A DNA stretch of 64,000 bases from a virus. This document shows, piece by piece, positions 1-64,000 of the stretch (its first letter is position 1; each line of letters begins with the position of its first letter). The notes below the pieces were generated by a model that saw only the letters and a program-made list of their open reading frames with translations, did no database searches and was not told the DNA's origin. The position numbers and the translations under genes were made by a program. The stretch spans positions 105,967 through 169,966 of IMG/VR virus record IMGVR_UViG_3300047089_000244. The stretch is one strand, 5' to 3'.

Positions 1-466
1 ATCACTATCACAAGTCAAAACTATAGCATCTTGACCCTCTCCCTTCTCTTTAGATGGGAATGCCTTAATATCCTTGATCGTGACCGCATGTTGGTCTTCT
101 GGCCAACCCTGCTCTTTCTCCGAGAAAACATCACTTGTCTCAGGAGCATAAAGCATCGTGATGTGATATTCCTCAATTGGCTCAAGCTCTGTGCCCTCCG
201 GCCAATCCTGTTCTTCAGCCCAATTATGGATCTCAATGCCGATAGGCTTAGGGATACCAAGCCCTATGTGTAACTCATCCCTCTTAGCGGTCTTGATCGA
301 ATCATTGTTAGGCGTAAGTTTTTTGATACGCCATTCTTCGAGGCGCTCATCTTGAATGGCTTTAACGCGCTGCTCTTGTGGATTGAGAGTGTACGCACGC
401 TCAGATGGTGTCATCTCGATTTCACTCTTATCCCATGCACTTGCCTTGGAGGCTTGAGTCAACATG
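1..466 (-). CDS. 2H-phosphoesterase-like protein, C-terminus beyond window
   Basis: The frame starts at an ATG at 466 placed 6 bases after AGGAGG and stays open to the left edge (155 codons). Around residue 101 it reads YHITMLYAPE, which resembles an HxT/S motif of 2H phosphoesterases (LigT/2'-5' RNA ligase and cyclic phosphodiesterase group). The family needs a second HxT/S motif, which would lie outside the window, so the call is tentative. Charged N-terminal half, no signal peptide. If correct it could act on 2',3'-cyclic phosphate RNA ends, which would fit the kinase and RNA ligase elsewhere in this genome. It could instead be an unrelated tail-end protein, since the next upstream gene is a collar-domain fibre. 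Confidence 0.5.
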
Positions 467-474
467 GACGCCTC

Positions 475-1548
475 CTATGTCTTTATAATCCCAGTGCCCA
501 CCAAAAATGGAGGCATGTTTGGATGGGCTTCGCCGCCACCTGTAGCATTTGTCGTTCCGCTATTAGTCAAGATCGCGCCAGCCATCACACCACCTAGTGT
601 ACCGCTCACACTACAAGCGGGTACTCCATTGACACTTCCGGTCGCATTATTGACTCCAGCATTCCCCCAAAGAACCTCCACTTCTCCTGATGGGTCTCTT
701 GTGAGATAGCGTGGGGCAGATTCGGCCGAAAGAGCGTGCGTCATGTAAGACCAACCACCACGATTTTCTGGTGGTTGATGAGTGTGATCTGCGATGACAC
801 CTTTAAGTTCGCCGCTGACGGTACCTGAGACGCTCGCTGAGCCCCCTACAGGCGTCTGCGTGTGCGTATGAGCTTCGGTCTGTCCTGTAGTAAGTTTGAT
901 CGTCTCAGCGCCTTCTTTTGCACCAACAGAGCGCACGGTCAAACCAGGACCGGCACCTGCTCCTACAGTCACACGACCGCGTGTGTCAGGCACATTGAAA
1001 TTCGCCCCTTCACCGCCATATTTGTAGCCAATGACTTTGAACAGACGATTATATTCCGCAGTCGGATAGCTTTTGCCATCTCGCAGGAGATATCCAGCCG
1101 GAGCTACATCACCTCCGAAATCAAGAAAAGCCCCGGTGGGCACCAGAGATTCAAGAACTGATTGGGTGTCATTGAAATTTTCGTCTTTGCGCAGGTCCTT
1201 TCGATAAATGACCCCTTCCCCGACACGAGGGTTTTCAATGCCTCTTCCTGATAGTGTATCCCAGTTGTAAACGGTGGCTGCAATGAAGGGTTTGCCGCCC
1301 GTGACTGTGATCGTATATGCGCCTTCTTCTACCCAACCATTGATCTTGCCATTAGAGTCGGTAGTCGGGACAATAGCTCCCGCTTCTTTCTCAGTACCAT
1401 AGACAGTAACCGCAGATTCACTCGTGCGGCTTTTGATTGTGACTGTCGCGCCTACAACAGGGCGTGAAGCGAATTTACCCGAACTTTCAGGGTTTTCTTC
1501 GAGTGTATCGACAACAAAAGGGATTTGCACTCGGTTAGCTGGCATCAT
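475..1548 (-). CDS. Tail fibre-like protein with phage collar domain
   Basis: 357 aa. Residues about 135-195 carry the tail-collar pattern: PTGAFLDFGG, then PAGYLLRDG and FNVPDTRGRVTVGAG. The protein ends in PNMPPFLVGTG, the usual collar-family finish. The region between is Gly/Thr/His rich (TEAHTHTQT), typical of receptor-binding fibre tips with metal-binding histidines. Residues 1-110 look like a beta-rich adaptor (VVGATVTIKS, YTITVTGG). It probably forms or tips a tail fibre that contacts the host surface. It sits 8 bases from the 2H-like gene and next to the collagen-like stalk gene, suggesting one appendage cassette. Confidence 0.8.
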   Translation of the reverse strand: MMPANRVQIPFVVDTLEENPESSGKFASRPVVGATVTIKSRTSESAVTVYGTEKEAGAIVPTTDSNGKINGWVEEGAYTITVTGGKPFIAATVYNWDTLSGRGIENPRVGEGVIYRKDLRKDENFNDTQSVLESLVPTGAFLDFGGDVAPAGYLLRDGKSYPTAEYNRLFKVIGYKYGGEGANFNVPDTRGRVTVGAGAGPGLTVRSVGAKEGAETIKLTTGQTEAHTHTQTPVGGSASVSGTVSGELKGVIADHTHQPPENRGGWSYMTHALSAESAPRYLTRDPSGEVEVLWGNAGVNNATGSVNGVPACSVSGTLGGVMAGAILTNSGTTNATGGGEAHPNMPPFLVGTGIIKT

Positions 1549-1582
1549 CTATTACTTCAACGGACGACACTGATTTTCTTAT

Positions 1583-2071
1583 TTACGGCAGATGCACCAC
1601 AATCTTTTCAATTAGCTTACCCGCCGGACCTTCTGGACCGAGCGGTCCTTGAGGTCCGATACCACCACGTAATCCCGGTGGTCCAGGAATCCCCGCTGGA
1701 CCCCGTGGTCCAGGAATACCTACCCCTACGCCGCTCGGCCCACGAGGACCTGGTGCTCCTGTAGCTCCAGGAGGCCCAGAAACGCCCCGTGCGCCCCTGA
1801 TTGATTGTCCTGCGGGTCCTCGCGCACCTTGAAATCCTTGAGGTCCCTGAGGCCCTCGTGGACCGCGTATCCCGACAATCGTTACATGATTGGTCTTGTT
1901 ATGAATGATCGGCTGGACGACCTTTGTGATCTTTTCAACATGCTCAATGCGAGTCTGAAGATTGTGACGTGCAGATATATCGCCTTCTAGCTTAGCAAAG
2001 GTGAGGCCAGCAATCAATGTTAGAATGGCGATGCTTGCCACGATGAATTGACGAAAACGTTTCTCGGTCAT
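1583..2071 (-). CDS. Membrane-anchored collagen-like protein
   Basis: 162 aa. Residues 8-26 form a hydrophobic segment (membrane anchor or uncleaved signal), followed by about 35 residues of probable coiled coil. From residue about 68 there are Gly-X-Y triplets to residue about 150, such as [10 protein letters not shown] and [10 protein letters not shown]. The C-terminus is [11 protein letters not shown]. Collagen-like stretches in phages usually form rigid trimeric stalks of fibres, but an N-terminal membrane segment points to an envelope-exposed product. Start overlaps the upstream stop as ATGA (2068-2071), so translation is coupled. Confidence 0.75.
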
Positions 2072-2244
2072 AATTCCACAAGGTTCTGATCTCCGTTAGC
2101 TAGAGCATATCGAAGAGCATCATGAATCCGGCGATCTTGCTCACTAGCTGTAAGTGCTGCTACTTCAAGCAAACGATACCAATCCTCCATATGCAAAGAT
2201 ACAGTCCTAATACTATGCCCGTTGCTGTACTGGATAATTGTCAT
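2068..2244 (-). CDS. Small protein, unknown function
   Basis: 58 aa, read directly from the sequence ([20 protein letters not shown] to NGDQNLVEL). ATG at 2244 follows GGGTAAGCA; the stop overlaps the next ATG. Mostly alpha-helical and acidic, no motif recognised. Its tight packing in the operon supports it being real. Confidence 0.6.
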
Positions 2245-2247
2245 TGC

Positions 2248-2556
2248 TTACCCACATGAGTCGCGTTGTACTTTTTCGAGTTGCCGAAGATTAAATTTTT
2301 CATGCAAAGTGCCCTCATGAATGAGCTTTATTAGCTCCTTGTGTGACAAACCAGGGAAGCTGATTTTGGCGATTATCTTTTGCGCCTCGGGGCTAGCAGC
2401 ACGCGCTACGCTTTCTCGATTGATCGCAGCGATCACCTTGATGTTGGAACAGGTGTTAGATTGCCCCGATTTGATTTCAGCAAATCCCCATCCTACGATG
2501 AGGGAGAAAACTACCACACCGATTACGAAGAAATAGCGAAATCCCCTATTGGTCAT
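2248..2556 (-). CDS. Single-pass membrane protein, unknown function
   Basis: 102 aa when started at the ATG at 2556 (MTNRGFRYFFVIGVVVFSL). Residues 8-26 form one transmembrane helix; the rest is a soluble, mostly helical domain (SFPGLSHKELIKLIHEGTL) with two cysteines, one of them two residues from the end. A longer frame to 2712 exists but overlaps the neighbour. It resembles the anchored neighbours in plan (short anchor, outer domain). No family recognised. Confidence 0.6.
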   Translation of the reverse strand: MTNRGFRYFFVIGVVVFSLIVGWGFAEIKSGQSNTCSNIKVIAAINRESVARAASPEAQKIIAKISFPGLSHKELIKLIHEGTLHEKFNLRQLEKVQRDSCG

Positions 2557-2626
2557 GAGTCTCCCTAATGAATAGCGAGGACGAGATAGGTGAAAACAGT
2601 GCCAAATGTACAACCCATTGCAAGCC

Positions 2627-2917
2627 CTATTGTATGGGTCCAGTTTTGGACGAATCGGTCGTATTTGTTCTTGAATCGTCGGAGGAATCTTGGTCCGGAA
2701 GGGGGACGCCAAGCATTCCCAGGATCAACCTTACGAACGGATTCGTGCCATCCTTCTTGTCCCCCCGCATGAACGGGACGCTGAAGATTAGGAAAAGCCC
2801 CAGGAAGATCAAAATGGGCTGGGCCGACACTACTAGAAACGCTTGCCACACCAAGATCCCTACGCCGAGTGCTAGCAAGAGCCCGTCCCTGAAGATCGCT
2901 GTTATTCTTTGTTTCAT
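2627..2917 (-). CDS. Membrane protein with two transmembrane helices
   Basis: 96 aa. Two hydrophobic helices at about residues 11-31 and 32-48, then a basic stretch and a third short hydrophobic patch (FVRLILGMLGVPLP), ending in a Ser/Asp/Thr-rich tail. Function unknown; a holin-like or envelope role is possible given the cell-wall enzyme next door, but a better holin candidate lies beside the lysin at 37.5 kb. Confidence 0.55.
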   Translation of the reverse strand: MKQRITAIFRDGLLLALGVGILVWQAFLVVSAQPILIFLGLFLIFSVPFMRGDKKDGTNPFVRLILGMLGVPLPDQDSSDDSRTNTTDSSKTGPIQ

Positions 2918-2990
2918 TCATTGTTCAAAGAAGACAGGAGGGACACCATTTCATGTATTATCCCAACGTACCACCTTTTTTTGAAGTTCT

Positions 2991-3614
2991 CTAGTGGATG
3001 ATCACGGGTGTTCCAGCTTCCAAATGCCACGCGAGCCATGTAATCGCAGCATTTTCAAAGCGAATACAGCCATGAGAAGAAGCTGTTCCAATAGGTTCCG
3101 GTAGTCCTTCGCGACCATGTAAAGCAACCTGACCAGGACCTCCATCAAATTCAGTCAACACATTCGAGTAAGCCGAGGTAGCGAGCGCATAAGGTCCGGT
3201 CACTTCGCCGCGCTCAGACATGATCTCGGTTACGAAGAAATTTCCAGTGGGAGTAGGCAAACGCGGTCTTCCTACCACCACACGGTATGAGCGCAAAAGC
3301 TTGCCGCGCAAAAAAATGTGCGCCTTTCTTTGCGTTCGATTGATATAGACGGCCCATGGAGTAGTGCTAAGAGTAGTGCTAATGGCGCTAATCCATCCGG
3401 TCGCTCCATCGGGCCTGTAAGGCAGTCTAACGCGATACCAGCCATCTCGAATCGAGATGATAGGCAGCACGGTCGGCTCGCCTGTAGCTGGCTCTGTAGA
3501 CCGCACAGCACTCACGAGACGCCCACCGGGACTTGCATGAACCGGAGTGGTTCGATGCAAGCCCACAGTGGGAGTACTCGCAATAACGCTCGAAATGATG
3601 AGCGCTTTGATCAC
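2991..3614 (-). CDS. Secreted L,D-transpeptidase (YkuD domain) with SH3-like domain
   Basis: 207 aa. Order: N-terminal signal-like segment (MIKALIISSVIASTP), an SH3-like region about residues 25-80 (GWYRVRLPYRPDGATGWIS), then a YkuD domain from about 85. The catalytic block HGREGLPEPIGTASSHGCIRF carries the expected His, Ser-His-Gly-Cys-Ile-Arg with catalytic Cys. Such enzymes cross-link or edit peptidoglycan through meso-diaminopimelate and act outside the membrane. It is unusual in a phage genome; it may remodel the wall during infection or modify it against rivals. It lies directly downstream of a promoter-driven secreted collagen-like gene, 4 bases away, and is probably co-transcribed with it. 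Confidence 0.9.
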   Translation of the reverse strand: MIKALIISSVIASTPTVGLHRTTPVHASPGGRLVSAVRSTEPATGEPTVLPIISIRDGWYRVRLPYRPDGATGWISAISTTLSTTPWAVYINRTQRKAHIFLRGKLLRSYRVVVGRPRLPTPTGNFFVTEIMSERGEVTGPYALATSAYSNVLTEFDGGPGQVALHGREGLPEPIGTASSHGCIRFENAAITWLAWHLEAGTPVIIH

Positions 3615-3618
3615 TTGA

Positions 3619-4689
3619 CTAGCCGGTTACGGCTGCTTTGTGATGGACTACATGATGGTGCTTCTTGTGCTTCACAGGTGCCTTGCCTTTGTACGGCGCA
3701 GCAGTCTGCACGATTGGTCCCTGCGGACCTACCGCTCCTGCTACTCCAGCCACTCCAGCTACGCCTGCGACTCCGGTTGTTCCGGGGTTACCTACGGGAC
3801 CTTGAGGTCCTACGGGTCCTACGGAACCTTCAGGACCAGCGGGACCAGTGGGACCCGTCGCTCCAGTTGCGCCAGTGGGACCAACGCAAGTCGGGACGAC
3901 GAACTGCTCATCGAACTGCGGAACTGGCAGCCCGAGACAGTCATAGCCGACACCGTTTGTGCCGTTGGTTCCATTGGTGCCATCGGTACCATTCGTACCG
4001 GAAGCCCCTTCGGCTCCAGTCGCACCTGTGTCGCCCTTAGCGCCTTCTTTTCCTTCAGCGCCAGGTTCGCCATTCAGGCCATTGACGCCTTCTTTGCCTT
4101 CTTTGCCTTCGGCACCAGTCGCGCCGGTCGCTCCAGTTTCACCTGTGCATTTCGGCTGTTCCTCGAAGAAGAACGAGGGGAGGCCGGTGCAGTTAAACCC
4201 AATACCTTCGGGTCCAGATTCACCTTTGGTTCCTGCGGGACCTTCAGGTCCAGTCGGACCTGCGGGACCTTCGGGACCCGTCGCCCCTGTGTCTCCTGCG
4301 GGGCCTTCCTTACCTGCGGGGCCTTCTGATCCTGTAGCTCCAGTTTCGCCTGAGTCACCCTTGGGTCCCTGCGGACCTTCGGTACCAGGGTCGCCCTTGG
4401 GACCTTGAGGTCCTTCTGGTGCAGGAGCACAAGCGGGCTCAACCCACTTGACAGCACCATGGCTGTTGTCGCCATGGCCCTCTCGGTACAGCACGATCCC
4501 GACCGCTGCTTCGCCCTTGCCACAGAGATTTTCGAACTTCTGATCTCCAGGGTTCAGGTGGTCAGGTTTTTCATTGATTTCTTGTTCCGTGACTTCGGCA
4601 CCAGGGGTGTCGGTTACGGTGGCCATCGCAGGACTAGCGCTGAACGCCAATGCTCCGATAGCCATGAATCCTACGATGTACTTCTTCAT
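3619..4689 (-). CDS. Secreted collagen-like protein with His/Lys-rich tail
   Basis: 356 aa. A clear signal peptide (MKKYIVGFMAIGALAFSASP, cut near AMA) is followed by a 70-residue domain with two cysteines. Long Gly-X-Y blocks come next, interrupted by two related short Cys-containing linkers (GFNCTGLPSFFFEEQPKC and YDCLGLPVPQFDEQFVVP). The C-terminus is very basic and histidine-rich (KHKKHHHVVHHK). The product should leave the cytoplasm and form a trimeric rod. A strong sigma70-like promoter sits upstream (4733-4761), so this gene may be expressed separately from the late genes. Role unknown: surface coat, adhesion, or part of the phage tail. Confidence 0.85.
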   Translation of the reverse strand: MKKYIVGFMAIGALAFSASPAMATVTDTPGAEVTEQEINEKPDHLNPGDQKFENLCGKGEAAVGIVLYREGHGDNSHGAVKWVEPACAPAPEGPQGPKGDPGTEGPQGPKGDSGETGATGSEGPAGKEGPAGDTGATGPEGPAGPTGPEGPAGTKGESGPEGIGFNCTGLPSFFFEEQPKCTGETGATGATGAEGKEGKEGVNGLNGEPGAEGKEGAKGDTGATGAEGASGTNGTDGTNGTNGTNGVGYDCLGLPVPQFDEQFVVPTCVGPTGATGATGPTGPAGPEGSVGPVGPQGPVGNPGTTGVAGVAGVAGVAGAVGPQGPIVQTAAPYKGKAPVKHKKHHHVVHHKAAVTG

Positions 4690-4732
4690 GCCAACCTTTC
4701 GGTTTGGGATTAGAATGTACTACTTTCCAGCC

Positions 4733-4761
4733 AATATAGCTGACATTGGCAAGCTTGTCAA
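4733..4761 (-). promoter_or_regulatory. Sigma70-like promoter for the collagen-like gene
   Basis: On the minus strand TTGACA, 17 bases, then TATATT. The -10 hexamer ends 44 bases before the ATG at 4689. This is a near-consensus housekeeping promoter, rare in this window, and could give host-polymerase-driven expression of the secreted collagen-like protein and the L,D-transpeptidase. Confidence 0.7.
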
Positions 4762-4838
4762 GGATGCTGTAGGCGATGCCACCAGCAAAGCACGAGAGCA
4801 TCAATCAGAAGCCAAATAGCTATGCCATCCAGGATCAT
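4758..4838 (-). CDS. Very small membrane peptide
   Basis: 26 aa (MILDGIAIWLLIDALVLCWW...). ATG at 4838 follows GGAGGAATC, a strong ribosome site, and one transmembrane helix fills most of the peptide. It starts inside the end of the upstream gene. Too short for certainty. Confidence 0.4.
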   Translation of the reverse strand: MILDGIAIWLLIDALVLCWWHRLQHP

Positions 4839-5080
4839 GATTCCTCCTCCGGCTCGTAGAATTCGAGAAGGATTGCCTCGCCATCGTCTACGATCTCAGT
4901 GTGGACCTTGAGGCCATAGCTTTTGGCCGTGCGGTGCGCACCGACCCTGAAAGACTTAGGTTGGCCATTAAAGTCCTCGCCTTTGAAAAGCTTATGGATC
5001 TCGCCGTCCATCCACGTCTCCCATGGATAGATGGGAGGTCGGCCTTGACGACCTGCAAAGCTGTCTACGACTTCGCTCAT
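4835..5080 (-). CDS. Small conserved phage protein, unknown function
   Basis: 81 aa. Contains RPPIYPWETWMDGEIHKL followed by a basic strand (SFRVGAHRTAKSYGLKVHT) and an acidic tail. I recall this arrangement from small actinobacteriophage proteins of unknown function; the basic centre suggests nucleic-acid contact. Overlaps both neighbours by about 4 bases. Confidence 0.65.
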   Translation of the reverse strand: MSEVVDSFAGRQGRPPIYPWETWMDGEIHKLFKGEDFNGQPKSFRVGAHRTAKSYGLKVHTEIVDDGEAILLEFYEPEEES

Positions 5081-5376
5081 CGTTTCCCTTTCCCCACGAG
5101 CAAATGAATACGATCAGCTTGACTCAGACCCTCGGGAGCAGGAACATGGTGCTGGTCAAGGGCAGCCTGAACATCCTGCATTGCATACGCGCTATCGTTT
5201 CTTAACGTATGAAGAAGACGGATCAAGTTTGTGCCACTAATCTGAAACTCTGCGGGCCATCCGATGTTCAGTTCGTTCGATCCATACCAGATCGCTCCCT
5301 CATAAAACTTCTCCTTCATGAGATCCATCGATAGTTCCTCGCCCTCATGTACAATCGTTGTGTTTCTCTCGCTCAT
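5077..5376 (-). CDS. Small protein, unknown function
   Basis: 99 aa, mixed alpha/beta by eye (GAIWYGSNELNIGWPAEFQI then a helical half). No motif recognised. Stop overlaps the next start, in the translationally coupled small-gene run. Confidence 0.6.
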   Translation of the reverse strand: MSERNTTIVHEGEELSMDLMKEKFYEGAIWYGSNELNIGWPAEFQISGTNLIRLLHTLRNDSAYAMQDVQAALDQHHVPAPEGLSQADRIHLLVGKGKR

Positions 5377-5789
5377 GAGGTGTATGGCTCCTTTAACTTT
5401 TGCTTGATGTCATTCCAAACATGCCCCGCGTAGGTCTTGATCGCGCTCTCCAGTATCAATGCCCGGTTTTGCCATGAGTCAAGAAGCTGAGCCGCTATCT
5501 GAAGGTTCTCTTCGAAAATCCCACGCTCTTTTCCATGCTCTTGTTCAGTTTCAAGCAAAACGCCCATCATATCTTCGAAGAGAGACTCCCACTTGTCCGA
5601 TCTGGCCTCTGCTCGTTCAAGCTTGACTTCGAGCATCTCGCGCGTGGCTAGTGCATCGATGGATACATAGTTGAGATTGGCCTCAACCTCCATGCGTGCT
5701 TGCTCATCGGGCCGTACGGGACGTGGCGACGCGCACCAGCACTGTGGATCGTTACATGGCATCCGGGTGATTGGGTCAGATTCAGGCAC
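5373..5789 (-). CDS. Coiled-coil protein with N-terminal Cys cluster
   Basis: 138 aa. N-terminal CNDPQCWC could bind zinc; residues about 45-125 are a long charged helix likely to form a coiled coil. Function unknown. Confidence 0.6.
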   Translation of the reverse strand: MPESDPITRMPCNDPQCWCASPRPVRPDEQARMEVEANLNYVSIDALATREMLEVKLERAEARSDKWESLFEDMMGVLLETEQEHGKERGIFEENLQIAAQLLDSWQNRALILESAIKTYAGHVWNDIKQKLKEPYTS

Positions 5790-6144
5790 GGGGACCTACA
5801 CAGAAGGGGCAGCTAGGGTCGTCACACTCGGGAATGCCTTTCCGGTCAAAGTAAGAACGCAGACCAGGCATATCATCCAAGCTCGGTGGTTCGTGCCAAG
5901 ACTCGCTGATCCAAGCTGCGCCCGTAGTAGCCTCATCGAAGTAAGGATCATCATCGATATTGACGCTCGGTTGCTGCACCGGACGAATAGGGAAGAGATC
6001 AAGCACGCGCGGATCATCATCGAGCACGAGATCCACGATCTCCTCCCACCAAGGATGATTGGAGTCCGCCTCGTAAGGTACACCGTCGAAGAGAACGAGG
6101 ATGCTCTTGGTGCCGATGTCGGGATGAGTGAGTGTGAATTCCAT
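5782..6144 (-). CDS. Acidic protein with C-terminal zinc knuckle
   Basis: 120 aa from the ATG at 6144 (MEFTLTHPDIGTKSILVLFD). The longer open frame to 6231 adds an unconvincing Arg/Cys-rich start. Acidic middle (VDLVLDDDPRVLDLFP) and C-terminal CDDPSCPFC, a CxxxxCxxC knuckle similar to that in the preceding gene's product. Unknown function. Confidence 0.6.
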   Translation of the reverse strand: MEFTLTHPDIGTKSILVLFDGVPYEADSNHPWWEEIVDLVLDDDPRVLDLFPIRPVQQPSVNIDDDPYFDEATTGAAWISESWHEPPSLDDMPGLRSYFDRKGIPECDDPSCPFCVGPRA

Positions 6145-6163
6145 AGCTGCACAGTGTAGCAGA

Positions 6164-6850
6164 TTATCGCTCGGTATCTCGCACACTCCGGAGAAACTGT
6201 GCGCGCACGCTCTCCTGGCGGCCTGTTCCATCCCACTTCACGATGTATAGCGCGGGCTGAACCTCAACGATCTCTCCAATGTTGCCGCCGCCGTACCATT
6301 CGACACGATCGTTGACACCCATTTTCGGTGGGTCGTCCGGTCGCTTGCGCTCATAAGGACCCTCTCCCCATACCATCTCCTCCTCTGGTCGCTCGGTGTC
6401 CTCACCGATACTCTTCACGGCCTCAACCAGCTTCTCCATCTGCGGATCGCGCCGCTCCGGCAACGCTTCGTGACCATGTAGCGGGCACTCACGATTGACC
6501 ATGCTGCGATCCCAGCCGATCATCCCCTCGGGCGGGTGCTGGCAAGTACATGTCTCGTCTGTCTGTCGCTCGGTGTCCTCACGGGCGACGAGGCGGCGGT
6601 TGATCGTGACAGTTCCACAGATTGCACACTTAGCGCGGCCCAAATCTGAATCCGGTGCAACCGCGAACTCGTGTCCCTGTGCGCAAATAAAGAACGCCCA
6701 ATCTCCCTGTGGCTTCTCACTGGCAGTGAGAGCGGCCATATAGCCAGCTTCGAAGGGGGATCTGCTCGTCCCGAGAACAGGTAAATCTTTTCTGGCAATA
6801 ATGAACGCAGCCTCCATAGCCTCGCGCTCTTGACCGTCGAGATCAGTCAT
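6164..6850 (-). CDS. Protein with zinc ribbon and EDTER repeats
   Basis: 228 aa. An N-terminal helical segment is followed by a CxxG(H)...CAIC ribbon (about residues 56-80). A second Cys/His group follows (CTCQHPP, CPLHGH), then a C-terminal SH3-like basic segment (GVNDRVEWYGGGNIGEIVEV). Three copies of an EDTER or DTER motif occur, one at the very C-terminus. The same motif recurs in the next gene, encoded by a shared DNA repeat. Function unknown. Confidence 0.6.
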   Translation of the reverse strand: MTDLDGQEREAMEAAFIIARKDLPVLGTSRSPFEAGYMAALTASEKPQGDWAFFICAQGHEFAVAPDSDLGRAKCAICGTVTINRRLVAREDTERQTDETCTCQHPPEGMIGWDRSMVNRECPLHGHEALPERRDPQMEKLVEAVKSIGEDTERPEEEMVWGEGPYERKRPDDPPKMGVNDRVEWYGGGNIGEIVEVQPALYIVKWDGTGRQESVRAQFLRSVRDTER

Positions 6851-6938
6851 GGTCGCTGCTTCCTAATACGCAGGCCAGAATGCACATGGCAAATAGAAAG
6901 CATGTAAAACCAATTGATATAGCAGCTATATCACTCAT
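6843..6938 (-). CDS. Very small membrane protein
   Basis: 31 aa (MSDIAAISIGFTCFLFAMCI...), a single hydrophobic helix with short polar ends. Its ATG overlaps the upstream stop and its stop overlaps the next ATG, which supports a real coupled gene. Confidence 0.5.
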   Translation of the reverse strand: MSDIAAISIGFTCFLFAMCILACVLGSSDHD

Positions 6939-7945
6939 CGCTCGGTGTCCTCACAGGCAGCGGCTAACTTGTCAAAAGCGTCTGCTATCGCCGCCTCAAA
7001 ACGATAAGTGCTGCTAACAGGATTCCAGCCCGTTAGCTCTCCGATCAGCTTCTCATGCGGTCGCATACGCTCCCAGAACCACTTCATCCGGGCATGGGGT
7101 GTCCCGTCGCCAATCGCACCTACCTCCTCGCGATCGGCCGTCCCCGGCCAATAGCCCGGCTTCGGTTGCGGCTCTTCACGGGCAGCACGTAGAGCATCCC
7201 CCAATTGGGCCATTTTGATCAGAAGGTTATCTGCGCGCTCCTGTTCGCGTTCAACACGTGCTTCCGATGCCAGGAGTTTGTCCCGCAAATCTACAATGGC
7301 GTCGTGCTGGGCTTGCCGCGTCTCGCTCGGCTCGCCCTTGTCCGGCTCCTGCTCGGTGTCCTGTGCGAACGGCGTTTGACCAACGGCAATAAGCAGAAAC
7401 TCCTCAGACCACGATGCTTCGGAGATGGGATCGCCCTCCCATGACAACTTATAACCACCACTCTTACCTGAGCTATAGATAGCTGCGATACGCCGAAACC
7501 GGTTCGTATCGAAGTCGAGTGCCTTGTCACCAGGCTTGGCGTCCTCTTGTCGAACCCACTGGACAATCAAGCCGTCTGGTCGCTCGGTACCCCGCACGAC
7601 CTTCCTACAGGGCTCCCCGGCCCCCGCACCACACGCGTCGCAGTCGCCACCAAGGCCACAGCGTGGGCGCTCCGGGCGCTCGGTGTCCTCACGGGCAGCG
7701 AGACGGCCTTCTAGCTTCTCGACCTCCTCCTCCAATTGGCCGATTTGTGCGTTGGCTATTCCCTGGCTCTCAATGAGCGACTGCATACGACCGCGTTGCT
7801 CCTCACGAGCAGCGAGAGTGGCCTTAGCTATTTGCTTCGGCTGATCGCCGGGTGTTGGACGTGCTCGATCGTATAACGCAACGATATTTTCTAATGCCTC
7901 CCACGGCCCCAGTGCCTCGCGCTCTTGATTGTTGAAATCAGACAT
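6935..7945 (-). CDS. Coiled-coil protein with Cys-rich insert and EDTER repeats
   Basis: 336 aa from the ATG at 7945 (MSDFNNQEREALGPWEALEN). Two coiled-coil stretches (about 40-85 and 205-255) flank a Cys-rich patch (CGLGGDCDACGAGAGEPC) and a beta region resembling the SH3-like segment of the neighbour (PGDKALDFDTNRFRRIAAIY). EDTERPER occurs mid-protein and EDTER forms the C-terminus. The last part (WFWERMRPHEKL...FEAAIADAFDKLAA) is seen in other phage hypotheticals. Function unknown. Confidence 0.6.
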   Translation of the reverse strand: MSDFNNQEREALGPWEALENIVALYDRARPTPGDQPKQIAKATLAAREEQRGRMQSLIESQGIANAQIGQLEEEVEKLEGRLAAREDTERPERPRCGLGGDCDACGAGAGEPCRKVVRGTERPDGLIVQWVRQEDAKPGDKALDFDTNRFRRIAAIYSSGKSGGYKLSWEGDPISEASWSEEFLLIAVGQTPFAQDTEQEPDKGEPSETRQAQHDAIVDLRDKLLASEARVEREQERADNLLIKMAQLGDALRAAREEPQPKPGYWPGTADREEVGAIGDGTPHARMKWFWERMRPHEKLIGELTGWNPVSSTYRFEAAIADAFDKLAAACEDTER

Positions 7946-8148
7946 CAGCAATCAACCGTAATGTCCAGGTGGATACGATCGCCCTCTTCAGTCAGCGGCG
8001 TCACAGTGTAGTGATCCGGGTTGCCGCCTTTTGGGGTTTGGTACTCGCCCCAACCCATCCAGTTGAAAGCTTTGCGCTTCGCCGCCTCTCGATCGCTCGC
8101 ATAGGTCAAGACGTGGCTATTATCTTGCTCTACCATGAAGAGGATCAT
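7945..8148 (-). CDS. Small protein, unknown function
   Basis: 67 aa. Beta strand, then REAAKRKAFNWMGW and a beta end (HYTVTPLTEEGDRIHLDITV). Looks like a small alpha/beta fold; unknown. Overlaps both neighbours. Confidence 0.55.
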   Translation of the reverse strand: MILFMVEQDNSHVLTYASDREAAKRKAFNWMGWGEYQTPKGGNPDHYTVTPLTEEGDRIHLDITVDC

Positions 8149-8333
8149 AGCGGCCTCCCTGTCGGCGAGACATCTCTTACGCGCACAACAGCCACAACCT
8201 CAGTCCCAACATAGGCGTTGTATGCCTGAGGAAGTTCGCGCATGAGTTCGAGGCGTTTCTCCATCGACATACCATGAAAGAGTCTAGCAAGTAACTGCTC
8301 CTTGTGAAACTCGGTGGGTTTAAGGCGATCCAT
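8145..8333 (-). CDS. Small protein, unknown function
   Basis: 62 aa from the ATG at 8333 (MDRLKPTEFHKEQLLARLFH), chosen because the longer frame starts with a low-complexity Thr/Gly run overlapping the neighbour. Helical N-half, beta C-half. Unknown. Confidence 0.55.
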   Translation of the reverse strand: MDRLKPTEFHKEQLLARLFHGMSMEKRLELMRELPQAYNAYVGTEVVAVVRVRDVSPTGRPL

Positions 8334-8346
8334 CGATCTCGGCCTC

Positions 8347-8622
8347 CTATTCGGTAGGGTCAATCCAGACCCGGTTGTAGTCGCACCAGTCGTACAGGCC
8401 ATTCTTCACGAGGTCGTAGTACTCATCGTTATCGACCTCGGCGAACTCATCAAGGATTTCGACCAGATCCTCATCAAGCTTAGGCTCGCGCAGGTAGGGC
8501 GCGAGTTTGCGCCGCAGGATCTTGACCACATGATCGCGCATGTGCTCAAAGGTGATCTCCGCGTCGTTGTAGCGATCCTGCAACGTCGCGATGCCCTTGA
8601 TTACGATCTTCCACTCCGGCAT
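8347..8622 (-). CDS. Acidic small protein, unknown function
   Basis: 91 aa, starts MPEWKIVIKGIATLQDRYND, then an acidic helical part (LDEDLVEILDEFAEVDNDEY). No family recognised. Confidence 0.6.
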   Translation of the reverse strand: MPEWKIVIKGIATLQDRYNDAEITFEHMRDHVVKILRRKLAPYLREPKLDEDLVEILDEFAEVDNDEYYDLVKNGLYDWCDYNRVWIDPTE

Positions 8623-8882
8623 TAGTGTCGTCCCTCCCCTAACATTGCGTCATAGGTTAGCATTTGCACAGGCTGAGCGATGATGTCGTTTAGCGTTTCC
8701 ATCCAGTCAGCTTGATCATCCTTGCCGACGACCATGCCGATGAGATTGAATGTCTCCATCTGCTCCACGTAGTCTATGCGCATCTCCTGCTGGAGGCGAG
8801 CAACGGGCGCGTTGTCCCAATTGATGGGCTGTCCGCTGACCTCGCGAGCCAGTTTGTAGAGTGGGTGTGTGCGATAGGTCAT
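8622..8882 (-). CDS. Small protein, unknown function
   Basis: 86 aa (MTYRTHPLYKLAREVSGQPI...). Mainly helical, no motif. Start and stop overlap adjacent genes by 1-4 bases. Confidence 0.6.
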   Translation of the reverse strand: MTYRTHPLYKLAREVSGQPINWDNAPVARLQQEMRIDYVEQMETFNLIGMVVGKDDQADWMETLNDIIAQPVQMLTYDAMLGEGRH

Positions 8883-9055
8883 CGATCCGCCTGCATTTCT
8901 GCGATCTCCACATCGAAGGCGGCGATAGCATCGATCCTTGGCGTTGCTTCGCTCATCATGAGCGAGGCCAGGGCACGTCGGTTACGGAAGGCGTCAAGCT
9001 GCTGATCTGCGTTCGCTATAGCCTCACATAGATCATTGTAACTTACAGCACTCAT
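8879..9055 (-). CDS. Small helical protein, unknown function
   Basis: 58 aa (MSAVSYNDLCEAIANADQQL...FDVEIAEMQADR). Likely coiled-coil hairpin. Stop overlaps the next start (TGATG arrangement). First gene of the small-gene run after a 70-base gap. Confidence 0.55.
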   Translation of the reverse strand: MSAVSYNDLCEAIANADQQLDAFRNRRALASLMMSEATPRIDAIAAFDVEIAEMQADR

Positions 9056-9125
9056 CGCGGTATTCCAATCTGGTCGAGGTCGCGGCTGGTCATAGATGTA
9101 GTCTATCAGAAGTCGTTAGCGTATG

Positions 9126-9449
9126 TCAAGCGCCACAGCATCTCTTGTGCTTTTTGCCACTACCGCATGCGCACGGATCATTACGCCCTTGCTTGGCTAC
9201 AGCCTGACGGCGAGGAATGATAAGACTGCGTAGATAGATGGGATAGCGAAGCTCGCGCTCACGAAAGTCGATCTCATCACCAAATCCTTCGCACTTCGGG
9301 CACCATGTCTGAGCCTCGCCGCCAGAGAAGACCGGAGAGCCTTCCCAACCGCAGTCTATGGCGCAGCAACGAGCGATGCCATCATTGTGCCGATCCCACT
9401 CATCAAGATCAAGCATTCCGCGCTCTTGCTCAAGCTCCTCAGCGATCAT
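9126..9449 (-). CDS. SEC-C motif protein with zinc ribbon
   Basis: 107 aa from the second ATG. Residues about 27-55 contain C-C-x3-DC...WCPKC, a probable zinc ribbon. The C-terminus GRNDPCACGSGKKHKRCCG is a textbook SEC-C zinc-binding motif, known at the end of SecA and in many small adaptor-like proteins. In SecA the motif contacts SecB and the ribosome; the role of small SEC-C proteins in phages is unknown. Confidence 0.75.
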   Translation of the reverse strand: MIAEELEQERGMLDLDEWDRHNDGIARCCAIDCGWEGSPVFSGGEAQTWCPKCEGFGDEIDFRERELRYPIYLRSLIIPRRQAVAKQGRNDPCACGSGKKHKRCCGA

Positions 9450-9823
9450 AAACAAATCCCCCGTCGAGTTTCCCAGCCCTTCTTGGCTCGTCTACTGCGC
9501 TCCTCTGCTGAGGCTGAGAAGTTGTCTTGCACGCGCTTTCGTTGCTCCTCGGGAGTGAGATTGGCCATGCGCGCTCTGACTGCCTTTGTCTTACGTCGGC
9601 GACCAAGCTCTTGGTTCGCCTCAAGCTGCTCCTTGTGCTGAAGGCGAAAATCGCTAGCAGCAACCCCCGCATCATGGACATCATCGAAGTACCCAAGGAA
9701 GACATGTTTCCTTTCAATGTTGACTTGGGCGCGCCATTGACCATAACGCGGATACCAGCTAACGCCGCGATAGCCAGATCGATTTAGACGCGACAAGCGC
9801 GTTGAGAGAGCTACGGCTGCCAT
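9446..9823 (-). CDS. AP2-domain DNA-binding protein, homing-endonuclease type
   Basis: 125 aa. Residues about 15-60 (SGYRGVSWYPRYGQWRAQVN...KHVFLGYFDDVHDAGVA) match the AP2/ERF DNA-binding fold found in phage homing endonucleases. The C-terminal basic helix-rich part (EEQRKRVQDNFSASAEERSR) resembles the DNA-contact repeats that follow HNH domains. No HNH nuclease residues are visible, so it may be a regulator or a remnant of a mobile endonuclease. Confidence 0.75.
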   Translation of the reverse strand: MAAVALSTRLSRLNRSGYRGVSWYPRYGQWRAQVNIERKHVFLGYFDDVHDAGVAASDFRLQHKEQLEANQELGRRRKTKAVRARMANLTPEEQRKRVQDNFSASAEERSRRAKKGWETRRGICL

Positions 9824-9825
9824 GA

Positions 9826-10146
9826 CTAGGCACCGGCCTTAGTTGCTTTCTGGATCGCAGACTCACCCTGCCGTTTGGTCCAATGCGTCGCCTTCGTTGC
9901 ATAGGATTGGGCTGACTCCTTGAGGAGATGTTTGCCTGCGGCCTCACGAGTGGGAAACATCTCCTTTGAAGATTGCCGCCATCCTCCGGCATCACCGTGA
10001 GCCTTCCAGAAGCGTTTAGTCACACGCTTGCCCGTAGCCATATCAATGGAGACATACTCGTGCTTCTCGACTATGCCACAGAAGTTATCATCGCTCTTGT
10101 TCTTGAGCACTTGATATCGGTTCCGGCCTATCTCACGAAAGTGCAT
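9826..10146 (-). CDS. Basic small protein, unknown function
   Basis: 106 aa from the ATG at 10146, preceded by GGGAG at a suitable distance; an ATG three codons earlier lacks spacing. Starts MHFREIGRNRYQVLKNKSDD and ends Lys/Ala/Thr-rich. Possible nucleic-acid binding; no family recognised. Confidence 0.55.
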   Translation of the reverse strand: MHFREIGRNRYQVLKNKSDDNFCGIVEKHEYVSIDMATGKRVTKRFWKAHGDAGGWRQSSKEMFPTREAAGKHLLKESAQSYATKATHWTKRQGESAIQKATKAGA

Positions 10147-10148
10147 GT

Positions 10149-10481
10149 TCAACATCTCCCAGGGTCATGTCTATGTACACCTGGCTCAGCCTCGTCAGCT
10201 ACGCCAAACGTCGATTGCGGCCAATTGCCTCGGGATTGCTTACCCCAAGGGACGCGCGCCCATTTGCCGCTCTTTACATCAAGAGCAAGAAGAGGATGCT
10301 CCTCATCAATCCGCAATTTTTCAAAGATACGTAAGCAAACATGAGCCTCCTCTAGGCGGCCCTCTATGTAGCCCGCTTTCCAGCGCTGCTGCCAAGGCAT
10401 ATCGGAGTCGCCGTGAGCCTTGAATTCCTCAGTCAATAGGTTGATGCGATCTTGAAGCGCCTCTTTGATAGCGATAATCAT
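10149..10481 (-). CDS. Small protein, unknown function
   Basis: 110 aa. Helical first 65 residues (IKEALQDRINLLTEEFKAHG), then a Trp-containing basic tail (VKSGKWARVPWGKQSRGNWP). Unknown. Confidence 0.55.
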   Translation of the reverse strand: MIIAIKEALQDRINLLTEEFKAHGDSDMPWQQRWKAGYIEGRLEEAHVCLRIFEKLRIDEEHPLLALDVKSGKWARVPWGKQSRGNWPQSTFGVADEAEPGVHRHDPGRC

Positions 10482-10768
10482 CGTTCTCTCCCTGTGAGGA
10501 TATCGCTCGCTCGCCGCCTGAGGGATGGACCTTTTGGTCCCTCGGTCAATTCGGTACGCTCTTCCTCCGTGAGGCGCTCAATGTCCTTGCGAATGGCTTT
10601 GAGCGAGATTGCTGTTTTGGTCTGAAGCTCTTCCAACATATCGCGCCGCTTGTAGCAGAACTCAATGTGTTCATTACGCCCCTGGCGCGGTAGAGGTATA
10701 CCCCCACCCTCTGTATCCGGTAGGTTCTCGATCTCGCGCAGAGCTACTGCGAACTCGTGCATATCCAT
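10478..10768 (-). CDS. Helical small protein, unknown function
   Basis: 96 aa, long charged helices with a basic C-terminus (SLRRRASDILTGRER). Unknown. Coupled to both neighbours by overlap. Confidence 0.55.
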   Translation of the reverse strand: MDMHEFAVALREIENLPDTEGGGIPLPRQGRNEHIEFCYKRRDMLEELQTKTAISLKAIRKDIERLTEEERTELTEGPKGPSLRRRASDILTGRER

Positions 10769-10971
10769 TATGGACTCACCTGCGTCAGCATCGCCAGTAC
10801 ATGATCAATCTCATCCGCGCGTGCAGCGGGGCAAGTATTCCCCAACTCGTCCGGGATGGCCTTCTCATAGCGATAATTGAGATAGTATTTTCGCTGACTC
10901 AAAAACGAAATCGCTTGTTCAAGCGTAGTCGCCTCAGCCATCTTATCTGACCATACCCCAATGAAGGTCAT
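10768..10971 (-). CDS. Small protein, unknown function
   Basis: 67 aa from the ATG at 10971 (MTFIGVWSDKMAEATTLEQA), chosen because it overlaps the upstream stop as ATGA. Ends LAMLTQVSP. Helical, unknown. Confidence 0.55.
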   Translation of the reverse strand: MTFIGVWSDKMAEATTLEQAISFLSQRKYYLNYRYEKAIPDELGNTCPAARADEIDHVLAMLTQVSP

Positions 10972-11231
10972 GCAATCGCCTCCATATGTATCCATGAAGG
11001 CATCTCTCCGAAATCGCGCTCATACTGCTGGCGATGCTCAAGAGTCGCCCGAAGCCAGTCCGCAGCATCGTACAAGCCGAAGCGCGTAGCAAGGACATGC
11101 AGGTCTCTCAACTGATTGTCCAAGCTCTCTTGCGACTGGTTCGCCGCTACACCGCGACTTACGCGATCGGCATCTATTTGCAAGCAGATTCCGCCACCGC
11201 TCTCTTTTGAACGATATCGCATGTCATACAC
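10968..11231 (-). CDS. Small protein, unknown function
   Basis: 87 aa (MYDMRYRSKESGGGICLQID...). Beta start then helices (RFGLYDAADWLRATLEHRQQ). Unknown. Confidence 0.55.
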   Translation of the reverse strand: MYDMRYRSKESGGGICLQIDADRVSRGVAANQSQESLDNQLRDLHVLATRFGLYDAADWLRATLEHRQQYERDFGEMPSWIHMEAIA

Positions 11232-11589
11232 CTTGGGCGCTTGCAGTTAGGGAATAACGCTTATCCTCACTCTTTTCGGCCACGCCACGCGCAACGAGGG
11301 TTTTGAGATCAATGTGGACAGCCGATGAAGCGCGCCCTAAAGCGAAAGCAATGTCAGTCGCTCTCTGTCCTGGATGGGCAGCCACGTACTCCAAAACTGC
11401 TTGTCGCATAGTGGGTGCCCTCAATGTCATTGGCGTATCGCTAGCGCTCGACAAATGGTTCCTGGCACCAATCAACTTAGAACGCTCGGCTCGCAACGGC
11501 GAAAGCTTAGCTTCTAAAGGCTCCATTTCCCTGGACAACGTATCGAGCTTCGAGTTGATCTGCTTAATGAGATACGCATGCGACTTCAT
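11224..11589 (-). CDS. Winged-helix DNA-binding protein with coiled-coil N-terminus
   Basis: 121 aa. Residues 1-45 form a coiled coil (KQINSKLDTLSREMEPLEAK). Residues about 60-115 fit a MarR/IclR-like winged helix: MRQAVLEYVAAHPGQRATDI, then ASSAVHIDLKTLVARGVAEK and a beta wing. Likely a dimeric transcription regulator of phage or host genes. The next gene starts about 75 bases after an AT-rich gap, so this may begin its own unit. Confidence 0.7.
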   Translation of the reverse strand: MKSHAYLIKQINSKLDTLSREMEPLEAKLSPLRAERSKLIGARNHLSSASDTPMTLRAPTMRQAVLEYVAAHPGQRATDIAFALGRASSAVHIDLKTLVARGVAEKSEDKRYSLTASAQGV

Positions 11590-11663
11590 TCTTGTCCTCC
11601 AATGCTCGGTAGGGTACTCATGGATCGATAGTGTAGCCTATCGAGCAACAGAAGTCAAGAGCG

Positions 11664-11792
11664 TTAGAAGATCACTTCAAAGAGCCCGATGAACGCTAAG
11701 CAGACGAGCGTCTCAATGGCGAAGAGACGCACGCCTTCCTGCCATGTAGGCTGGGGGTTCCAGGAGTTCCAAAGCGCAATCAATCGCTTCAT
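11664..11792 (-). CDS. Small membrane protein
   Basis: 42 aa (MKRLIALWNSWNPQPTWQEG...FIGLFEVIF). One transmembrane helix at residues about 22-42, amphipathic start. ATG overlaps the SWIM gene's stop (ATGA). Unknown function. Confidence 0.55.
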   Translation of the reverse strand: MKRLIALWNSWNPQPTWQEGVRLFAIETLVCLAFIGLFEVIF

Positions 11793-13054
11793 CGTCGTCT
11801 CACCGCCGGTCCCGCTGGTGGGACATCAGGGCGTAGTATAAGATCATTTGGCCAAAACCATCCGGTGACTCCATGTGGTTCCATTCTACCAGCTTCGGCT
11901 TGCGGACCGGCGAAGTAGACATTCACGAGCCCCATAGGATCGGTGCCAAGAACCTCGCCGAGGCTATTTGCAGGGATTTCCTTGGTGTCGCCTGCGTTGA
12001 GACCAACTGTCTGTCCGTGGTCTGCTCGCTTCAACTGGACCATATCGCCGTTACGGAACTGTTCCGTAGCAACACGCGAGAATGTACCGCCGGGGTTCTG
12101 CATGGGATTGAGAGGCGTCTGTGGCTTCTGTCCCGGCACCGAAACAGGATTGATGGCTGGCTGGAGAGAAGGGTCGTGTGGATATTGAGGAATCAAGCTC
12201 TGTGGTTCGGGCGCTTGACCAGGGACCGTTCCGGCAGGTTCAGGCGGGGGTGCGGTTTGATTAGGTAGTCCAGGCTTCTGTGGTCCCGGTGTACCGGCTG
12301 GTGACACCATTCCTGTACCGCCTCCCGGTACCTGCTCCATGCCCGGAGTAGGTCCCGCAGGCTGTGGAACTCCTTCTGGTGGCGCTGGAGCGCCTTCTCC
12401 GCCACCTGGTTGTGGTTCCTGCGGACCTTCAGCACCAGGTCCTATTTCTTCATCAAGCGGCGTACCCAAAGACTGCCAGTACGTAGCAAGGACGTGTGAG
12501 CATACGCGACCCTCAAGCCGCTTCCATTGGCGCGTTCGTTGCCACGCGAACTGATCCCACTTGCATTCGCATGACCACGTTGCAATAGCCTGCGAATTCG
12601 GATCGTTACGCTGGACTTCCGTGTTGTAGGTACCATGATCTCCTTCGACTACACCTGTGACGATTTCACGCGAGTTACGAGTGATCTTAACCTTCCCCGT
12701 TTTGATCAGACGTGTAGCCTTGGCCTGAATGTCCGGCCAGCCCGCTTCCTTGATCAAAGCCTCATCGGCATAATCCCAGTCAAGTGAATAAGAAGCTGGC
12801 TTAATACCGTGACCCTCTAACTGATTAGCAATGATCACATAGGCATAACGACGATCAAGTGGAGTGCCACCAGAAGCGAAGATGTGCGCGGTACCTGGGA
12901 CAGTGGGAAACCAACCAGCCTGCACAGCACCAAGACGCATCGTGCGCTCAGGGAGCTTTGGGGGTTCACAGGCTAATGCAACTCGACAGTAATCCTCGAA
13001 CCATGCCTCAGAGCTTTGTGTTGCAATAACGTTAGACCAATCCATTCTACCCAT
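11789..13054 (-). CDS. SWIM zinc-finger protein with Pro/Gly-rich linker
   Basis: 421 aa from the ATG at 13054 (MGRMDWSNVIATQ). The open frame upstream is hydrophobic and not credible. About residues 155-200 contain CECKWDQFAWQRTRQWKRLE followed by RVCSHVLA, a CxC...CxH SWIM zinc finger thought to bind DNA or protein. Then about 130 residues of Pro/Gly/Gln-rich linker and a C-terminal SH3-like domain (FRNGDMVQLKRADHGQTVGL). Arrangement suggests a virion- or DNA-associated scaffold. A second, small SWIM protein starts the rightward region at 55.9 kb. Confidence 0.75.
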   Translation of the reverse strand: MGRMDWSNVIATQSSEAWFEDYCRVALACEPPKLPERTMRLGAVQAGWFPTVPGTAHIFASGGTPLDRRYAYVIIANQLEGHGIKPASYSLDWDYADEALIKEAGWPDIQAKATRLIKTGKVKITRNSREIVTGVVEGDHGTYNTEVQRNDPNSQAIATWSCECKWDQFAWQRTRQWKRLEGRVCSHVLATYWQSLGTPLDEEIGPGAEGPQEPQPGGGEGAPAPPEGVPQPAGPTPGMEQVPGGGTGMVSPAGTPGPQKPGLPNQTAPPPEPAGTVPGQAPEPQSLIPQYPHDPSLQPAINPVSVPGQKPQTPLNPMQNPGGTFSRVATEQFRNGDMVQLKRADHGQTVGLNAGDTKEIPANSLGEVLGTDPMGLVNVYFAGPQAEAGRMEPHGVTGWFWPNDLILRPDVPPAGPAVRRR

Positions 13055-13085
13055 TATGACATAGATGGATGTCTGATCTACGTTT

Positions 13086-13400
13086 CTAGGCGTGATGCTT
13101 ATGGAGGCGATGGTGATGGTGCTTCTTAATCTTACGATGATGCTTAGGAGGATTAGAAGGCGTAATGGGAGTTGCAATTAGCACCGTAGGACCTTTTGTT
13201 TCGTCCGTTTCGTCAATTACTTCACTTTCTGGCGGTATCACGGTCACTTCGTTAGTCGTCCATTCTTCCATCACCGCGCACCCTTCGAGGCCACAGACTT
13301 CCTTAACGACAATTGGAGACGTTTCTTCTGCGTGCGCCGATGTAGCACCGAGAAGCAAGATGATAAGAGCAATACAAAAATAGAAGTACAAACGGGTCAT
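13086..13400 (-). CDS. Small secreted protein with His/Lys-rich tail
   Basis: 104 aa. Signal peptide (MTRLYFYFCIALIILLLGAT, cut near AHA), a short domain with two cysteines, an acidic linker, and a C-terminus packed with His and Lys (KKHHHHRLHKHH). The tail closely resembles that of the secreted collagen-like protein at 3.6-4.7 kb. Possible metal or polyanion binding outside the cell; function unknown. Confidence 0.65.
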   Translation of the reverse strand: MTRLYFYFCIALIILLLGATSAHAEETSPIVVKEVCGLEGCAVMEEWTTNEVTVIPPESEVIDETDETKGPTVLIATPITPSNPPKHHRKIKKHHHHRLHKHHA

Positions 13401-13402
13401 AG

Positions 13403-13585
13403 CTACCTTTCGTCGTCTTCTTCGAGGAGACGTAGAATCAAATCCTGACGCTCTTGCTCAGTGATCTGCTCCAACTCATCAGCGCGACGCGATGTCGTGC
13501 TGCGCCGATTGGGTCCTTCATACGGCAGTTGGACTTGACGATGCTCGCCGAGACGCTTGTCGTCACGGGTTGTTGCGTAGGTCAT
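13403..13585 (-). CDS. Small charged protein, unknown function
   Basis: 60 aa (MTYATTRDDKRLGEHRQVQL...LEEDDER). Basic first half, acidic helix second half. Unknown. Confidence 0.5.
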   Translation of the reverse strand: MTYATTRDDKRLGEHRQVQLPYEGPNRRSTTSRRADELEQITEQERQDLILRLLEEDDER

Positions 13586-13595
13586 ACTCTGTATT

Positions 13596-15284
13596 CTACA
13601 CTATGGGCTGTTCGTAGTCAAGGCCACGAACAGGGACTTCATCGTTGATCTGGCTATCCCACATAGCTTGTTGATGACCATCCCAAGCTCGTTGGTGAGC
13701 AGTGTCGTAGTCATCATGGCCTTCGGTCACGTCAAGGATCACCTGGTCGCCTTGAATCCACGAGCCCACGAACTTCTCAGGGTCCCGTAGACGATCAGCG
13801 AAGCGCTGGATAAAGGCTTCTACATCGGCTCTTTTAAAGTTATTCAACGAGAACGCCGTCTGGGTTGCAAGATCAGGAGCGAAGCCATAACGCGCATGCG
13901 GAGGTTCGCCATGAAGATTGATCGTACCCCCTGTTCCCTCGATAGCCGCCTCATAGATCCGCTGGGCCACTTGACCTACATCGATCTTGGCTTGGAAGTT
14001 CCAACGTGTATCTGGGGCATCAGCGGGTTGGATCGTAGGTGGCTCACCTATGTAACTTACCTTTGGGTCCTCGATAGCCCACTCTGGATGCAGCATGTCT
14101 CTCGGGTTTGTGAATTTGGTTCCAGGTATCGCGCGCCGTAATGCCTCCTCCGTTTTATACCCTTCATGATAACTGTGACCACCATAAGCCTCTGCGTAGC
14201 CATTCGCTCCTATAGTACCCCAAGTTGTATTTGGAGGTAGGCCTTCGCCCCATATCGGATGATATCTAAGTTGATCATGCGTAGCCTTCTCACCCTCTTC
14301 GCGCCCCATCTCGCCAAGCAAAAGATGATTGGCTGCCGGATCATATACGAACTTAGCTATCTGTCGATCATAAGGAGCGGCGGTCCTGCTCAGGGTGCCA
14401 CGCGTCTCCTTCTGGTAACTATCACAGAGTTGGTCAGCCCTTACTCCATATTCGCCATACCCCCAACACTTGCCGCGACCACCTTTGTTCTTATGATACA
14501 TCTTACAAGACAAACAGTTCTTGGTGGGTGAACCTTGACGCAGACGAGGAGGCTTAACCGGCGCGCCCGCTATCTTAGCTATATACTCACCGCTAGCCTG
14601 ACTGATCTCTGGGAAGAGTCCTCGATTGGCAAGCATCTTGTAAATAATATTGGACTCAGAGAAGTCCCCCTTTCCCTTCACCATGTCGCGCTGGCGCTTC
14701 TTGTGAATCGAATGCCAGAAGGCGATAGCCTGCTCAGGCTCGTACTTTAGTAACCTTTCCATCTTGTCAGCCATCTGTAATCCCCACGCATAGAAGCCAC
14801 CCTGCTCCTTCTGCACATCATGAACGCGACCTCGCTCAGGTGGCACGATCCATTTGTTGTTGTCGAGATTATACCCGGAGCGTAGTCCTGGCTTGTAGAG
14901 ATCACTTGGCTTGATCCCCTCACCGACTACAAAATCCTGAAGAGGGTGCGGGGTACCAGGGAGTAATACGCCATCGAGCTTCTCTACCATGAGAGCAATC
15001 ATCTCCGCGCGTGACCACTCCGGGAAGATCCTGGTATCCACAAAGAGGCTGATATCTACGTCACTGTCGTCGCTGTACTGATAAGTCGTGAGAGAGCCCG
15101 TAAGGACGAGCGTCAACCACTTCTCAACGTCCGTGTAGCCACCGTCTTCGAGAGTCTTGTAGACATGACTCTTGATCCAATGTGCATGAATAGGCTTGAG
15201 GATGGGCTTGTCTGCCGCAGGGTTGTCCCACACACGCGCATCAAGTTCAGCGTGTATAGGGTCTAAGATATTACCGAGTCGCAT
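13596..15284 (-). CDS. Large protein with N-terminal nucleotidyltransferase domain
   Basis: 562 aa. Residues about 60-85 read LVLTGSLTTYQYSDDSDVDI, the GS...DxD signature of DNA polymerase-beta-type nucleotidyltransferases, here as GS and DVD. A Cys cluster (CLSCKMYHKNKG...CWGYGEYG...LC) lies near residue 260-290 and may bind zinc. The C-terminal half is unrecognised (beta/alpha, His-rich). Substrate unknown: could modify tRNA ends, proteins or small molecules. It lies in the virion-protein side of the genome, not far from a second nucleotidyltransferase (CCA-type), so both may be packaged or act on RNA. Confidence 0.7.
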   Translation of the reverse strand: MRLGNILDPIHAELDARVWDNPAADKPILKPIHAHWIKSHVYKTLEDGGYTDVEKWLTLVLTGSLTTYQYSDDSDVDISLFVDTRIFPEWSRAEMIALMVEKLDGVLLPGTPHPLQDFVVGEGIKPSDLYKPGLRSGYNLDNNKWIVPPERGRVHDVQKEQGGFYAWGLQMADKMERLLKYEPEQAIAFWHSIHKKRQRDMVKGKGDFSESNIIYKMLANRGLFPEISQASGEYIAKIAGAPVKPPRLRQGSPTKNCLSCKMYHKNKGGRGKCWGYGEYGVRADQLCDSYQKETRGTLSRTAAPYDRQIAKFVYDPAANHLLLGEMGREEGEKATHDQLRYHPIWGEGLPPNTTWGTIGANGYAEAYGGHSYHEGYKTEEALRRAIPGTKFTNPRDMLHPEWAIEDPKVSYIGEPPTIQPADAPDTRWNFQAKIDVGQVAQRIYEAAIEGTGGTINLHGEPPHARYGFAPDLATQTAFSLNNFKRADVEAFIQRFADRLRDPEKFVGSWIQGDQVILDVTEGHDDYDTAHQRAWDGHQQAMWDSQINDEVPVRGLDYEQPIV

Positions 15285-15285
15285 T

Positions 15286-15507
15286 CTATCTCATTTCCTC
15301 AGGTGCCATCCATGGACTGATAAAACGATTTCTACCATCCGCATTATGCTCAACATAGAACCCCCACGCTTCTAAGGCAGCGGCAAGGGCACTCTCCGTC
15401 TCATAAGAATCTAAACAGCAAGGCCCCATCAGAGCATTATACCGAGCTTTATTTGCAGCATCGACAACATTGGAGGGTACAACGATATGAGAGGCAAAAT
15501 GTGGCAT
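15286..15507 (-). CDS. Small protein, unknown function
   Basis: 73 aa (MPHFASHIVVPSNVVDAANK...). Contains CCLDSYETESALAAALEAWG, a helix that may pack on a beta sheet ending FISPW. Unknown. Confidence 0.55.
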   Translation of the reverse strand: MPHFASHIVVPSNVVDAANKARYNALMGPCCLDSYETESALAAALEAWGFYVEHNADGRNRFISPWMAPEEMR

Positions 15508-15686
15508 TAATCCCTATTCACTATATAGAACTCCTCTATTACCTTCCAGGAGCCAAGAGGTTCTGATTCATGGGCGTGCTGAAAGCAAAGCAATTGCTCA
15601 CGATCATCGGGATAGCAAACACAACCCTTGTCCATCACAACTCGAACAGCAGCCTCACCATCCCCAAATCTACACTGGGGAATCAC
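15507..15686 (-). CDS. Small protein, GTG start, unknown function
   Basis: 59 aa from a GTG at 15686 with GAAGG upstream; stop overlaps the next ATG (TAATG). Cys-rich start (IPQCRFGDGEAAVRVVMDKG, CVC). Unknown; the non-ATG start lowers confidence, but the tight packing supports it. Confidence 0.45.
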   Translation of the reverse strand: MIPQCRFGDGEAAVRVVMDKGCVCYPDDREQLLCFQHAHESEPLGSWKVIEEFYIVNRD

Positions 15687-15719
15687 TTCTTTGCACCTTC
15701 TTTATGGAGAACGATTGTT

Positions 15720-15893
15720 TCAGTCGGAGTCTTGATCCCAACGCAAAGTACGCGCTTCGGGAGTTTGGTGCTGGGGATCAATAATATGGATTTGGAAGAG
15801 GTCTTCAAGGGTTCCATCCTCTCGCTTGATGAAGACGCGCTTAGGGCGCTTGACTCGATTGATATACTTGACACTAGAAGGTAAGCCTAGCAT
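15720..15893 (-). CDS. Small basic protein, unknown function
   Basis: 57 aa (MLGLPSSVKYINRVKRPKRV...LRWDQDSD). Starts inside the end of the upstream gene. Beta-rich basic half, acidic end. Unknown. Confidence 0.5.
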   Translation of the reverse strand: MLGLPSSVKYINRVKRPKRVFIKREDGTLEDLFQIHIIDPQHQTPEARTLRWDQDSD

Positions 15894-16081
15894 TTCTCTA
15901 TCGTCACCTTGAGTTCTGCACGGCGCTCCTCAGAGGGGGGAGCCAAAAGACCAAAGTAACCATCCCGAGCCTGTAGTTCGGCATGAGTCGGTGATACAGC
16001 GCTTACCTTGAAGACGTGGATCTCGCCCGTCTTGGGGTCCTTGCAAAGAGCAATATACTCGTCAAACTTGAGGGTCGTCAT
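15887..16081 (-). CDS. Small protein, unknown function
   Basis: 64 aa (MTTLKFDEYIALCKDPKTGE...). Beta-strand pattern ALCKDPKTGEIHVFKVSAVS. Unknown. Confidence 0.5.
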   Translation of the reverse strand: MTTLKFDEYIALCKDPKTGEIHVFKVSAVSPTHAELQARDGYFGLLAPPSEERRAELKVTIEKC

Positions 16082-16269
16082 GTGTTCTCAGGGTTGATTA
16101 TTGCCTCAACATCACGTATCTTCTGTTCCTGGAGGCGCGTGACGCGCTCCTCAAAATCTTTCTTGACAGCCCGTAGAAGAAAGGTGGCGTGAGCATCGCT
16201 GAGACGCTCCACATCAGCCGCCGGAATCTCATCCTCGGGGCCGAAATAGATTTGTCCGTTCTGTTCCAT
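16078..16269 (-). CDS. Small helical protein, unknown function
   Basis: 63 aa from the ATG at 16269 (MEQNGQIYFGPEDEIPAADV), chosen over an ATG at 16290 because it overlaps the upstream stop (TGATG). Long amphipathic helices. Unknown. Confidence 0.5.
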   Translation of the reverse strand: MEQNGQIYFGPEDEIPAADVERLSDAHATFLLRAVKKDFEERVTRLQEQKIRDVEAIINPENT

Positions 16270-16433
16270 CACGTCTCCGAAAGTGTGCAAAGTGTGCAGT
16301 CAGGTAGGATGCCATTCTCAACGTAATCATTCCAGATCGTAAGGATTATCGTCACGTCAATGATGATTCCCTGCGTCGATAGTGTGTCTGCTCGCTGGAT
16401 GGCTAGTTCCAACATACGTAATCTATGCTTCAT
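16269..16433 (-). CDS. Small protein, unknown function
   Basis: 54 aa (MKHRLRMLELAIQRADTLST...). ATG overlaps the stop of the large CCA-domain gene. Two C-terminal cysteines (CTLC). Unknown. Confidence 0.5.
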   Translation of the reverse strand: MKHRLRMLELAIQRADTLSTQGIIIDVTIILTIWNDYVENGILPDCTLCTLSET

Positions 16434-19400
16434 CATACCTCCGGTTGTGCGTTGATATACTCTTGCGCTCGCTGGAGTAACGCGCTCTTCTCATTGAGAG
16501 TCGGGTCCGCCACCACATCGTTAGTTAGCTGTCGTAGGATTGTACCAACTTGTGGTCCCGGTTTCAAGCCGAGAGCCAAGAGGTCGTTCCCGTTGACGCT
16601 AATCGCCGACTGGGTGGTAGGCGCTCCGGACTGCCGAGACTGCTCCACGAGTTCGCGCATCGTATCAACAGGCGTCTTATAGGACGTATCGATTCCTTTG
16701 CCCTCGTTATCAGCCGCACGGAGCGTTAAGAGGTCATCTGCCGCCTCTCCCGTCTTGTTCAGGAACTTACGAGCCCCCTTAGCACTAGAGAATTGCGGGA
16801 ACATGTGCTGCGAGATCAAGTTGTGAATGTTGCGAATTTTGGTGACCGGATAGTTAAAGGTCTGGCGTAGGCGAGCCTCAGTCATATCCGCTCCGACTTT
16901 GGCGTGGTCGGCTCCCACTGGGACCCCTTCCAGCATGCCCGCGTAGTAGTGTGTCACGCCCGTCGCTGGGTCTATCCATGCAGAAGCGGGCTTGCCCGTA
17001 TCATGCAAGAGAGCAGCTAGGCGCAGGTCTGGATCTTTGGAAGCGCGCGAGACATTATCGAACACATTTAGGCTATGCTCACCTAGTGAATAATTATGGT
17101 GAGGGTTTTTCTGATCATAGTCGAAGTTATTCGCTAGCTCAGGGAAGAGATGTTTGAGTACGCCTGTTTCCTGAGCCAAGCGGAATGCGCCCGCTGGATT
17201 AGCGCTCGTCAGAAGCTTCTCAAGCTGTTGCTTTAGCGCATCAGGTGACTCCTGATCCAGACGGTGAGCGTACTCTTCCATCTCCTTACGCGTCTGCTCG
17301 TCCGGAACCAGTCCGTGGCGGGAGTGCATCGTGAGGGCTCGGACCAAACGTGTTGGGTCCTCATCGAATGATCCTGGGTGAGTAGTCCGTAAAGTATGGG
17401 ACTCAATGTCTCTAGCTCCTCCGTAGGGATCAAGCAATCGCCCCGACGAGTCAAGATCAACGGCCATAGAATTGGCCGTAAAGTCTCGTCGCTGTAAGTC
17501 TTTCTCGATTGGGAGATGATGATCGACTGTGATTTTTCCTTGTCCACGGGTTCCTCCTGATTCGTATGTGTCGGTGCGAGGAAGTGCGATCTCGACCTCT
17601 TGGCCTTTGGTATGATAGCGGTAGACGCCAAAGCGCTTACCCGTAAGATCCACGCGGCCCGGTAGATGCTCCAAGATGTTATTCACGTCCTCGGGCGGAA
17701 TACCCGATACCATAAGATCAATGTCCTTAGGCTCCTTCTGAAGGAGAGCATCTCGCACGGCTCCACCAACGACATAGACCTTACCGCCAGCTTCTTTAAG
17801 AGCTTGTGAGGCCGTCCAAGCAGCACCATCAGCAGCCGTAATCGAACGGATGTATGTGCCTACGTCCGCCGAAGCAACCTTGTGCTTTTCTCCTGTCTGG
17901 CTTTCCATTTCGAGGCTCGTGATCTCTAGTCCTGGGTGACTATAGTACCACAACTGCATCATGTGATATGTGGAGAACGGGATAGTAGTCGTCGTATTGA
18001 TGACCATCTTACCCTTTGGTTCGTAGTATCCCTCCACGATGCCACCTGGTGTAAACTGCCCCATGATGTCTGGAGTACGCATACCGGGGTGGCCTACCGT
18101 GATATAGTCCTTTTCGATGTCGTAGATGAAGGGGATTGGAGCCTGAAGCAAGTCCTTTCCTTCTTTGCCGCCTGCGGCCTCGAAGTGCCACCCCGCTTCG
18201 TTCCTCCATCCAGGACCAATCGGTTGTAGGTGTTCTGGAAGTTGAGAAGTTCCGTCTCTCTGTGCCTGCACGAACTCCTTAACCCGGTTCAAGTGAGATA
18301 CGTCCTCAGGAAGATCATCCTCTGTGATGTATTGGCCCCCGTGTGCGCCTATTTCTGTAGCGTGCTTGCCACGAGGGTCATAGGAGAACGAAGCATGTGG
18401 CCAATTGTTGGGATCTCTCAAAGAGAGATTCATGTCCGCCCCCATTACATGCTGACTAGAAGGATCGTAAACCATATCGTTTTGATCCTCTGATGTGCCC
18501 ATACCTCCCCAGCAATGGTGCATCATGTCCCCCTCTCTACCAACCTCATTCCAGCTAGGCAAATGTCGAATAGTCCACCCATCAGGAAATTGATGAAGAA
18601 TCTCCGTCTGCTCTGGTCCATGTACCTCTTCGAGTTTTGTCTTAAACCGTTGTTGTTGAGGAACGGTCATTCGTCCGAAGTGCCATTTGTCTGATGAAAC
18701 AAAAGCCCCCATCACAGGAATAGCCGTAGGTGTGACGTTGCGCGGTCGCAGTGGCAATGGCTCGTCTTTGTCTTCGATGGTCGGGAAGTGTCCGTCATCG
18801 ATCGGCGCAGCTTTGGGGTCCTGGTGATCCTGCGTATGCATAACGTAGGCTTTGAAATCTGGTAGCGTCTCGTTGCAATATGGGCAGGTGAGTTGACCTT
18901 GGGGCTCGCCATCAAAAGCTTTGCCCGGTTCTGCTTCTGGATCGCCCTTGTCGTATGTGGTCGGCCACTCCTTGTTCTTGATACGATCGTTCATGTCCGT
19001 GCCACCTGGGTACTCTGCAATGCGATACCCAAAGTCATCTGCCCATTCGATTAGTCCCGGCAGAGCAAACGGATTTGGAGGACGGTTGAAACTAGCTGTA
19101 CGACCTACTATCTCGATCTCATCGTGATTACCCCAGAACGGGCGACTGCTGAGCTTAAGCTTACCCTCGCGCCATCCATACCAGTATGACTTCTTGGCTC
19201 CAAAATCATCATGAATTGGTTGACCACTGCTATCTACCAAGCCACCCCACTTCCATCCAACTTGCTTGCTGTAATCCTTCATCATTTTTACTAGCCCGCG
19301 CAAGCCGATGTTGCTCTCGACACTCCAGAGAGCATCACGTCCGCGCACATTGACATACCCAACGGCCATCGGGCCGTTATGATCGGGAGCGATCTGAGCC

Positions 19401-20140
19401 TCTTCTGCCATCTGTTCGTGGTCGTCTACGGGTGAGACTTTGAACTCGCCGTTGCCGAAGATGAACTTATACTCATGCTCAACAGGTTCCTCCATCGAGA
19501 GATTGAGGTCGTCTATCACCGGGTCGTGGAAATCGCGTTGATTGAATTCCTCTTCTGCCTGCGGGCCTTCGCCAGGATACGCGTCGGAACCCGATCCACC
19601 GGAGTCGGCTTGCTTCAGAATCTTACCCTCTAGAGCGGCATTAGCACGTTCGGCAAATAACTGTGATCGCTGAGTGATGTTTGGCGACTGTTCTAGGTCT
19701 TCCCAGTCACGTTTGTCCTGTCCTGGTTGAGGATCACTCTGAATGCGGAAGTCGCGATAGAGAGGATTGGTTGCATGCGTGTAGACAATTGGGCCTGGCC
19801 TATGGCGCATCTGTTCAGGCTCATACTCATAGGGCTCATCCTCCGCGTCTTGTGGGCGCGGCGTACCTTTGACAGGAGTGAAAGCATACTGGTCGCCTGT
19901 GAGATCCACGACGTAATTCCTATCTGGGCTCACCCAGAAGAAGTGACCTTCCTTCTGGCCAATATGTCCGCCGCCGAGCTTGCTCTGAAGCCACTTAGAT
20001 GTAACGTAACAATGTCCAGCGCTCGGCTGTGGATGACCGCGAGAGTCCTCGGGGCGTGTCTCATCTGACCATGCGTGTTCTGCTGCGCGGCGTAGCTCGT
20101 GCAGTTTCTCTTGTGTGATCGTGTCTGGATCAAATCCCAT
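16433..20140 (-). CDS. 1235-aa protein ending in CCA-adding/poly(A)-polymerase head and HD domains
   Basis: Residues from about 788 form a class II tRNA nucleotidyltransferase-like head: YVVGGAVRDALL (792-797), DIDLM (806-810, the two catalytic Asp), and RRDFTANSMAVD (884-895), the template-type motif. An HD domain follows with ALLHDTGKP (HD at 1046-1047). The first 780 residues are different: a helical N-terminus and a C2H2-like finger (CPYCNETLPDFKAYVMHTQD). Near its middle is a segment GREGDMMHHCWGGMG resembling the PcfJ-like His-Cys motif. Known family members add CCA to tRNA 3' ends or poly(A) to RNA. None of the tRNA genes in this window encodes CCA, so CCA addition is the natural inference. 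Normal bacterial enzymes are 400-500 aa; this fusion is very unusual. It could also be a packaged multi-domain virion protein whose head modifies host RNA. Confidence 0.8.
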   Translation of the reverse strand: MGFDPDTITQEKLHELRRAAEHAWSDETRPEDSRGHPQPSAGHCYVTSKWLQSKLGGGHIGQKEGHFFWVSPDRNYVVDLTGDQYAFTPVKGTPRPQDAEDEPYEYEPEQMRHRPGPIVYTHATNPLYRDFRIQSDPQPGQDKRDWEDLEQSPNITQRSQLFAERANAALEGKILKQADSGGSGSDAYPGEGPQAEEEFNQRDFHDPVIDDLNLSMEEPVEHEYKFIFGNGEFKVSPVDDHEQMAEEAQIAPDHNGPMAVGYVNVRGRDALWSVESNIGLRGLVKMMKDYSKQVGWKWGGLVDSSGQPIHDDFGAKKSYWYGWREGKLKLSSRPFWGNHDEIEIVGRTASFNRPPNPFALPGLIEWADDFGYRIAEYPGGTDMNDRIKNKEWPTTYDKGDPEAEPGKAFDGEPQGQLTCPYCNETLPDFKAYVMHTQDHQDPKAAPIDDGHFPTIEDKDEPLPLRPRNVTPTAIPVMGAFVSSDKWHFGRMTVPQQQRFKTKLEEVHGPEQTEILHQFPDGWTIRHLPSWNEVGREGDMMHHCWGGMGTSEDQNDMVYDPSSQHVMGADMNLSLRDPNNWPHASFSYDPRGKHATEIGAHGGQYITEDDLPEDVSHLNRVKEFVQAQRDGTSQLPEHLQPIGPGWRNEAGWHFEAAGGKEGKDLLQAPIPFIYDIEKDYITVGHPGMRTPDIMGQFTPGGIVEGYYEPKGKMVINTTTTIPFSTYHMMQLWYYSHPGLEITSLEMESQTGEKHKVASADVGTYIRSITAADGAAWTASQALKEAGGKVYVVGGAVRDALLQKEPKDIDLMVSGIPPEDVNNILEHLPGRVDLTGKRFGVYRYHTKGQEVEIALPRTDTYESGGTRGQGKITVDHHLPIEKDLQRRDFTANSMAVDLDSSGRLLDPYGGARDIESHTLRTTHPGSFDEDPTRLVRALTMHSRHGLVPDEQTRKEMEEYAHRLDQESPDALKQQLEKLLTSANPAGAFRLAQETGVLKHLFPELANNFDYDQKNPHHNYSLGEHSLNVFDNVSRASKDPDLRLAALLHDTGKPASAWIDPATGVTHYYAGMLEGVPVGADHAKVGADMTEARLRQTFNYPVTKIRNIHNLISQHMFPQFSSAKGARKFLNKTGEAADDLLTLRAADNEGKGIDTSYKTPVDTMRELVEQSRQSGAPTTQSAISVNGNDLLALGLKPGPQVGTILRQLTNDVVADPTLNEKSALLQRAQEYINAQPEV

Positions 20141-20153
20141 CGCTTATTACTAC

Positions 20154-20921
20154 TTAGAAGGGTAGATCATCTTCGGGATGTGGGGTTGGGAAATGAGGAG
20201 CACCATTGTGTGGGTTCATAAAGGGGTTCTCGAACGGCAATTCCTCCAAGAGCTTTTGCCCTGCGTTACTACGAAATGCCGCTACCCCATTATGAGGTCG
20301 GCCTTGTGCATTATGCCATGTTTCTAGAGGCATCTCTTTAACATAGACTGAAGCCATACTTGTGCGATAATTGAGCAACACCAATACCCCTAAGACACCT
20401 CGAAGGCCAAGTTCTGCTGCGGCATTATTCTTTGATTCTCTCTCGTGTACTCGACCAGGAATAAAGCGATGATTCTGCGCATCGAACCCTAGAGTCTTTA
20501 CCTCGATTCCCCATTCCTTGGTAGTGCCATCAAGTGGAGAATTAGCCGCCGCGCCACCCGGATGCCACCACATAATCGGTCCGTAACCCGGAAGTCCATG
20601 TCTGGCTATAAGGTCCTCACCGATCTGTCCTTGCTCTCCCATTGAGAGGCCGATACGAGTTCCACCACCCGCAGAGAAGGACTCTAGATGATCTTCAGGT
20701 GATCCGTGCCACGGTAAATGTGACATGGTGTCATAGGTCGATCTACATTTTGGACAAGTATAATAGCCCGCGTCCTGATGCTCCTGAACTTCTTGCTGCG
20801 CTTCAGGAGAGATGAAGAAGTTACAGCCCGGCTTATAGCACTTCTCATAGCCATCCTTCGCTAGCTCTTCGGCTTCCTCAGGAGAATACGCGCGGGCTCC
20901 ATGTTCATTATCAAGCAGCAT
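20154..20921 (-). CDS. Zinc-finger protein with possible PD-(D/E)XK nuclease fold
   Basis: 255 aa. N-terminal region has CYKPGC and CPKC pairs (about residues 28-60), a probable zinc site. Around residues 128-145 NSPLDGTTKEWGIEVKTLG fits the D...ExK signature of restriction-like nucleases, preceded by a helical GEQGQIGEDLIARHG with a conserved Glu. A nuclease role is an inference from this motif only. It overlaps the zinc-ribbon gene upstream and is 14 bases from the CCA-domain gene. Confidence 0.5.
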   Translation of the reverse strand: MLLDNEHGARAYSPEEAEELAKDGYEKCYKPGCNFFISPEAQQEVQEHQDAGYYTCPKCRSTYDTMSHLPWHGSPEDHLESFSAGGGTRIGLSMGEQGQIGEDLIARHGLPGYGPIMWWHPGGAAANSPLDGTTKEWGIEVKTLGFDAQNHRFIPGRVHERESKNNAAAELGLRGVLGVLVLLNYRTSMASVYVKEMPLETWHNAQGRPHNGVAAFRSNAGQKLLEELPFENPFMNPHNGAPHFPTPHPEDDLPF

Positions 20922-21129
20922 CGATTTCGCGTCTCTTAGCGGTTGCTACAGAAATGGCTAGAATTGGGCCATCGCAATAACTACAAATCGCAACCGGCGC
21001 ATGATATCGCATGGTATAGCTAGGAAGCGCAACAAGAGTGATAGATGGCTTTCTCGCCTTTGCCCATCGCTCCTCACAATTCTCACAGACCTCTCCGGCC
21101 TTCTGAAACTCGAAATTGTCTTTCCTCAT
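20911..21129 (-). CDS. Small zinc-ribbon protein
   Basis: 72 aa with CENC and CSYC pairs separated by about 30 residues (VCENCEERWAKARKPS, AICSYCDGPI), a classic four-Cys ribbon. Probably binds nucleic acid or a protein partner. Overlaps both neighbours. Confidence 0.6.
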   Translation of the reverse strand: MRKDNFEFQKAGEVCENCEERWAKARKPSITLVALPSYTMRYHAPVAICSYCDGPILAISVATAKRREIDAA

Positions 21130-21794
21130 TTGTTCTCATTCTTTACCTGTTGCTCGATAACGCCAGCTATCGTTGCATCCTGTAAAGAAGCAAGAAGATG
21201 AGCTAGTTGTGACTGCACAATTAAAGCATATTCAGGCTCTCGCGCAGCGTGAAAAACGCGAGGGGTAATCATAGGGAGAGCACCAGGAACCTCCATATAA
21301 TCTAAAGCAATAACCAAATATGCAGGAGCTTTAGTCAAAGCTTCACCGGCTTGCACAGCCAAATCCTCATATTTATCGGCATCCCCCGGCTCCTTTACAT
21401 CATCTTCCACAACAGACGCGTCAGATGAAGGAGCCTCAATTTGCTGGGTCGATCCTAAAGCACTAAAGATAGACTTGACGAAATTTTCAGTAATCCCTCT
21501 TACCTTATCCTCAATCTCCTCTTGGTTATTCTGTTGCGTTGGATCATCCATCTTGTTCTCCTCTACTGCTTCGAATTGACCCTCCCAGGTCCAACCATCC
21601 TCTTGCCCATTATAGGCCCAATGGTCTTTGTCCCATTCGATTAAGACTTGGGGATATCCATATTTATCTCGTTTGCGCTTTCTGATCCAGCCCTCATTCC
21701 CGACACGGCTGAATCCATTATAAAGACCTGGGTCCACCCCTTCGCGTAGCTTGACGCGCGTGTTGATCATAAATCGCTGCTCGGGCTTATTCAT
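21126..21794 (-). CDS. Protein of unknown function with acidic middle
   Basis: 222 aa. N-terminal SH3-like domain (MINTRVKLREGVDPGLYNGF...GYPQVLIEWDKD), acidic low-complexity linker (about 75-150), helical C-terminal part (YALIVQSQLAHLLASLQDAT). No recognised family. Confidence 0.55.
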   Translation of the reverse strand: MNKPEQRFMINTRVKLREGVDPGLYNGFSRVGNEGWIRKRKRDKYGYPQVLIEWDKDHWAYNGQEDGWTWEGQFEAVEENKMDDPTQQNNQEEIEDKVRGITENFVKSIFSALGSTQQIEAPSSDASVVEDDVKEPGDADKYEDLAVQAGEALTKAPAYLVIALDYMEVPGALPMITPRVFHAAREPEYALIVQSQLAHLLASLQDATIAGVIEQQVKNENK

Positions 21795-21809
21795 GTGACT
21801 ATCTATCCA

Positions 21810-22163
21810 TTATGCTCCCGCTGGTGGATCTTGTAAAGGTTGAGGGTTTGATATACCCGCAGGCTGTGGGATTGTTTGAGAATCGAACACCCGCGCAAGC
21901 TGTGAGCCTGCTTGAGCAACTAACCGGCCCTGCTGAACGATCGCGCCATTGAGCGCATTGATCGCCTTGATTGCTGTATGTGTCAAGAAGAAAACAGCAA
22001 GCCCCGCCCACGCAGTCGTAGCATAGCCGAGGAAGAAACTACCCAACGCCATGCTTGTCAAAGTAATATCCGAAATAATCGCCAGGACCAAACCAAATAC
22101 ATAGTTAAAAGCATAGGCTGGAAATTCCTTGAAGATGGAAAGGATAGTTTGCTGTTCTTTCAT
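21810..22163 (-). CDS. Membrane protein with two transmembrane helices
   Basis: 117 aa. Hydrophobic helices at about residues 18-40 and 42-62, then a soluble helix and a Pro-rich tail. Topology is compatible with a holin but it is far from the lysin. Overlaps the kinase gene by 4 bases. Confidence 0.55.
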   Translation of the reverse strand: MKEQQTILSIFKEFPAYAFNYVFGLVLAIISDITLTSMALGSFFLGYATTAWAGLAVFFLTHTAIKAINALNGAIVQQGRLVAQAGSQLARVFDSQTIPQPAGISNPQPLQDPPAGA

Positions 22164-22648
22164 GTCGTCGCCCCAATGATCGTAGTAGAAGTGTAATGCT
22201 CATCCAGGATAGCAGAACGCGATTCACGGAACTTAGTCAACATTATATTCTGAGCCTGCAATGGAACAAGCGCTGCACCAGTCCGTTGGGCATTACGATG
22301 CAAGGCTTGAGTGGGGTTATCGAAGAAGATCAAGTGCTTCTCTGCACCGTGGTAATCGGCGAGATCCGAGAGCTTCCAACGCGCCTGATAAGCCAACGAC
22401 GTGGCATCAGCAACAGCATCTTCGCCTTCTTCTAGTATCTCACCCAGATGGCGATGGAACTCAGCGAAAACTTCCCCGTTGCGTTTTGCATCATATGGCT
22501 CTCCCGGCCATTTATACTCACGAATCCGATCGCTACTAACGATTGACCACGGCGAAAAGAATGTTCGCGCCCAGGTAGACTTGCCGCTTCCTGGAATGCC
22601 TGCCAAGATGAACAAGCGAGGATTATGTCGTTCAATAGAGAAATCCAT
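22160..22648 (-). CDS. P-loop kinase, polynucleotide-kinase-like
   Basis: 162 aa from the ATG at 22648. Walker A LFILAGIPGSGKSTWART at residues about 11-28, then SSDRIREY (the D of the phosphate-acceptor loop), ADATSLAYQARW and a lid-type HRNAQRTGAALVP with arginines. This matches the kinase module of T4 Pnk and related AAA_33 kinases, which phosphorylate 5'-OH ends of RNA or DNA; there is no 3'-phosphatase domain. With the RNA ligase at 51.2-51.9 kb it could form an RNA repair pair that restores tRNAs cut by host anticodon nucleases. Other small kinases (zeta-toxin-like) share the fold. Confidence 0.75.
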   Translation of the reverse strand: MDFSIERHNPRLFILAGIPGSGKSTWARTFFSPWSIVSSDRIREYKWPGEPYDAKRNGEVFAEFHRHLGEILEEGEDAVADATSLAYQARWKLSDLADYHGAEKHLIFFDNPTQALHRNAQRTGAALVPLQAQNIMLTKFRESRSAILDEHYTSTTIIGATT

Positions 22649-22877
22649 AAATTTCATCCTTTAAGTCTTCGAGTTCCATAAGGTGATCGTCATTCTCACA
22701 AATGTCTCGCAAAGCTTGATACCACCGCTCTAGGTCAGAGCGTTCCGGACTAGTGGCCTTAGCCTCTATGAGTTTTGTCGGTTTGTCAGGAAGGCGCTCT
22801 TGCCATTCTTTGCGCGCGTACGCCTCCTCATCAAAGCTACTCGTCCTCTGAAATAGGCCCCTGTGTATCGGGTTCAT
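22632..22877 (-). CDS. Small charged protein, unknown function
   Basis: 81 aa from the ATG at 22877 (MNPIHRGLFQRTSSFDEEAY). Helical, acidic C-terminal half (HLMELEDLKDEIYGFLY). Overlaps both neighbours (41 bases with the upstream gene), which is unusually long for this region. Confidence 0.5.
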   Translation of the reverse strand: MNPIHRGLFQRTSSFDEEAYARKEWQERLPDKPTKLIEAKATSPERSDLERWYQALRDICENDDHLMELEDLKDEIYGFLY

Positions 22878-23145
22878 CCTCAGTCTCCTCATCTAATAGG
22901 CCAAGATAACCTGCCAGGGTCATGTGCGATCGATCAAGCTGTTTGGCCAACTGGCTTTCCTGTGGCATTGTCAAACCACGCCGATAGCTGTCGGCTAGAT
23001 CGGTCGCCTGAATATAACTCAACGCCATATTGACGGACCAAAGCGCCTCATGTAGATGGTGCCGCATAACCGGCAAATATTCAGTCGGATCATTCTCAGG
23101 AAGCTTAGGCTCCTCCTCGACCTCTATCTCAGACCCATCGCTCAT
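22837..23145 (-). CDS. Acidic small protein, unknown function
   Basis: 102 aa; acidic ends with a helical middle (LPVMRHHLHEALWSVNMALS). No family recognised. Confidence 0.55.
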   Translation of the reverse strand: MSDGSEIEVEEEPKLPENDPTEYLPVMRHHLHEALWSVNMALSYIQATDLADSYRRGLTMPQESQLAKQLDRSHMTLAGYLGLLDEETEDEPDTQGPISEDE

Positions 23146-23327
23146 AACTCTTCCGCTTCTATAACAGAGGCTCCTGTGTGACCAATAATATTCTGTATAG
23201 CTTGCTCAAGGTTACCTTCAGCCTCGCTCTCAAATATATCGGCGAGACGAAGAATCTTGATAGTTGCTGTGAACTCAACCTCTACCAATTCGTCCTTCTC
23301 TATTCTATCGATGATCGATTCACTCAT
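23142..23327 (-). CDS. Small protein, unknown function
   Basis: 61 aa from the ATG at 23327 (MSESIIDRIEKDELVEVEFT). The longer open frame overlaps the neighbour heavily. Beta strand VEVEFTATIKILRLADI then helix. Unknown. Confidence 0.55.
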   Translation of the reverse strand: MSESIIDRIEKDELVEVEFTATIKILRLADIFESEAEGNLEQAIQNIIGHTGASVIEAEEL

Positions 23328-23631
23328 GAGGGATCTTCCTTTCCGTAGGCTGGATGACTTGTCCGAGGAGTTGAATCCGCGCCTCAGCGTGCTCATCAAA
23401 CTCATCATCAATAGCTTCGGCCTTATCTACGTCTAGGCCATAGCCCTTGTCGAAGATGATCCCCTCCGGGTCCTCGCGAAGATCCCAGACGCCACTCAGA
23501 TGCTCTGAGCCGTCTTCCTCGCTCGTAATCTCAAGGGATAGGCCGAGAGGGTGGAAGAAGCGACGGTTAGCCTCTTGGAGGTATCCGCGCTCGCGGAACT
23601 CCTTGATGTCGATGTATTTGATGTCAGCCAT
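23320..23631 (-). CDS. Conserved phage protein, unknown function
   Basis: 103 aa. The N-terminal pattern EFRERGYLQEANRRFFHPLG followed by LSLEI is one I recall from many small actinobacteriophage and bacterial hypotheticals. Compact alpha/beta fold with an acidic region (DEFDEHAE). Unknown function. Confidence 0.6.
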   Translation of the reverse strand: MADIKYIDIKEFRERGYLQEANRRFFHPLGLSLEITSEEDGSEHLSGVWDLREDPEGIIFDKGYGLDVDKAEAIDDEFDEHAEARIQLLGQVIQPTERKIPHE

Positions 23632-23646
23632 GGTGGGATTGTAGCA

Positions 23647-23982
23647 CTACAAGCGACCTTCGCGCTCTTCAACCTCGATAGCAGGAGCGTGCATGCGCAA
23701 TCCTTGATCGTCATCCCCCATGAGGCCAGTCAAGGTCAATGGCCATACATCACCATTTTCACCGCGCTTCTTATCCTCGTATGGCTTGACAACGCGCTGG
23801 ATGAAATCCAGCTTTGCGCCTTCCAAGGAACCGAGTATCTCGGCGATCTGCTGATAGCATAGACCCTCGCTCTCAAGATACCCCTTGATGAGTTGCTGAA
23901 TGGCATAGGTTAGCTCTCCCGGACTGGCCGGAGAGTGACCTCGATCCAGTTCTGCCTTTACGTCTGGTGTAATATACGGCAT
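23647..23982 (-). CDS. Conserved phage protein, unknown function
   Basis: 111 aa. MPYITPDVKAELDRGHSPAS, then GELTYAIQQLIKGYLES, the pattern of a widespread phage hypothetical family (DUF6899-like by recollection). Helical. Unknown function. Confidence 0.6.
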   Translation of the reverse strand: MPYITPDVKAELDRGHSPASPGELTYAIQQLIKGYLESEGLCYQQIAEILGSLEGAKLDFIQRVVKPYEDKKRGENGDVWPLTLTGLMGDDDQGLRMHAPAIEVEEREGRL

Positions 23983-24377
23983 CAGATACCGTGCGCTCTT
24001 TGTAGATCACGACGCGACACTTTCTTGAGGCTCGGGTAATGAACGATCTCTAGGCCCAAGAGACGACCGAAGTACGTCTCCAGTTTTGCCCCTTTGGAAT
24101 ACTGCCATCCGGGCAGAACCGCAATGCCTTCAATACCTGTGTCTCCAATAAGCTTGAGGTCTTCCGACAGAAGCTCAGCCCAAGAACGTACGGACGCGCC
24201 TAGACCATCTTTGGACTTGAGGAGTTGGCGGCGCTCAGCCGGGATATCAAGATCCACCGGCAGAACAGCATCGAAGTCGCGCTCGATCAAGTCCTTTTGG
24301 GCGCTTAGGAACGCTGGAACGTTGAACTGCGGATGACCGCTCATAGGTCCTGCGATGTATATACGATGTGTCTTCAT
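23982..24377 (-). CDS. Nucleoside 2-deoxyribosyltransferase-like protein (DUF4406 type)
   Basis: 131 aa. YIAGPMSGHPQFNVPAF at the start and AVLPGWQYSKGAKLE at residues about 88-102 match the DUF4406 group of the nucleoside deoxyribosyltransferase superfamily. These may cleave or swap bases on (deoxy)nucleosides. Fits the nucleotide-metabolism gene two places upstream. Confidence 0.7.
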   Translation of the reverse strand: MKTHRIYIAGPMSGHPQFNVPAFLSAQKDLIERDFDAVLPVDLDIPAERRQLLKSKDGLGASVRSWAELLSEDLKLIGDTGIEGIAVLPGWQYSKGAKLETYFGRLLGLEIVHYPSLKKVSRRDLQRAHGI

Positions 24378-24410
24378 GATACCTCCTAGAGTAGCAGATA
24401 CGATTCTTCG

Positions 24411-24545
24411 TTATAGCAAAAGCAACGCGTTAGCAACGGCCAACATGATCGTCGCTACGCCTACCTTGTAGTTGTGTTCCGCAAATGCCACAACGCCAAT
24501 AAGCGCGAATGATGCAACGGCGATATAAGTAAAGATCAGTTTCAC
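24411..24545 (-). CDS. Small membrane protein, GTG start
   Basis: 44 aa with two predicted transmembrane helices (KLIFTYIAVASFALIGVVAF and VGVATIMLAVANALLLL). The GTG overlaps the upstream stop (GTGA). Unknown function. Confidence 0.5.
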   Translation of the reverse strand: MKLIFTYIAVASFALIGVVAFAEHNYKVGVATIMLAVANALLLL

Positions 24546-25021
24546 TGACTTACACCATCTGATCCGTCTCTCGTTAGATGCTGGGTGCCACTAATCGATC
24601 CCAACATAGTACCATTCCACCCTTGGCCAACTGGTTTTGTATATGGTGATCGATCATCTTTCTCCGGATACTGCTCCTCAAAGCGCATAAGTGCAAGAAG
24701 ATGAAAGATGGCTGAAGCTAAATGATGACATTGTGTCTCCTCATCAAGTGTCTCATGCTCTTGCCAAAACTTCTTCATGTGTCGCTGTGCCGATGCGTAT
24801 GAAGAAGACCAGACATACCCCTTCTCCCAATTGCGCGCCGCATACTTGAGTGCACCCTTACCATAAAGCTCAGCTACCTTGTCAAGCTGATCCCAAGGTA
24901 GTAAGTCATAGCGCTGGATCTTTTGACCCTTTTCTCCTCCAGTAGCCTCGTCTCTGACACGAATCTCGTCCTTACGGAGGTTATCAAACATTCCTCCATG
25001 ATCCGATCCATCTGCTGGCAT
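24542..25021 (-). CDS. dATP/dGTP diphosphohydrolase-like protein
   Basis: 159 aa. Residues about 33-118 carry the family pattern: KIQRYDLLPWDQLDKVAELY, GALKYAARNWEKG, SAQRHMKKFWQEHETLDEET, HHLASAIFHLLALMRF, with the metal-binding Glu/His helices of an all-alpha NTP pyrophosphohydrolase. Members hydrolyse dNTPs to dNMPs and PPi and are common in phages. Probably balances the dNTP pool with the class II ribonucleotide reductase. No PurZ homologue is seen here, so no evidence for 2-aminoadenine DNA. Confidence 0.75.
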   Translation of the reverse strand: MPADGSDHGGMFDNLRKDEIRVRDEATGGEKGQKIQRYDLLPWDQLDKVAELYGKGALKYAARNWEKGYVWSSSYASAQRHMKKFWQEHETLDEETQCHHLASAIFHLLALMRFEEQYPEKDDRSPYTKPVGQGWNGTMLGSISGTQHLTRDGSDGVSQ

Positions 25022-25347
25022 TATACTGTCTCCTCTTTCATAGTTGTGTAATACCCGACCGAGCGATTCGGGATTAGTTCGCCTCGATTGTTTTCTTTCG
25101 TAGGCGGCTGCGTCAAATCTTCTAGCTGCCGTAACTCCTCGCAGACCCCTCGCTTACTATGCTTCCTGCCGCATAGTTTACACCAGGCAACCGCACGGGT
25201 CTCCTTATGCGACACGGGGTGTAGAGCACGCGCAGCCTTGATCCACCAAGGGATCAAAGGATTCGTGTAGAACTCCTTCTCTTCATCCGCCGCTTGGACC
25301 TTTGCGAAATCCCCTAGAGGAATAATCGGGCTCTTACGTTTCCTCAT
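25021..25347 (-). CDS. Small zinc-binding protein, unknown function
   Basis: 108 aa with WCKLCGRKHSKRGVC (CxxC...C) around residue 55-70. Basic start (MRKRKSPIIPLGDF). Unknown. Confidence 0.55.
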   Translation of the reverse strand: MRKRKSPIIPLGDFAKVQAADEEKEFYTNPLIPWWIKAARALHPVSHKETRAVAWCKLCGRKHSKRGVCEELRQLEDLTQPPTKENNRGELIPNRSVGYYTTMKEETV

Positions 25348-25523
25348 GTCGTTGCAATACTTATCAGGAGGTTGTGATTCATTGCTACCTCCAGCATAGC
25401 ACCTTCAGCTTCGCACTGAGCAGCGGGGGAAAGTGTCTCGCCCGTCTGATCGTAGAGAACAATACAAACGGCGTTCTTCTTCTGCTGGTAGGTCTGGCGT
25501 AGTTCCTTCTTTTTAGCAGCCAT
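25344..25523 (-). CDS. Small protein, unknown function
   Basis: 59 aa (MAAKKKELRQTYQQKKNAVC...ISIATT). Basic helix, then a hydrophobic part. Stop overlaps the next ATG (ATGA). Unknown. Confidence 0.5.
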   Translation of the reverse strand: MAAKKKELRQTYQQKKNAVCIVLYDQTGETLSPAAQCEAEGAMLEVAMNHNLLISIATT

Positions 25524-25564
25524 GCTGGCTCCTTGTACTTGACTTTTCGCTCGCTGGACGAGCC

Positions 25565-26887
25565 TTATCGATACTGCTGGTCACGCCATAATAGCGTGCC
25601 GTTTACGTAAGTTGCGTTCTCGATACGGAAGAACCCATCCGGGTGAACCGTAACTGTCGTGAAGCCCTGCTGCCAATCAGGCAGCGGAGTGAAGTTCGGC
25701 CACTTACGTCCCTTAAGTGGCGTCTGATCCACACGACACATGCATCCTGCCTCTGCTGCCGTCAGGGTTGTGATCGCACCATCGATGTCGTGGGTCGTCT
25801 TGTAGATAATCGACTGACGATGCGTATGACCGACGATCACGCTATAGCCCAAGTGTTCGAGAGTAGCGAGCGCGGAAGCACCAGAACCTTGACGAGCAAT
25901 CCATCCATGGCGGACAGCAAGCTTATTGCTAAGATTGATCTGTGCTAGATCATATGCGCCCTTTGGGTCGATATACTCAATACCTAGCTCGTCCAGGCGA
26001 AGCAAGAATGGTAGCCCTAGAGCGACTACTCCCTCCGCCTCCGGTGAATCAGCTTGCTTCGCGCCGTAGAGGGGCTGCATCGATGGCTTGTCAAGCAGAA
26101 TGTTGCGCAAGCGCTCATCGTGATTGCCCGCAAGCTTCCTCATGCGAGCATTTGGTGCTGCTGTACGAATACCACGCAGTAAGTTGTATCCACTCTGCGT
26201 ACACTCATTAACGGTGGCGGTGTTCTCTGGGTCCAGTCGATGTCGGCTGATCTCAGGATAATCCACTGTGTCGCCAAGCAATGCAATCTCATCCGGGTCG
26301 TTCTCTTCGAGCCAAGCACAAGAGAGATAGTAAAGATTCTCGTCATAGAAGGGGGCCTGTTGGTCGCCCATAACAACAATGAGTTTGGTACCTTTGGTTG
26401 AAGCCCTATGGCGTGGAGGGGCTATCCAACCATCAGACCGCGCGGGGATAAGCTGTAGCTCGGGGTGCTTGCGTCTAAGGTTGAGCTTCGCCTGATGGTA
26501 AGTAACCATACCTTCCTCAGCGCTCGGTCCATCCCACTCGTTGATCGTGGCGCTGTCAATGACCCATTCCTCCGGGTCAAGCCCGCGCTCGCGGAGCATC
26601 GCATCGGGATCATCCATCGGGTTAGTCCTGTGAGCGGAAGAGGTAACCTCGCCCTCGTCCCCCGTGATCTTATAGCCAGCGTTAGCGGCTTTGTTGTTGA
26701 CCTCCAGACCGTGCCGTTTGCGAAACCGGCGAATCGACCCCTCGGTTGATTCAACTCGATACTCTGATGCCCAGAGCGCCTTAACTACAGAAGCATTCGT
26801 CTCTCCTCGACCAATCAGATCTTTGACGAAACCAACGATCGGCTCCTGATCAAGCGGACTTTGTTTCTGTGTCGTCTGTTGGGTCAC
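25565..26887 (-). CDS. Calcineurin-like metallophosphoesterase with HTH N-terminus
   Basis: 440 aa. Residues about 10-60 resemble a helix-turn-helix (VKDLIGRGETNASVVKALWA). From about 165 the metallophosphoesterase motifs follow in order: GDQQAP, IALLGDTVD, KLAGNHDERL, and VIVGHTHRQS, giving the Asp/Asn/His set for two metal ions. Family members act on nucleic acids or nucleotides; the HTH suggests DNA. The start lies inside the end of the portal gene (38-base overlap). Confidence 0.85.
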   Translation of the reverse strand: MTQQTTQKQSPLDQEPIVGFVKDLIGRGETNASVVKALWASEYRVESTEGSIRRFRKRHGLEVNNKAANAGYKITGDEGEVTSSAHRTNPMDDPDAMLRERGLDPEEWVIDSATINEWDGPSAEEGMVTYHQAKLNLRRKHPELQLIPARSDGWIAPPRHRASTKGTKLIVVMGDQQAPFYDENLYYLSCAWLEENDPDEIALLGDTVDYPEISRHRLDPENTATVNECTQSGYNLLRGIRTAAPNARMRKLAGNHDERLRNILLDKPSMQPLYGAKQADSPEAEGVVALGLPFLLRLDELGIEYIDPKGAYDLAQINLSNKLAVRHGWIARQGSGASALATLEHLGYSVIVGHTHRQSIIYKTTHDIDGAITTLTAAEAGCMCRVDQTPLKGRKWPNFTPLPDWQQGFTTVTVHPDGFFRIENATYVNGTLLWRDQQYR

Positions 26888-29435
26888 TCTTATCCTTTGA
26901 ATCGAGGTCTATATCGTAATCGATATCTGCGTGCAAATCGTCAATGATCGAATACTTCTTCGATTGTTCAATGAGAATACGGCTCTTGGTTGGAGTTTCC
27001 ATAATGATCTCATCGTTACTTGCTGTCTTCTGAAGCTCTTGGTTTCTCTTTAGTATGAATTCCTCGTCTGGCTTTGCCAGTGTAGCATCCGTCTTTGTTT
27101 CAGTGACGGAGGTCGTCAGTGTAGCAGCTATCTCATCCGCCACTTGCCTCTGGTACGTAGCCGCATACTTTGGCCACTCAACGTAAAGATCACCAATGGC
27201 CTTACGTGAGATTTTCTCTAGATCCCCTCCGTGGTAGCTGTCCTCCAGATAATCTACGAATGGCAGACCGAGATCCGGGTACTCATCAAGGAACTTGTCT
27301 AGCTCTGAACCCTCTGCCACACTTAGGCGCGTAGTACCATCGTTGGACGTGTTGTAGGTCAGTCCAGGACGACGCTCGTTACTCACTTGTGGTACGGAAC
27401 CCGCTGGACCCGGCTGCATCGGGGACGTTGCTGGTGGTCCGCCCCCTGGAGGCGCTGTACCCGGTCCTGATCCCAAACCTGGGGGTGCAGGCGGCATAAC
27501 GATAGCTTCGCCTCCTGGGCCTGCTCCTGGACCTCCTGGAGGACCTCCTGCACCAGGACCGCCCGGTGGTGGCCCACCCATGCCCTGTGTGGCCCCTTGC
27601 GGTGCTCCGCCACCTGCACCAGGACCGTGGATAAGCACAGACTCACACTCGGCCTTAAGATCGAGCGGTACCGGCAAACCTTTGATCGTGAGCGCGTAGT
27701 AGGTCTCCATCTTCGCTTCCTGCTGCGCGATCGTCTGCTCCTTCAACTCGGTGTTATACTCATTGATCTTGTCCTTGTACTTCCAGTCCACACCAATGAG
27801 CAAATCTGCATTTGGCAGCGGTACACCCATCTGACGTAGCTCCATGAGGAACTGACGCTCAGTTGCCTCATCGCGTAGGTCAAAGGTTGCGAAGGTAAGA
27901 TCCGGTACGAGAAGCTTCGGAACCTCCTTAATTTCCTTGTTGCCTTCGTCGTCATATACCACAACGCGCTCGAAAATCGGTACGCGAGTCTGACCCTTTT
28001 TCTCATAGTCCTGATGACCTTGTGCCTCAGCGACAACAAGAGCACGCTCACGGTAGTGAGCCTTGAGCATGTTCTGGAACGTCTTAAGAATCTGGTTCAT
28101 GAACTCAGCTTGGAGCGCGCTCGATGCATATGGCTGCGAATTCGAACCAGCAGATAGGAGAGACGGGTTGACGCCAAAGACCTGCATGATGCGACGCTCG
28201 ATGCGATCGAAATCATCACCAAGACGGGGCATCTGCTCCCGCCCGAAGACTGACGTGATGTCGAGACCGAAGTGATGCACCATGAGACGGAAGTCAGATG
28301 CAAGCGCAATATCAAGATCATCACGCACAGACTCAAGCTCGGCAGGCGTCGGAATCCATGGAGGTAGACCCTCGCCCATGTCCATGATACCGAGCTTGGC
28401 TAGAATGAGCGGTGAATACAAACGCTCAGCAATAGCTTCCTGAGATGCGAGAAGCTTTTCCTCATAGAGGAGCGTACGCAGGCCGCGCAGAAGGATCGGC
28501 GTGCCGTGATCATCCCAGTTGTTCATCTTGTTAGCAACCTGACGGATCATCACTGGAGAGATAGGGATATGCTCGCCCTTGAGTAAATATGGAATGAGAT
28601 CCGCGTAATTCTCCTGGAGCATGTACCACTCGCGTGCAGGGCTCTTGGTCTGAGCGATGCGACGCAGGTAATCGGGCGGAACGATCTTCAACTGCTGTGT
28701 GTTGAGGAATGGGAAGTTGTCAATCACCACGTCCTCCGGGTTAATCAACTCCTCATGCTCCCAGACGCCGAGATCCTCATCAAACGAACCGAGAGGAAAT
28801 GCCTCGCCAACACACCAATACTCGCGACCCAGCGAGACGAAGAACTCGTCATAGCTGAGGTTACGCATGAAAATCTCCTCATAGATATCTGTCAGCGCGT
28901 GATCCTTGCATTCAAACTCCATGCCGATAAGTGGAAAGCGTGTGAAAATGTCGATCAGCGTCGGAACTAGATAATGGGTGGCGTAGTACAGGCGCAGCCA
29001 CTTGTGAAGCTTGTGTCGATGTCCCTCGTCTGCGACGTTCCACGGGAGGCCCGAAAGGTCCCAATACTCAAGGGGATCATAGAAGCGCGGGATCGCGTTC
29101 TGCGCATCAGTGCCGCTCGGAGAGACGCTAGCTGCTGTGCGCTGCATTCGTCTTGAAAGAGTGCGTTTCTCACCCATAGCCTGAATCTTGGACTGGTTCT
29201 CCTTGAGCATACGCTGAACCTCCGGAGAATTCAAGTTATCTGCCGTGATCGATTTACCGACGCTATATGACAAATTATCTAGACTTACTCCAGCGGCCTT
29301 CTGAATCGCGCGTGTTTGTGTTACCGCCTCTCCGTATGACTGCGCAGCCCGACCAGAGTGACGTGGCATAACAAGTCCATTACGACGCAGCCGCGCCAAC
29401 TCTGCATCCAATTTTTGCTGATCAAGATCGGCCAT
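26850..29435 (-). CDS. Portal protein
   Basis: 861 aa. The core from about residue 120 to 560 has typical portal features: RFYDPLEYWDLSGLPW, DIFTRFPLIGMEFECKD, a stem region (LSAGSNSQPYASSALQAEFM), and long helices after it. The C-terminal third is a Pro/Gly/Ala-rich linker and an acidic tail, much longer than the usual 450-550 aa. It forms the dodecameric DNA gate at the capsid vertex. Order terminase - accessory proteins - portal supports the call. Confidence 0.85.
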   Translation of the reverse strand: MADLDQQKLDAELARLRRNGLVMPRHSGRAAQSYGEAVTQTRAIQKAAGVSLDNLSYSVGKSITADNLNSPEVQRMLKENQSKIQAMGEKRTLSRRMQRTAASVSPSGTDAQNAIPRFYDPLEYWDLSGLPWNVADEGHRHKLHKWLRLYYATHYLVPTLIDIFTRFPLIGMEFECKDHALTDIYEEIFMRNLSYDEFFVSLGREYWCVGEAFPLGSFDEDLGVWEHEELINPEDVVIDNFPFLNTQQLKIVPPDYLRRIAQTKSPAREWYMLQENYADLIPYLLKGEHIPISPVMIRQVANKMNNWDDHGTPILLRGLRTLLYEEKLLASQEAIAERLYSPLILAKLGIMDMGEGLPPWIPTPAELESVRDDLDIALASDFRLMVHHFGLDITSVFGREQMPRLGDDFDRIERRIMQVFGVNPSLLSAGSNSQPYASSALQAEFMNQILKTFQNMLKAHYRERALVVAEAQGHQDYEKKGQTRVPIFERVVVYDDEGNKEIKEVPKLLVPDLTFATFDLRDEATERQFLMELRQMGVPLPNADLLIGVDWKYKDKINEYNTELKEQTIAQQEAKMETYYALTIKGLPVPLDLKAECESVLIHGPGAGGGAPQGATQGMGGPPPGGPGAGGPPGGPGAGPGGEAIVMPPAPPGLGSGPGTAPPGGGPPATSPMQPGPAGSVPQVSNERRPGLTYNTSNDGTTRLSVAEGSELDKFLDEYPDLGLPFVDYLEDSYHGGDLEKISRKAIGDLYVEWPKYAATYQRQVADEIAATLTTSVTETKTDATLAKPDEEFILKRNQELQKTASNDEIIMETPTKSRILIEQSKKYSIIDDLHADIDYDIDLDSKDKSDPTDDTETKSA

Positions 29436-29487
29436 TACTCTTTATCTCTTTGATCGACTCCTGAATGGAGCCCATCCGAGATTTACA

Positions 29488-30504
29488 CTATAACAGATGA
29501 GAAACGCGCTTGATGGTGGCGACTGAGATAAACCCGTCTCTGTCAGCGCTTCCTGCAACTTCTTTGTGTTTGCGTTTAGTGCATTCACCGCAAACACCAT
29601 GTGTGTTAGATACCATAGCTTCAACCGGATTCATTGGTTTACCACAATCCTGGCACTTCTCTTCATCGGCAGCAACCTTGCTGTTTACAACAGGAATTTG
29701 TACACCCTCGGTGTTTTGACCTTCCTGTGTTCGTTTCATCATTTCACCCTGTTTTTCCTGTGCTGCCGCCATTGCCGCTTGCGGGGCTGCTCCCTGTGCC
29801 ACAGCACGTTGATAGGTGTACTGGGCAGCAGGGTGCATACTCTCAACTTCACCCTCATATGCACCCGGATTGTAAGGAAGAGCCGTTTCTTTCTGCTCAT
29901 AAGGAACACCCTGAGGTGGCATAGATATCTCAGCCACCTTCGCCTGAGCCATGATTGCTTCCTCGTGCCCACAGTTAGGGCACATAGCTCCGCGTTGTCC
30001 ATTGAATGCCTGCATACCATGACCACACTGACGACAAGGCTGCACAGCGCCCCATCCTTGCTCCGCCTCATTCGGGTGCGTATGTTGTTCGACTAGAGGA
30101 GCAAATTGCTGCTCCGGGAAAATCGGGGAGGCCGTATGTACAGAACCCATAACGCCCTCCCAGCGAATCGGTTGCTGTTTGTTACCGCAATGCGGGCAAT
30201 TTAACCGATGCTCAACGACAAACGGAGCAAGAGAAGCACCACAATGTGTACAAGGGGCCGTCTTTGGGTCTGCGGATGGAGGTACGATCAAATCTGGATT
30301 TTGCTGCGCCGGAATTGACAATACGTCTGCGGTCTTGCTTTCAAGTGCGTCGAGTACGCTCGCGCCCTTGCTCCCGTGACAATCAGAGCAGTCACAGGTG
30401 CCCTTGCAATCCTCGCAGTTACCTTCGCAACATGCTGCACAAGTATGAGACTTACCCGATGCAAGCCATTCATCGCGTGTGGCTTTTTCGAAACGGAGAG
30501 GCAT
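29488..30504 (-). CDS. Multi-zinc-ribbon protein, probable virion or scaffold component
   Basis: 338 aa. At least four Cys groups: CAACCEGNCEDCKGTCDCSDC near residue 22-42, CTHCG...CPHCG (86-107), CRQCG...CPNCG (155-177) and CQDCG...CGECT (near 290-315). Pro/Gln/Ala-rich linkers between. Located between terminase and portal, and probably translated with them. Zinc ribbons here may bind DNA or other virion proteins. No named family recognised. Confidence 0.6.
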   Translation of the reverse strand: MPLRFEKATRDEWLASGKSHTCAACCEGNCEDCKGTCDCSDCHGSKGASVLDALESKTADVLSIPAQQNPDLIVPPSADPKTAPCTHCGASLAPFVVEHRLNCPHCGNKQQPIRWEGVMGSVHTASPIFPEQQFAPLVEQHTHPNEAEQGWGAVQPCRQCGHGMQAFNGQRGAMCPNCGHEEAIMAQAKVAEISMPPQGVPYEQKETALPYNPGAYEGEVESMHPAAQYTYQRAVAQGAAPQAAMAAAQEKQGEMMKRTQEGQNTEGVQIPVVNSKVAADEEKCQDCGKPMNPVEAMVSNTHGVCGECTKRKHKEVAGSADRDGFISVATIKRVSHLL

Positions 30505-31464
30505 CTACGCCTCCAAGGACTCAGACTTGACAGGATCAGTCTGTCCACCGTCACCAAAGGTTTTTGTGTGCGGGGCCATATCTTGGTTGTTACCCGCAAA
30601 ACCAGCATCGTCTAGACCCGTGCCTGTAGGAAGCGTCTCAACAGTCGTAAGCGCATTAATCTCATCCATATCATGCGCGGGTCCTGTAAGATTCTCTTTA
30701 GGCATGATCTCCATCACGTCCTTTTGTACCGTGGGGTGGCGCTCACTTGGTACGTCAATCGGCTTTACGCTTTTCGGCGTCCAGCGCTTCTTATCCATCT
30801 TGGGAGAAGGTCCGGAGAGCCCAGTGTTACCTTTATCGGCTATATGCAGAGACGACTTCTTACCCGGAGGTGTGTGCATATCAGGGTTGATCAACTGAAA
30901 AATGCCATTTGGTCCTATCTTGGCCCTTCCTGCCTGAATCAGTTGACGCTCATGCTCGGTAAGATTATCCTCACCGCTACCACTTGCTGGCTCAATATAT
31001 GCTGCTTGAACTAAAGGGACAGCATCAGCGGTCTTTGCCGCAAACTCAAGTGAATCATCATCATCATCGTCAGAATCATCAGAGTCCTTATCCTTCTTAT
31101 CCTTCTTCTTATCCTTCTTGGACTTTGGCTTCTCTGAATCATCACCGTCGTTATCACTATCGTCATCGTCCTCTAGCCACGGGGGCTTGCCTGCTGTGCG
31201 GTAATGATCGTGGAGTGTAACGATTAAGCTATCTGGGTCATCATGACCAATTTCGTCAGCCGCTACTCGAACGATGCCCGCGAAATCCTCTGCGACTAGA
31301 TCGTAGCGCGCGTCAAATTCCTCAGCGCTCTTAGAAGCAGCAAGGAACTTACCGAGGCGAGCGTCGATGCGATCACGCGAGAGCACGAGGGCCTTACGTG
31401 ATGCCAAACGAGCGTCACTCTGGTCTGATGCGAGTACTTCAAAGATTCCTGCGAACTCAGTCAT
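30505..31464 (-). CDS. Acidic/basic low-complexity virion-type protein
   Basis: 319 aa. Helical N-terminal 90 residues, then an Asp/Ser/Lys low-complexity block (about 97-140, repeated SDD, KKDKK), then a C-terminal region of mixed character. Suggests an internal scaffold or DNA-condensing component. Unknown. Confidence 0.5.
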   Translation of the reverse strand: MTEFAGIFEVLASDQSDARLASRKALVLSRDRIDARLGKFLAASKSAEEFDARYDLVAEDFAGIVRVAADEIGHDDPDSLIVTLHDHYRTAGKPPWLEDDDDSDNDGDDSEKPKSKKDKKKDKKDKDSDDSDDDDDDSLEFAAKTADAVPLVQAAYIEPASGSGEDNLTEHERQLIQAGRAKIGPNGIFQLINPDMHTPPGKKSSLHIADKGNTGLSGPSPKMDKKRWTPKSVKPIDVPSERHPTVQKDVMEIMPKENLTGPAHDMDEINALTTVETLPTGTGLDDAGFAGNNQDMAPHTKTFGDGGQTDPVKSESLEA

Positions 31465-31472
31465 AAAATCTC

Positions 31473-32477
31473 CTAAAGGAAGAGGCTATCGTCAGGGAGC
31501 TTCTTCGCCTTCTTCTCTTTCTTTGCCGTCTTCTCAGCCTTCTTCTTTGCAGACTTGTTGCGATCCTTCAACTCGTCACGACGTGCCTGCTCAACTTTAG
31601 CCAAGAACTGCTCACGGTATGTGTCTACCGCCTCTCCCTGGTAACCAGCGGTCTTAGAGACAATATGTGAGAGTGCCATCTCGCGTGTGATACCTTGATC
31701 AGCTAGCGCGCCTGTATCGAGTCCGGCAACGAATTGAGCAGGCTCCTCAATCAATATACGGTCGAAATCTTGGCTTGCGCTTTCCGCGATCATGTCGCTG
31801 ACGGTCTCATCGAGCCATGAGCCAGATCCAGGACCAAGATCAGCCTGCTCAACCGCACCCGTCTTGAACGGTGCTGGTGGAGCGAAGGCTTCTGCGTCCG
31901 ATAGCTCTAGGTGAGCCAGTGCGTCACGAACCTCGCGCTTCTCGTGCTCAGCGTTTATCACGATCTCGCTAGCCTTACGCTGCTCCTCGTAAGATGCATG
32001 ACGTTGGAACTCTGTCGCTGCAACAACTAGATTGTCTAGACTGTCGATGCGTGCTGCCAACGACTCCTTAGTGCCCTCAGGGGTCTCATTGAGCGTTCCT
32101 TCGAGATACTCAAGTGCGCTCTCTGGCGCTGCGGCCTCAATTGTCTGATACTCGATATCCTTGTCATTCCCAGCGTGTGCCTCAAGGCGAATAATTCGAT
32201 TGTTCTCTAGACGTACGGTAACAAGCTTCTCACCCCACTGCCCATCATGATGCCCCAGGATTTCTCCTTTGAGTCCACTAGGCGTAACAATATGCGTAGC
32301 ACTTGACTTCTTGTGCTCTATCGCCTTGGCACTACGATCTGAAGATAGGCCCTCAAGATACTCTAGAGCCGACTCCTCGACCTTTGCGAAGACGGTACCC
32401 TGAGCGATAAGCTGATCCTCAAAAAAGGCAAGGACCTGGTTGCCTTCGCGTACAAAAGTGGGTGCGAGTGTAGCCAT
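31473..32477 (-). CDS. Virion-region protein with repeated ALEYLEG motif
   Basis: 334 aa from the second ATG. ESALEYLEG occurs at about residues 37 and 124, dividing the N-terminal half into two similar segments. A central helical domain and a very Lys-rich C-terminus (KKKAEKTAKKEKKAKK) follow. Could be a capsid-associated or DNA-binding protein. Unknown. Confidence 0.5.
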   Translation of the reverse strand: MATLAPTFVREGNQVLAFFEDQLIAQGTVFAKVEESALEYLEGLSSDRSAKAIEHKKSSATHIVTPSGLKGEILGHHDGQWGEKLVTVRLENNRIIRLEAHAGNDKDIEYQTIEAAAPESALEYLEGTLNETPEGTKESLAARIDSLDNLVVAATEFQRHASYEEQRKASEIVINAEHEKREVRDALAHLELSDAEAFAPPAPFKTGAVEQADLGPGSGSWLDETVSDMIAESASQDFDRILIEEPAQFVAGLDTGALADQGITREMALSHIVSKTAGYQGEAVDTYREQFLAKVEQARRDELKDRNKSAKKKAEKTAKKEKKAKKLPDDSLFL

Positions 32478-32516
32478 CACCCGTTATGAAGCAGAAGCTA
32501 GACTTTTGTAAGCCCA

Positions 32517-34649
32517 TTACCAACGGGCTCTATTACTTCCACGCCTACCCCGTCCACGTCCTAGTGCTCCACGAGTTGGGCTATTGTACTCCTGTTGTGC
32601 CTTGCGCTCTTTGCTGAAGGTGTAGGTCTCCAAGTTAGGAGGTGCTCCACCAGGTCTTAGACCAGTTCCACTGAAGCCAATTCCATATCCTCCCTCGGCA
32701 CCCCCAAGGACGGCGCTACTGGATAAACGTTCGCGAGTTCTATTGGCGATTCGATTACCGATAAGGGTATTAACACACTCAGCTACACAATCAGCCATAT
32801 CCTTTGTCTGCACAGGCCCAATTTCCTGTCTATCTACGCGCGGGAACTTACTTGTGCCGCCCTGAATCTGAAGGAACTTCAACTCCTGTGAGCACCAGCG
32901 CGTGTCCTCTGTGTCATTTGGAGCGTGCACCAATTTAGCATAGATCGAGGTCTTGCAAACCTCCCAGCGATGCCAGTTGAGTTCTGCCGTCGCGGGCTTG
33001 ATATACACGCGCGTAGGAATATTTCGTTCGTTGAGTTTCTCCGCGAGTTCCTGGACGGGTTGTGTGGACTCATGCTGATCAAAGGTAATCTCGAACGGAA
33101 AGAAGAATTCGGCATATTTCATGACCTCATCGAGAATCGTTGGCCAAACAATAACCCGTCCAGGGAATTTTTTTGGCTCCCATCGCTTAATGAGATCAAA
33201 AATTACATGTTCCTCCTGTGCGCCCTTCCAGTCCTCGATCATCTCTGTATGAGCAATGGCAAATCCGAATCCCGCCGTTGTGCTCGATGGATCTAGATGA
33301 AACTTATAACGGAACATATTCGTGGCGTCCTTACCCGTGTTAGATGAGAATGGCATCAACACTAGTCTTGGAATCTCAGGGTGGTCGCTCTCCTCCTCAT
33401 AAAGCCATTCGGATGGTAAACCTGCAAACATCTCATCGATACGACGCGGTTCCATATACGCATCTGTTACCTCGGCGAATTTGCCACGGTACTCAACCTT
33501 GAATCCCTCGGGATTACCCTGCTCTTCCGCGCGTGCCGTGCGTGAGAGTTGCTTGTCTTTGTCAGTCCATAAGTTCTCACCGTTCTCATCTTTCTCATCT
33601 AGGTCCCAATCAGGCGACGCCATGAGCACAGATTTAAGCTTAGCGCGATTTTTGGCTTTCTGGTAGCCTTCATATAGTGCCCATGAGGGAAATTGAAAGA
33701 TGAGTAGGCGAGGTTCACCATTGCGAGCACTCAAGTCAATACCATCCTCCAGAAGTGGTGCGGGCTCATCGACAGGACTAGTGGAATCAAACGGAAGGAG
33801 ACCCTCAACGTACTTTTCATAGAAGAGCCCGATCTTGGTATATGGAGAACTGTTAAGGAACGCCAATCCATCAACACCAAACTGTCCGAGAGATGGGTTC
33901 GCGGCTTCGTAAATCTTGTTTGGTGAGGACTTAGACTCACCGGGGAGCATGTGCGCGATCTCGTCAATACAATAGGCCATCATGGCGAGTCCACGAATCG
34001 TTCCCGAGTTAGCCGCCATGGCGTTACCGCGCAAGCGTGCAATATCTTTCTGAATACGGTTGCCGCGACTTTTCTCCTGCGAGATGCGCTGAAGATCAAT
34101 ATTAGTCGCTACGCGGATTTCTGTCTCCAGAGACTTTACGATATACGGATCGAACGCCTTGCACGTCTCAATAGTAGAAGAGAAATCAGCATATTGTCGC
34201 CCCTGAGACTGTTCCTGAGAACCAGCAATGCAGGAGAAATAGATTTCCTTCTCAGGCGCGATCCCATAATGCGCGCCCGGATCTTGAAGCTGAAGCGTAG
34301 ACCACATGACCTTGCCCATTGCTAGTCCGGTGCAGAATCCCTTGGAGCTACGACGACCACCAACCAGGGCGATCTCACGGAAGTGTGGATAGCCAGCATC
34401 GCGGAGCCATTGTACGCGCTCGCGTACATTAGGGGAGATAGTGATCTCCGTGCCGTTACGACCACCCGCAATCCAGTATGAGAGGATGTCCTCCTCTGGG
34501 CCGGTAAGCTCCTCCAAGAACATCGTCTTGAGCAATACCGCCTGCGCCGGATAGAGATTTTTACCGCAGTAATCCGATGATTCCGCAAACTCTTGAATGC
34601 CCGTATCTTTCGGAGCAAGCTGATTAAGCGCTTGCGCTAGCAGATCCAT
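32517..34649 (-). CDS. terL: Terminase large subunit
   Basis: 710 aa. Deviant Walker A ALVGGRRSSKG at about residue 98, Walker B MMAYCIDEIAHM at about 225, followed by the coupling motif LNSSPYTKIG. A C-terminal RNase H-like nuclease part follows with acidic residues in DPSSTTAGFGFAIAH and MADCVAECV. Packages DNA into the capsid as an ATP-driven motor and cuts concatemers. The long C-terminal tail (SKERKAQQEYNSPTRG...) is low complexity. Confidence 0.9.
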   Translation of the reverse strand: MDLLAQALNQLAPKDTGIQEFAESSDYCGKNLYPAQAVLLKTMFLEELTGPEEDILSYWIAGGRNGTEITISPNVRERVQWLRDAGYPHFREIALVGGRRSSKGFCTGLAMGKVMWSTLQLQDPGAHYGIAPEKEIYFSCIAGSQEQSQGRQYADFSSTIETCKAFDPYIVKSLETEIRVATNIDLQRISQEKSRGNRIQKDIARLRGNAMAANSGTIRGLAMMAYCIDEIAHMLPGESKSSPNKIYEAANPSLGQFGVDGLAFLNSSPYTKIGLFYEKYVEGLLPFDSTSPVDEPAPLLEDGIDLSARNGEPRLLIFQFPSWALYEGYQKAKNRAKLKSVLMASPDWDLDEKDENGENLWTDKDKQLSRTARAEEQGNPEGFKVEYRGKFAEVTDAYMEPRRIDEMFAGLPSEWLYEEESDHPEIPRLVLMPFSSNTGKDATNMFRYKFHLDPSSTTAGFGFAIAHTEMIEDWKGAQEEHVIFDLIKRWEPKKFPGRVIVWPTILDEVMKYAEFFFPFEITFDQHESTQPVQELAEKLNERNIPTRVYIKPATAELNWHRWEVCKTSIYAKLVHAPNDTEDTRWCSQELKFLQIQGGTSKFPRVDRQEIGPVQTKDMADCVAECVNTLIGNRIANRTRERLSSSAVLGGAEGGYGIGFSGTGLRPGGAPPNLETYTFSKERKAQQEYNSPTRGALGRGRGRRGSNRARW

Positions 34650-35105
34650 CTACTTCTTCTTCCTATGTTTCCCCTTTTGCCCGTAGTAGTCCTCGTCGCG
34701 TTCGGTTGCGTGCTGGACCTCCCACGTCTTCTTCTCATGATCAAAACCATGCTTGGCAACGGAGTGCGATGGTAGAGCACCTGCGAACTCCACGATCGGA
34801 GGTTCACCCTCAAAAACAGGCGTGGCATCCACGGTGGCGAAAACATGTAGCGTGGTGGCAAGTTCGTACTTCAACTCCTCTTCGAATTCATCGAGGGCCT
34901 CTAGCGCCTCCTCAGGAGTGAAAATGCTATGGGGTCCAAATCGACTAAGGAATTTTCTGTGCCACTTATTACTGATGCGCACGGTCATCTCGAAGGCGCG
35001 CTTAATTTCATCATCAGTAAGCTCCTGTGTGAGTACGTCAGAGAACTCCTTGGCGGAAGAGACAATGCCGTCATCGACGGGTAGTTGCGGTGAAGTTGCA
35101 GACAT
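34650..35105 (-). CDS. Unknown protein upstream of terminase
   Basis: 151 aa, acidic helical (FSDVLTQELTDDEIKRAFEM), ending in a basic GQKGKHRKKK tail. Position just before the large terminase and a basic tail are compatible with a small terminase subunit, but no HTH is obvious. Preceded by a strong hairpin. Confidence 0.5.
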   Translation of the reverse strand: MSATSPQLPVDDGIVSSAKEFSDVLTQELTDDEIKRAFEMTVRISNKWHRKFLSRFGPHSIFTPEEALEALDEFEEELKYELATTLHVFATVDATPVFEGEPPIVEFAGALPSHSVAKHGFDHEKKTWEVQHATERDEDYYGQKGKHRKKK

Positions 35106-35120
35106 TTCACCAATTATAGC

Positions 35121-35152
35121 AAACGGAGTGTCCTGTTACAGACACTCCGTTT
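35121..35152 (-). terminator. 12-bp hairpin, possible terminator
   Basis: AAACGGAGTGTC pairs perfectly with GACACTCCGTTT around an 8-base loop, 17 bases past the stop of the gene at 35170. The trailing T run is only TTT on either strand, so termination may be partial or the hairpin may have another role. Confidence 0.55.
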
Positions 35153-35169
35153 GACAATTGCGATTTAGA

Positions 35170-35751
35170 TTAGGCGAATTGGCGCTCGTCTACAATGACC
35201 GGAGGGGCCGTGTTTTTGTTTTTGCTCGTCACTTGATAGAGCAAGTACGTACCCGCCGCCAATGCCGGAGCTACTGATTTGCCCACAACAGCTTCTACAC
35301 CTTCGACCGCAGTAATGACGCCGGTAGTCTCTGAGACGACAACGTTATCGGTGCGCTCTTTTGTGGTCGCTGGTTCTTTCAATGTTACGGTTGTCGCTGC
35401 CGACTGGATATGTTTACCAGTGCTGCGCTGTATCAATTCACCAAGAGCAACTATGACTTCAGTTTCTTCTTCTTTACCGCCTTTAGCTTTTGTCTCAGTG
35501 TATCCATTTTTTACAACCCAATCGGAGTTACTACCTGTAATCGGGCCAACAACAATAACTGCGCCAATGGCCAAATGGTTCTGAAGCTCCTTAAAAGGGG
35601 AATATGGGAGCGTGCTGCCTGCTTTGATGCCGCCTGATTCAACCTGCGAAGCTAGATCGACATATGTGGTCGTTCCAGTCTTGACAGTCTGTTTGCCGAT
35701 TCGTACGGACTGTGAGCGAGAAATCGCTCGGATGGGAAGGAATGGTGCCAT
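35170..35751 (-). CDS. Possible structural (decoration-like) protein
   Basis: 193 aa, beta-rich with Thr/Val/Gly (SVRIGKQTVKTGTTTYVDLA, TGVITAVEGVEAVVGKSVAP). Low cysteine, no motifs. Followed by a strong hairpin, implying abundant expression as its own unit, as expected of a virion coat or fibre-linked protein. Function not established. Confidence 0.5.
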   Translation of the reverse strand: MAPFLPIRAISRSQSVRIGKQTVKTGTTTYVDLASQVESGGIKAGSTLPYSPFKELQNHLAIGAVIVVGPITGSNSDWVVKNGYTETKAKGGKEEETEVIVALGELIQRSTGKHIQSAATTVTLKEPATTKERTDNVVVSETTGVITAVEGVEAVVGKSVAPALAAGTYLLYQVTSKNKNTAPPVIVDERQFA

Positions 35752-35870
35752 GATATTTGAGGCTCTTTCGTGTAGTGATTCGTTGTGGTCCTAATAACGC
35801 CGCCTACTTCCTTATCAAGGGTTCGGAGACTTCGGTATCCATCTATTCACCAACGGCGACCATCCGTTTT

Positions 35871-36887
35871 CTAGCGCACGCGCATAATAAAACAAAGACC
35901 CACGAAAGGCGGAGTCACGGAAACACCAGAGAGTTGAGTGTCCGTCGCTATAGAACCAGAGAGAGAGCTTCCCCCTGTCGAATAGGCTGCGCTCAAACCT
36001 GTGCTACCACCATGATTGTGTTCCCCGCCTTGATCCATGGAAGCGCTGGCAGATTCGCCACCTTCATTGAATTCCTGCAAATAAGCAGATTGCAAAGTAG
36101 CCGTATGTCCTTCGAGCGTTAAATGGTTGACAAACGCATTGCGTCGAGACCCAAGTTGAAAACCACCTTCAAATGTGTGATGGTGTTTACCATCCATAGC
36201 TATACCGTGATTATGAGCGCCAATGGTATGCGAATGTTCAAGCGAGACGGCCGTGACAGCATGGTGGTGCGTCAGGTCAACCGAGGAAGACCCTCCCACT
36301 TCACCCGTGTGAGTCAAATCGGTACCGCGCACAAAGCGTTCACGTAAATCCGGAATGAATCCTGAGCTAAGTCCTAGAGCATTAGGAATAGCGGACCAGG
36401 CGGTACCATCACAAACATGCCAGAGATTACCTGGTTCAGCACCAGATGAGTATTTGAACCAGAGAATAACACTTCCAAGAGTGAGAATGTTCGGGTCCAA
36501 CTTGTCGATCGTGATTGTTTCCTGCTTAATCGTTCTGTCATCAACGGCTTCCTCATCAATATGCTTGTTCAGAACGCTCTCTTCAGCGATATTTTCCGAT
36601 ATAACACCTTCAATATCTATCTGTTTAGATCCGACTGCGCGTTGCTTGAGTAAGTAGCGCTTGATTGCACTCGGTTCGATGGCCGAAGTCTGGATCGCGA
36701 GTCCGAGCCCCAGATTAGTCCAATGACCAGCACCAGGAAGTTCGTCGTGTGCATTGAGCGCTTCAGAAAGTCCACCTAAGTGGCTATGAGCATCGATGCG
36801 AACGAAATTATTCGCCAATTGCGAGTGTTCAAAGTCATCTTCCTCACTGTCCCAAACAGTGAGCCCAAGGTTAGCTGTCGTTATCAT
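35871..36887 (-). CDS. Tail fibre/receptor-binding protein, collar-type C-terminus
   Basis: 338 aa. The N-terminal VWDSEEDDFEHSQLANNFVR, then IDAHSHLGG is shared in outline with the next gene and likely forms the tail-attachment part. A helical stretch (IAEESVLNKHIDEEAVDDRT) is followed by a C-terminal collar-like domain: GSVILWFKY, WHVCDGTAW, IPDLRERFVRG, many HxH pairs, and PPFVGLCFIMRVR. Probably binds the host surface. Confidence 0.7.
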   Translation of the reverse strand: MITTANLGLTVWDSEEDDFEHSQLANNFVRIDAHSHLGGLSEALNAHDELPGAGHWTNLGLGLAIQTSAIEPSAIKRYLLKQRAVGSKQIDIEGVISENIAEESVLNKHIDEEAVDDRTIKQETITIDKLDPNILTLGSVILWFKYSSGAEPGNLWHVCDGTAWSAIPNALGLSSGFIPDLRERFVRGTDLTHTGEVGGSSSVDLTHHHAVTAVSLEHSHTIGAHNHGIAMDGKHHHTFEGGFQLGSRRNAFVNHLTLEGHTATLQSAYLQEFNEGGESASASMDQGGEHNHGGSTGLSAAYSTGGSSLSGSIATDTQLSGVSVTPPFVGLCFIMRVR

Positions 36888-37435
36888 GCGACTCTCCAGA
36901 TTGAGATGCGCCCATTAGTGAATGTGCACGAATGGCCTGAGCCATGACATCCCACTGTAAGAGTATCTTTTTCTTTCAGTTCTGCGCGCGCAAAATTCGT
37001 CGTGGTGACCGCTGCTTCTTTGGTAGATGACGCCCAATTGAAGAGCGTCAAGGTAGGAGTACCATTAACACGCACGAGACCTGTTAGGGCCGTATGTTCG
37101 TTAACATTTACCGCGCCTGTCAGTAAAAGACCAATTTCATATTTCCCCGTTGCAGACACTTCGAGTGATGGGCCGCCTGCTAGAGTTTTTTCTTCGGCGG
37201 CTGCAATCGTAAGTTCGCCACCTGTAGCGCTAACTTCAGGGAAAATTGAAGAGGCAATCAATGGGAAATTGATGGCTTCGGAAGCAATTCCCTCCGTGGG
37301 AATTAGAACGCCGCGCCCTGGCGAATGGTCGTGGGCATCCACCTTAGCCCAGTTATCCGCTAACTGTTCGTGATCGTAGGGGTCAAGGAGTAGGTTCCAG
37401 ATCCTAAGCCCCATCTTTGCTGAAGTACGCATCAC
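36884..37435 (-). CDS. Tail fibre-like protein paralogous at its N-terminus
   Basis: 183 aa. GLRIWNLLLDPYDHEQLADN, then WAKVDAHDHSPGRG parallels the neighbour's N-terminus; the C-terminal domain is beta-rich and ends ISIWRVA with two cysteines (GCHGSGHSC). Probably a shorter fibre or an adaptor. Start and stop overlap neighbours. Confidence 0.6.
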   Translation of the reverse strand: MMRTSAKMGLRIWNLLLDPYDHEQLADNWAKVDAHDHSPGRGVLIPTEGIASEAINFPLIASSIFPEVSATGGELTIAAAEEKTLAGGPSLEVSATGKYEIGLLLTGAVNVNEHTALTGLVRVNGTPTLTLFNWASSTKEAAVTTTNFARAELKEKDTLTVGCHGSGHSCTFTNGRISIWRVA

Positions 37436-37460
37436 TCATTATACGACCGAACGAAGCTAT

Positions 37461-37488
37461 GAAAAAGACCCACCAAAAGGCGGGTCTT
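37461..37488 (-). terminator. Rho-independent terminator after holin
   Basis: On the minus strand GACCCGCC, TTTT loop, GGTGGGTC, then TTTTT. It follows the holin gene's stop by about 27 bases and precedes the fibre genes, so it would end transcripts from the lysis genes. Confidence 0.75.
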
Positions 37489-37514
37489 GATCAAACTTAC
37501 TTGGATTCCGTTGA

Positions 37515-37742
37515 CTATGCTCCAGTGATCTTCTCAACCACTGCCGCAACGGTACCGACCGCAGCAACGATAGCTACTAGCGTAGGGCTAGTAATTCCGG
37601 TGCCCGGAACCAACGTAATGATGAAAGCTGCAACCGCAGCAGCCGTAACAGGGTTCTCCAGTTTTATGAGGTCCGCAAAGACTTCATGTAGAGAGATCCC
37701 TACCTTAGCAACGGTGCTCTTTCCTGCTAGATCTGTCCTCAT
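37515..37742 (-). CDS. Holin candidate
   Basis: 75 aa with two hydrophobic helices (about 30-46 and 52-70: AAVAAFIITLVPGTG and TLVAIVAAVGTVAAVVEKI), a charged N-terminus, and location 57 bases downstream of the lysin gene. Small two-helix proteins beside the endolysin commonly form the pore that releases it. Confidence 0.65.
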   Translation of the reverse strand: MRTDLAGKSTVAKVGISLHEVFADLIKLENPVTAAAVAAFIITLVPGTGITSPTLVAIVAAVGTVAAVVEKITGA

Positions 37743-37799
37743 GTGTTCCTTTCCTATCGATAGAAATACTACTACTCTACAAAGTATAGCACGAGGTTG

Positions 37800-38510
37800 C
37801 TATTTTGATCGTTTCTGAAGCTGTTCATAGCGGTAAAGACGATTCTCGATCTTCCAGCCGCTTTTCTTTGCCAAGTTTGTGATCAATTTGCGACGGCGAA
37901 GCATCTGCGCTCGCAAGAATAGGCGACGTAGATGCGCGGCAAGTGTCTTGCGCGCAACAATACGATCCCACTCGATGCACCAATTGTGCTCATCTGATGG
38001 CTGCCATGTATTTGGCTTAGGAGGCGTTGTAGTGAAGAAGTCGTCATCGAGAAGGCTGACATCGAGATTTTTACTCAATGCTTTGTCATAGTACTGAGTG
38101 CCGTCAGCAACCGTAGAAATACCCTCAGATGGACCACAAAGATGGGGGCGTCCTGTGTAATGGGCTGACCACAACCGATACTGGTGACGCTGAATGTTAT
38201 GGCGCTCAAGTTCTGCAACAAGGGCATCGACATTACTCAGACTCGTATAGAAGCCGGGGAGCTTGACCCCACGCTTGATCTGACGCACAAACCATGCTGG
38301 AGCGTCTGCAACAGTCGCGTCGCCGTTCTCGATATCGAGGATATCTGCATCCTCGCCAGAGTTAACAGCAATCGAGAGATGATGAGCCTTAGGCCATTTC
38401 TTAACATCCTCGTTATAGTTAGGCCAAGCTCCACCAACATACCCTGCGACCGCCTGTGCATTAGAAGGGATCTGACTGAGGTCGGTGCTGTCATACATGG
38501 TTATAGCCAT
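37800..38510 (-). CDS. Endolysin, glycoside-hydrolase-like (DUF1906/GH25-type barrel)
   Basis: 236 aa. The pattern MYDSTDLSQIPSNAQAVAGY, then WPNYNEDVKKWP, SIAVNSGEDADILDIENGDA, PGFYTS, LWSAHYTGRPHLC, DGTQYY, NLDVSLLDDDFF follows a TIM-barrel lysin type common in actinobacteriophages. DIENGD supplies acidic catalytic candidates. The last 60 residues are basic (RRLFLRAQMLRRRKLITNLA) and may bind the wall. It should cut peptidoglycan at lysis, released by the adjacent holin. Confidence 0.75.
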   Translation of the reverse strand: MAITMYDSTDLSQIPSNAQAVAGYVGGAWPNYNEDVKKWPKAHHLSIAVNSGEDADILDIENGDATVADAPAWFVRQIKRGVKLPGFYTSLSNVDALVAELERHNIQRHQYRLWSAHYTGRPHLCGPSEGISTVADGTQYYDKALSKNLDVSLLDDDFFTTTPPKPNTWQPSDEHNWCIEWDRIVARKTLAAHLRRLFLRAQMLRRRKLITNLAKKSGWKIENRLYRYEQLQKRSK

Positions 38511-38512
38511 AA

Positions 38513-38638
38513 CTATTTATCCTTCCCTAATGAGCGTACCTTATGGCAGCGCGAACAGATAAGGAACCAGTCGCCATGATATGCCTCAAAGGCTTCCCAT
38601 GAGTGACGTTTGAGGATCTTGCATACGAGTGCAAACAT
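38513..38638 (-). CDS. Small zinc-motif protein
   Basis: 41 aa (MFALVCKILKRHSWEAFEAY...). VCKILKRHSW followed by LICSRCHKVRSLG resembles DUF1660-like prophage proteins with CxxC ending. Unknown function. Confidence 0.5.
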   Translation of the reverse strand: MFALVCKILKRHSWEAFEAYHGDWFLICSRCHKVRSLGKDK

Positions 38639-38703
38639 TTGGCGGGTTCAGTCTCCATAATTGTTCACTCATTAGGGACCCGATCTCGCAAATAACCCAT
38701 ACT

Positions 38704-39117
38704 TTAATCCTCAATTGGCTCAAGACGAATACCGCCGACTAACGCATCGAACTCTTTACATCGACGGACAACGTAATGCAGAAGGTCATTGCAATTAGCG
38801 CTTCCTACTTCTATCTCCACGAGTTCCCCACGATAGTGGCCACATGCCTTATATTTGCTTCCCCGTATGTAAATCGTCAGATCAGGGATCGATAATCCCA
38901 GACAATATAAAAGCTGTTCAAAATCCAAAGCCTTAACCGATTGCTCGGCTGCCGCCGGAACTCGTAAATCGACTGCTATTGGCTTACGCCCAACAACGTA
39001 TGCATCATCAGTGCTCACGAGGAAACCGTTTTGAATCGGAGCGACTTCGTATTGGCCTCCGGATGGAATCGGGAAATGCTCCGAATGGTGGCGCTTGTGC
39101 TTATGGTGGCTCATCAT
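38704..39117 (-). CDS. Unknown protein with His-rich N-terminus
   Basis: 137 aa from the ATG at 39117, preceded by AAAGGATGAGG. It starts MMSHHKHKRHHSEHF, a His/Lys cluster like the C-terminal tails of two secreted proteins at the left end. The remainder is alpha/beta with several Cys (KALDFEQLLYCLG, CGHYRGELVEIEVGSANC). Unknown. Confidence 0.5.
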   Translation of the reverse strand: MMSHHKHKRHHSEHFPIPSGGQYEVAPIQNGFLVSTDDAYVVGRKPIAVDLRVPAAAEQSVKALDFEQLLYCLGLSIPDLTIYIRGSKYKACGHYRGELVEIEVGSANCNDLLHYVVRRCKEFDALVGGIRLEPIED

Positions 39118-39160
39118 CCTCATCCTTTCAGGGTAGAGATCGATTATCACCTATTCTCTA

Positions 39161-39175
39161 CCAGGATGATCCTGG
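39161..39175 (-). repeat. Palindromic hairpin after the last tRNA
   Basis: CCAGG ATGAT CCTGG lies 23 bases past the 3' end of the final tRNA of the array and just ahead of a second 7-bp inverted repeat (GTAGAGA/TCTCTAC). It may mark the end of the RNA transcript, but no T run follows. Confidence 0.4.
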
Positions 39176-39197
39176 ATTATCGCGCCCGTAAGTAAAG

Positions 39198-39266
39198 TCG
39201 CTCGTGCAGGAATCGAACCTGCGCCTGAAGATTATGATTCTCCTTGGCACCCATAGCCTACGAGCG
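39198..39266 (-). tRNA. tRNA-Met(CAT)
   Basis: Acceptor CGCTCGT/ACGAGCG (7 bp), anticodon stem GGAGA/TCTTC, loop ATCATAA, T-loop TTCGATT. Discriminator A, no encoded CCA. No C1:A72 mismatch, so elongator Met or (if modified) Ile-AUA reader. Last RNA gene of the array in transcription order. Confidence 0.85.
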
Positions 39267-39412
39267 TGGATTTCACCTACCGCTTGCACGGATCATCGGC
39301 TACTCAATGTAACACGCCGTCTACGTACTCCCTAATCCGGGGTGCGGTACGTAGCAAGGACAACGTGAGTTAGGTTCGATCCTCCGCTGTCGCAAAGCGG
39401 TACGTAACCATA

Positions 39413-39484
39413 AGCGTATAGCCGGGCTCGAACCGGCGACCCAAGCTTGGAAGGCTTGTGTGTTACCAACTACACTATACACGC
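39413..39484 (-). tRNA. tRNA-Gly(TCC)
   Basis: Acceptor GCGTGTA/TATACGC, anticodon stem CAAGC/GCTTG, loop CTTCCAA, T-loop TTCGAGC. No CCA encoded. Starts 5 bases after the stop of the Pth2 gene. Confidence 0.9.
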
Positions 39485-39489
39485 ATAAA

Positions 39490-39942
39490 CTACTTACGCA
39501 AGAAAAACTTGTGCCTTTTAGACCCTCTGTAACCCGTATCTGGGAGACCACCAGGGGTCATTTTCATCTCAGGATTTTTCTCTCGGTAGAGTTTGAACTC
39601 CTGAAACGTCGCTGCCGTGTGAGGATCGTCGCGATCTACAACCTCGACGCCAAGCGCTGTGACTGAGTGAGGGCGGATCTCCGTGTGACCCTCATCGATG
39701 ATGAGCTTCGTCTTGAAGCCTCGCTCCTCGATATAGTGCTTGATTACCATCAGGTGCATGTCATCCTCTGCCAGCATCACGAGCTTGCAGTAGTGACCGC
39801 CCTTGTACCAATCTGCAAGCAGATTGGGGTCGCTGATCCGGTACGCCTCGACGGCTGCATGCTGCCCCTGAGCAGTCATCTTGCCCGAGGTCATTCCGAG
39901 ACTTCTATTGATGAAGCTATACATGGCTGTTCGCATGCACAT
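39490..39942 (-). CDS. pth2: Peptidyl-tRNA hydrolase, Pth2 type
   Basis: 150 aa (possible later starts at codons 3 or 7). Residues 14-150 follow the Pth2 fold: an N-terminal RSLGMTSGKMTAQGQHAAVE (the Gly-Lys-x-x-Ala-Gln-x-x-His-Ala catalytic helix), a beta strand HYCKLVMLAED, helix and LIIDEGHTEIRPHSVTALGV, equivalent to DAGxTxI.PGS.TVLgi. Pth2 frees tRNA from peptidyl-tRNA that drops off the ribosome. It is the archaeal/eukaryotic form, also found in actinobacteria and other bacteria. Embedded in the phage tRNA array between tRNA-Gly and tRNA-Thr, so a role in tRNA recycling is strongly suggested by context. Confidence 0.8.
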   Translation of the reverse strand: MCMRTAMYSFINRSLGMTSGKMTAQGQHAAVEAYRISDPNLLADWYKGGHYCKLVMLAEDDMHLMVIKHYIEERGFKTKLIIDEGHTEIRPHSVTALGVEVVDRDDPHTAATFQEFKLYREKNPEMKMTPGGLPDTGYRGSKRHKFFLRK

Positions 39943-39956
39943 AGTCTATCACAGAG

Positions 39957-40027
39957 GCTTGCGCGGTGGGAACACTTCGGACTTTGGTCCTACTGACCGC
40001 AGTCTCACTCGCGTTCACCGCGCAAGC
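39957..40027 (-). ncRNA. 71-nt structured element with 12-bp closing stem
   Basis: GCTTGCGCGGTG pairs perfectly with CACCGCGCAAGC across 47 bases; an inner GGAC-TTTG-GTCC hairpin is present. It lies in the leader of the Pth2 gene. Similar motifs TGATACACTACG and TGATAGACTATG flank it. Could be a 5' UTR regulator, a processing signal or an independent small RNA. Confidence 0.5.
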
Positions 40028-40157
40028 TGTCTCCGAGCAGGGTCTCCGCTGAACGAACGTAGTGTATCACAAGTGCGCCCGCCCAGTTTGACCCAGACGC
40101 GCGCATGAGGACCCGAGGTCACCCAGCCGAACTGAATATGCCCGAAGCTAAGGTCCA

Positions 40158-40229
40158 AGCCTACACTCAGAATCGAACTGAGTTCTCTAGTTTACAAGAC
40201 TAGCGCGTCACCACTTACGCTTTGCAGGC
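40158..40229 (-). tRNA. tRNA-Thr(TGT)
   Basis: Acceptor GCCTGCA/TGTAGGC, anticodon stem CTAGT/ACTAG, loop CTTGTAA, T-loop TTCGATT. Its 5' end lies about 4-6 bases from the 3' end of the RNase P RNA. No CCA encoded. Confidence 0.9.
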
Positions 40230-40232
40230 ACA

Positions 40233-40579
40233 TCATGTAGTCGATAAGCCGGATTCTGTCGTTGGACGATCATCCTTCTCAGTGGCGTGCCGACTAGGCC
40301 CAACGACCCTTTGGCGCTTGAGCTAACCCGAGGTCTCACACGATTCCACTGGTCCCCATGTTACCGGGGACTGCTCCCACCAGCTAATGCCATAGGCAGA
40401 GCCCTTAGGCTTCGACACTTGGGATTGCATCTCTCGGCTTCGTATGCGGTCATAGCGGCCTAAGCCTCCCGCCATCCACGTCACCTATCCAGCACCCCTT
40501 GTGAGGGATCTGAGTTTCCCCAGACGAGATGTCCGGACTTTCCTCGGAGGGATCGGACCTCCGCGATCGTCTGACTACA
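40233..40579 (-). ncRNA. rnpB: RNase P RNA (rnpB), phage-encoded
   Basis: About 347 nt on the minus strand. P1 is TGTAGTC/GACTACA; P2 GACGATC/GATCGTC; P3 hairpin CGGAGG/CCTCCG. The universal 5' block GAGGAAAGTCCGGAC (CR-I, 5' strand of P4) and the universal 3' block CGACAGAATCCGGCTTATCG (CR-V, 3' strand of P4) are both intact and spaced as in bacterial RNase P. A CR-II-like AGAGATGCAATCCC and a strong GTCCCC/GGGGAC stem lie between. It should be the ribozyme that removes tRNA 5' leaders, probably using the host protein subunit. It is transcribed with the tRNAs it would process and is flanked by a tRNA-like element (5') and tRNA-Thr (3'). Confidence 0.95.
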
Positions 40580-40580
40580 G

Positions 40581-40679
40581 GATCATGATGGGATTCGAAC
40601 CCACACCTGGGCACTCGCCTCTGCCAATTGATCCACTTACAGAGTTCCGTACGCTTCTGCAAGCAGGCCCTACATGATC
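40581..40679 (-). ncRNA. tRNA-like element, irregular, upstream of RNase P RNA
   Basis: 99 nt. Perfect 7-bp acceptor GATCATG/CATGATC and a normal T-arm (GTGGG, TTCGAAT, CCCAT). The middle does not give a canonical D and anticodon arm; a D-loop-like AATTGGCAGAG sits where a variable arm should be. No anticodon can be assigned. It may be a decayed class II tRNA or a processing signal for the RNase P RNA 5' end, which begins 2 bases later. Confidence 0.5.
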
Positions 40680-40773
40680 ACCAAGCTTTCTCAGTCGCAC
40701 CCTGACACAACTCGACCCGCCAGAGGCGGGCCGGAAGTGAGGGAACGACCCTCGAACGACTTTCAAGCACTTG

Positions 40774-40826
40774 TTATATAGCAGGAATCGAACCCGCTAA
40801 GGGATATCCTTAGATAATCTTTAGAA
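40774..40826 (-). pseudogene. 3' fragment of a tRNA
   Basis: Good T-arm (GCGGG, TTCGATT, CCTGC) and a 3' acceptor strand TATATAA, but no matching 5' strand upstream and no normal D-arm; the next element begins immediately. Probably a remnant. Confidence 0.5.
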
Positions 40827-40827
40827 A

Positions 40828-40917
40828 CGGTACCGTGGGGATTCGAACCCAACCGCCTCGTTAGAGCGATTTCCCGCTTGAAAGGCGTTCTGCACTCCAA
40901 AGTGCTTTCATGGTACC
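40828..40917 (-). tRNA. tRNA of uncertain isotype, 89 nt
   Basis: Acceptor GGTACCA/CGGTACC (6 of 7 pairs), T-loop TTCGAAT. The anticodon region CGCCTTTCAAGCGGG gives only three good pairs in any register: TTC (Glu) or CAA (Leu) are the best readings. Long region before the T-arm with a 4-bp stem (CGCT/GGCG) suggests class II. Possibly degenerate. Confidence 0.45.
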
Positions 40918-40934
40918 CTGTGGTCGAACAGGTG

Positions 40935-41297
40935 TCAAGAGCCGTGTGTACGCTCCCGGTGGCAGTTCGAGCAAACGACCTCGCACTTGTCGATCTCCTC
41001 CTGGATAACTTCCAGGCGATATCGTTGTGCTACGAGCCAATTGACACTGCCAAACTTCTCCCCACGTACATGATCGAAGTCCATGACGTAGGGCGGATAC
41101 TGGACCCCGCAGTCGGCACAAGGAACTTCCTTTTGCGCGTTGATGTGCGCCATGATCTCAGCACGTTTGTTTGCCGCCCAGGTGTTGCGCTTGATCTTCC
41201 ACTCGGATAGCTGGTGCTCCGCGAGGTAGCGATCCTTGTTGCGCTGGTAACTCCGTTGTTGAGCGGCGCGCTGCTTGCCTTTGTCCTTGTACGGCAT
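40935..41297 (-). CDS. HNH homing endonuclease in tRNA array
   Basis: 120 aa from the ATG at 41297 (MPYKDKGKQRAAQQRSYQRN). Zinc-type HNH domain: CADCGVQYPPYVMDFDHVRG, then CEVVCSNCHRERT, with the DFDH and NCH catalytic/metal residues. Basic helical N-terminus. It lies between tRNA-Gly(GCC) and an irregular tRNA; the reading frame stays open back through the upstream tRNA. Such genes spread by cutting intergenic sites near tRNAs. Confidence 0.8.
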   Translation of the reverse strand: MPYKDKGKQRAAQQRSYQRNKDRYLAEHQLSEWKIKRNTWAANKRAEIMAHINAQKEVPCADCGVQYPPYVMDFDHVRGEKFGSVNWLVAQRYRLEVIQEEIDKCEVVCSNCHRERTHGS

Positions 41298-41329
41298 GCA
41301 CATTACACACCAGGATGGGTTCACTTCCA

Positions 41330-41402
41330 AGCAGCAGATGGGACTCGAACCCACAACCTCCACCTTGGCAAGGTGGCGCTCTAGCCATTGAGCTACTACT
41401 GC
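41330..41402 (-). tRNA. tRNA-Gly(GCC)
   Basis: Acceptor GCAGTAG/CTGCTGC, anticodon stem CCACC/GGTGG, loop TTGCCAA, T-loop TTCGAGT. No CCA encoded. Confidence 0.92.
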
Positions 41403-41607
41403 GCGTGCGACTCGTTTCTTCGCGAGGAGAGTCACCATCCCCGTCCATTTTTATCCGCCCTACGCTTCGCTTGTCCCCGGAGGGGCGGGTTTCAAACCGC
41501 GCTTATCGTGTATATGGGCCTTCTACGAAGTGAGTAGCTCATCACGAACGGGACGCGCGAAGGTCGTCGTGAACTTCCTCCAGCAATGACCGCATTATGA
41601 GCTAAGT

Positions 41608-41631
41608 CCCCCGTGCTGGAGTCGAACCAGC
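41608..41631 (-). pseudogene. 3' end remnant of a tRNA-Arg-like gene
   Basis: T-arm GCTGG, TTCGACT, CCAGC followed by ACGGGGG and ACT, nearly the same as the 3' end of the intact tRNA-Arg(TCG) at 42,108. No 5' half nearby; the HNH gene at 41.6-42.2 kb lies between the two copies. Confidence 0.55.
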
Positions 41632-41634
41632 CTA

Positions 41635-42189
41635 CTATGAGCTTCCACGATGCCATCTCATTGTAAGTCCAGGCACCGAAGAAATGCAAGCTCGCCAGTA
41701 ACCACCCACAAAGGCCGTTCGTTTCCGATGGCAGTTCGAACAGAGCACATCGCACTTGGCAATCTCAGTTTCTATCGTTGGCACATCGTAACCTGATGCA
41801 GTCATGTCAGACACCGCAGCAACCTTCTGACTGGGGTCGCGATGATCAAAGTCAAGCACAACCGGATCAGACTCGCCACAATTGATACAGGGATGCTTTT
41901 GAAGGTAGTCCCAAATCCATGCTTGCGCGCGCTCCTGAACAATCCTTTTGCGAGCTTTCGTCCTTGCTTTGATACGATCCTTGTTCCGTAAATAGTGCGC
42001 GTCTGAAACGATCTTCTGACATGCTTTACAGTGAGCTTGATGTTTGTCGCCTTTGGTAGCAAACTCTTTGAGTGGCTTCTCAAGTTCGCATTTACCGCAG
42101 ATCTTAGTCCCCCCGGCTGGAATCGAACCAGCGACGGTCGTGGATTCGAAGTCCACCGCTCTGTCCTCTGAGCTACGAAGGGTTGTCAT
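41635..42189 (-). CDS. HNH endonuclease, frame open through a tRNA gene
   Basis: The body (from about 42,105) has an N-terminal CGKCELEKPLKEFA...CKACQ ribbon, a basic helix and an HNH domain: CINCGESDPVVLDFDHRDPS, then CDVLCSNCHRKRT. The only in-frame ATGs lie at 42,189 or upstream, so the ORF reads through the whole tRNA-Arg(TCG) gene. Either the start codon is unusual, or the protein is made from a transcript where the tRNA is not excised, or the gene is decaying. Listed end uses the ATG at 42,189. Confidence 0.65.
   Translation of the reverse strand: MTTLRSSEDRAVDFESTTVAGSIPAGGTKICGKCELEKPLKEFATKGDKHQAHCKACQKIVSDAHYLRNKDRIKARTKARKRIVQERAQAWIWDYLQKHPCINCGESDPVVLDFDHRDPSQKVAAVSDMTASGYDVPTIETEIAKCDVLCSNCHRKRTAFVGGYWRACISSVPGLTMRWHRGSS
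42108..42182 (-). tRNA. tRNA-Arg(TCG)
   Basis: Acceptor CCCTTCG/CGGGGGG (two G-U pairs), anticodon stem GTGGA/TCCAC, loop CTTCGAA, T-loop TTCGATT. Directly followed by the HNH coding body. No CCA encoded. Confidence 0.88.
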
Positions 42190-42218
42190 ACCTATTATCA
42201 TCGCGTATTGACTTCGAA

Positions 42219-42401
42219 TCAGGCATGAGGTTCGAAGTCCCACCAACGTCGCATAGTTTCAAGAGCGACCTCGGCAATATCTCGATATTCGTCACGGACC
42301 TCTTCGTGCGCTTCGAGCCAAGGTATAGCTCGCGCAGAAAAGTCTTTCTCCTCAGCCTCATAAATGGCTTGAGCTACTCGCTCTATCAATTTCGTCTCCA
42401 T
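42219..42401 (-). CDS. Small acidic protein, unknown function
   Basis: 60 aa (METKLIERVAQAIYEAEEKD...RWWDFEPHA). Helical. Resembles small phage proteins of the pattern IxxVAxAIYxA, but function is unknown. Sits between tRNA-Lys and tRNA-Arg. Confidence 0.55.
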   Translation of the reverse strand: METKLIERVAQAIYEAEEKDFSARAIPWLEAHEEVRDEYRDIAEVALETMRRWWDFEPHA

Positions 42402-42445
42402 TTAGATTCGAAGTCTCAGGTCCTCATCCGTAGGACAGGGGAAGG

Positions 42446-42520
42446 ACTCCTGGCTGTTTGCGACAGCATCTCCCACTTAAAAGGCGGGGCTCTATTGCAG
42501 GCACTTTGAGCTACAGGAGG
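42446..42520 (-). tRNA. tRNA-Lys(TTT), divergent copy
   Basis: Acceptor CCTCCTG/CAGGAGT (6 of 7), D-arm AGCTC/GAGC with long loop, anticodon stem CCCGC/GTGGG, loop CTTTTAA. The T-arm has loop TCGCAAA rather than TTCGANN and one stem mismatch. A canonical tRNA-Lys(TTT) exists at 49,220, so this may be a specialised or decaying second copy. Confidence 0.65.
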
Positions 42521-42522
42521 AG

Positions 42523-42595
42523 TGGGTCGTCCCGGACTCGAACCGGGAATTGTCTCCTTAAGAGGGAGGTGCTCTTACCATTTAGCTAACGACCC
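42523..42595 (-). tRNA. tRNA-Lys(CTT)
   Basis: Acceptor GGGTCGT/ACGACCC, loop CTCTTAA, T-loop TTCGAGT, T-stem CCCGG/CCGGG. No CCA encoded. Confidence 0.9.
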
Positions 42596-42704
42596 AAAAA
42601 CCCCGGCTCTCACGGTCACGCACACGAGCCGCTTATCAGGCGACGCTCGCATACCATCCCGGTTCCACCGGGTCTGGGAACCGCATTTCGGTTCCGAGGC
42701 TTAG

Positions 42705-42777
42705 TCCCCTTGACTGGATTTGAACCAGTGACTTCCTCCTTCGCAGGGAGGCACTCTATCCACTGAGCTACAAGGAG
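42705..42777 (-). tRNA. tRNA-Arg(GCG)
   Basis: Acceptor CTCCTTG/CAAGGGG, anticodon stem CCTCC/GGAGG, loop CTGCGAA, T-loop TTCAAAT. A G34 anticodon for CGC/CGU is unusual in bacteria, where inosine-modified ACG normally reads this box. Confidence 0.88.
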
Positions 42778-42844
42778 AGGTAAAGCGAGTATTTAGCGCC
42801 CTCGCTCACGGCTGTCTCTAGCATGGCCAATGGCCAAAGCCAGA

Positions 42845-43450
42845 TCATCTTGAAAACTTGTTTTCCTGCCAATCATGCAAGAGCGTATACTCATACGAGC
42901 TTGGATCACCACCGATAATCAAATCAAAGAGGACTGGTCTTACGTCCTTCAAGCTTTCGATCAGATGGTCAGCAATATCGCACTCCGCCTTTGTGAGATA
43001 TGGAGCAATAGATTTGTTGCTCTGCCCGTCTCGGAGATGTAAGGCTCGGTGCCAGCCGATACAGGCCGGGATCGTGCAATAGGACCGAGGTGCATAGTTG
43101 ATGTAGTCCGGAAGCTCCAGCATCAACCAACGTGGCACAAAATGGTGCCGTGTGATGGCACCTTCGCAATCCTTCGGCTCGTCGTGGTAGCGACAAACTA
43201 AAGGGCGCTGCGTAGCTAGGGCGCGAGCCTTCTTCTGTTCGATGATCTTGTGCGGTATCAGTCCGCTATTGTGATTGAGTCGCCAGAGTACAGCACGGGT
43301 AGAGAGACGTTCATCAAGAAGATCATCGATCTCCGCGTCCTCCATTTCCGCAAGCACTTCTAGCTGCTCAACAGTAGCTTCTGAGTCATAGGAATCGAAC
43401 CAAAAGACCTCTCCCGTGACAGGATGTGTCCAGTCTCGTGCTCGTGACAT
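42845..43450 (-). CDS. Possible HNH-like protein, unknown function
   Basis: 201 aa. The middle reads CEGAITRHHFVPRWLMLELP, then YCTIPACIGWHRALHLRDG, a His-His...Cys...His spacing that resembles a divergent HNH/beta-beta-alpha-metal site. N-terminal acidic helices; a C-terminal alpha part. Its place among tRNA genes and endonuclease genes supports a mobile-element origin, but activity is unproven. Confidence 0.5.
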   Translation of the reverse strand: MSRARDWTHPVTGEVFWFDSYDSEATVEQLEVLAEMEDAEIDDLLDERLSTRAVLWRLNHNSGLIPHKIIEQKKARALATQRPLVCRYHDEPKDCEGAITRHHFVPRWLMLELPDYINYAPRSYCTIPACIGWHRALHLRDGQSNKSIAPYLTKAECDIADHLIESLKDVRPVLFDLIIGGDPSSYEYTLLHDWQENKFSR

Positions 43451-43487
43451 ACCTATAGTATACAGGGTATGTCAAGGTTCGAAAAAG

Positions 43488-43562
43488 TAGCCCGTGCGGG
43501 ATTCGAACCCGCGTTCACGCGGCCTGAGAAGCCGGTATCCTAAACCACTAGACCAACGGGCC
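43488..43562 (-). tRNA. tRNA-Glu(CTC)
   Basis: Acceptor GGCCCGT/ACGGGCT, anticodon loop TTCTCAG with four stem pairs, T-arm GCGGG, TTCGAAT, CCCGC. No CCA encoded. Confidence 0.88.
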
Positions 43563-43567
43563 ATAAA

Positions 43568-43620
43568 GCTATCTGGGCGAGGTACGGATCTATTGAGAAT
43601 CCGCTGTCATTCCAGATAGC
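43568..43620 (-). ncRNA. Structured spacer between tRNAs
   Basis: GCTATCTGG/CCAGATAGC, a 9-bp stem enclosing an inner CGGAT/ATCCG hairpin, placed exactly between tRNA-Glu(CTC) and tRNA-Ile(TAT). Could guide processing. Confidence 0.45.
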
Positions 43621-43623
43621 AAG

Positions 43624-43696
43624 TACTCCTCCCAGGACTCGAACCTGGAACCATTCGCATATAAGACGAAAGCTCTAACCATTGAGCTAGAGGAGC
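43624..43696 (-). tRNA. tRNA-Ile(TAT)
   Basis: Acceptor GCTCCTC/GAGGAGT, anticodon stem TTCGT/GCGAA, loop CTTATAT, T-loop TTCGAGT. Reads AUA directly, avoiding the lysidine route most bacteria need. Confidence 0.88.
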
Positions 43697-43706
43697 ATGC
43701 GGCCCC

Positions 43707-44066
43707 TCACAAGGAGGGACCGTTAATTGCTTCACAGGTGCTAGACAGCAAACGGGGCGTTTGTTCCTTGAACTTTTCGCCTCCGTAAGATGTTTCATTG
43801 TGAGACTGACTCGACCAGGTTATTTCACCACCCCGATACGGTTTTCTCTGATACCATTCTTCCCAGTACCACGGATACCGGCGGGCCGGGATGGGTACAG
43901 AATAGGGCTGAGGTACTGGCCTTGAAGCCAACTCCGCCTTGAGTAAACGAATACAGTCATCGGTTGTCGGGTCCTTGCCGTGACTATGCCACGAGAGCCC
44001 ACAAATAGAGCAAATCGTTGAAACGGCGATTGGCTCAGGTTTTGTTAATTTCTTTCGTGCTGCCAT
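43707..44066 (-). CDS. Small protein with Cys pair, unknown function
   Basis: 119 aa. VSTICSICGLSWHSHGKDPT gives CxxC...H, followed by a Pro/Tyr/Trp-rich segment (YPWYWEEWYQRKPYRGGEIT). Similar short CSxCxxxxxxH motifs occur in phage hypotheticals. Unknown. Confidence 0.5.
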   Translation of the reverse strand: MAARKKLTKPEPIAVSTICSICGLSWHSHGKDPTTDDCIRLLKAELASRPVPQPYSVPIPARRYPWYWEEWYQRKPYRGGEITWSSQSHNETSYGGEKFKEQTPRLLSSTCEAINGPSL

Positions 44067-44301
44067 GATTTTCTACAGAGAGGCCCGAAGACATTTCACC
44101 GCGATTGACTCGTTTTTCGGTCATTCCACCCCAAACATGACCTCGTGCAGAATCGAGTGCTTTACCCGCTGACGAAGTGGTCATATTCAATGCTTGACCA
44201 ATCTGGGGAACCGTATTACCATCAAAGTACATCTTGAAGGCTTCGTATTCCGTCGCGTTGAGACAGTACACAGCTTCTATGTCTTGCCTCCCCATTTTCA
44301 T
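44035..44301 (-). CDS. HTH DNA-binding protein
   Basis: 88 aa. Residues about 14-50 (LNATEYEAFKMYFDGNTVPQ, then IGQALNMTTSSAGKALDSAR) match a LuxR/sigma-4-type helix-turn-helix. C-terminus polar. Probably a small regulator; overlaps the next gene by 32 bases. Confidence 0.6.
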   Translation of the reverse strand: MKMGRQDIEAVYCLNATEYEAFKMYFDGNTVPQIGQALNMTTSSAGKALDSARGHVWGGMTEKRVNRGEMSSGLSVENHGSTKEINKT

Positions 44302-44335
44302 CCTCCTTTAGGACGTTTTGGTTTGAGTACTACAG

Positions 44336-44408
44336 GGTGGCCAGAGGGAATCGAACCCTCATCGCCGGGATCACAACCCGGAGTTCTAACCGTTGAACTA
44401 TGGTCACC
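44336..44408 (-). tRNA. tRNA-His(GTG)
   Basis: Acceptor GTGACCA/TGGCCAC with an encoded G-1 opposite C73, the His identity pair. Anticodon stem CCGGG/CCCGG, loop TTGTGAT, T-loop TTCGATT. Confidence 0.92.
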
Positions 44409-44411
44409 ATG

Positions 44412-44507
44412 ATGCGCCAGAGAAGACGCGACCCTCCTGTCCTTCGGCTCGGGGGCCTGTGCTAGCACAACCCACTGTCCGCTGCTCCGCTCTGAGCTAC
44501 TGGCGCA
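44412..44507 (-). ncRNA. tRNA-like element, class II-sized, irregular
   Basis: Acceptor TGCGCCAG/CTGGCGCA (8 bp), D-stem GCTC/GAGC, T-arm-like GAGGG, TCGCGTC, TTCTC. The middle forms TGTGC/GCACA with a 2-base loop rather than a normal anticodon arm; a GCT triplet lies there. The same 8-bp acceptor recurs as a small hairpin at 46,403. Confidence 0.45.
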
Positions 44508-44581
44508 TATCCCCTCTCGGATTCGAACCGAGACTGTACTGGGCTTAAACCAGTTCCCTCTGCCAGTTGGAGTAAGGGGAC
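44508..44581 (-). tRNA. tRNA with TAA anticodon (Leu), short variable loop
   Basis: Acceptor GTCCCCT/AGGGGAT, anticodon stem ACTGG/CCAGT, loop TTTAAGC, T-loop TTCGAAT. The variable loop is only 5 bases, whereas bacterial Leu tRNAs have a long arm; the other Leu tRNAs in this array do. Confidence 0.85.
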
Positions 44582-44588
44582 AAGATAG

Positions 44589-44659
44589 ATGGAGAACAGG
44601 GATTCGAACCCCGATTGAGAGCTTCAAAGGCTCCGGTCTTGCCATTAGACGATTCTCCA
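44589..44659 (-). tRNA. tRNA-Gln(TTG)
   Basis: Acceptor TGGAGAA/TTCTCCA, anticodon stem GGAGC/GCTCT, loop CTTTGAA, T-loop TTCGAAT. Shares its acceptor and D-arm with tRNA-Gln(CTG) 80 bases away; recent duplication likely. Confidence 0.9.
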
Positions 44660-44662
44660 AAG

Positions 44663-44735
44663 TAATCGGCGCGGATATCCACGGGTTAGGGGGCGAGAAC
44701 CTAATCTCTTGCGCTAAACCGCCTTGTACCGATTA
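44663..44735 (-). ncRNA. tRNA-like cloverleaf without T-loop consensus
   Basis: Perfect 7-bp closing stem TAATCGG/CCGATTA, 73 nt. Inner stems TTAGG/CCTAA and CGTGG/CCGCG (with a G-U pair that only works on this strand). No TTCGA and no 7-base anticodon loop. Lies between the two Gln tRNAs. Confidence 0.4.
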
Positions 44736-44736
44736 G

Positions 44737-44807
44737 CTGGAGAACAGGGACTCGAACCCCAATGACAACGCTCAGAACGTTGCATCTTGCCATTAGATGA
44801 TTCTCCA
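44737..44807 (-). tRNA. tRNA-Gln(CTG)
   Basis: Acceptor TGGAGAA/TTCTCCA, anticodon stem CAACG/CGTTG, loop TTCTGAG, T-loop TTCGAGT. No CCA encoded. Confidence 0.9.
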
Positions 44808-44814
44808 AAGTACA

Positions 44815-44887
44815 TAGCAGACCCGAGAATCGAACTCGGCTCTCAAGCTTATGGGGCTCGAATGGTCGTCCAGACCACCTGTCTGCA
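44815..44887 (-). tRNA. tRNA-Met(CAT), second copy
   Basis: Six-bp acceptor GCAGAC/GTCTGC with an unpaired first position, anticodon stem CGAGC/GCTTG, loop CCCATAA, T-arm CCGAG, TTCGATT, CTCGG. C instead of U at position 33. The open 1:72 pair recalls initiators, but the three G-C pairs of fMet are absent; may alternatively be an AUA-reading Ile. Confidence 0.75.
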
Positions 44888-44889
44888 AA

Positions 44890-44973
44890 TGCCCACCGGG
44901 AGATTCGAACTCCCACACCTTTTCAGATAGCGCCTTTTGAGGACGCCGCGTCTACCATTCCAGCCAGGTGGGC
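44890..44973 (-). tRNA. tRNA-Leu(CAA)
   Basis: Acceptor GCCCACC/GGTGGGC, anticodon stem GCGTC/GGCGC, loop CTCAAAA, long variable arm (CTATCTGAAAAGGTG), T-loop TTCGAAT. Confidence 0.9.
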
Positions 44974-45040
44974 GTATTTATGATAATTGCCTTGTGCACG
45001 CGAGGCAAATTTTTCCGAGGCGGGACTTCCTTCCTCAGAA

Positions 45041-45112
45041 TTGGAATACTAGGACTCGAACCTAGAATACCACCGTATCAGAGTGGCGTGATAACCATTT
45101 CACTATATTCCA
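45041..45112 (-). tRNA. tRNA-Ile(GAT)
   Basis: Acceptor TGGAATA/TATTCCA, anticodon stem CCACT/GGTGG, loop CTGATAC, T-loop TTCGAGT. Five stem pairs are satisfied only in this register. Confidence 0.88.
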
Positions 45113-45113
45113 G

Positions 45114-45185
45114 CGGATCTGAGAGGAATCGAACCTCTGACGCGCGGTTCTTCAAACCGCCGCTCTACCCCTGAGCTACAGATCC
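45114..45185 (-). tRNA. tRNA-Phe(GAA)
   Basis: Acceptor GGATCTG/CAGATCC, anticodon stem GCGGT/ACCGC, loop TTGAAGA, T-loop TTCGATT. Confidence 0.92.
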
Positions 45186-45189
45186 AGGG

Positions 45190-45441
45190 TTACTTCTTGA
45201 CACGAGTAATCTCCTCAAGGTCGTCATAAAGCTTAGGTAGGTTCTCCTCGAACGCACACTCTAAGCATTTGCCAATCTTGGGCAAAGCTCTCTTTGTACA
45301 ACCCGATTCACTACAAACGCCGGGCCTCATGAATTGTGGGATGTTAATATCTTCTTCATTCATTTTGCGTATCCTGAAAAGGTAAAAAAGTAAGATAGCC
45401 CCTCCTAGAAGGAGCCCTTGTTTCATATACCCAGTCATCAC
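45190..45441 (-). CDS. Small membrane-anchored Cys protein
   Basis: 83 aa. One transmembrane helix at residues about 7-22 (GLLLGGAILLFYLF), then a soluble part with four cysteines (VCSESGC...GKCLEC), probably a zinc site. Unknown function. Confidence 0.55.
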   Translation of the reverse strand: MMTGYMKQGLLLGGAILLFYLFRIRKMNEEDINIPQFMRPGVCSESGCTKRALPKIGKCLECAFEENLPKLYDDLEEITRVKK

Positions 45442-45488
45442 TCGTTATACAACGGGTGATGCAAGAAAATGAGCGGAAGGTGAAGGAG

Positions 45489-45845
45489 TCAAGGATTAGG
45501 AGAACGACTACTATTGCAACGCAAGTGAGAGAAAGCAATGTTCTCCATATCCCAAAACAAATCCGCATCGACACCCAACCAAGATTGCTTATGCTCAATA
45601 CTTAAATCAGATTCATTCTCAATGATCCCTCCGCAATGAAAGCAAACATTCCGATCGGTATCACAAACGAGCATAAAAAGAACCTTCTTGCGCAATCTAT
45701 GCGCTGCGGTGCCCCATGGCATACCCAACTGTTCCGCCTTCTTCAGGTGGCTTTTCGACGGAATCACCGTCCCGTCAGCCTTACGTTCCTTGTAACGACG
45801 TGCATTATATTTACGCACGGCCTCTTTATCCCTGGATACGGGCAT
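45489..45845 (-). CDS. HNH homing endonuclease
   Basis: 118 aa from the ATG at 45,845 (MPVSRDKEAVRKYNARRYKE). Basic N-terminal helix with YNARRYKE, then CFHCGGIIENESDLSIEHKQ and NIAFSHLRCNSSRS, giving the H-N-H core with two Cys pairs. Located 20 bases after tRNA-Ser(TGA). Confidence 0.8.
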   Translation of the reverse strand: MPVSRDKEAVRKYNARRYKERKADGTVIPSKSHLKKAEQLGMPWGTAAHRLRKKVLFMLVCDTDRNVCFHCGGIIENESDLSIEHKQSWLGVDADLFWDMENIAFSHLRCNSSRSPNP

Positions 45846-45864
45846 ACGGAATAGTATATCATAA

Positions 45865-45948
45865 CGGAAGCGTAGAGAGTCGAACTCTAGAGGGCTCATC
45901 ACCCCAGGCGGGTTCAAACCGCTGTCCTCAGCCAACCGGATCACTTCC
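45865..45948 (-). tRNA. tRNA-Ser(TGA)
   Basis: Acceptor GGAAGTG/CGCTTCC, anticodon GCGG/CCGC with loop TTTGAAC, long variable arm (GGGGTGATGAGCCC), T-loop TTCGACT. Confidence 0.9.
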
Positions 45949-45956
45949 AAGGGGGT

Positions 45957-45988
45957 CCGTCCGAGAGCCTTGTTCAGGCCGGGGACGG
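45957..45988 (-). ncRNA. Hairpin between tRNA-Cys and tRNA-Ser
   Basis: CCGTCC/GGACGG closes an inner GCCT/AGGC stem-loop. One of several strong hairpins between tRNAs. Confidence 0.4.
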
Positions 45989-46006
45989 CTGCCCCGTTGA
46001 GTTGAG

Positions 46007-46077
46007 ACGCGACGGCGAGAATTGAACTCGCGTAGGCGGGTTTGCAATCCGCTGGATGGCCTCTATCCTACGTCGCG
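46007..46077 (-). tRNA. tRNA-Cys(GCA)
   Basis: Acceptor CGCGACG/CGTCGCG, anticodon stem GCGGA/CCCGC with A31:C39 mismatch, loop TTGCAAA, T-loop TTCAATT. Confidence 0.88.
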
Positions 46078-46083
46078 ATGAAG

Positions 46084-46154
46084 CTGGAAGGCTCGGACTC
46101 GAACCGAGAATACCTGGTTAACGGCCAGGTGTGATGCCATTTCACTACCAACCA
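46084..46154 (-). tRNA. tRNA-Asn(GTT)
   Basis: Anticodon stem CCTGG/CCAGG, loop CCGTTAA (C at position 33), D-stem GTGA/TCAC, T-loop TTCGAGT. Acceptor TGGTTGG/CCTTCCA has two T-T mismatches. Confidence 0.82.
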
Positions 46155-46159
46155 ATGTT

Positions 46160-46303
46160 GTACTGGTACGCCTCGGCTACTTATTGTCGGTTTCGTGTAG
46201 GTACGAGATCCGAGTTGACCGACCTCTCGGTCGAGCTATCGACTTACCACCCGTCACCCGTGTACACATCCAGCTTGGGCCGGGAATGACCTACGACCAG
46301 TAC
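46160..46303 (-). ncRNA. 144-nt structured element with 8-bp closing stem
   Basis: GTACTGGT/ACCAGTAC closes a region with a CGACC-GAGA-GGTCG hairpin (GNRA tetraloop). No tRNA T-loop and no ORF. Lies between tRNA-Asn and tRNA-Ser(GCT). Candidate unknown RNA. Confidence 0.45.
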
Positions 46304-46313
46304 GGTACTACAG

Positions 46314-46399
46314 CGGAAGGGGTGGGATTCGAACCCACGGTGGCTCTCGCCACACTGCCTTAGCGGGGCAGCACAATAATCCATCTCTGCCACCCTTCC
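46314..46399 (-). tRNA. tRNA-Ser(GCT)
   Basis: Acceptor GGAAGGG/CCCTTCC, anticodon stem CTGCC/GGCAG, loop CCGCTAA (C33), long variable arm (GTGGCGAGAGCCAC), T-loop TTCGAAT. Confidence 0.9.
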
Positions 46400-46402
46400 A
46401 GG

Positions 46403-46436
46403 TGCGCCAGTGTCAGTTGATCCATAGCCTGGCGCA
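46403..46436 (-). ncRNA. Small hairpin with tRNA-like stem
   Basis: TGCGCCAG/CTGGCGCA around an 18-base loop. The 8-bp stem is identical to the acceptor of the tRNA-like element at 44,412. Confidence 0.4.
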
Positions 46437-46482
46437 TCCACAGTTATGGCCGCTTGCTTTCCCTGCATGCTGGTACTTGCAA

Positions 46483-46557
46483 AGCCCCTAGCGGGATTCG
46501 AACCCACGCAGTGCATCGCTTAGGAAGCGACCGCTCTATCCTCTGAGCTATAAGGGC
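46483..46557 (-). tRNA. tRNA-Arg(CCT)
   Basis: Acceptor GCCCTTA/TAGGGGC, anticodon stem GTCGC/GCGAT, loop TTCCTAA, T-loop TTCGAAT. Confidence 0.9.
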
Positions 46558-46560
46558 ATA

Positions 46561-46706
46561 CTATCGGCGAGGGAAACGAGGAGCACCCGTATCTTTAGTA
46601 ATTGACTTAAAGATTTTCGCCACAAATGTTAAAACTATAAATAGCCAAAGAAAATAGAACACTAGGCATGTGATACCTACTATTAGTAGTATCAAAAAAG
46701 CGACAT
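46561..46706 (-). pseudogene. Small membrane protein with frameshift at a T run
   Basis: ATG at 46,706 follows AAAGGAAAAC, reads MSLF and meets TGA after six T. In the -1 frame it continues as LILLIVGITCLVFYFLWLFI...RFPRR to a TAG at 46,561, a typical one-helix membrane protein of about 48 aa. One more T would restore the frame: sequencing or assembly slip, mutation, or programmed slippage. Confidence 0.5.
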
Positions 46707-46733
46707 GTTTTCCTTTGGTTGGGGTGCAAAAAG

Positions 46734-47079
46734 TGGACCATCCCGGAATCGAACCGGGGTCTTGTTGTGATTATCGATCTAGCTATCTAGCATCTTGGGA
46801 CAGGCTTGGCCCGTCTCCACCACTCGGTTTATGTCCGAGAACATACTGCTTTCGCGGGGTGCTACCATGAGCACTTTCTGTTCCTAGGTATGTGCTCCTA
46901 CCCGGCGCTGGCGATTAAGCCAGAGCGAGATGTGTCTCGCGTGCCGTGAAGCTTCCATCAAGGAAGCTTGCCGGAATAGCGAGAGTATCATCATTGCCAG
47001 TTATGGCTTGTGCGATTTAGGTGTCGCAACCGATGCACTAGAGGGACTCTCGGGCAACAATCGAATACCCATATGGCCC
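46734..47079 (-). ncRNA. ssrA: tmRNA (ssrA), phage-encoded
   Basis: 346 nt. Ends pair as a tRNA-like domain: 5' GGGCCAT with 3' ATGGTCC, T-arm CCCGG, TTCGATT, CCGGG, and a 5' GTATTCGATTG D-loop-like part. At 81 bases from the 5' end, after a GGTTGCGA/TCGCA pseudoknot-like region, CATAACT precedes an open frame starting GGC AAT GAT GAT. It runs 27 codons (46,998 to TAA at 46,915-46,917). The peptide begins GNDDTLAIPAS and ends ARETHLALA. The stop lies in the loop of a CTGGC/GCCAG hairpin, as in known tmRNAs. Role: frees stalled ribosomes and tags the nascent protein. The long tag differs from host-type ALAA tags. Discriminator A, no CCA encoded. Confidence 0.85.
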
Positions 47080-47108
47080 ATGTACCTGCCACGAATCGGG
47101 CAACAATC
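47049..47108 (-). repeat. 13-bp direct repeat at the tmRNA 5' end
   Basis: TCGGGCAACAATC occurs once inside the tmRNA 5' end and once about 46 bases further upstream (plus-strand order). One copy forms part of the mature RNA; the other lies in its leader. May compete in folding or reflect a duplication. Confidence 0.5.
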
Positions 47109-47159
47109 CCTATCCGCAGGTCCTACAGGGGAGGGAATCCCATCCTGTAGCTGATGCTT

Positions 47160-47189
47160 GCGGGCGAGGCTAGATAGCACCTCGCCCGC
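47160..47189 (-). ncRNA. Strong GC hairpin upstream of tmRNA
   Basis: GCGGGCGAGG/CCTCGCCCGC, 10 perfect pairs with a 10-base loop, about 80 bases before the tmRNA 5' end. No T run on either side, so not a plain terminator; may be a processing signal. Confidence 0.45.
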
Positions 47190-47245
47190 CGACATTACTC
47201 GACTGACTCAGTACTGCTGGATCACCCCCTAAGTTGAAAGGACAA

Positions 47246-47321
47246 GACACCTAAGGCAGGTACGCCTCCTCGGTTCTAGAAACCGAGCACCCTTACATCT
47301 TGTGGTGACGTTTAAGGTGTC
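47246..47321 (-). ncRNA. tRNA-like cloverleaf with CTA in the central loop
   Basis: 76 nt, acceptor GACACCT/AGGTGTC, three inner arms: CACC/GGTG, TCGGT/ACCGA with loop TTCTAGA, and AGGC/GCCT. If the centre is an anticodon it would be CTA (amber). The T-loop TTCGA and the D-loop GG are absent, so a functional suppressor tRNA is doubtful. Confidence 0.4.
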
Positions 47322-47323
47322 AG

Positions 47324-47395
47324 TGGACGATCAGGGTATCGATCCCCGTACCTCCCGCCTGTCAAACGGGTGCTCTCCCATTGAGCTAATCGTCC
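47324..47395 (-). tRNA. tRNA-Val(GAC)
   Basis: Acceptor GGACGAT/ATCGTCC, anticodon stem CCCGT/GCGGG, loop TTGACAG, T-loop ATCGATA (atypical first base). Confidence 0.85.
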
Positions 47396-47534
47396 TAGCC
47401 CCCATCGCGTCTGTTCGCTCCCATGGAGCTACTAAGACCATAGGTACTAGGGCAAACCCCAGGACTACTAATGATATACTAATGATGGACCGACATGATG
47501 GGCCTTACCCCACCCGGCCTAGACATCCACCAAG

Positions 47535-47608
47535 TGCTCGATGAAGGAATCGAACCTTCGACACGTTGGGTGTAAACCAACTGCTCTAAACCACTGAGCT
47601 AATCGAGC
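47535..47608 (-). tRNA. tRNA-Val(TAC)
   Basis: Acceptor GCTCGAT/ATCGAGC, anticodon stem GTTGG/CCAAC, loop TTTACAC, T-loop TTCGATT. Confidence 0.92.
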
Positions 47609-47752
47609 ATACAAAAACCGCCCTCTCCTTGCTTCAAAAAGCTCAGAGAGTATTGTCATCTCCGCTGCTCACGGAGTTTGCAGGGCTGAGCAGTTCCCCT
47701 GGCGATAGTGAGTTGGCAGTCAGTCCACAACCCTAACAAGGGTGTGCTGTAC

Positions 47753-47773
47753 CTAGCTGTTCACCACAGCTAG
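47753..47773 (-). ncRNA. Hairpin abutting tRNA-Asp 3' end
   Basis: CTAGCTGT/ACAGCTAG (8 bp, 5-base loop) starts one base after the tRNA-Asp discriminator, a position where it could block or direct 3' processing. Confidence 0.45.
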
Positions 47774-47845
47774 CGATTCCACGGGGGATCGAACCCCGAC
47801 TTGCTCCTGGACAGGGAGCCGTGATGGCCATTTCACTATGGAACC
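47774..47845 (-). tRNA. tRNA-Asp(GTC)
   Basis: Acceptor GGTTCCA/TGGAATC, anticodon stem GCTCC/GGAGC, loop CTGTCCA, T-arm CGGGG, TTCGATC, CCCCG. Confidence 0.9.
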
Positions 47846-47849
47846 AAGG

Positions 47850-47887
47850 GTCTGGCATTGCGGGAGTCTATCCACCGGAAGCCAGAC
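47850..47887 (-). ncRNA. Hairpin between tRNA-Trp and tRNA-Asp
   Basis: GTCTGGC/GCCAGAC closing 24 bases. Part of the spacer-hairpin series. Confidence 0.35.
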
Positions 47888-47937
47888 AGTAACGTCTACA
47901 GGTCATGACTCCCGTAGTTTGCGAGACTAATTCGCAG

Positions 47938-48006
47938 CGGGGCGAGAAGGAATTGAACCCTCGCCTGCGGGTTTGGAATCCGCTTGGTCACCATGACCTT
48001 CACCCC
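47938..48006 (-). tRNA. tRNA-Trp(CCA)
   Basis: Acceptor GGGGTGA/TCGCCCC, anticodon stem GCGGA/CCCGC (A31:C39), loop TTCCAAA, T-loop TTCAATT, short D-loop. Its 5' 7 bases overlap the 3' end of the small ORF upstream. Confidence 0.88.
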
Positions 48007-48206
48007 ATGTGTACTAAAGCTTTTCTCCTTTGCAGATCCCGATACAGTGCTGTCCGGAACTTTGTAAACCAGTTCGGATCATCAGGATCGTAAGCTTCGA
48101 GCGCCGCTTGGTTCGCGGCAGCGAAAACGTGCGGTTGTAGCTCCTCCTGCTTGAGAGGACGGTTCAAATATCTCAACGGTAGTAGTTCCGATACCATGCG
48201 AATCAC
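48000..48206 (-). CDS. Small helical protein, unknown function
   Basis: 68 aa (MIRMVSELLPLRYLNRPLKQ...RKALVHMG). Helical with PDDPNWFTKFRTALYRDLQR. Its stop overlaps the tRNA-Trp 5' end. Unknown. Confidence 0.5.
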   Translation of the reverse strand: MIRMVSELLPLRYLNRPLKQEELQPHVFAAANQAALEAYDPDDPNWFTKFRTALYRDLQRRKALVHMG

Positions 48207-48214
48207 TATACCAA

Positions 48215-48286
48215 AGCCAACACTCGGAGTCGAACCGAGTTTCCACGCTTACGAAGCGCGTGCATCGCCGTCAATGCTTTGCTGGC
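48215..48286 (-). tRNA. tRNA-Thr(CGT)
   Basis: Acceptor GCCAGCA/TGTTGGC, anticodon stem CGCGC/GCGTG, loop TTCGTAA, T-loop TTCGACT. Confidence 0.9.
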
Positions 48287-48290
48287 ACAA

Positions 48291-48372
48291 GAAGCAACCC
48301 GTCCTGAGGACGCCGAAGGGACTCAGCCGCGTCCACGACAGGACTCACGTCCCTTTATTCGTGTGTTACTTC
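48291..48372 (-). ncRNA. 82-nt rod-like structured element
   Basis: Closing stem GAAGTAAC/GTTGCTTC (one G-U), then GTCCTG/CAGGAC and GGACGC/GCGTCC nested inside. Fills the space between two tRNA-Thr genes. No T-loop, no ORF. Confidence 0.45.
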
Positions 48373-48374
48373 TA

Positions 48375-48446
48375 AGCCTACACTCAGAATCGAACTGAGG
48401 ATGCTCGCATACCAAGCGAGTGTGATACCACTTACACTATGTAGGC
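48375..48446 (-). tRNA. tRNA-Thr(GGT)
   Basis: Acceptor GCCTACA/TGTAGGC, anticodon stem CTCGC/GCGAG, loop TTGGTAT, T-loop TTCGATT. Confidence 0.92.
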
Positions 48447-48451
48447 ACGAA

Positions 48452-48506
48452 GGTCCGGTAGCATACCCACTGTCGTCACAGTATAGGGCAGAGGCTTGAC
48501 CGGACC
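48452..48506 (-). ncRNA. 55-nt structured element
   Basis: GGTCCGGT/ACCGGACC (8 bp) closes an inner ACTGT-GACG-ACAGT hairpin. Another spacer of the same design. Confidence 0.45.
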
Positions 48507-48580
48507 GTACAACAGCCTCTCTATGAGAGGGCGCTCCGTCCGCGATCCCTCTACCGGGGGCCGACCGAGCAATCTTTGAG

Positions 48581-48654
48581 TCAGGATAGGAGGATTTGAA
48601 CCTCCGACCTCTCCCATCCGAGGGGAGCGCTCTACCAAGCTGAGCCATACCCTG
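48581..48654 (-). tRNA. tRNA-Pro(CGG)
   Basis: Acceptor CAGGGTA/TATCCTG, anticodon stem CTCCC/GGGAG, loop CTCGGAT, T-loop TTCAAAT. Confidence 0.9.
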
Positions 48655-48743
48655 ATGCGACCGGCTGCGATCTACTGGTTGTTACACCAGGTCTGCACGG
48701 TCACGCGACCAAGACAGGGCATTGCCGAAGTCCAAATCGCTAG

Positions 48744-48838
48744 TGCGCCTGATGGGATTTGAACCCACATCCGTCGGTGTGAAAAACCGATGCTGGGGAC
48801 AGGTTATGAAGCTGCCTCTACCATTCAGCTACAGACGC
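48744..48838 (-). tRNA. tRNA-Glu(TTC) with about 20-nt insertion
   Basis: Acceptor GCGTCTG/CAGGCGC, D-stem GCTG/CAGC, anticodon stem TCGGT/ACCGA, loop TTTTCAC, T-loop TTCAAAT. Between the D-stem and the anticodon stem, where one base is normal, about 20 extra bases occur (TTCATAACCTGTCCCCAGCA). All other parts are canonical. Confidence 0.75.
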
Positions 48839-48938
48839 TAGTTGTGCTCCCTACCGTTTGAGCCGGAAAACCGATCGCAGAACGGCTCGCCTGGGTTTAC
48901 CCTAATCTCCGGAAGCACAGAGAGATGGCGAAACTACA

Positions 48939-49013
48939 TCGGGATGGCCGGATTCGAACCGACGATCGCCCGCTTCCAAGGCGGCCATGTTAACCAGACT
49001 ACACCACATCCCG
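48939..49013 (-). tRNA. tRNA-Pro(TGG)
   Basis: Acceptor CGGGATG/CATCCCG, four pairs in the anticodon stem, loop CTTGGAA, T-loop TTCGAAT. Confidence 0.85.
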
Positions 49014-49048
49014 TGGTTCCCTAGTCCGTGCTGAGCGGACGAAGGGAG

Positions 49049-49120
49049 TGGAGGACAGGGGAGTCGAACCCCTAACTCTGCCGTGCAAAAGCAGTGTGTT
49101 CCCATTAGCACCAGTCCCCC
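49049..49120 (-). tRNA. tRNA-Ala(TGC)
   Basis: Acceptor GGGGGAC/GTCCTCC with G3-U70, the alanine identity pair; anticodon stem CTGCT/GGCAG, loop TTTGCAC, T-loop TTCGACT. Confidence 0.92.
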
Positions 49121-49219
49121 TGGTGAAATCCGCAGGCTCGGCTCGCGGACTGAGTACAATCTGGGCGCTCTCATCCCATCTCATATGTTTACGGGCTGCC
49201 GATTCAGACCGTCCTACAG

Positions 49220-49291
49220 TGCCTCCGTGGGGAATCGAACCCCAGCTTACCGATTAAAAGTCGGTGGGTCTACCACTAACCATACGGAGAC
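49220..49291 (-). tRNA. tRNA-Lys(TTT)
   Basis: Acceptor GTCTCCG/CGGAGGC, anticodon stem ACCGA/TCGGT, loop CTTTTAA, T-loop TTCGATT. Canonical copy. Confidence 0.92.
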
Positions 49292-49408
49292 AAGACCCAG
49301 AACAGAGCGCAGACGCTTCAAAGCGGTAAGGCTCCACATCTGCGATTACTCTGGGGTACTACCCTTCATTCATATGTGGTTTATCAAGTGCCGGAGTCAT
49401 GTCCGGAG

Positions 49409-49491
49409 TGCTGTCCGGGGGAGTCGAACCCCCATGCTCTTACGAGCGGCCGGTTCTAAGCCGACTGCGTATACCATTCCACCAGGACAGC
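49409..49491 (-). tRNA. tRNA-Leu(TAG)
   Basis: Acceptor GCTGTCC/GGACAGC, anticodon stem GTCGG/CCGGC, loop CTTAGAA, variable arm GCTCGTAAGAGC, T-loop TTCGACT. Confidence 0.92.
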
Positions 49492-49577
49492 AAATTGTCG
49501 GTCGCGATTCCTGCATCCACCGACGGTATCTCTTGAACGTGATCAAATCGCTCTCACTACCGTACTTCTTACAGGAG

Positions 49578-49661
49578 TGCGCCAGGAGGGACTTGAACCC
49601 TCACGCCCTTGCGGGCACACGGATCTGAACCGTGCTCGTCTACCGATTCCGACACTAACGC
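49578..49661 (-). tRNA. tRNA-Leu(CAG)
   Basis: Acceptor GCGTTAG/CTGGCGC, anticodon stem CACGG/CCGTG, loop TTCAGAT, variable arm GCCCGCAAGGGC, T-loop TTCAAGT. Confidence 0.92.
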
Positions 49662-49810
49662 AAATGGTTGTCCACGAGGGTTGATTATTCCCCCACTTCG
49701 CATCCACTACTAACACCAAGATCAGGTGTACTCGGGCTCTACTTGGTTACCCGTACCCAATTGCTTTCGCTTCAACTCCTCTTTCTTCCCTATCGGAAGA
49801 AGATGGACAG

Positions 49811-49893
49811 TGCGCTGAGTGGGATTCGAACCCACACGGGCCGAAGCCCACTGCCTCCTCAAGGCAGCACGTCTACCTTTCCATCACCAGCGC
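49811..49893 (-). tRNA. tRNA-Leu(GAG)
   Basis: Acceptor GCGCTGG/TCAGCGC, anticodon stem CTGCC/GGCAG, loop TTGAGGA, variable arm GGGCTTCGGCCC, T-loop TTCGAAT. Confidence 0.92.
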
Positions 49894-50071
49894 GGGATGT
49901 TTATGATAAAGTCCCGCATACGCGAGACCAATTTTTCTGAAAGACAAAGCCCTTTGGTAGGCCGGTTATGTTTGCTCCGCTGCTCAGCCAGACGCAAATT
50001 TAATCCCTGGACAATCTGAGAACTGATGCTCCCCGCGCCCCTTACCTGGAGGTCACGACCAAAAGACTTAG

Positions 50072-50157
50072 TGCGTGCCGAGAGATTCGAACTCCCATTC
50101 CAGAGACTGGAGGGTGGGTTACAGCCACCTGCGACAAACCGTATTCGCGTGACACGC
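50072..50157 (-). tRNA. tRNA-Tyr(GTA)
   Basis: Acceptor GCGTGTC/GGCACGC, anticodon stem GGTGG/CCACC, loop CTGTAAC, long variable arm (CTCCAGTCTCTGGA), T-loop TTCGAAT. Confidence 0.92.
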
Positions 50158-50162
50158 ATGAT

Positions 50163-50277
50163 ACATCAGGTCCTTGATTCCGGGCGCGATCCGACGAGCA
50201 ACTTGATCCCACGACCTTACTCGTTTCGGGACCATGCGGTATGGTTACCGCTGCACTCAAGGGTTTTGCCCTGATGT
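50163..50277 (-). ncRNA. 115-nt structured element between the first two tRNAs
   Basis: ACATCAGG/CCTGATGT closes the element; CCTTGA/TCAAGG forms a second stem inside, with a GCGGT/ACCGC hairpin and a CGAG/CTCG arm. Branched, no T-loop, no ORF. Confidence 0.5.
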
Positions 50278-50380
50278 GGAGGCGTTGGGTATGTCCTACA
50301 GCTATGAGGGACTATGTACGGTGCCTTCTGTGCCGTTCGGCAGGTACTATAGCAGATCCGAAAACCCACTTCCTGCTTAG

Positions 50381-50453
50381 AGCCCCTGGCGGGATTCGAA
50401 CCCGCGACCATCGGGGTAGAAATCCGATGCTCTGTCCTCTGAGCTACAAGGGC
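50381..50453 (-). tRNA. tRNA-Arg(TCT)
   Basis: Acceptor GCCCTTG/CAGGGGC, anticodon stem TCGGA/CCCGA (A31:C39), loop TTTCTAC, T-loop TTCGAAT. First tRNA after the array promoter. Confidence 0.88.
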
Positions 50454-50521
50454 TTGTGCTGCTATGTCGTGCTGCTGGAGAGCTACTATACCACACTTCA
50501 AACGGGACTTCAAACAAGAAA

Positions 50522-50542
50522 GGCTCCGATCTTCTCGGAGCC
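50522..50542 (-). terminator. Terminator-like hairpin ahead of the tRNA array
   Basis: GGCTCCGA, 5-base loop, TCGGAGCC, followed on the minus strand by TTTCTTGTTTG. Lies between the promoter and the first tRNA, so it may act as an attenuator. Confidence 0.55.
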
Positions 50543-50645
50543 CCTAGAACTCGGCCTGATGTTGGCGTTGTCTAGGGGTTAGCTCACGGTTTTCCCGTGG
50601 GCCTGTTCCTCATTCTGCTTAGGGGATAGATACACCATCTCATGT

Positions 50646-50675
50646 ATTGTAGCAACGGAGGAACCTAAGTTTCAA
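50646..50675 (-). promoter_or_regulatory. Sigma70-like promoter of the RNA array
   Basis: Minus strand TTGAAA, 18 bases, TACAAT, about 190 bases before tRNA-Arg(TCT) and just after the stop of the gene at 50,696. The best candidate for driving the tRNA/RNase P/tmRNA transcript with host polymerase. Confidence 0.55.
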
Positions 50676-50695
50676 GGGTCCTTTCAAAAGATTTT

Positions 50696-51004
50696 CTAGC
50701 CGGAGCAATCACGACTGCGGACGAAGGTCGCGCTGACTCTCGTTGAGTCATATGCTTCGATCTCTTGACGCTTAGCATCTGACTTAGCGCAAAGCTTGCA
50801 AAGCTTTGCCTTCAGCTTGTCGATGGCTTCTTGTGGAGTCTTGCCTTTGGCTGTCCGGTCCAAAGAATCACTCCAGTCACCGAGATAAGGAATATAGGCG
50901 TGTGTTCTAGCCTCCCACTTCCATCTGAAACTAATGGCCTCGACATTGTAGACTTCAATATTCATCGTCTCCGAGTGTCGCCGATATGTTTTCCCTTCAG
51001 ACAT
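50696..51004 (-). CDS. Small protein, unknown function
   Basis: 102 aa from the ATG at 51,004 (MSEGKTYRRHSETMNIEVYN). WEARTHAYIPYLGDWSDSLD then a Lys/Cys-rich helix (KLKAKLCKLCAKSDAKRQ). HicB-like beta core possible but unproven. Confidence 0.5.
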   Translation of the reverse strand: MSEGKTYRRHSETMNIEVYNVEAISFRWKWEARTHAYIPYLGDWSDSLDRTAKGKTPQEAIDKLKAKLCKLCAKSDAKRQEIEAYDSTRVSATFVRSRDCSG

Positions 51005-51182
51005 CAGATCTCCAGGCGCGATGAAGCTTCTCCAAAGCATCCGGCTCCCGGACCTCCTGATAGCCAGTAGCCTCGTCAACCAAGGCGATGGTCCCTACCT
51101 TAGCCATCGCGATCACATCCTTCAGTGGCATACACCATTCGCATGTGCAATTGTCTTCATGTGGGGATGGCTCAGGCACCAT
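50997..51182 (-). CDS. Small protein with Cys knuckle
   Basis: 61 aa from the ATG at 51,182 (MVPEPSPHEDNCTCEWCMPL). CTCEWC could bind metal. Unknown. Confidence 0.5.
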   Translation of the reverse strand: MVPEPSPHEDNCTCEWCMPLKDVIAMAKVGTIALVDEATGYQEVREPDALEKLHRAWRSDV

Positions 51183-51882
51183 GTTCCTTTCCCTTGTCGT
51201 CATTCTTGATCGTGGTCTTGAAGAGTGAGTTGCTGTGCTTGTGGTAGGTTACGATCCCCTCCGGGTCCATGAACCCAGGTGCCGCCGATGATCCACGCAC
51301 CTTGAGGGTCGAGAGGACGCCCTTGATGGCGGCCGTATCGAACTCCTCTAGTTCCGCGAGCACTGGTACAACGTGGCAGCAGTCTGGGCGACGAGTCCCG
51401 TTGTCGTTGTACTCGCCGTTCCATCGCGCCGTGTTGAAGAGGCTGAATCGCTTCTCCTCCAATCCGTATTTGCGCTGGATACCTGCGCCCCACCACTCGC
51501 CGAAGTGAACGCCGACTCCAAGGCCCATCGCCAGTTCGCGTGCGTGCTCGCGTACCCATTTGGCGAAGCCGAAGTTGTCCTGTTCCGGAGAGAGGACCTG
51601 CTTGCGCGACTGCGCGTAAACGAAGACTGGCTCCCAGCCATCCAGCTTGTGGCCGTCCGTGTTGATCACGATGCCCGGACCAACGACCTCCTCATCGCCG
51701 TAGTTGTAGGGAACCATGTCGCTCACCACGACAGCGGCGTTGGTACCATCGATCTTCTCGGTGATGACGACCGGGCGGAAGAGCCTCCCGATCTTCGGGA
51801 AGGGAGTGAAGTCTGCCTGTGGAATGAATGCGTCCTCCGGTATACGTACCTGCGCGTTGAGATCCATGTCCTCAAGACCCAT
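51172..51882 (-). CDS. RNA ligase
   Basis: 236 aa from the ATG at 51,882. Nucleotidyltransferase-ligase motif I at about residue 43: VITEKIDGTNAAVVV, with the AMP-accepting Lys. HFGEWWGAGIQRKYGLEEKR matches motif III-type FGEWwG, and the end has EGIVTYHKHSNSLFKTTIKN with motif IV (EGIV) and motif V (K). Seals RNA 5'-phosphate and 3'-OH ends in an ATP-dependent manner. With the kinase at 22.2 kb it could repair tRNAs cut by host defence nucleases. It lies just upstream of the tRNA array. Confidence 0.85.
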   Translation of the reverse strand: MGLEDMDLNAQVRIPEDAFIPQADFTPFPKIGRLFRPVVITEKIDGTNAAVVVSDMVPYNYGDEEVVGPGIVINTDGHKLDGWEPVFVYAQSRKQVLSPEQDNFGFAKWVREHARELAMGLGVGVHFGEWWGAGIQRKYGLEEKRFSLFNTARWNGEYNDNGTRRPDCCHVVPVLAELEEFDTAAIKGVLSTLKVRGSSAAPGFMDPEGIVTYHKHSNSLFKTTIKNDDKGKEHGA

Positions 51883-52372
51883 CCCACTCAACCTCCATGT
51901 ATCCGTTCTCATTGCCACGATATCCTACAGCAAGACTCTCGATCAATTGCCATGCTGATATGACTCTCGTTACACCGCCATATCCTCTCATTTGTTCGAT
52001 CACATCCCCTGGAGTTGGGTCCTCCGGCGCATCTCCATCCGGCCAAACCTCATCAACAGATAGCTCCACATCGGGGAATGAAATAAGAAACTTGCGCTGC
52101 TCAGAAGTGGGTGTCTGTCCTGTGCGGTCCATGATACTGTCATAAAGTTTCTCAAGTTGCTCCGGCCCATACTCGTCCGATGTCTCCTCAGATTTGAACG
52201 CGACGAGAGGCATCTGTATGACAGAACTATCAACCAAACGTTCAATAGCATTTGCTAATAGATGGATTGCGCATTCAATCTCCGTTGTATTAGAGAATTG
52301 TTTAGGTAACACGCGGCGGGCTTGAACTACCAAGTCCTTGACCGCGCGCTCCCTTGTAGAGTCTTCCATCAA
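51872..52372 (-). CDS. Acidic protein, unknown function
   Basis: 166 aa. Helical N-half (ECAIHLLANAIERLVDSS), then EEWGPEQ-like acid region and a beta C-terminus ending in YMEVEWDGS. Unknown. Overlaps the ligase gene by 11 bases. Confidence 0.55.
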   Translation of the reverse strand: MMEDSTRERAVKDLVVQARRVLPKQFSNTTEIECAIHLLANAIERLVDSSVIQMPLVAFKSEETSDEYGPEQLEKLYDSIMDRTGQTPTSEQRKFLISFPDVELSVDEVWPDGDAPEDPTPGDVIEQMRGYGGVTRVISAWQLIESLAVGYRGNENGYMEVEWDGS

Positions 52373-52373
52373 C

Positions 52374-53087
52374 CTACCTCACCTCGTCAATGAAACCATA
52401 GCCGAGCGCTGTATCAGCGGTCATCCACCAATCCTTACGACTCCAACTACGTTTGATGAATCCCTTGGTGGTCTTTTTGTTGATCAATTCTGCTCGGGAG
52501 GCGAAGAGATTCAGGATACGCTCGTGCATGATCTCCACAAATTTGACCTGATCCTCGATCTTACCGAAGGAACCGACTGCTCCGAATTGCGCCTCGTGGA
52601 TAAGAAGGAAAGCGTTCTCACCCATAATACGCTTGTTGCCTGTCTGAAGAAGGACGCCAGCCATTGATGCCGCAGCACCCAAAGCCCTCGTGTTGATCGT
52701 GTGTCCTTTGGCGCGAAGATCGAAGATGAAATCGACTAGCGCAAAGCCATCGATAACCGCCCCCCCAGGAGAGTTAATCTGAAGCTCGATCTCGCAGTTG
52801 TCCTTCTGCCTAGTCCAAAGTACCAACTGATTGATGCACGCCTTGACTGAATCTTCATCAACCGGCCTGTCGAAAACGTACACGGAGTTGTGCTGGTTCT
52901 TTGCAAGCTCATCTAACTCAGCACGTTTCTTTGCGGCCAGCAAGATCTCTGCTTGCTTTGCTTCGGCAGTTACTTTGCGAGCCTCGGCTCTGTGAAGCTG
53001 AGCTTCCTCGTGAGCGGCCTCGGCCTCGGCCGTAAACTTGTTACGCTCCTCGATAGTTGTCTCCTTATCTTCTTTTCTGGCGGGCAT
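52374..53087 (-). CDS. clpP: ClpP-like serine protease
   Basis: 237 aa. N-terminal coiled coil (about 1-65). Then the ClpP core: LQINSPGGAVIDGFALVDFI, GAAASMAGVLLQTG (catalytic Ser in ASMAG), NAFLLIHEAQFG (catalytic His) and a C-terminal Asp near KDWWMTADTALGYG. Phage ClpP-like enzymes often act as prohead proteases, but this gene is far from the head genes and close to RNA ligase and the tmRNA array, so a role in degrading tagged proteins is possible. Needs an unfoldase partner, not seen here. Confidence 0.85.
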   Translation of the reverse strand: MPARKEDKETTIEERNKFTAEAEAAHEEAQLHRAEARKVTAEAKQAEILLAAKKRAELDELAKNQHNSVYVFDRPVDEDSVKACINQLVLWTRQKDNCEIELQINSPGGAVIDGFALVDFIFDLRAKGHTINTRALGAAASMAGVLLQTGNKRIMGENAFLLIHEAQFGAVGSFGKIEDQVKFVEIMHERILNLFASRAELINKKTTKGFIKRSWSRKDWWMTADTALGYGFIDEVR

Positions 53088-53148
53088 CGCATTCCTCCTC
53101 GGAATCTTTACATTTAGTTATGGAAGTTCTATGGCCAGTGTAGCAAGA

Positions 53149-53355
53149 CTACTTCTTTGGTTTCTTTGTCGCACACTTCACGATCACGCCATCCTCATCT
53201 GCAAGCTTTTCAAGGATAGCTTCATCGATCGTGCCACTCATACCGAGAGCACCGGCCTCTCCATAGATCGCAATCACCGAGCAACGTCCATCGTTGTTTG
53301 CCATCACCGGAATACGGATCGGGCCGATACGAAATTCGTCTCCGCGTCGTATCAC
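53149..53355 (-). CDS. Small protein, unknown function
   Basis: 68 aa, beta-rich start (MIRRGDEFRIGPIRIPVMAN), basic end (KCATKKPKK). Unknown. Confidence 0.5.
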   Translation of the reverse strand: MIRRGDEFRIGPIRIPVMANNDGRCSVIAIYGEAGALGMSGTIDEAILEKLADEDGVIVKCATKKPKK

Positions 53356-53594
53356 TTTAATGGCACAGTCTTCATCGCCGCGATCTCACGCCTGCGCTTG
53401 AGACGATCGGCCGTTGCCTTTTCCTGAGCCTTCTCAACGGCCTGCATCTCAGAGTCGGCAGAACCGCTCCCTATCTGTATATTCTGACTCCAGCGCTCTC
53501 CCGCGCGGGTAGATGCAAAGACGTAGAAGTTCCAGCGAAAGTTTTCAAGCTCATAAAGCTTGACCTCATAACGGATAGAATCTAAAATCCCCAT
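53352..53594 (-). CDS. Small protein, unknown function
   Basis: 80 aa from the ATG at 53,594 (MGILDSIRYEVKLYELENFR). Beta N-half, helical Ala/Lys/Arg C-half. Unknown. Confidence 0.5.
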   Translation of the reverse strand: MGILDSIRYEVKLYELENFRWNFYVFASTRAGERWSQNIQIGSGSADSEMQAVEKAQEKATADRLKRRREIAAMKTVPLK

Positions 53595-53749
53595 CCGCCG
53601 TCCTTCCCGCGCGGATGACGAAGAGGCTCGCACTCTGCTAGAGGACGCCCCGCAGGTAGACGACGATACGCTGGATGGCGGTCGTCACGTTCGCGGGTCT
53701 TGTCCGACTTTTTCTTTGGTAGTGCTTGCGGTGTTGGCGTCTTCTTCAT
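53582..53749 (-). CDS. Small basic protein, unknown function
   Basis: 55 aa (MKKTPTPQALPKKKSDKTRE...DGGWGF). Strongly basic, probably disordered, may bind nucleic acid. Stop overlaps the next start. Confidence 0.5.
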   Translation of the reverse strand: MKKTPTPQALPKKKSDKTRERDDRHPAYRRLPAGRPLAECEPLRHPRGKDGGWGF

Positions 53750-53769
53750 ACAACGCAGTGTAGCACGAA

Positions 53770-55581
53770 TTAGACTCCGCAGGCACCCGACCTACATTGT
53801 GCTGTGCGAGCGGCATCCTCCTCGAAGGTGACCCCGGTCTGCCCAAGAGCTACCTCGTAAGGTACACCCTCAAGAGGCTGACCTGCACGAGCACCGTTCG
53901 GATAGCACGTCACGCCACGCAGGCGCGGAAGGTATGGATAGAGCGTGTCCGCGAAATCACGAGCCTCACTCGGGTCCGTAATCGGGTACGGTAAGTTGAT
54001 CGTGGATGCAATACCATGGTCCACGTACTCCTGGAGGTCGGCCTGGAATTTGATACGGCGCTCGACATTGTAACTGAGTGCATAGGCATCCTCGATGTCG
54101 TCTGGTGCCACTCCGCTTTCGATCAAACGATGAGCGGTGGGATCAATCACATACTGATACTTCCACTTACCATCAGTGCTATCTAGGAACCGACGCTTAT
54201 ACGCCACGCAGAAGATAGGCTCGGCAGAGGTTGTCGTCTCACCAATGATCCCAATAGTTCCGTTCGGAGCGATGGCTCTCGTCTTAACCGGATGACTGAG
54301 CTTGTGCTTGTCTGCCCATTCACCCGCGATCTCTGTTGATTCTGCATACACCTCCAACCAATCCTGTAACTCTGGCACAATCTCGTATCGGTAACCGCGC
54401 ACAAGTAGCCACTCATGCAGACCCATCAAACCAAGACCAAGACGACGGTTCTTTGAACGGATCTGCTTTACCTTCTCATATGGCACATCCGAGTAGACAG
54501 TACCCGCAAGAAGGAAGAGAGTGCCGAGTCGCACTACCTCAGCAAGCTCCTCGTGACTGTGAATGCGAGCCATGTTGATTGAGCCAAGGTTACATACATC
54601 TGAATCGTCTTCTGATGTGATCTCAGTGCAAGCATTTCGCAAGTTCTCTTGGTTGTTATCTCCTGTATCAATACTGAACCCAGGCTCACCTGTTCCAACC
54701 ATATGCTCGCAAGTGGTGTAGTAGACAGTCTTCGCCAATTCGTGCTGAGGATGATCAGGATTCTCGAACGCCAAGAAGAAATCATCGTCAAGGATGACGG
54801 ATATATTTGTCATGTCGAGAGGAGCCGGAGCTTCTCCGCCAGTCTCAACCGCCGCCTTCTTTGCTGCGACGATCTCAGGTGACCAATCCTTTGCCTCGAT
54901 CCATCTAAACACATCGCCATGGTTCCAATGTAGACCAGCCCAGATAGCTGAACGTCGATGTCCACCCTGCATCACATGACGCGCGATCTCATTAACCATC
55001 TTCGCCGGAGAGAGAGGACCAGTAGCAAAACCACCTGTCTTTTGGATCAACGTGCCGTAGGGGCGTACGTCTGAATAGACAGATCCAATACCACCACCTG
55101 CTGAGAGCGACATGACCGCCTTATGTGTCAAATCAGCCCATCCCTCACGAGAATCTTCACAGCGGAAGAGGAAGCAGTTGTTGGTCTGGTGTACGACCCT
55201 ACCTGACGACGCCAAGTAACGACCGCCCGGTATAAACTTGCGCTGGACGATCAATTGGACCAGAGCTTGGAACTCTGGGTCCTTGTCTGTGTATCCAAGT
55301 GCGCCAAGTACATTCCGCACGACCCGATAGGCAGTGTCGGGCCAGACCTCGATCGGATCTTCGTTCTCATCCTTCCACGAATACTTATCCATGTACTGAA
55401 GAAGAGCCCAAGGACCCATCTCTTCATTGCTAGCTACTACAAAGGGATTCGGTTGTTCATCACTCTCATCATCGAACAAGGGTTCGTCGCCTTGTAGTCC
55501 AAGGGGTTCATCGTTGATAGCTTTGCACGCTATCTCTCCAAAATCGAAACCCGCCTGAGCGGGTAGTGTCGCTGCTTCCAT
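53770..55581 (-). CDS. nrdJ: Class II (adenosylcobalamin) ribonucleotide reductase
   Basis: 603 aa. Hallmarks in order: a shortened N-terminus; NCFLFRCEDSREGWADLTHK; AMSLSAGGGIGSVYS-type loop; GGHRRSAIWAG; DTGDNNQENLRNACTEITSE followed by VCNLGSINMAR (active-site Cys, Asn, Glu); PNGTIGIIGETTTSAEPIF; and a C-terminal CRSGACGV with the redox Cys pair. Reduces ribonucleotides to deoxyribonucleotides using B12. Monomeric phage forms of about 600-700 aa are known. Supplies dNTPs for replication with the diphosphohydrolase at 24.5 kb. Confidence 0.9.
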   Translation of the reverse strand: MEAATLPAQAGFDFGEIACKAINDEPLGLQGDEPLFDDESDEQPNPFVVASNEEMGPWALLQYMDKYSWKDENEDPIEVWPDTAYRVVRNVLGALGYTDKDPEFQALVQLIVQRKFIPGGRYLASSGRVVHQTNNCFLFRCEDSREGWADLTHKAVMSLSAGGGIGSVYSDVRPYGTLIQKTGGFATGPLSPAKMVNEIARHVMQGGHRRSAIWAGLHWNHGDVFRWIEAKDWSPEIVAAKKAAVETGGEAPAPLDMTNISVILDDDFFLAFENPDHPQHELAKTVYYTTCEHMVGTGEPGFSIDTGDNNQENLRNACTEITSEDDSDVCNLGSINMARIHSHEELAEVVRLGTLFLLAGTVYSDVPYEKVKQIRSKNRRLGLGLMGLHEWLLVRGYRYEIVPELQDWLEVYAESTEIAGEWADKHKLSHPVKTRAIAPNGTIGIIGETTTSAEPIFCVAYKRRFLDSTDGKWKYQYVIDPTAHRLIESGVAPDDIEDAYALSYNVERRIKFQADLQEYVDHGIASTINLPYPITDPSEARDFADTLYPYLPRLRGVTCYPNGARAGQPLEGVPYEVALGQTGVTFEEDAARTAQCRSGACGV

Positions 55582-55878
55582 ATCTTCCTATCTCTGTTTG
55601 TTCCGTACGGGTTATCGTTCGCCCAACCATATCAGATAGTGGGAACCCAGGCTACTCACGAGTCTAAAAAATCTGCGCACTTCAAAGTTGCAGACAGCCG
55701 TGCTATGATCGCGCACCCGCGCGCGAAAAGCCTATTATGTAGTTATACTTCTCGCTATTCATCTCGTACACAGACAGACACTAAGTACTTCACGCAATAC
55801 TTGGGCCTGTTAAGCACGAATAATCGCCAAAACACGCGCGAGGCTCGCTTGCTACTTGGCCGTGATAGACTGCAAGCA
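55582..55878. promoter_or_regulatory. Divergent intergenic region between leftward and rightward units
   Basis: 297 bases with no convincing gene; T-rich runs and a GCGCGC block. Ribosome site AGGAAGAT for nrdJ at the left edge. A rightward promoter is seen at 55,681-55,709; none is clear for nrdJ. Confidence 0.5.
55681..55709 (+). promoter_or_regulatory. Candidate promoter for rightward replication genes
   Basis: TTCAAA, 17 bases, TATGAT on the plus strand, about 170 bases before the first rightward start codon. Good -10, weak -35. Confidence 0.45.
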
Positions 55879-56190
55879 ATGTCAATCATCCTGACACAAC
55901 GCTGTGTATCTGCGGAACCTTGGTTCATCATGTGGATACCCTCCGCTTCCGAAGATGACAAGGAGTACCGTGTGTTAGTGCCTTGGCCTGATGATAAGGC
56001 AGAGGATCTGACTTGCGAATGTATGTCGTTTGTCCATCGAGGACACTGCCGCCACCAACAAGAGGCTTTCGATTTGCTCTGTCGTTGGACCTCCGTAAAC
56101 GGACCTGAGGAACAGACCAAGGAACAGCACTATCGTCAGGAATGTCCTCGGTGCGGAGAAACGACGATCTTGCAGGCAGAGTTCGAATGA
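55879..56190 (+). CDS. Small SWIM zinc-finger protein
   Basis: 103 aa from the ATG at 55,879 (MSIILTQRCVSAEPWFIMWI); the frame is open further upstream but is not credible there. TCECMSFVHRGHCRHQQEAF is a CxC...CxH SWIM finger; the C-terminus adds CPRCGETTIL, a CxxC. Likely binds DNA. First gene of the rightward unit. Confidence 0.7.
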   Translation: MSIILTQRCVSAEPWFIMWIPSASEDDKEYRVLVPWPDDKAEDLTCECMSFVHRGHCRHQQEAFDLLCRWTSVNGPEEQTKEQHYRQECPRCGETTILQAEFE

Positions 56191-56203
56191 TAGGATAGGA
56201 GAC

Positions 56204-56794
56204 ATGGCTAACCAACTTCAGCAAATCACCAAGCAACTTGGAACGGCTCACAAAAAGAAGTCGGAGGGCGAGAGGGAACTCAAGGAGTCCCGAAGTAAGT
56301 TCTTTAAAGCGATCGATGAGGAGATCCTGAGCACCGAGACACTAGCTCAGCAAACCATCGAGGTTCCAGAGACAGTCGTTGATGAGGAGACGCTGATCCA
56401 ACACGTCGCAGTCTTCTATCCTGGTTGGCAAGTGGGAGAGGTCGTGTCTTTGGTCTGGGCAGACGAAGCACCCACAGAGATCATCATCGAAGAGAATCCC
56501 GCCTTCAAGAAGTTCGTATATGTCAACCACGAAGACGGCTTCGTCTACAGACGCAATGTCTCGGAGGGTGGTCCATCATTGGATGATGAGCGTCTTAAGG
56601 TTGAGGACCCGGAGTTGTGGAAGCGCATTACTGAGGTCAAGGTTGTGCCAAGGCAACAAGTTCGCGTGCTCAAGGATATGGAAACACTCCCTGACAAGGA
56701 CCTTGCTGCCATGCAGGAGTACTTCGTACCTGGTTCGATGACTGTCAAACTTGACGCTCCTCGTAAAGCGAAACCGGATGAGTTGGATGCGTAG
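56204..56794 (+). CDS. Unknown early-region protein
   Basis: 196 aa. N-terminal coiled coil (residues about 5-45), middle beta domain (FYPGWQVGEVVSLVWADEAP), acidic helical end. No family recognised; lies in the replication operon. Confidence 0.55.
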   Translation: MANQLQQITKQLGTAHKKKSEGERELKESRSKFFKAIDEEILSTETLAQQTIEVPETVVDEETLIQHVAVFYPGWQVGEVVSLVWADEAPTEIIIEENPAFKKFVYVNHEDGFVYRRNVSEGGPSLDDERLKVEDPELWKRITEVKVVPRQQVRVLKDMETLPDKDLAAMQEYFVPGSMTVKLDAPRKAKPDELDA

Positions 56795-57085
56795 ATGCGC
56801 ACGACAACCCGAGTCAATTGGCGATTTACTTTCACGATCTCAGACTTGGGACGACTACTTGGAAAGTCTCCAGTTACTCTCCGAGGCTGGGATGATAAAG
56901 GACTGGTCGATATCCCTCGGGACCCCTCAGGGGACCGCAAGCTTGCCTGTGCAGATATCCGTACGATTGCCGATCGAGCTTACGAGCTTGGTCGTATCAA
57001 TCGTCGCCGTGCCAATCTAGTGCATGCTACTATGACACTCATAGAGCAGATCGAAGCAGAGAATAACTGGAAGGCAAAACAATGA
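56795..57085 (+). CDS. MerR-like DNA-binding protein
   Basis: 96 aa. FTISDLGRLLGKSPVTLRGW then DDKGLVDIPRDPSGDRKLAC is a MerR-type winged helix (excisionase-like), followed by a helical tail. Likely binds DNA as regulator or replication accessory. Confidence 0.7.
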   Translation: MRTTTRVNWRFTFTISDLGRLLGKSPVTLRGWDDKGLVDIPRDPSGDRKLACADIRTIADRAYELGRINRRRANLVHATMTLIEQIEAENNWKAKQ

Positions 57086-57729
57086 CCGATCTACGTATTG
57101 GCATCCTTGGAGCACCGGGGTCAGGCAAGAGCGCGTTTGCGAAATCTCTAGCTACGGCAGTTCGCAAAGAGAGAGGTAAGTTCCCCGTCCTTCAGCCAGT
57201 CAACGTTGTGGATGGCTACATGGATAGCCTCACCAAGCGTACCGGCTACGCATTTGACATCTTTGCCACCTATCCGCAGAATCTACAGATCCTCTTTGAG
57301 CGATGGACTCGTGAGCAGGAGGTAGAAAAATCAGGGTGCCACACCTTGATCTCCGTCGGCTCTCTCTACGAAACGATTCTGTACACCGGCCTGCGTGTCA
57401 ACTCTGGGCTTGCGCTGAAATCTGACAAAACGATTCAGATGCAAGGTCGTGTCAGCATGGAAATGCTTGGCGTCACTCAATCTCTGATTGCCACCCACGA
57501 CCTGCTATTGTTCCTACCATACACGAGCAAGACACTCGCGGAGAAGGGTCGCTCCTACGATGTAGCTATCAATGAGAAGCTACCTGAAGTAGTAGCTGGG
57601 TACTTCCGTCCGCTCACCACACTTACAGGTACGACAAAGACAAAGGTAACGGATGCCCTCACCGCCATCAAGTCCATCGAAGAGTGGAAGGCCACGCTCC
57701 CTTCCGTGGATGAGCAACTCCCAGTTTGA
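57082..57729 (+). CDS. P-loop NTPase (AAA_28-like)
   Basis: 215 aa. Walker A GILGAPGSGKSAFAKSL at residues about 7-24; a Walker B-like HTLISVGSLYETILY; later HDLLLFLPYTSKT. Resembles phage NTPases annotated as ATPase or kinase next to helicase loaders. Overlaps its neighbours by 4 and 20 bases. Confidence 0.65.
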   Translation: MTDLRIGILGAPGSGKSAFAKSLATAVRKERGKFPVLQPVNVVDGYMDSLTKRTGYAFDIFATYPQNLQILFERWTREQEVEKSGCHTLISVGSLYETILYTGLRVNSGLALKSDKTIQMQGRVSMEMLGVTQSLIATHDLLLFLPYTSKTLAEKGRSYDVAINEKLPEVVAGYFRPLTTLTGTTKTKVTDALTAIKSIEEWKATLPSVDEQLPV

Positions 57730-58504
57730 AGAAGTCGAGAGGTTGATCAAAGCATCACCTACGAAGACCAATCAATGCCCAACGTGTGGAGCTAAAGCCG
57801 ATGAGGTAGCTCCGGGTGTAACGGAGTGGGGCAACAGCACGTATCGTTACCTGGATGAGGATCATCCTTGCGATTGCGAGGAACAAGAGGCACTGTTCCG
57901 TCACTACCTCCTCGCGCATATTCCTCAGGAGTACATGAACCTTGGGCTTGACAACTACTATGGCGATGAGGATGCTTTGGCTGCCGCCTCTGCATATTTG
58001 GAAAAATGGTCCAACTTCCGCAAGCACGGAATGGGTCTAGGCTTCTATTCTAAGGCCCAAGGGACAGGTAAGACCTTCCTTGCTTGTTACCTCGCGCGTG
58101 AGCTAGTCAAACGAGGGGAGTCGGTCTACTACGTCTACTTCCGGAATGTCGTGAACACCTATGAGCTATCGCATGAGAATCGTAAAGACGAGGAGGATCG
58201 TCTGCGAGACTGCACCGTACTCATCCTGGATGAGGTAGCTCGCCCTGTGTCTGAGGCGCAGCGTACACTCTTTGCTGAGAAGTTCGAGGAGTTGATCCGG
58301 CATCGGAGCAACTACAACAAAATCACGATACTTACAACGAACTTAACCCCAACAGAGCTTGATGAAATCTACCCCCGCACATACTCACTCCTCGCCGCGA
58401 AGGAGCAATCCATTAAAGTGGCTGGCAACGACGCGCGCAAGGAAGGGGTCTGGAGCGTCAACAAGGAACTCGTAGAAAATGGCGAAGTCCGACCAATCAT
58501 TTAG
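57710..58504 (+). CDS. DnaC-like helicase loader
   Basis: 264 aa from the ATG at 57,710 (MSNSQFEEVERLIKASPTKT). N-terminal zinc motif (CPTCG...CDCEEQ), then an AAA+ ATPase: AQGTGKTFLACYLARELVKR (Walker A), CTVLILDEVARPVSEAQRTL (Walker B), and ITILTTNLTPTEL (sensor I). Loads the DnaB-like helicase encoded two genes on. The family's usual length is about 250 aa. Confidence 0.8.
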   Translation: MSNSQFEEVERLIKASPTKTNQCPTCGAKADEVAPGVTEWGNSTYRYLDEDHPCDCEEQEALFRHYLLAHIPQEYMNLGLDNYYGDEDALAAASAYLEKWSNFRKHGMGLGFYSKAQGTGKTFLACYLARELVKRGESVYYVYFRNVVNTYELSHENRKDEEDRLRDCTVLILDEVARPVSEAQRTLFAEKFEELIRHRSNYNKITILTTNLTPTELDEIYPRTYSLLAAKEQSIKVAGNDARKEGVWSVNKELVENGEVRPII

Positions 58505-58512
58505 GAGGCATT

Positions 58513-59130
58513 ATGTGGTTTGTAGTCAGTAAGAAGCGGTATGAGAGGCAAGTTAAATTAGCCAAAGCCCGTCGCGAGCAAATACTAGCTCAAGACCTGG
58601 CGCTTGCCGCTAGACAACGATACCTGGATCAAGCTCAAGCGATCCTGAAAAGTACTGAACGCGAGAAGGTGTTAACTGATCTAGAGGAAGCATTAAATCT
58701 TGTGCAGGCATACCAACGTGCGTTAGACACCCTGTCGGCTGCCGATCCTAATATCACACGCGCTAATGATTTACTCCGGGCATGGGATAAGGTTCCGGAG
58801 AGCAAAACTTATCTTGGCATGCGAACACATGCCGATTGGAACGAGCACATGGGCGAGCCGCCCCCTCAAGTCAAAACATTCATGGGGCCTCGGCCCGAGG
58901 CAGTTGATCGTTGGAAACACGAGGAGAAGGAATGGGGCGACGAGGCGTATGGCACAGCCTATGTTCGCATCGAGGCCGAGGCTGTCGAGGAGGGCAATAA
59001 GAAGGAGCCTGGCTACACACGCGCACATCTGCGCTTCGTGGACTTAGACGCAGAGGACCCACCCATCCTAGCCGCAGCTAAGGCAACAACCGAGGAAGCC
59101 GGTTTTCCTGAGCCTGATACCCTCGACTAA
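58513..59130 (+). CDS. Coiled-coil protein, unknown function
   Basis: 205 aa. Long basic-to-acidic coiled coil (about 8-100), then an acidic alpha/beta part. Between helicase loader and helicase, so a replication accessory role is possible. Confidence 0.55.
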   Translation: MWFVVSKKRYERQVKLAKARREQILAQDLALAARQRYLDQAQAILKSTEREKVLTDLEEALNLVQAYQRALDTLSAADPNITRANDLLRAWDKVPESKTYLGMRTHADWNEHMGEPPPQVKTFMGPRPEAVDRWKHEEKEWGDEAYGTAYVRIEAEAVEEGNKKEPGYTRAHLRFVDLDAEDPPILAAAKATTEEAGFPEPDTLD

Positions 59131-60347
59131 TGGCTGTAGACCCTGACATCGAGCTACTATCACATTTGCCGGACCCTGATGCGTGGGTTGTCCTGCGTGG
59201 TGAGGGGTTTCGAGATACCCTGATTGAGGACGATGCTGTCTGCACGATCTATCAGTGGGCTGACCAGCACTACCGTGAGCACGGACAGGTAGCGACGGCT
59301 GCTGTTCTGGACGAGGAGTTTGAGATCGATTTCACGGAGCCAGAAACGGCGATCGGTGATCTCATTGACCGCATGCGCCAGCGGTACATGAAGAATCAGG
59401 GGCGCGATGCTATGCGAGCCATTGGGGAGCAGTTCAAAGAGGACCCATCGGGTGTTCCTAAGCTTCTTCTCCAGCAAGGCAAGGAGCTAACTGATCTACT
59501 CAGCCGACACGGCGAAATGTATGGCACGGGCGATGTCGATCGCACGCTCAAGGGATATCTTGACAAGGCAACTAAAGGACCCGGCCCTAGCCTTGGCTTC
59601 AAGACTCTGGACGATTACTTCTATGGACAGCGTGGCATCACCGTCTACGCAGGCCCACCAAAGACATGGAAGTCCTGGTTCATGGTCAAGGGCGTCATTG
59701 AAAACATCTTCCAGGGCAGCTATCCGTGGCTCTATCCACTGGAGCTTCCTGCTGAAGAAACCAACATGCGATTGATTTGCATGATCTCTGACATCCCTTG
59801 GCATAAGTACATTCACAACACTATCTCTCGCGACGAGCAGAAGATGATGAAAGAAGTCTCCAAAGACTTGGACGAAATGGGTGTATACAAGATCGTCCAA
59901 CCTCCACAGGGTGAACGCTCAGCCGATGAACTAATTGGGAAAGCTCAGGATGCCGGTGCCGGTTCGATCTGGGTCGATCAGCTTCAGTATGTAGAGGTAG
60001 AAGGCAAGTCTCTGGGTGCGTGGAATGAGACGGGTAAGTACTGGGAGGTCCTTGACCGCTCACGCAACTTGACTGATAATATCTGCTACGCTCATCAGTT
60101 CAATCGCTCTGTGATGAACGCAGATAAAATGCCATCGGTGCAGCAACTCAAGGGATCGTCTGCTATTGAGGAGACGGCGACCTTAGCTCTTGGATTGTGG
60201 GCCAGCAAAGAGATGCGCAAGTCTAAGCGCTTAGAAGTTGGTACACTCATCTCTCGTAACCACGATTTCCGTAGCTGGGAAGTAGAGGTAGACCTGACCC
60301 ATCGCTGTAACTTTGAGATCACCGGGGTGGTAGAGGACGATGAGTAG
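59130..60347 (+). CDS. DnaB-like replicative helicase
   Basis: 405 aa. N-terminal helical domain with YGTGDVDRTLKGYLDKATKG linker, then a RecA-type core. The Walker A is atypical, VYAGPPKTWKSWFM (GPPKTWKS rather than GxxxxGKS/T). Walker B GSIWVDQLQYVE, arginine-type motif HQFNRSVMN, and QQLKGSSAIEETATLALGL (motif 4). Unwinds DNA at the fork, loaded by the DnaC-like protein. Confidence 0.8.
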   Translation: MAVDPDIELLSHLPDPDAWVVLRGEGFRDTLIEDDAVCTIYQWADQHYREHGQVATAAVLDEEFEIDFTEPETAIGDLIDRMRQRYMKNQGRDAMRAIGEQFKEDPSGVPKLLLQQGKELTDLLSRHGEMYGTGDVDRTLKGYLDKATKGPGPSLGFKTLDDYFYGQRGITVYAGPPKTWKSWFMVKGVIENIFQGSYPWLYPLELPAEETNMRLICMISDIPWHKYIHNTISRDEQKMMKEVSKDLDEMGVYKIVQPPQGERSADELIGKAQDAGAGSIWVDQLQYVEVEGKSLGAWNETGKYWEVLDRSRNLTDNICYAHQFNRSVMNADKMPSVQQLKGSSAIEETATLALGLWASKEMRKSKRLEVGTLISRNHDFRSWEVEVDLTHRCNFEITGVVEDDE

Positions 60348-60636
60348 CATGAGGATTGTGCGTCGAGGCCGACGGCCCAAGGACATCATGCCTGATCCCG
60401 ACCCTACCCCTATCCCCAACTGGTTGGATGACCCAAAGGAGGTTGCGCCATGCCCTTGCGGTCAGCCACCTGATGACAATTGTATGTTGATCGAGGGAGA
60501 CGTACCTCTTAGTCGGTGGTTCCATATGGGTTGCCTCGATTTTCTGGAGAAAGAGATGGACGAGGAGGAAATCGCAGAAAAGCGCGAGTGGGAACAGTAC
60601 ATGCGACGCATGAAAGAAGGAGATGACGATGAGTAA
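60340..60636 (+). CDS. Small zinc-binding protein, unknown function
   Basis: 98 aa with PCPCGQPPDDNC...WFHMGCLDF, a Cys/His cluster, and an acidic helix end. Unknown. Confidence 0.55.
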   Translation: MSSMRIVRRGRRPKDIMPDPDPTPIPNWLDDPKEVAPCPCGQPPDDNCMLIEGDVPLSRWFHMGCLDFLEKEMDEEEIAEKREWEQYMRRMKEGDDDE

Positions 60637-61726
60637 ACATAAACTGGAGTACAAAGACTTTGTAGACTCGATCGATCTTGATGCTTTTGAGGAGGCTATT
60701 GAGTTTGACCCTATCGAACATAAGAACGGCGAGGACATTGGCTACTGTCCTGACCTATGGGGACTTCATAAGCATGGAGATTCGACGGGTAAGTTTGCCA
60801 TCAATCGAGAGAAGCGCGTCTACCATTGCTTTGTGTGTGGAGGCGGCACTTTGCTTTCTTTAGCGATGGAGTTCTGTGACTGTGAGGAAGAGACGGCAAC
60901 TGAGTGGATCTATCAGTTCGCTCACGGAGATGTACGTACCGACACAGAGTTCGTAGAGGACTTCATGAAGCTGTTGGATGTCTACAAGGAGAAGAAGGGT
61001 GATCGTATGCCCTACTTCAACGAGCATGTCCTGAGCCAGTTCGACTCTCGTTACCACGCCCCTGATCGAGAACATACCTCAACCCCTTGGTACGCGGATC
61101 GATGCATCTCTGAAGAGGTACAACAGGAATTCCGACTTAGCTATGGCAGGGAGCATAAGAAGGTAGCACCCATCCGAGGGGGCGAGAAGATCGACGTGGA
61201 TTATCACGGCCCGTGCATAGTGTTCCCTCACTTCTGGGAAGGAAGACTGGTGGGCTGGCAGCACCGCTGGCTTAATCACGGCAAGGATACACCCAAGTGG
61301 CTACCTAAGTACACCAATACGAGTGACTTTCCGAAATCGCACACGCTCTATAACTACGACCGAGCTATCAAAAATCTTGATAACCGCGTAATTGTGGTTG
61401 AGTCGGTACCCACAGTCCTCTTCCTTGCCAGCATGGGGCTTACGGCAGTTGCCACGTTCGGTTCAGGCGCAGTAGAGAGTCAGCTATGTCTCTTACGGAG
61501 ATTTCAAGGGGGCGTCATCATCTCCCCGGACAACGATGCTCCAGGTGAGAAGTTCGCCAAGGCTGCGCGAGATTATCTAGAGCGCTATGTTGATGTGACC
61601 GTGCTGTTTCCTGTAGAGCTAGGTGAGGGAGCAGATCTCGGAGATTACGCACAAACGCGCGATCCCGTAGGCAATCTTTATGACCATATAGAAGAAGGTG
61701 GCCAGGATAATTTAGGGCTATCCTGA
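60629..61726 (+). CDS. DnaG-like DNA primase
   Basis: 365 aa; the ATG at 60,629 has AAGGAG at better spacing than the ATG at 60,623. CHC2-type zinc site: GYCPDLWGLHKH...VYHCFVCGGG. TOPRIM domain from about residue 250: RVIVVESVPTVLFLASMG (Glu), VIISPDNDAPGEKFA (DxD). Makes RNA primers for the DnaE polymerase. Shorter than bacterial DnaG (no C-terminal helicase-binding domain seen). Confidence 0.85.
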   Translation: MSKHKLEYKDFVDSIDLDAFEEAIEFDPIEHKNGEDIGYCPDLWGLHKHGDSTGKFAINREKRVYHCFVCGGGTLLSLAMEFCDCEEETATEWIYQFAHGDVRTDTEFVEDFMKLLDVYKEKKGDRMPYFNEHVLSQFDSRYHAPDREHTSTPWYADRCISEEVQQEFRLSYGREHKKVAPIRGGEKIDVDYHGPCIVFPHFWEGRLVGWQHRWLNHGKDTPKWLPKYTNTSDFPKSHTLYNYDRAIKNLDNRVIVVESVPTVLFLASMGLTAVATFGSGAVESQLCLLRRFQGGVIISPDNDAPGEKFAKAARDYLERYVDVTVLFPVELGEGADLGDYAQTRDPVGNLYDHIEEGGQDNLGLS

Positions 61727-61739
61727 AACATAATAAGTG

Positions 61740-61895
61740 ATGGGATTCACGAAGACACAGAGTGTTGAGAAGGTGGAGGTCTTGACCCCCGACGAGCATC
61801 AACGTATCTCTAAGGGTCTTCGTAAACTTGGTAAGGCAAATATGCAAGACCTCTCTGAGGACGAGCGTAGGCGTCTGCTAGACTCATCTGAGTAA
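61740..61895 (+). CDS. Small protein, unknown function
   Basis: 51 aa (MGFTKTQSVEKVEVLTPDEH...LLDSSE). Charged, helical. Weak ribosome site. Unknown. Confidence 0.5.
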   Translation: MGFTKTQSVEKVEVLTPDEHQRISKGLRKLGKANMQDLSEDERRRLLDSSE

Positions 61896-61980
61896 TCAAG
61901 TAAGGTCCATTAGAGGGCCTGCTACACTCACAAATAGAACGACGGCCATAGGGGTAACCCGGCCAAAGGAGATAGACTAG

Positions 61981-63075
61981 ATGTCTGAGATTCGTAGAGG
62001 TTCCGCAGCAATCCAGGAGGCCGCAAAGTCTTCTGGCAAGGGTGGAGAGTTCCATCCTTTCCTTCCGGCAATCTACTGGAAGGATGATCAAGAGGAGCGA
62101 TACATTCTCTTCCTCAATGAGATCGAGGATACACCGCTCTTCGACATGCTCCAGTATATTCCTGTGGAGGGAGGTTACTTTCAGGAAACGGTATCGAAGA
62201 CCGATCAGTTCTTCGGCGAAAAGTCCGATGTGTTCGAGAAGGATTGGGATGCAACACCTCGCAAAACCAACGTCGCCATCGCGGTCGAGCTTGAGCCGGT
62301 GGTAGAGGTCGTCAACAAACGTCGTAAGCCGCGAGGCTTCGAGGTCAAGACGATCGAGTATGAGCGTCGCGTCTTTGATGATGACGGCGAGGCAACGGAT
62401 GAGACAGAGGAGGTCACGGCTCCGGCTGTGGGTTATGTGGCGCAGAGCCCAAACAACTTCTTCAACCAGATCAGCAACTACGATGCGAACGAGGCTCCGG
62501 TTACTGAGACAGCGCTGAAGGTTACTCGTATTGGCAAGGACAAGACCACTGTCTACCAGATCGTTGGGTACGACGAATTGCCTATCGATCTCACCAACTT
62601 GGTCGGCTATGTAGATGGCATTAGCTATCTCGGTGACGATCTTGATCCTCTTCTCGATAAGATCGAGGAGCTTACGCCGGAGGAGGCTGCATTGGTCATC
62701 GGCAAGACGCTTCTTGACAAACGCGAAGAGGAACTGATTGACGACGACCGCTATCAGGAGTTGCTTGATGGTGTTATTGAGCGCGGCGAGTCCTTGGACA
62801 AGTTCGGTAACAAGAAAAACAAGAAAAAGGAAAAAGATCCCCCGAGGAGTCGTGCGGCTCAGCGTCGAACGACTAGGGAAGAGCGTGTCACGCGCGAGGA
62901 GACAGTTGATTCTGGCGATGAGCCGGATGAGCCTGCCTCTGATCCCGAGCCTGTCGAGGAGGTCAAGTCTGCTCGGAAAACCAAAGCCAAGAAAACAACT
63001 GCCAAACAGAACCCTGAGGTTCGTATGGCAGAGTTGCGCGCGAAGGCTGCCGAGAGAGCAAAAGCGCGAAAGTAA
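61981..63075 (+). CDS. Possible ssDNA-binding protein
   Basis: 364 aa; AAAGGAG 8-10 bases before the ATG. A conserved-looking beta domain (IYWKDDQEERYILFLNEIED, then DMLQYIPVEGG...GYVAQSP) to about residue 230 resembles phage ssDNA-binding proteins placed beside primase and RNase H. The last 100 residues are disordered and switch from basic to acidic to Lys-rich. The position is the main support. Confidence 0.5.
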   Translation: MSEIRRGSAAIQEAAKSSGKGGEFHPFLPAIYWKDDQEERYILFLNEIEDTPLFDMLQYIPVEGGYFQETVSKTDQFFGEKSDVFEKDWDATPRKTNVAIAVELEPVVEVVNKRRKPRGFEVKTIEYERRVFDDDGEATDETEEVTAPAVGYVAQSPNNFFNQISNYDANEAPVTETALKVTRIGKDKTTVYQIVGYDELPIDLTNLVGYVDGISYLGDDLDPLLDKIEELTPEEAALVIGKTLLDKREEELIDDDRYQELLDGVIERGESLDKFGNKKNKKKEKDPPRSRAAQRRTTREERVTREETVDSGDEPDEPASDPEPVEEVKSARKTKAKKTTAKQNPEVRMAELRAKAAERAKARK

Positions 63076-63080
63076 CGCGC

Positions 63081-63557
63081 ATGCTCGATCCCAAGAAAGG
63101 CATTGCTCTATTCACCGATGGGTCATCCTGGTATAAGGATGGCTCCGGTGGATGGGCATGGTGTGCCATCGATTGTTTTGGCGGCGAAGAGATTGGCTCT
63201 GGCTATGTCTCTGATACCACGAACAATCGTATGGAGATGTTGGCATGGGTCAAGGGTCTGAACTATTTGGTCGGAACCCTTGGCCCGTGTGATGTCCTTC
63301 TTTACAGCGACAGTCAGTACGTAGGATATGGAGCTATGAGCCCCGCTCGAACCCGCAAAAAGAACCAAGATCTATGGAAAGAGATCGATGAAGCTATCGA
63401 TCAGCATCTCTCAGTGGAGTTCGTCTGGGTCAAGGGGCATCACGAGAGCCATTACAACAAACTAGTCGATGAGTTAGCAGGGAATGCCAGGAAGATGGGA
63501 CCCAATAGAGACCAAACTTGGAGTGATTGGATCAAAGATGAGCCTGCATGTACATAG
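63081..63557 (+). CDS. rnhA: Ribonuclease HI
   Basis: 158 aa. All four catalytic acids: IALFTDGSSW (Asp), NNRMEMLAWVKGL (Glu), VLLYSDSQYVGYG (Asp), KLVDELAGNA (Asp), plus the VKGHHESH loop with His. Degrades RNA in RNA-DNA hybrids, removing primers. Typical length. Confidence 0.9.
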   Translation: MLDPKKGIALFTDGSSWYKDGSGGWAWCAIDCFGGEEIGSGYVSDTTNNRMEMLAWVKGLNYLVGTLGPCDVLLYSDSQYVGYGAMSPARTRKKNQDLWKEIDEAIDQHLSVEFVWVKGHHESHYNKLVDELAGNARKMGPNRDQTWSDWIKDEPACT

Positions 63558-64000
63558 CGAGTACTCTTCCTTAGATGGGTGGTCCACGGTCGATGAGATC
63601 GCGGAGCGCATGCTGGAGATCAAGTGCCCGTTTTGCGGGCTCACTGATCACGGCGTGGTAGCTGGCCACATTGAGTTTGATAAGGCCATGCGCAGCCGAG
63701 GGCTCAACCCTGTGTTCGGCGCAGAGCTATATCATGGTGTTAAGTTTGACAATCTCGCGAAAAAGGAGCGAGATCAAGCCCATCTTATTGCGTTAGCTAT
63801 GACAGACGAGGGGCTCAAGAACCTCTGGCGGCTCACCAATGCCACATCTGATAAGGACCACTTCCATCACGTCGGACGTGTGACTAATGAGGACATTGTG
63901 AAGTACAAGGAGGGGATCAAGTTCACATCTGCTTGTCCACTTGGTCTCGTTCCAATGGGTCTACGTAAAGGCGACACTACGATGCTCAATTGGAACGAGA
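63538..64000 (+). CDS. dnaE: DNA polymerase III alpha (DnaE), N-terminus
   Basis: From the ATG at 63,538 (20 bases inside the RNase H end) and open to the right edge, 154 codons. Starts MSLHVHSEYSSLDGWSTVDE, the PHP domain HVHS motif, followed by CGLTDHGVVAGHIEFDKAM (TDH) and GLNPVFGAELYH. C-family replicative polymerase of the host type; the rest lies outside the window. Confidence 0.85.
   Translation, partial: MSLHVHSEYSSLDGWSTVDEIAERMLEIKCPFCGLTDHGVVAGHIEFDKAMRSRGLNPVFGAELYHGVKFDNLAKKERDQAHLIALAMTDEGLKNLWRLTNATSDKDHFHHVGRVTNEDIVKYKEGIKFTSACPLGLVPMGLRKGDTTMLNWNE

Follow-up and report, generated by a model that had tools for sequence, protein, structure and literature searches.

An RNase P RNA encoded in the tRNA array of a large phage, with a probable role in phage tRNA maturation

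RNase P RNA ranks among the oldest ribozymes, and its gene is regarded as a housekeeping gene of cells. In the type T RNase P RNA of the archaeon Pyrobaculum, the catalytic domain is kept and the specificity domain is lost or reduced; this RNA is archaeal and cellular, whereas the phage RNAs described here have a catalytic domain like that of bacterial class A. In fungal mitochondria, as in Candida glabrata and in yeast (RPM1), the RNase P RNA gene has tRNA genes on either side, and the RNA is freed when these tRNAs are processed, in part by its own enzyme. The phage RNA shares this tRNA-flanked layout and may share the self-release, but the fungal RNA is organellar, A+T-rich, and very reduced, whereas the phage that carries the present gene has dozens of tRNAs and encodes a CCA-adding enzyme. 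Host-type parts of translation and tRNA maturation that large phages carry include tmRNA and CCA-adding enzymes; both are present here, and neither cleaves tRNA precursors. The closest phage precedent in the literature searched is the HDV-like theta ribozyme, which adjoins phage tRNAs and has been proposed to lessen dependence on host RNases (PMC10879173). Theta ribozymes are self-cleaving, act in cis, and are proposed to process the 3' trailer (PMC10879173), whereas RNase P RNA is a trans-acting enzyme of 5' processing. The passages on phages and viruses in a 2024 review of RNase P make no mention of a phage-encoded RNase P RNA (PMC11143913), and in a megaphage report Rfam yielded tRNAs and a tmRNA but nothing else (PMC8172020), a result consistent with the low scores of phage RNase P RNAs. 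We found no published description of a phage-encoded RNase P RNA in the literature searched (subscription papers and preprints lay outside its scope).

The DNA analyzed here, called the window, is a stretch of 64,000 nucleotides that corresponds to bases 105967-169966 of the linear 169,966-base viral record IMGVR_UViG_3300047089_000244. Profile matches in the window identify genes for a portal protein (phrog_2833, 2e-156), a terminase, a tail fibre, a ribonucleotide reductase, a DnaB-type helicase, and a primase-like protein. The best identities of the portal, 38-41%, are to Mycobacterium, Rhodococcus, and Gordonia phages, which makes an actinobacterial host likely for this large Caudoviricetes phage. 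ARAGORN finds 37 tRNA genes and a tmRNA in the window. The features of the locus, several of them placed with the help of two related viral contigs, L034 and L048, are listed below in window coordinates; the whole arrangement lies on the minus strand, which the first-pass annotation had left implicit.

16433-20140, minus strand: 1235-aa open reading frame with a C-terminal CCA-adding tRNA nucleotidyltransferase (residues ~777-1223), from profile matches
39197-50453, minus strand: tRNA array holding the RNase P RNA, with 36 tRNAs for all 20 amino acids plus the tmRNA (ARAGORN)
40158-40229, minus strand: tRNA-Thr(UGU), without encoded CCA, starting 6 nt after P1 (ARAGORN and Rfam)
40236-40579, minus strand: predicted body of the RNase P RNA from the P1 5' to the P1 3' strand, ~344 nt (RF00010 match and alignment with L034 and L048)
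40245-40259, minus strand: CR-V, the 3' universal block (ACAGAAUCCGGCUUA), which includes the P4 3' strand UCCGGCUU at 40246-40253 (RF00010 alignment)
40531-40545, minus strand: CR-I, the 5' universal block (GAGGAAAGUCCGGAC), which includes the P4 5' strand and the bulged U (RF00010 alignment)
40546-40562, minus strand: P3 hairpin, inner pairs GGAGG/CCUCC, with two-sided compensatory changes at 3 positions across the window RNA, L034, and L048
40565-40571, minus strand: P2 5' strand GACGAUC, pairing with GAUCGUC at 40265-40271
40573-40579, minus strand: P1 5' strand UGUAGUC, pairing with GACUACA at 40236-40242
40580-40679, minus strand: degenerate tRNA-like element, 26.8 bits against a tRNA cut-off of 29
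46733-47079, minus strand: tmRNA (ARAGORN)

The first-pass annotation had claimed an RNase P RNA at this position, and the covariance model of bacterial class A RNA bears this out: RF00010 (RNaseP_bact_a) matches positions 40229-40582 on the minus strand along its full length (model positions 1-367 of 367; 56.9 bits; E=1.6e-16), and in a search of the whole 169,966-base record this element is the single match (E=5.8e-18). The score lies below the curated gathering cut-off of RF00010, which is 100 bits, and a default Rfam scan therefore omits the window RNA. Helices P1-P5, P15-P17, and P19 and both universal blocks are present, so that the strands of P1 to P4 and the two blocks named in the first-pass annotation were all recovered, with their helices paired. 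P4 is formed by CR-I and CR-V as AAG(U)CCGGA/UCCGGCUU, with the bulged U, and is invariant in the window RNA, L034, and L048. P1, P2, P3, and P5, which close the catalytic domain, all pair, P3 and P5 with two-sided changes. P15 reads UCCCA/UGGGA, with one unpaired cell in L048, and carries on its 3' strand the GGU motif, which contacts the RCC(A) at the 3' end of the tRNA. The P19 region of the window RNA is expanded. By its catalytic core, the assignment of the element to the RNase P RNA superfamily, as a phage-encoded member, is strongly supported.

In its P1-P3, P4 with bulged U, P5, P15 with GGU, P16-P17, both universal blocks, and alignment to the whole model, the window RNA is the same as bacterial class A RNA (RF00010). 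It differs in its score (56.9 of 100 bits), in the specificity domain, whose conserved CR-II/CR-III joining regions were probed with an exact CR-III motif of the GGUAAGAG type that was not found, and in being phage-encoded, in a tRNA array, with no rnpA in the record. The description of the RNA as complete thus holds for the catalytic domain but not for the specificity domain, which is not canonical. The exact CR-III motif GGUAAGAG is absent from the window RNA, L034, and L048 and likewise from ~20 other phage RNAs, a crude exact-motif test with which a diverged specificity domain is still compatible; the same test finds the motif in full-size bacterial-type copies. With an aberrant specificity domain, the window RNA is not a complete bacterial-type RNA, and since CR-III was not found, recognition of pre-tRNA could be impaired. 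The best explanation is that the specificity domain has been rewired and is reduced relative to bacterial versions.

L034 and L048 score 63.4 and 46.2 bits against RF00010. When the three RNAs were aligned, 183 of 184 helix cells were paired and 16 positions showed two-sided changes, counted over P1-P5, a GAAA-capped hairpin, a second hairpin, P15, P16, P17, and P19; with three sequences only and a helix register set by hand, this covariation is supporting evidence and not a blind test. P1 (read by hand for the window and L048) has lost one base pair in L048, on both strands together, and the P17 loop of L048 carries an insertion of ~100 nt. The surroundings are conserved as well. Both L034 and L048 have a tRNA-Gly(GCC) directly before the RNA and a tRNA-Thr 4 nt after P1, and in all three loci tRNA or tRNA-like genes abut the RNA on both sides and on the same strand. 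The upstream tRNA-Gly is intact in both relatives and decayed in the window, where the tRNA-like element occupies its place; the window has a second tRNA-Gly(GCC) at 41330-41402.

What remains of the upstream tRNA is a perfect 7-bp acceptor stem (GATCATG at 40673-40679 with CATGATC at 40581-40587) and a T arm, the D and anticodon region being disrupted or lost. Its folding energy is unexceptional (z=-1.03), so that the element is recognized by its acceptor stem and T arm and not by folding energy. The acceptor stem ends at 40581, one base ahead of P1, slightly nearer than the 2 bases of the first-pass annotation, which had also placed the 3' end of the RNA a few bases from tRNA-Thr; that spacing is 6 nt from the P1 3' strand. 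We found no terminator-like site on the minus strand between the RNase P RNA and tRNA-Thr. On one reading, the tRNA-Gly remnant may have been kept as a processing signal. Farther upstream, two additional degenerate tRNA-like elements with T arms lie at 40770-40940 (minus strand), one of them with a long insert resembling a variable arm, and a promoter-like site, TTGACA-17-TACCAT, is seen at 40910-40938 on the minus strand. Two open reading frames between tRNA genes, at 40935-41438 and 41635-42246, have HNH-endonuclease-like Cys/His motifs, as in other phage tRNA arrays; the first of these has no Pfam match. ARAGORN also reports a tRNA-Val(CAC) at 51695-51772 on the plus strand, which has no Rfam support and is probably spurious.

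CCA is not encoded in any of the 36 array tRNAs, and the phage has a gene for a CCA-adding enzyme, identified by PF01743 (1.7e-25) and phrog_2244 (1.2e-61). Its best NCBIfam match is the actinobacterial TIGR02692 (2.7e-57, below the curated cut-off of that model). The first ~775 residues of the 1235-aa protein show only a weak YunG-like match, at residues 13-107. A CCA enzyme is also encoded in both nearest relatives. RnpA was not found in the phage record, which is linear and may be incomplete, so that rnpA could sit in the missing part. Two huge phages of ~635-642 kb, L164 (LR745206.1) and L165 (LR756502.1), encode a CCA enzyme and a protein resembling RnpA (49-52 bits, which exceeds the Pfam cut-off), but in neither could an RNase P RNA be detected; an 11.4-bit RNase P match in LR756502 was dismissed as weak and inside coding-like sequence.

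The first-pass annotation had regarded an RNase P RNA in a phage as rare, but in a survey of IMG/VR it proved not to be a one-off. Two exact-motif scans and a subsequent search that required the two blocks to share a strand yielded 67 loci, two being copies of the window itself, and ~30 of the 67 lie in arrays of at least 6 tRNAs. RF00010 matched in all 36 other viral records chosen from these loci, as expected from their selection by motif, and the model scores, above the cut-off in 23, are the independent evidence; many tRNA-rich phages thus carry such an RNA. RnpA (PF00825) was found in 0 of these 36 records, 15 of which exceed 150 kb. A CCA enzyme is present in 11 of the 36, nine of those 11 being among the 15 records above 150 kb. 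The shortest RNAs, in the 171- to 191-kb viral contigs L117 and L145, measure ~209-225 nt from P1 to P1. Placement between tRNA or tRNA-like elements, kept in the two relatives of the window, recurs in unrelated phages. At 17 of 28 array loci, a tRNA starts within 24 nt of CR-V, that is, a few bases from P1. Because spacers of no more than 8 nt make up 39% of the ordinary inter-tRNA gaps of these arrays, this packing is only moderately stronger than background, and we have tempered the idea that close packing is specific to the RNase P RNA. An Acinetobacter "phage" MD-2021a contig and other hits with one tRNA or none were set aside as apparently bacterial or prophage-edge sequence. So was a record named Microcystis phage MaAM05 (L154; MW495066.1), which looks bacterial: its RNase P RNA is of the bacterial type and has fabI, engB, glyS, and mtgA as neighbors.

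Cultured phages carry the element too. Three phages of Microbacterium foliorum, A3Wally, Big4, and Zooman, have unannotated RNase P RNAs of ~214 nt between two tRNA genes. That of A3Wally (MZ150783.1) scores 72 bits (E=6.4e-22) and occupies the spacer that separates two tRNA-Pro genes, beginning immediately behind the first and stopping 4 nt short of the second; those of Big4 and Zooman are its relatives and score 51-53 bits. A CCA enzyme is encoded in all three phages, and RnpA was not found in any of them. In Sushi23, Kashi_SSH1, Finch, E3, and TinyTim, neither an RNase P RNA nor a CCA enzyme was found; this comparison of isolates is a small sample and is not corrected for kinship. RF00010 has no match in the nearby isolates Kashi_SSH1, Finch, E3, and TinyTim, so that phages of this portal lineage do not carry the element as a rule. 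In Streptomyces phage Sushi23, the interval ahead of tRNA-Thr likewise shows no RNase P match, and a blastn search of the isolates with the L034 RNA returned nothing.

Overall, we think it probable that the RNase P RNA of the window works although it is reduced, that it relies on the RnpA of the host to mature the tRNAs of the phage, and that tRNA processing frees it from the array. The RNA is probably transcribed together with the surrounding tRNAs. Its 5' end would be set by 3' processing of the upstream tRNA-like element, and its 3' end by the cut that RNase P makes in front of tRNA-Thr. Paired with host RnpA, it would act catalytically to remove the leaders of the phage tRNAs, and the CCA-adding enzyme of the phage would complete their 3' ends. 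Self-processing of the RNA, as the first-pass annotation had suggested, is plausible, and a 6-nt trailer would stay on the RNA after cleavage at tRNA-Thr.

A different role for the RNA is unlikely, namely, that it no longer processes tRNAs and instead titrates host RnpA by binding it, or serves as a structured decoy, so that tRNA maturation in the host is slowed during infection. Such a role would suit a phage in which no rnpA was found and an RNA that keeps the known RnpA-contacting elements of the catalytic domain while the motifs of substrate recognition are lost. However, P4 and both universal blocks have been kept, which are needed for catalysis and not for protein binding alone, and the location in arrays of CCA-less tRNAs alongside a CCA enzyme points to tRNA maturation. 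We give little credence to the view that the element is a decaying, functionless copy of a host rnpB acquired by the phage. The low model score, the degenerate specificity domain, the decayed neighboring tRNA, and the expanded P19 region are what such a copy might show, but the 16 two-sided compensatory changes, the conserved position in three diverged relatives, and the recurrence in many tRNA-rich phages argue against decay. It also seems very improbable that the RNA is active in a narrowed job, such as short-spacer phage pre-tRNAs or one step in the array, with host RNase P doing the rest; the motifs with which the specificity domain reads the T-loop region are missing, as in archaeal type T RNA, yet the phage tRNAs have ordinary T arms. 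Misassembly of host or contaminant sequence into the viral contig might be brought to mind by the bacterial look of certain RNase P RNA-bearing phage records in IMG/VR and GenBank (fabI, engB, and glyS in MaAM05) and by several prophage-type hits beside a single tRNA. It is rejected because L034 and L048, which are independent contigs, have the same synteny, because the window also holds genes for a portal, a terminase, and a tail, and because such an RNA is present in independently sequenced isolates.

Returning to a working RNA that serves tRNA maturation, we regard a broader version of this reading as evenly balanced. Large tRNA-rich phages may form a recurrent class equipped with a maturation kit of CCA-less tRNAs, a CCA enzyme, and an RNase P RNA, with no RnpA; the canonical specificity domain would have been lost repeatedly, down to RNAs of ~210 nt, and holoenzymes of phage RNA and host protein would process their own gene out of the array. 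If this is true, the phage versions would reveal how far a natural bacterial-type RNase P RNA can shrink, and they would explain how tRNAs are matured in phages that have dozens of them. Since phages of Microbacterium foliorum NRRL B-24224 carry such an RNA, the idea is directly testable. In two of these phages, Big4 (L157:1500-1725) and Zooman (L158:1498-1721), P4 differs from that of A3Wally on both strands, from GGAAAGUCC to GGAAGUUCC and from CCCGGCUUAC to CCCGGGCUAC, with pairing kept, and it is possible that this is a natural compensated variant of a near-universal catalytic helix.
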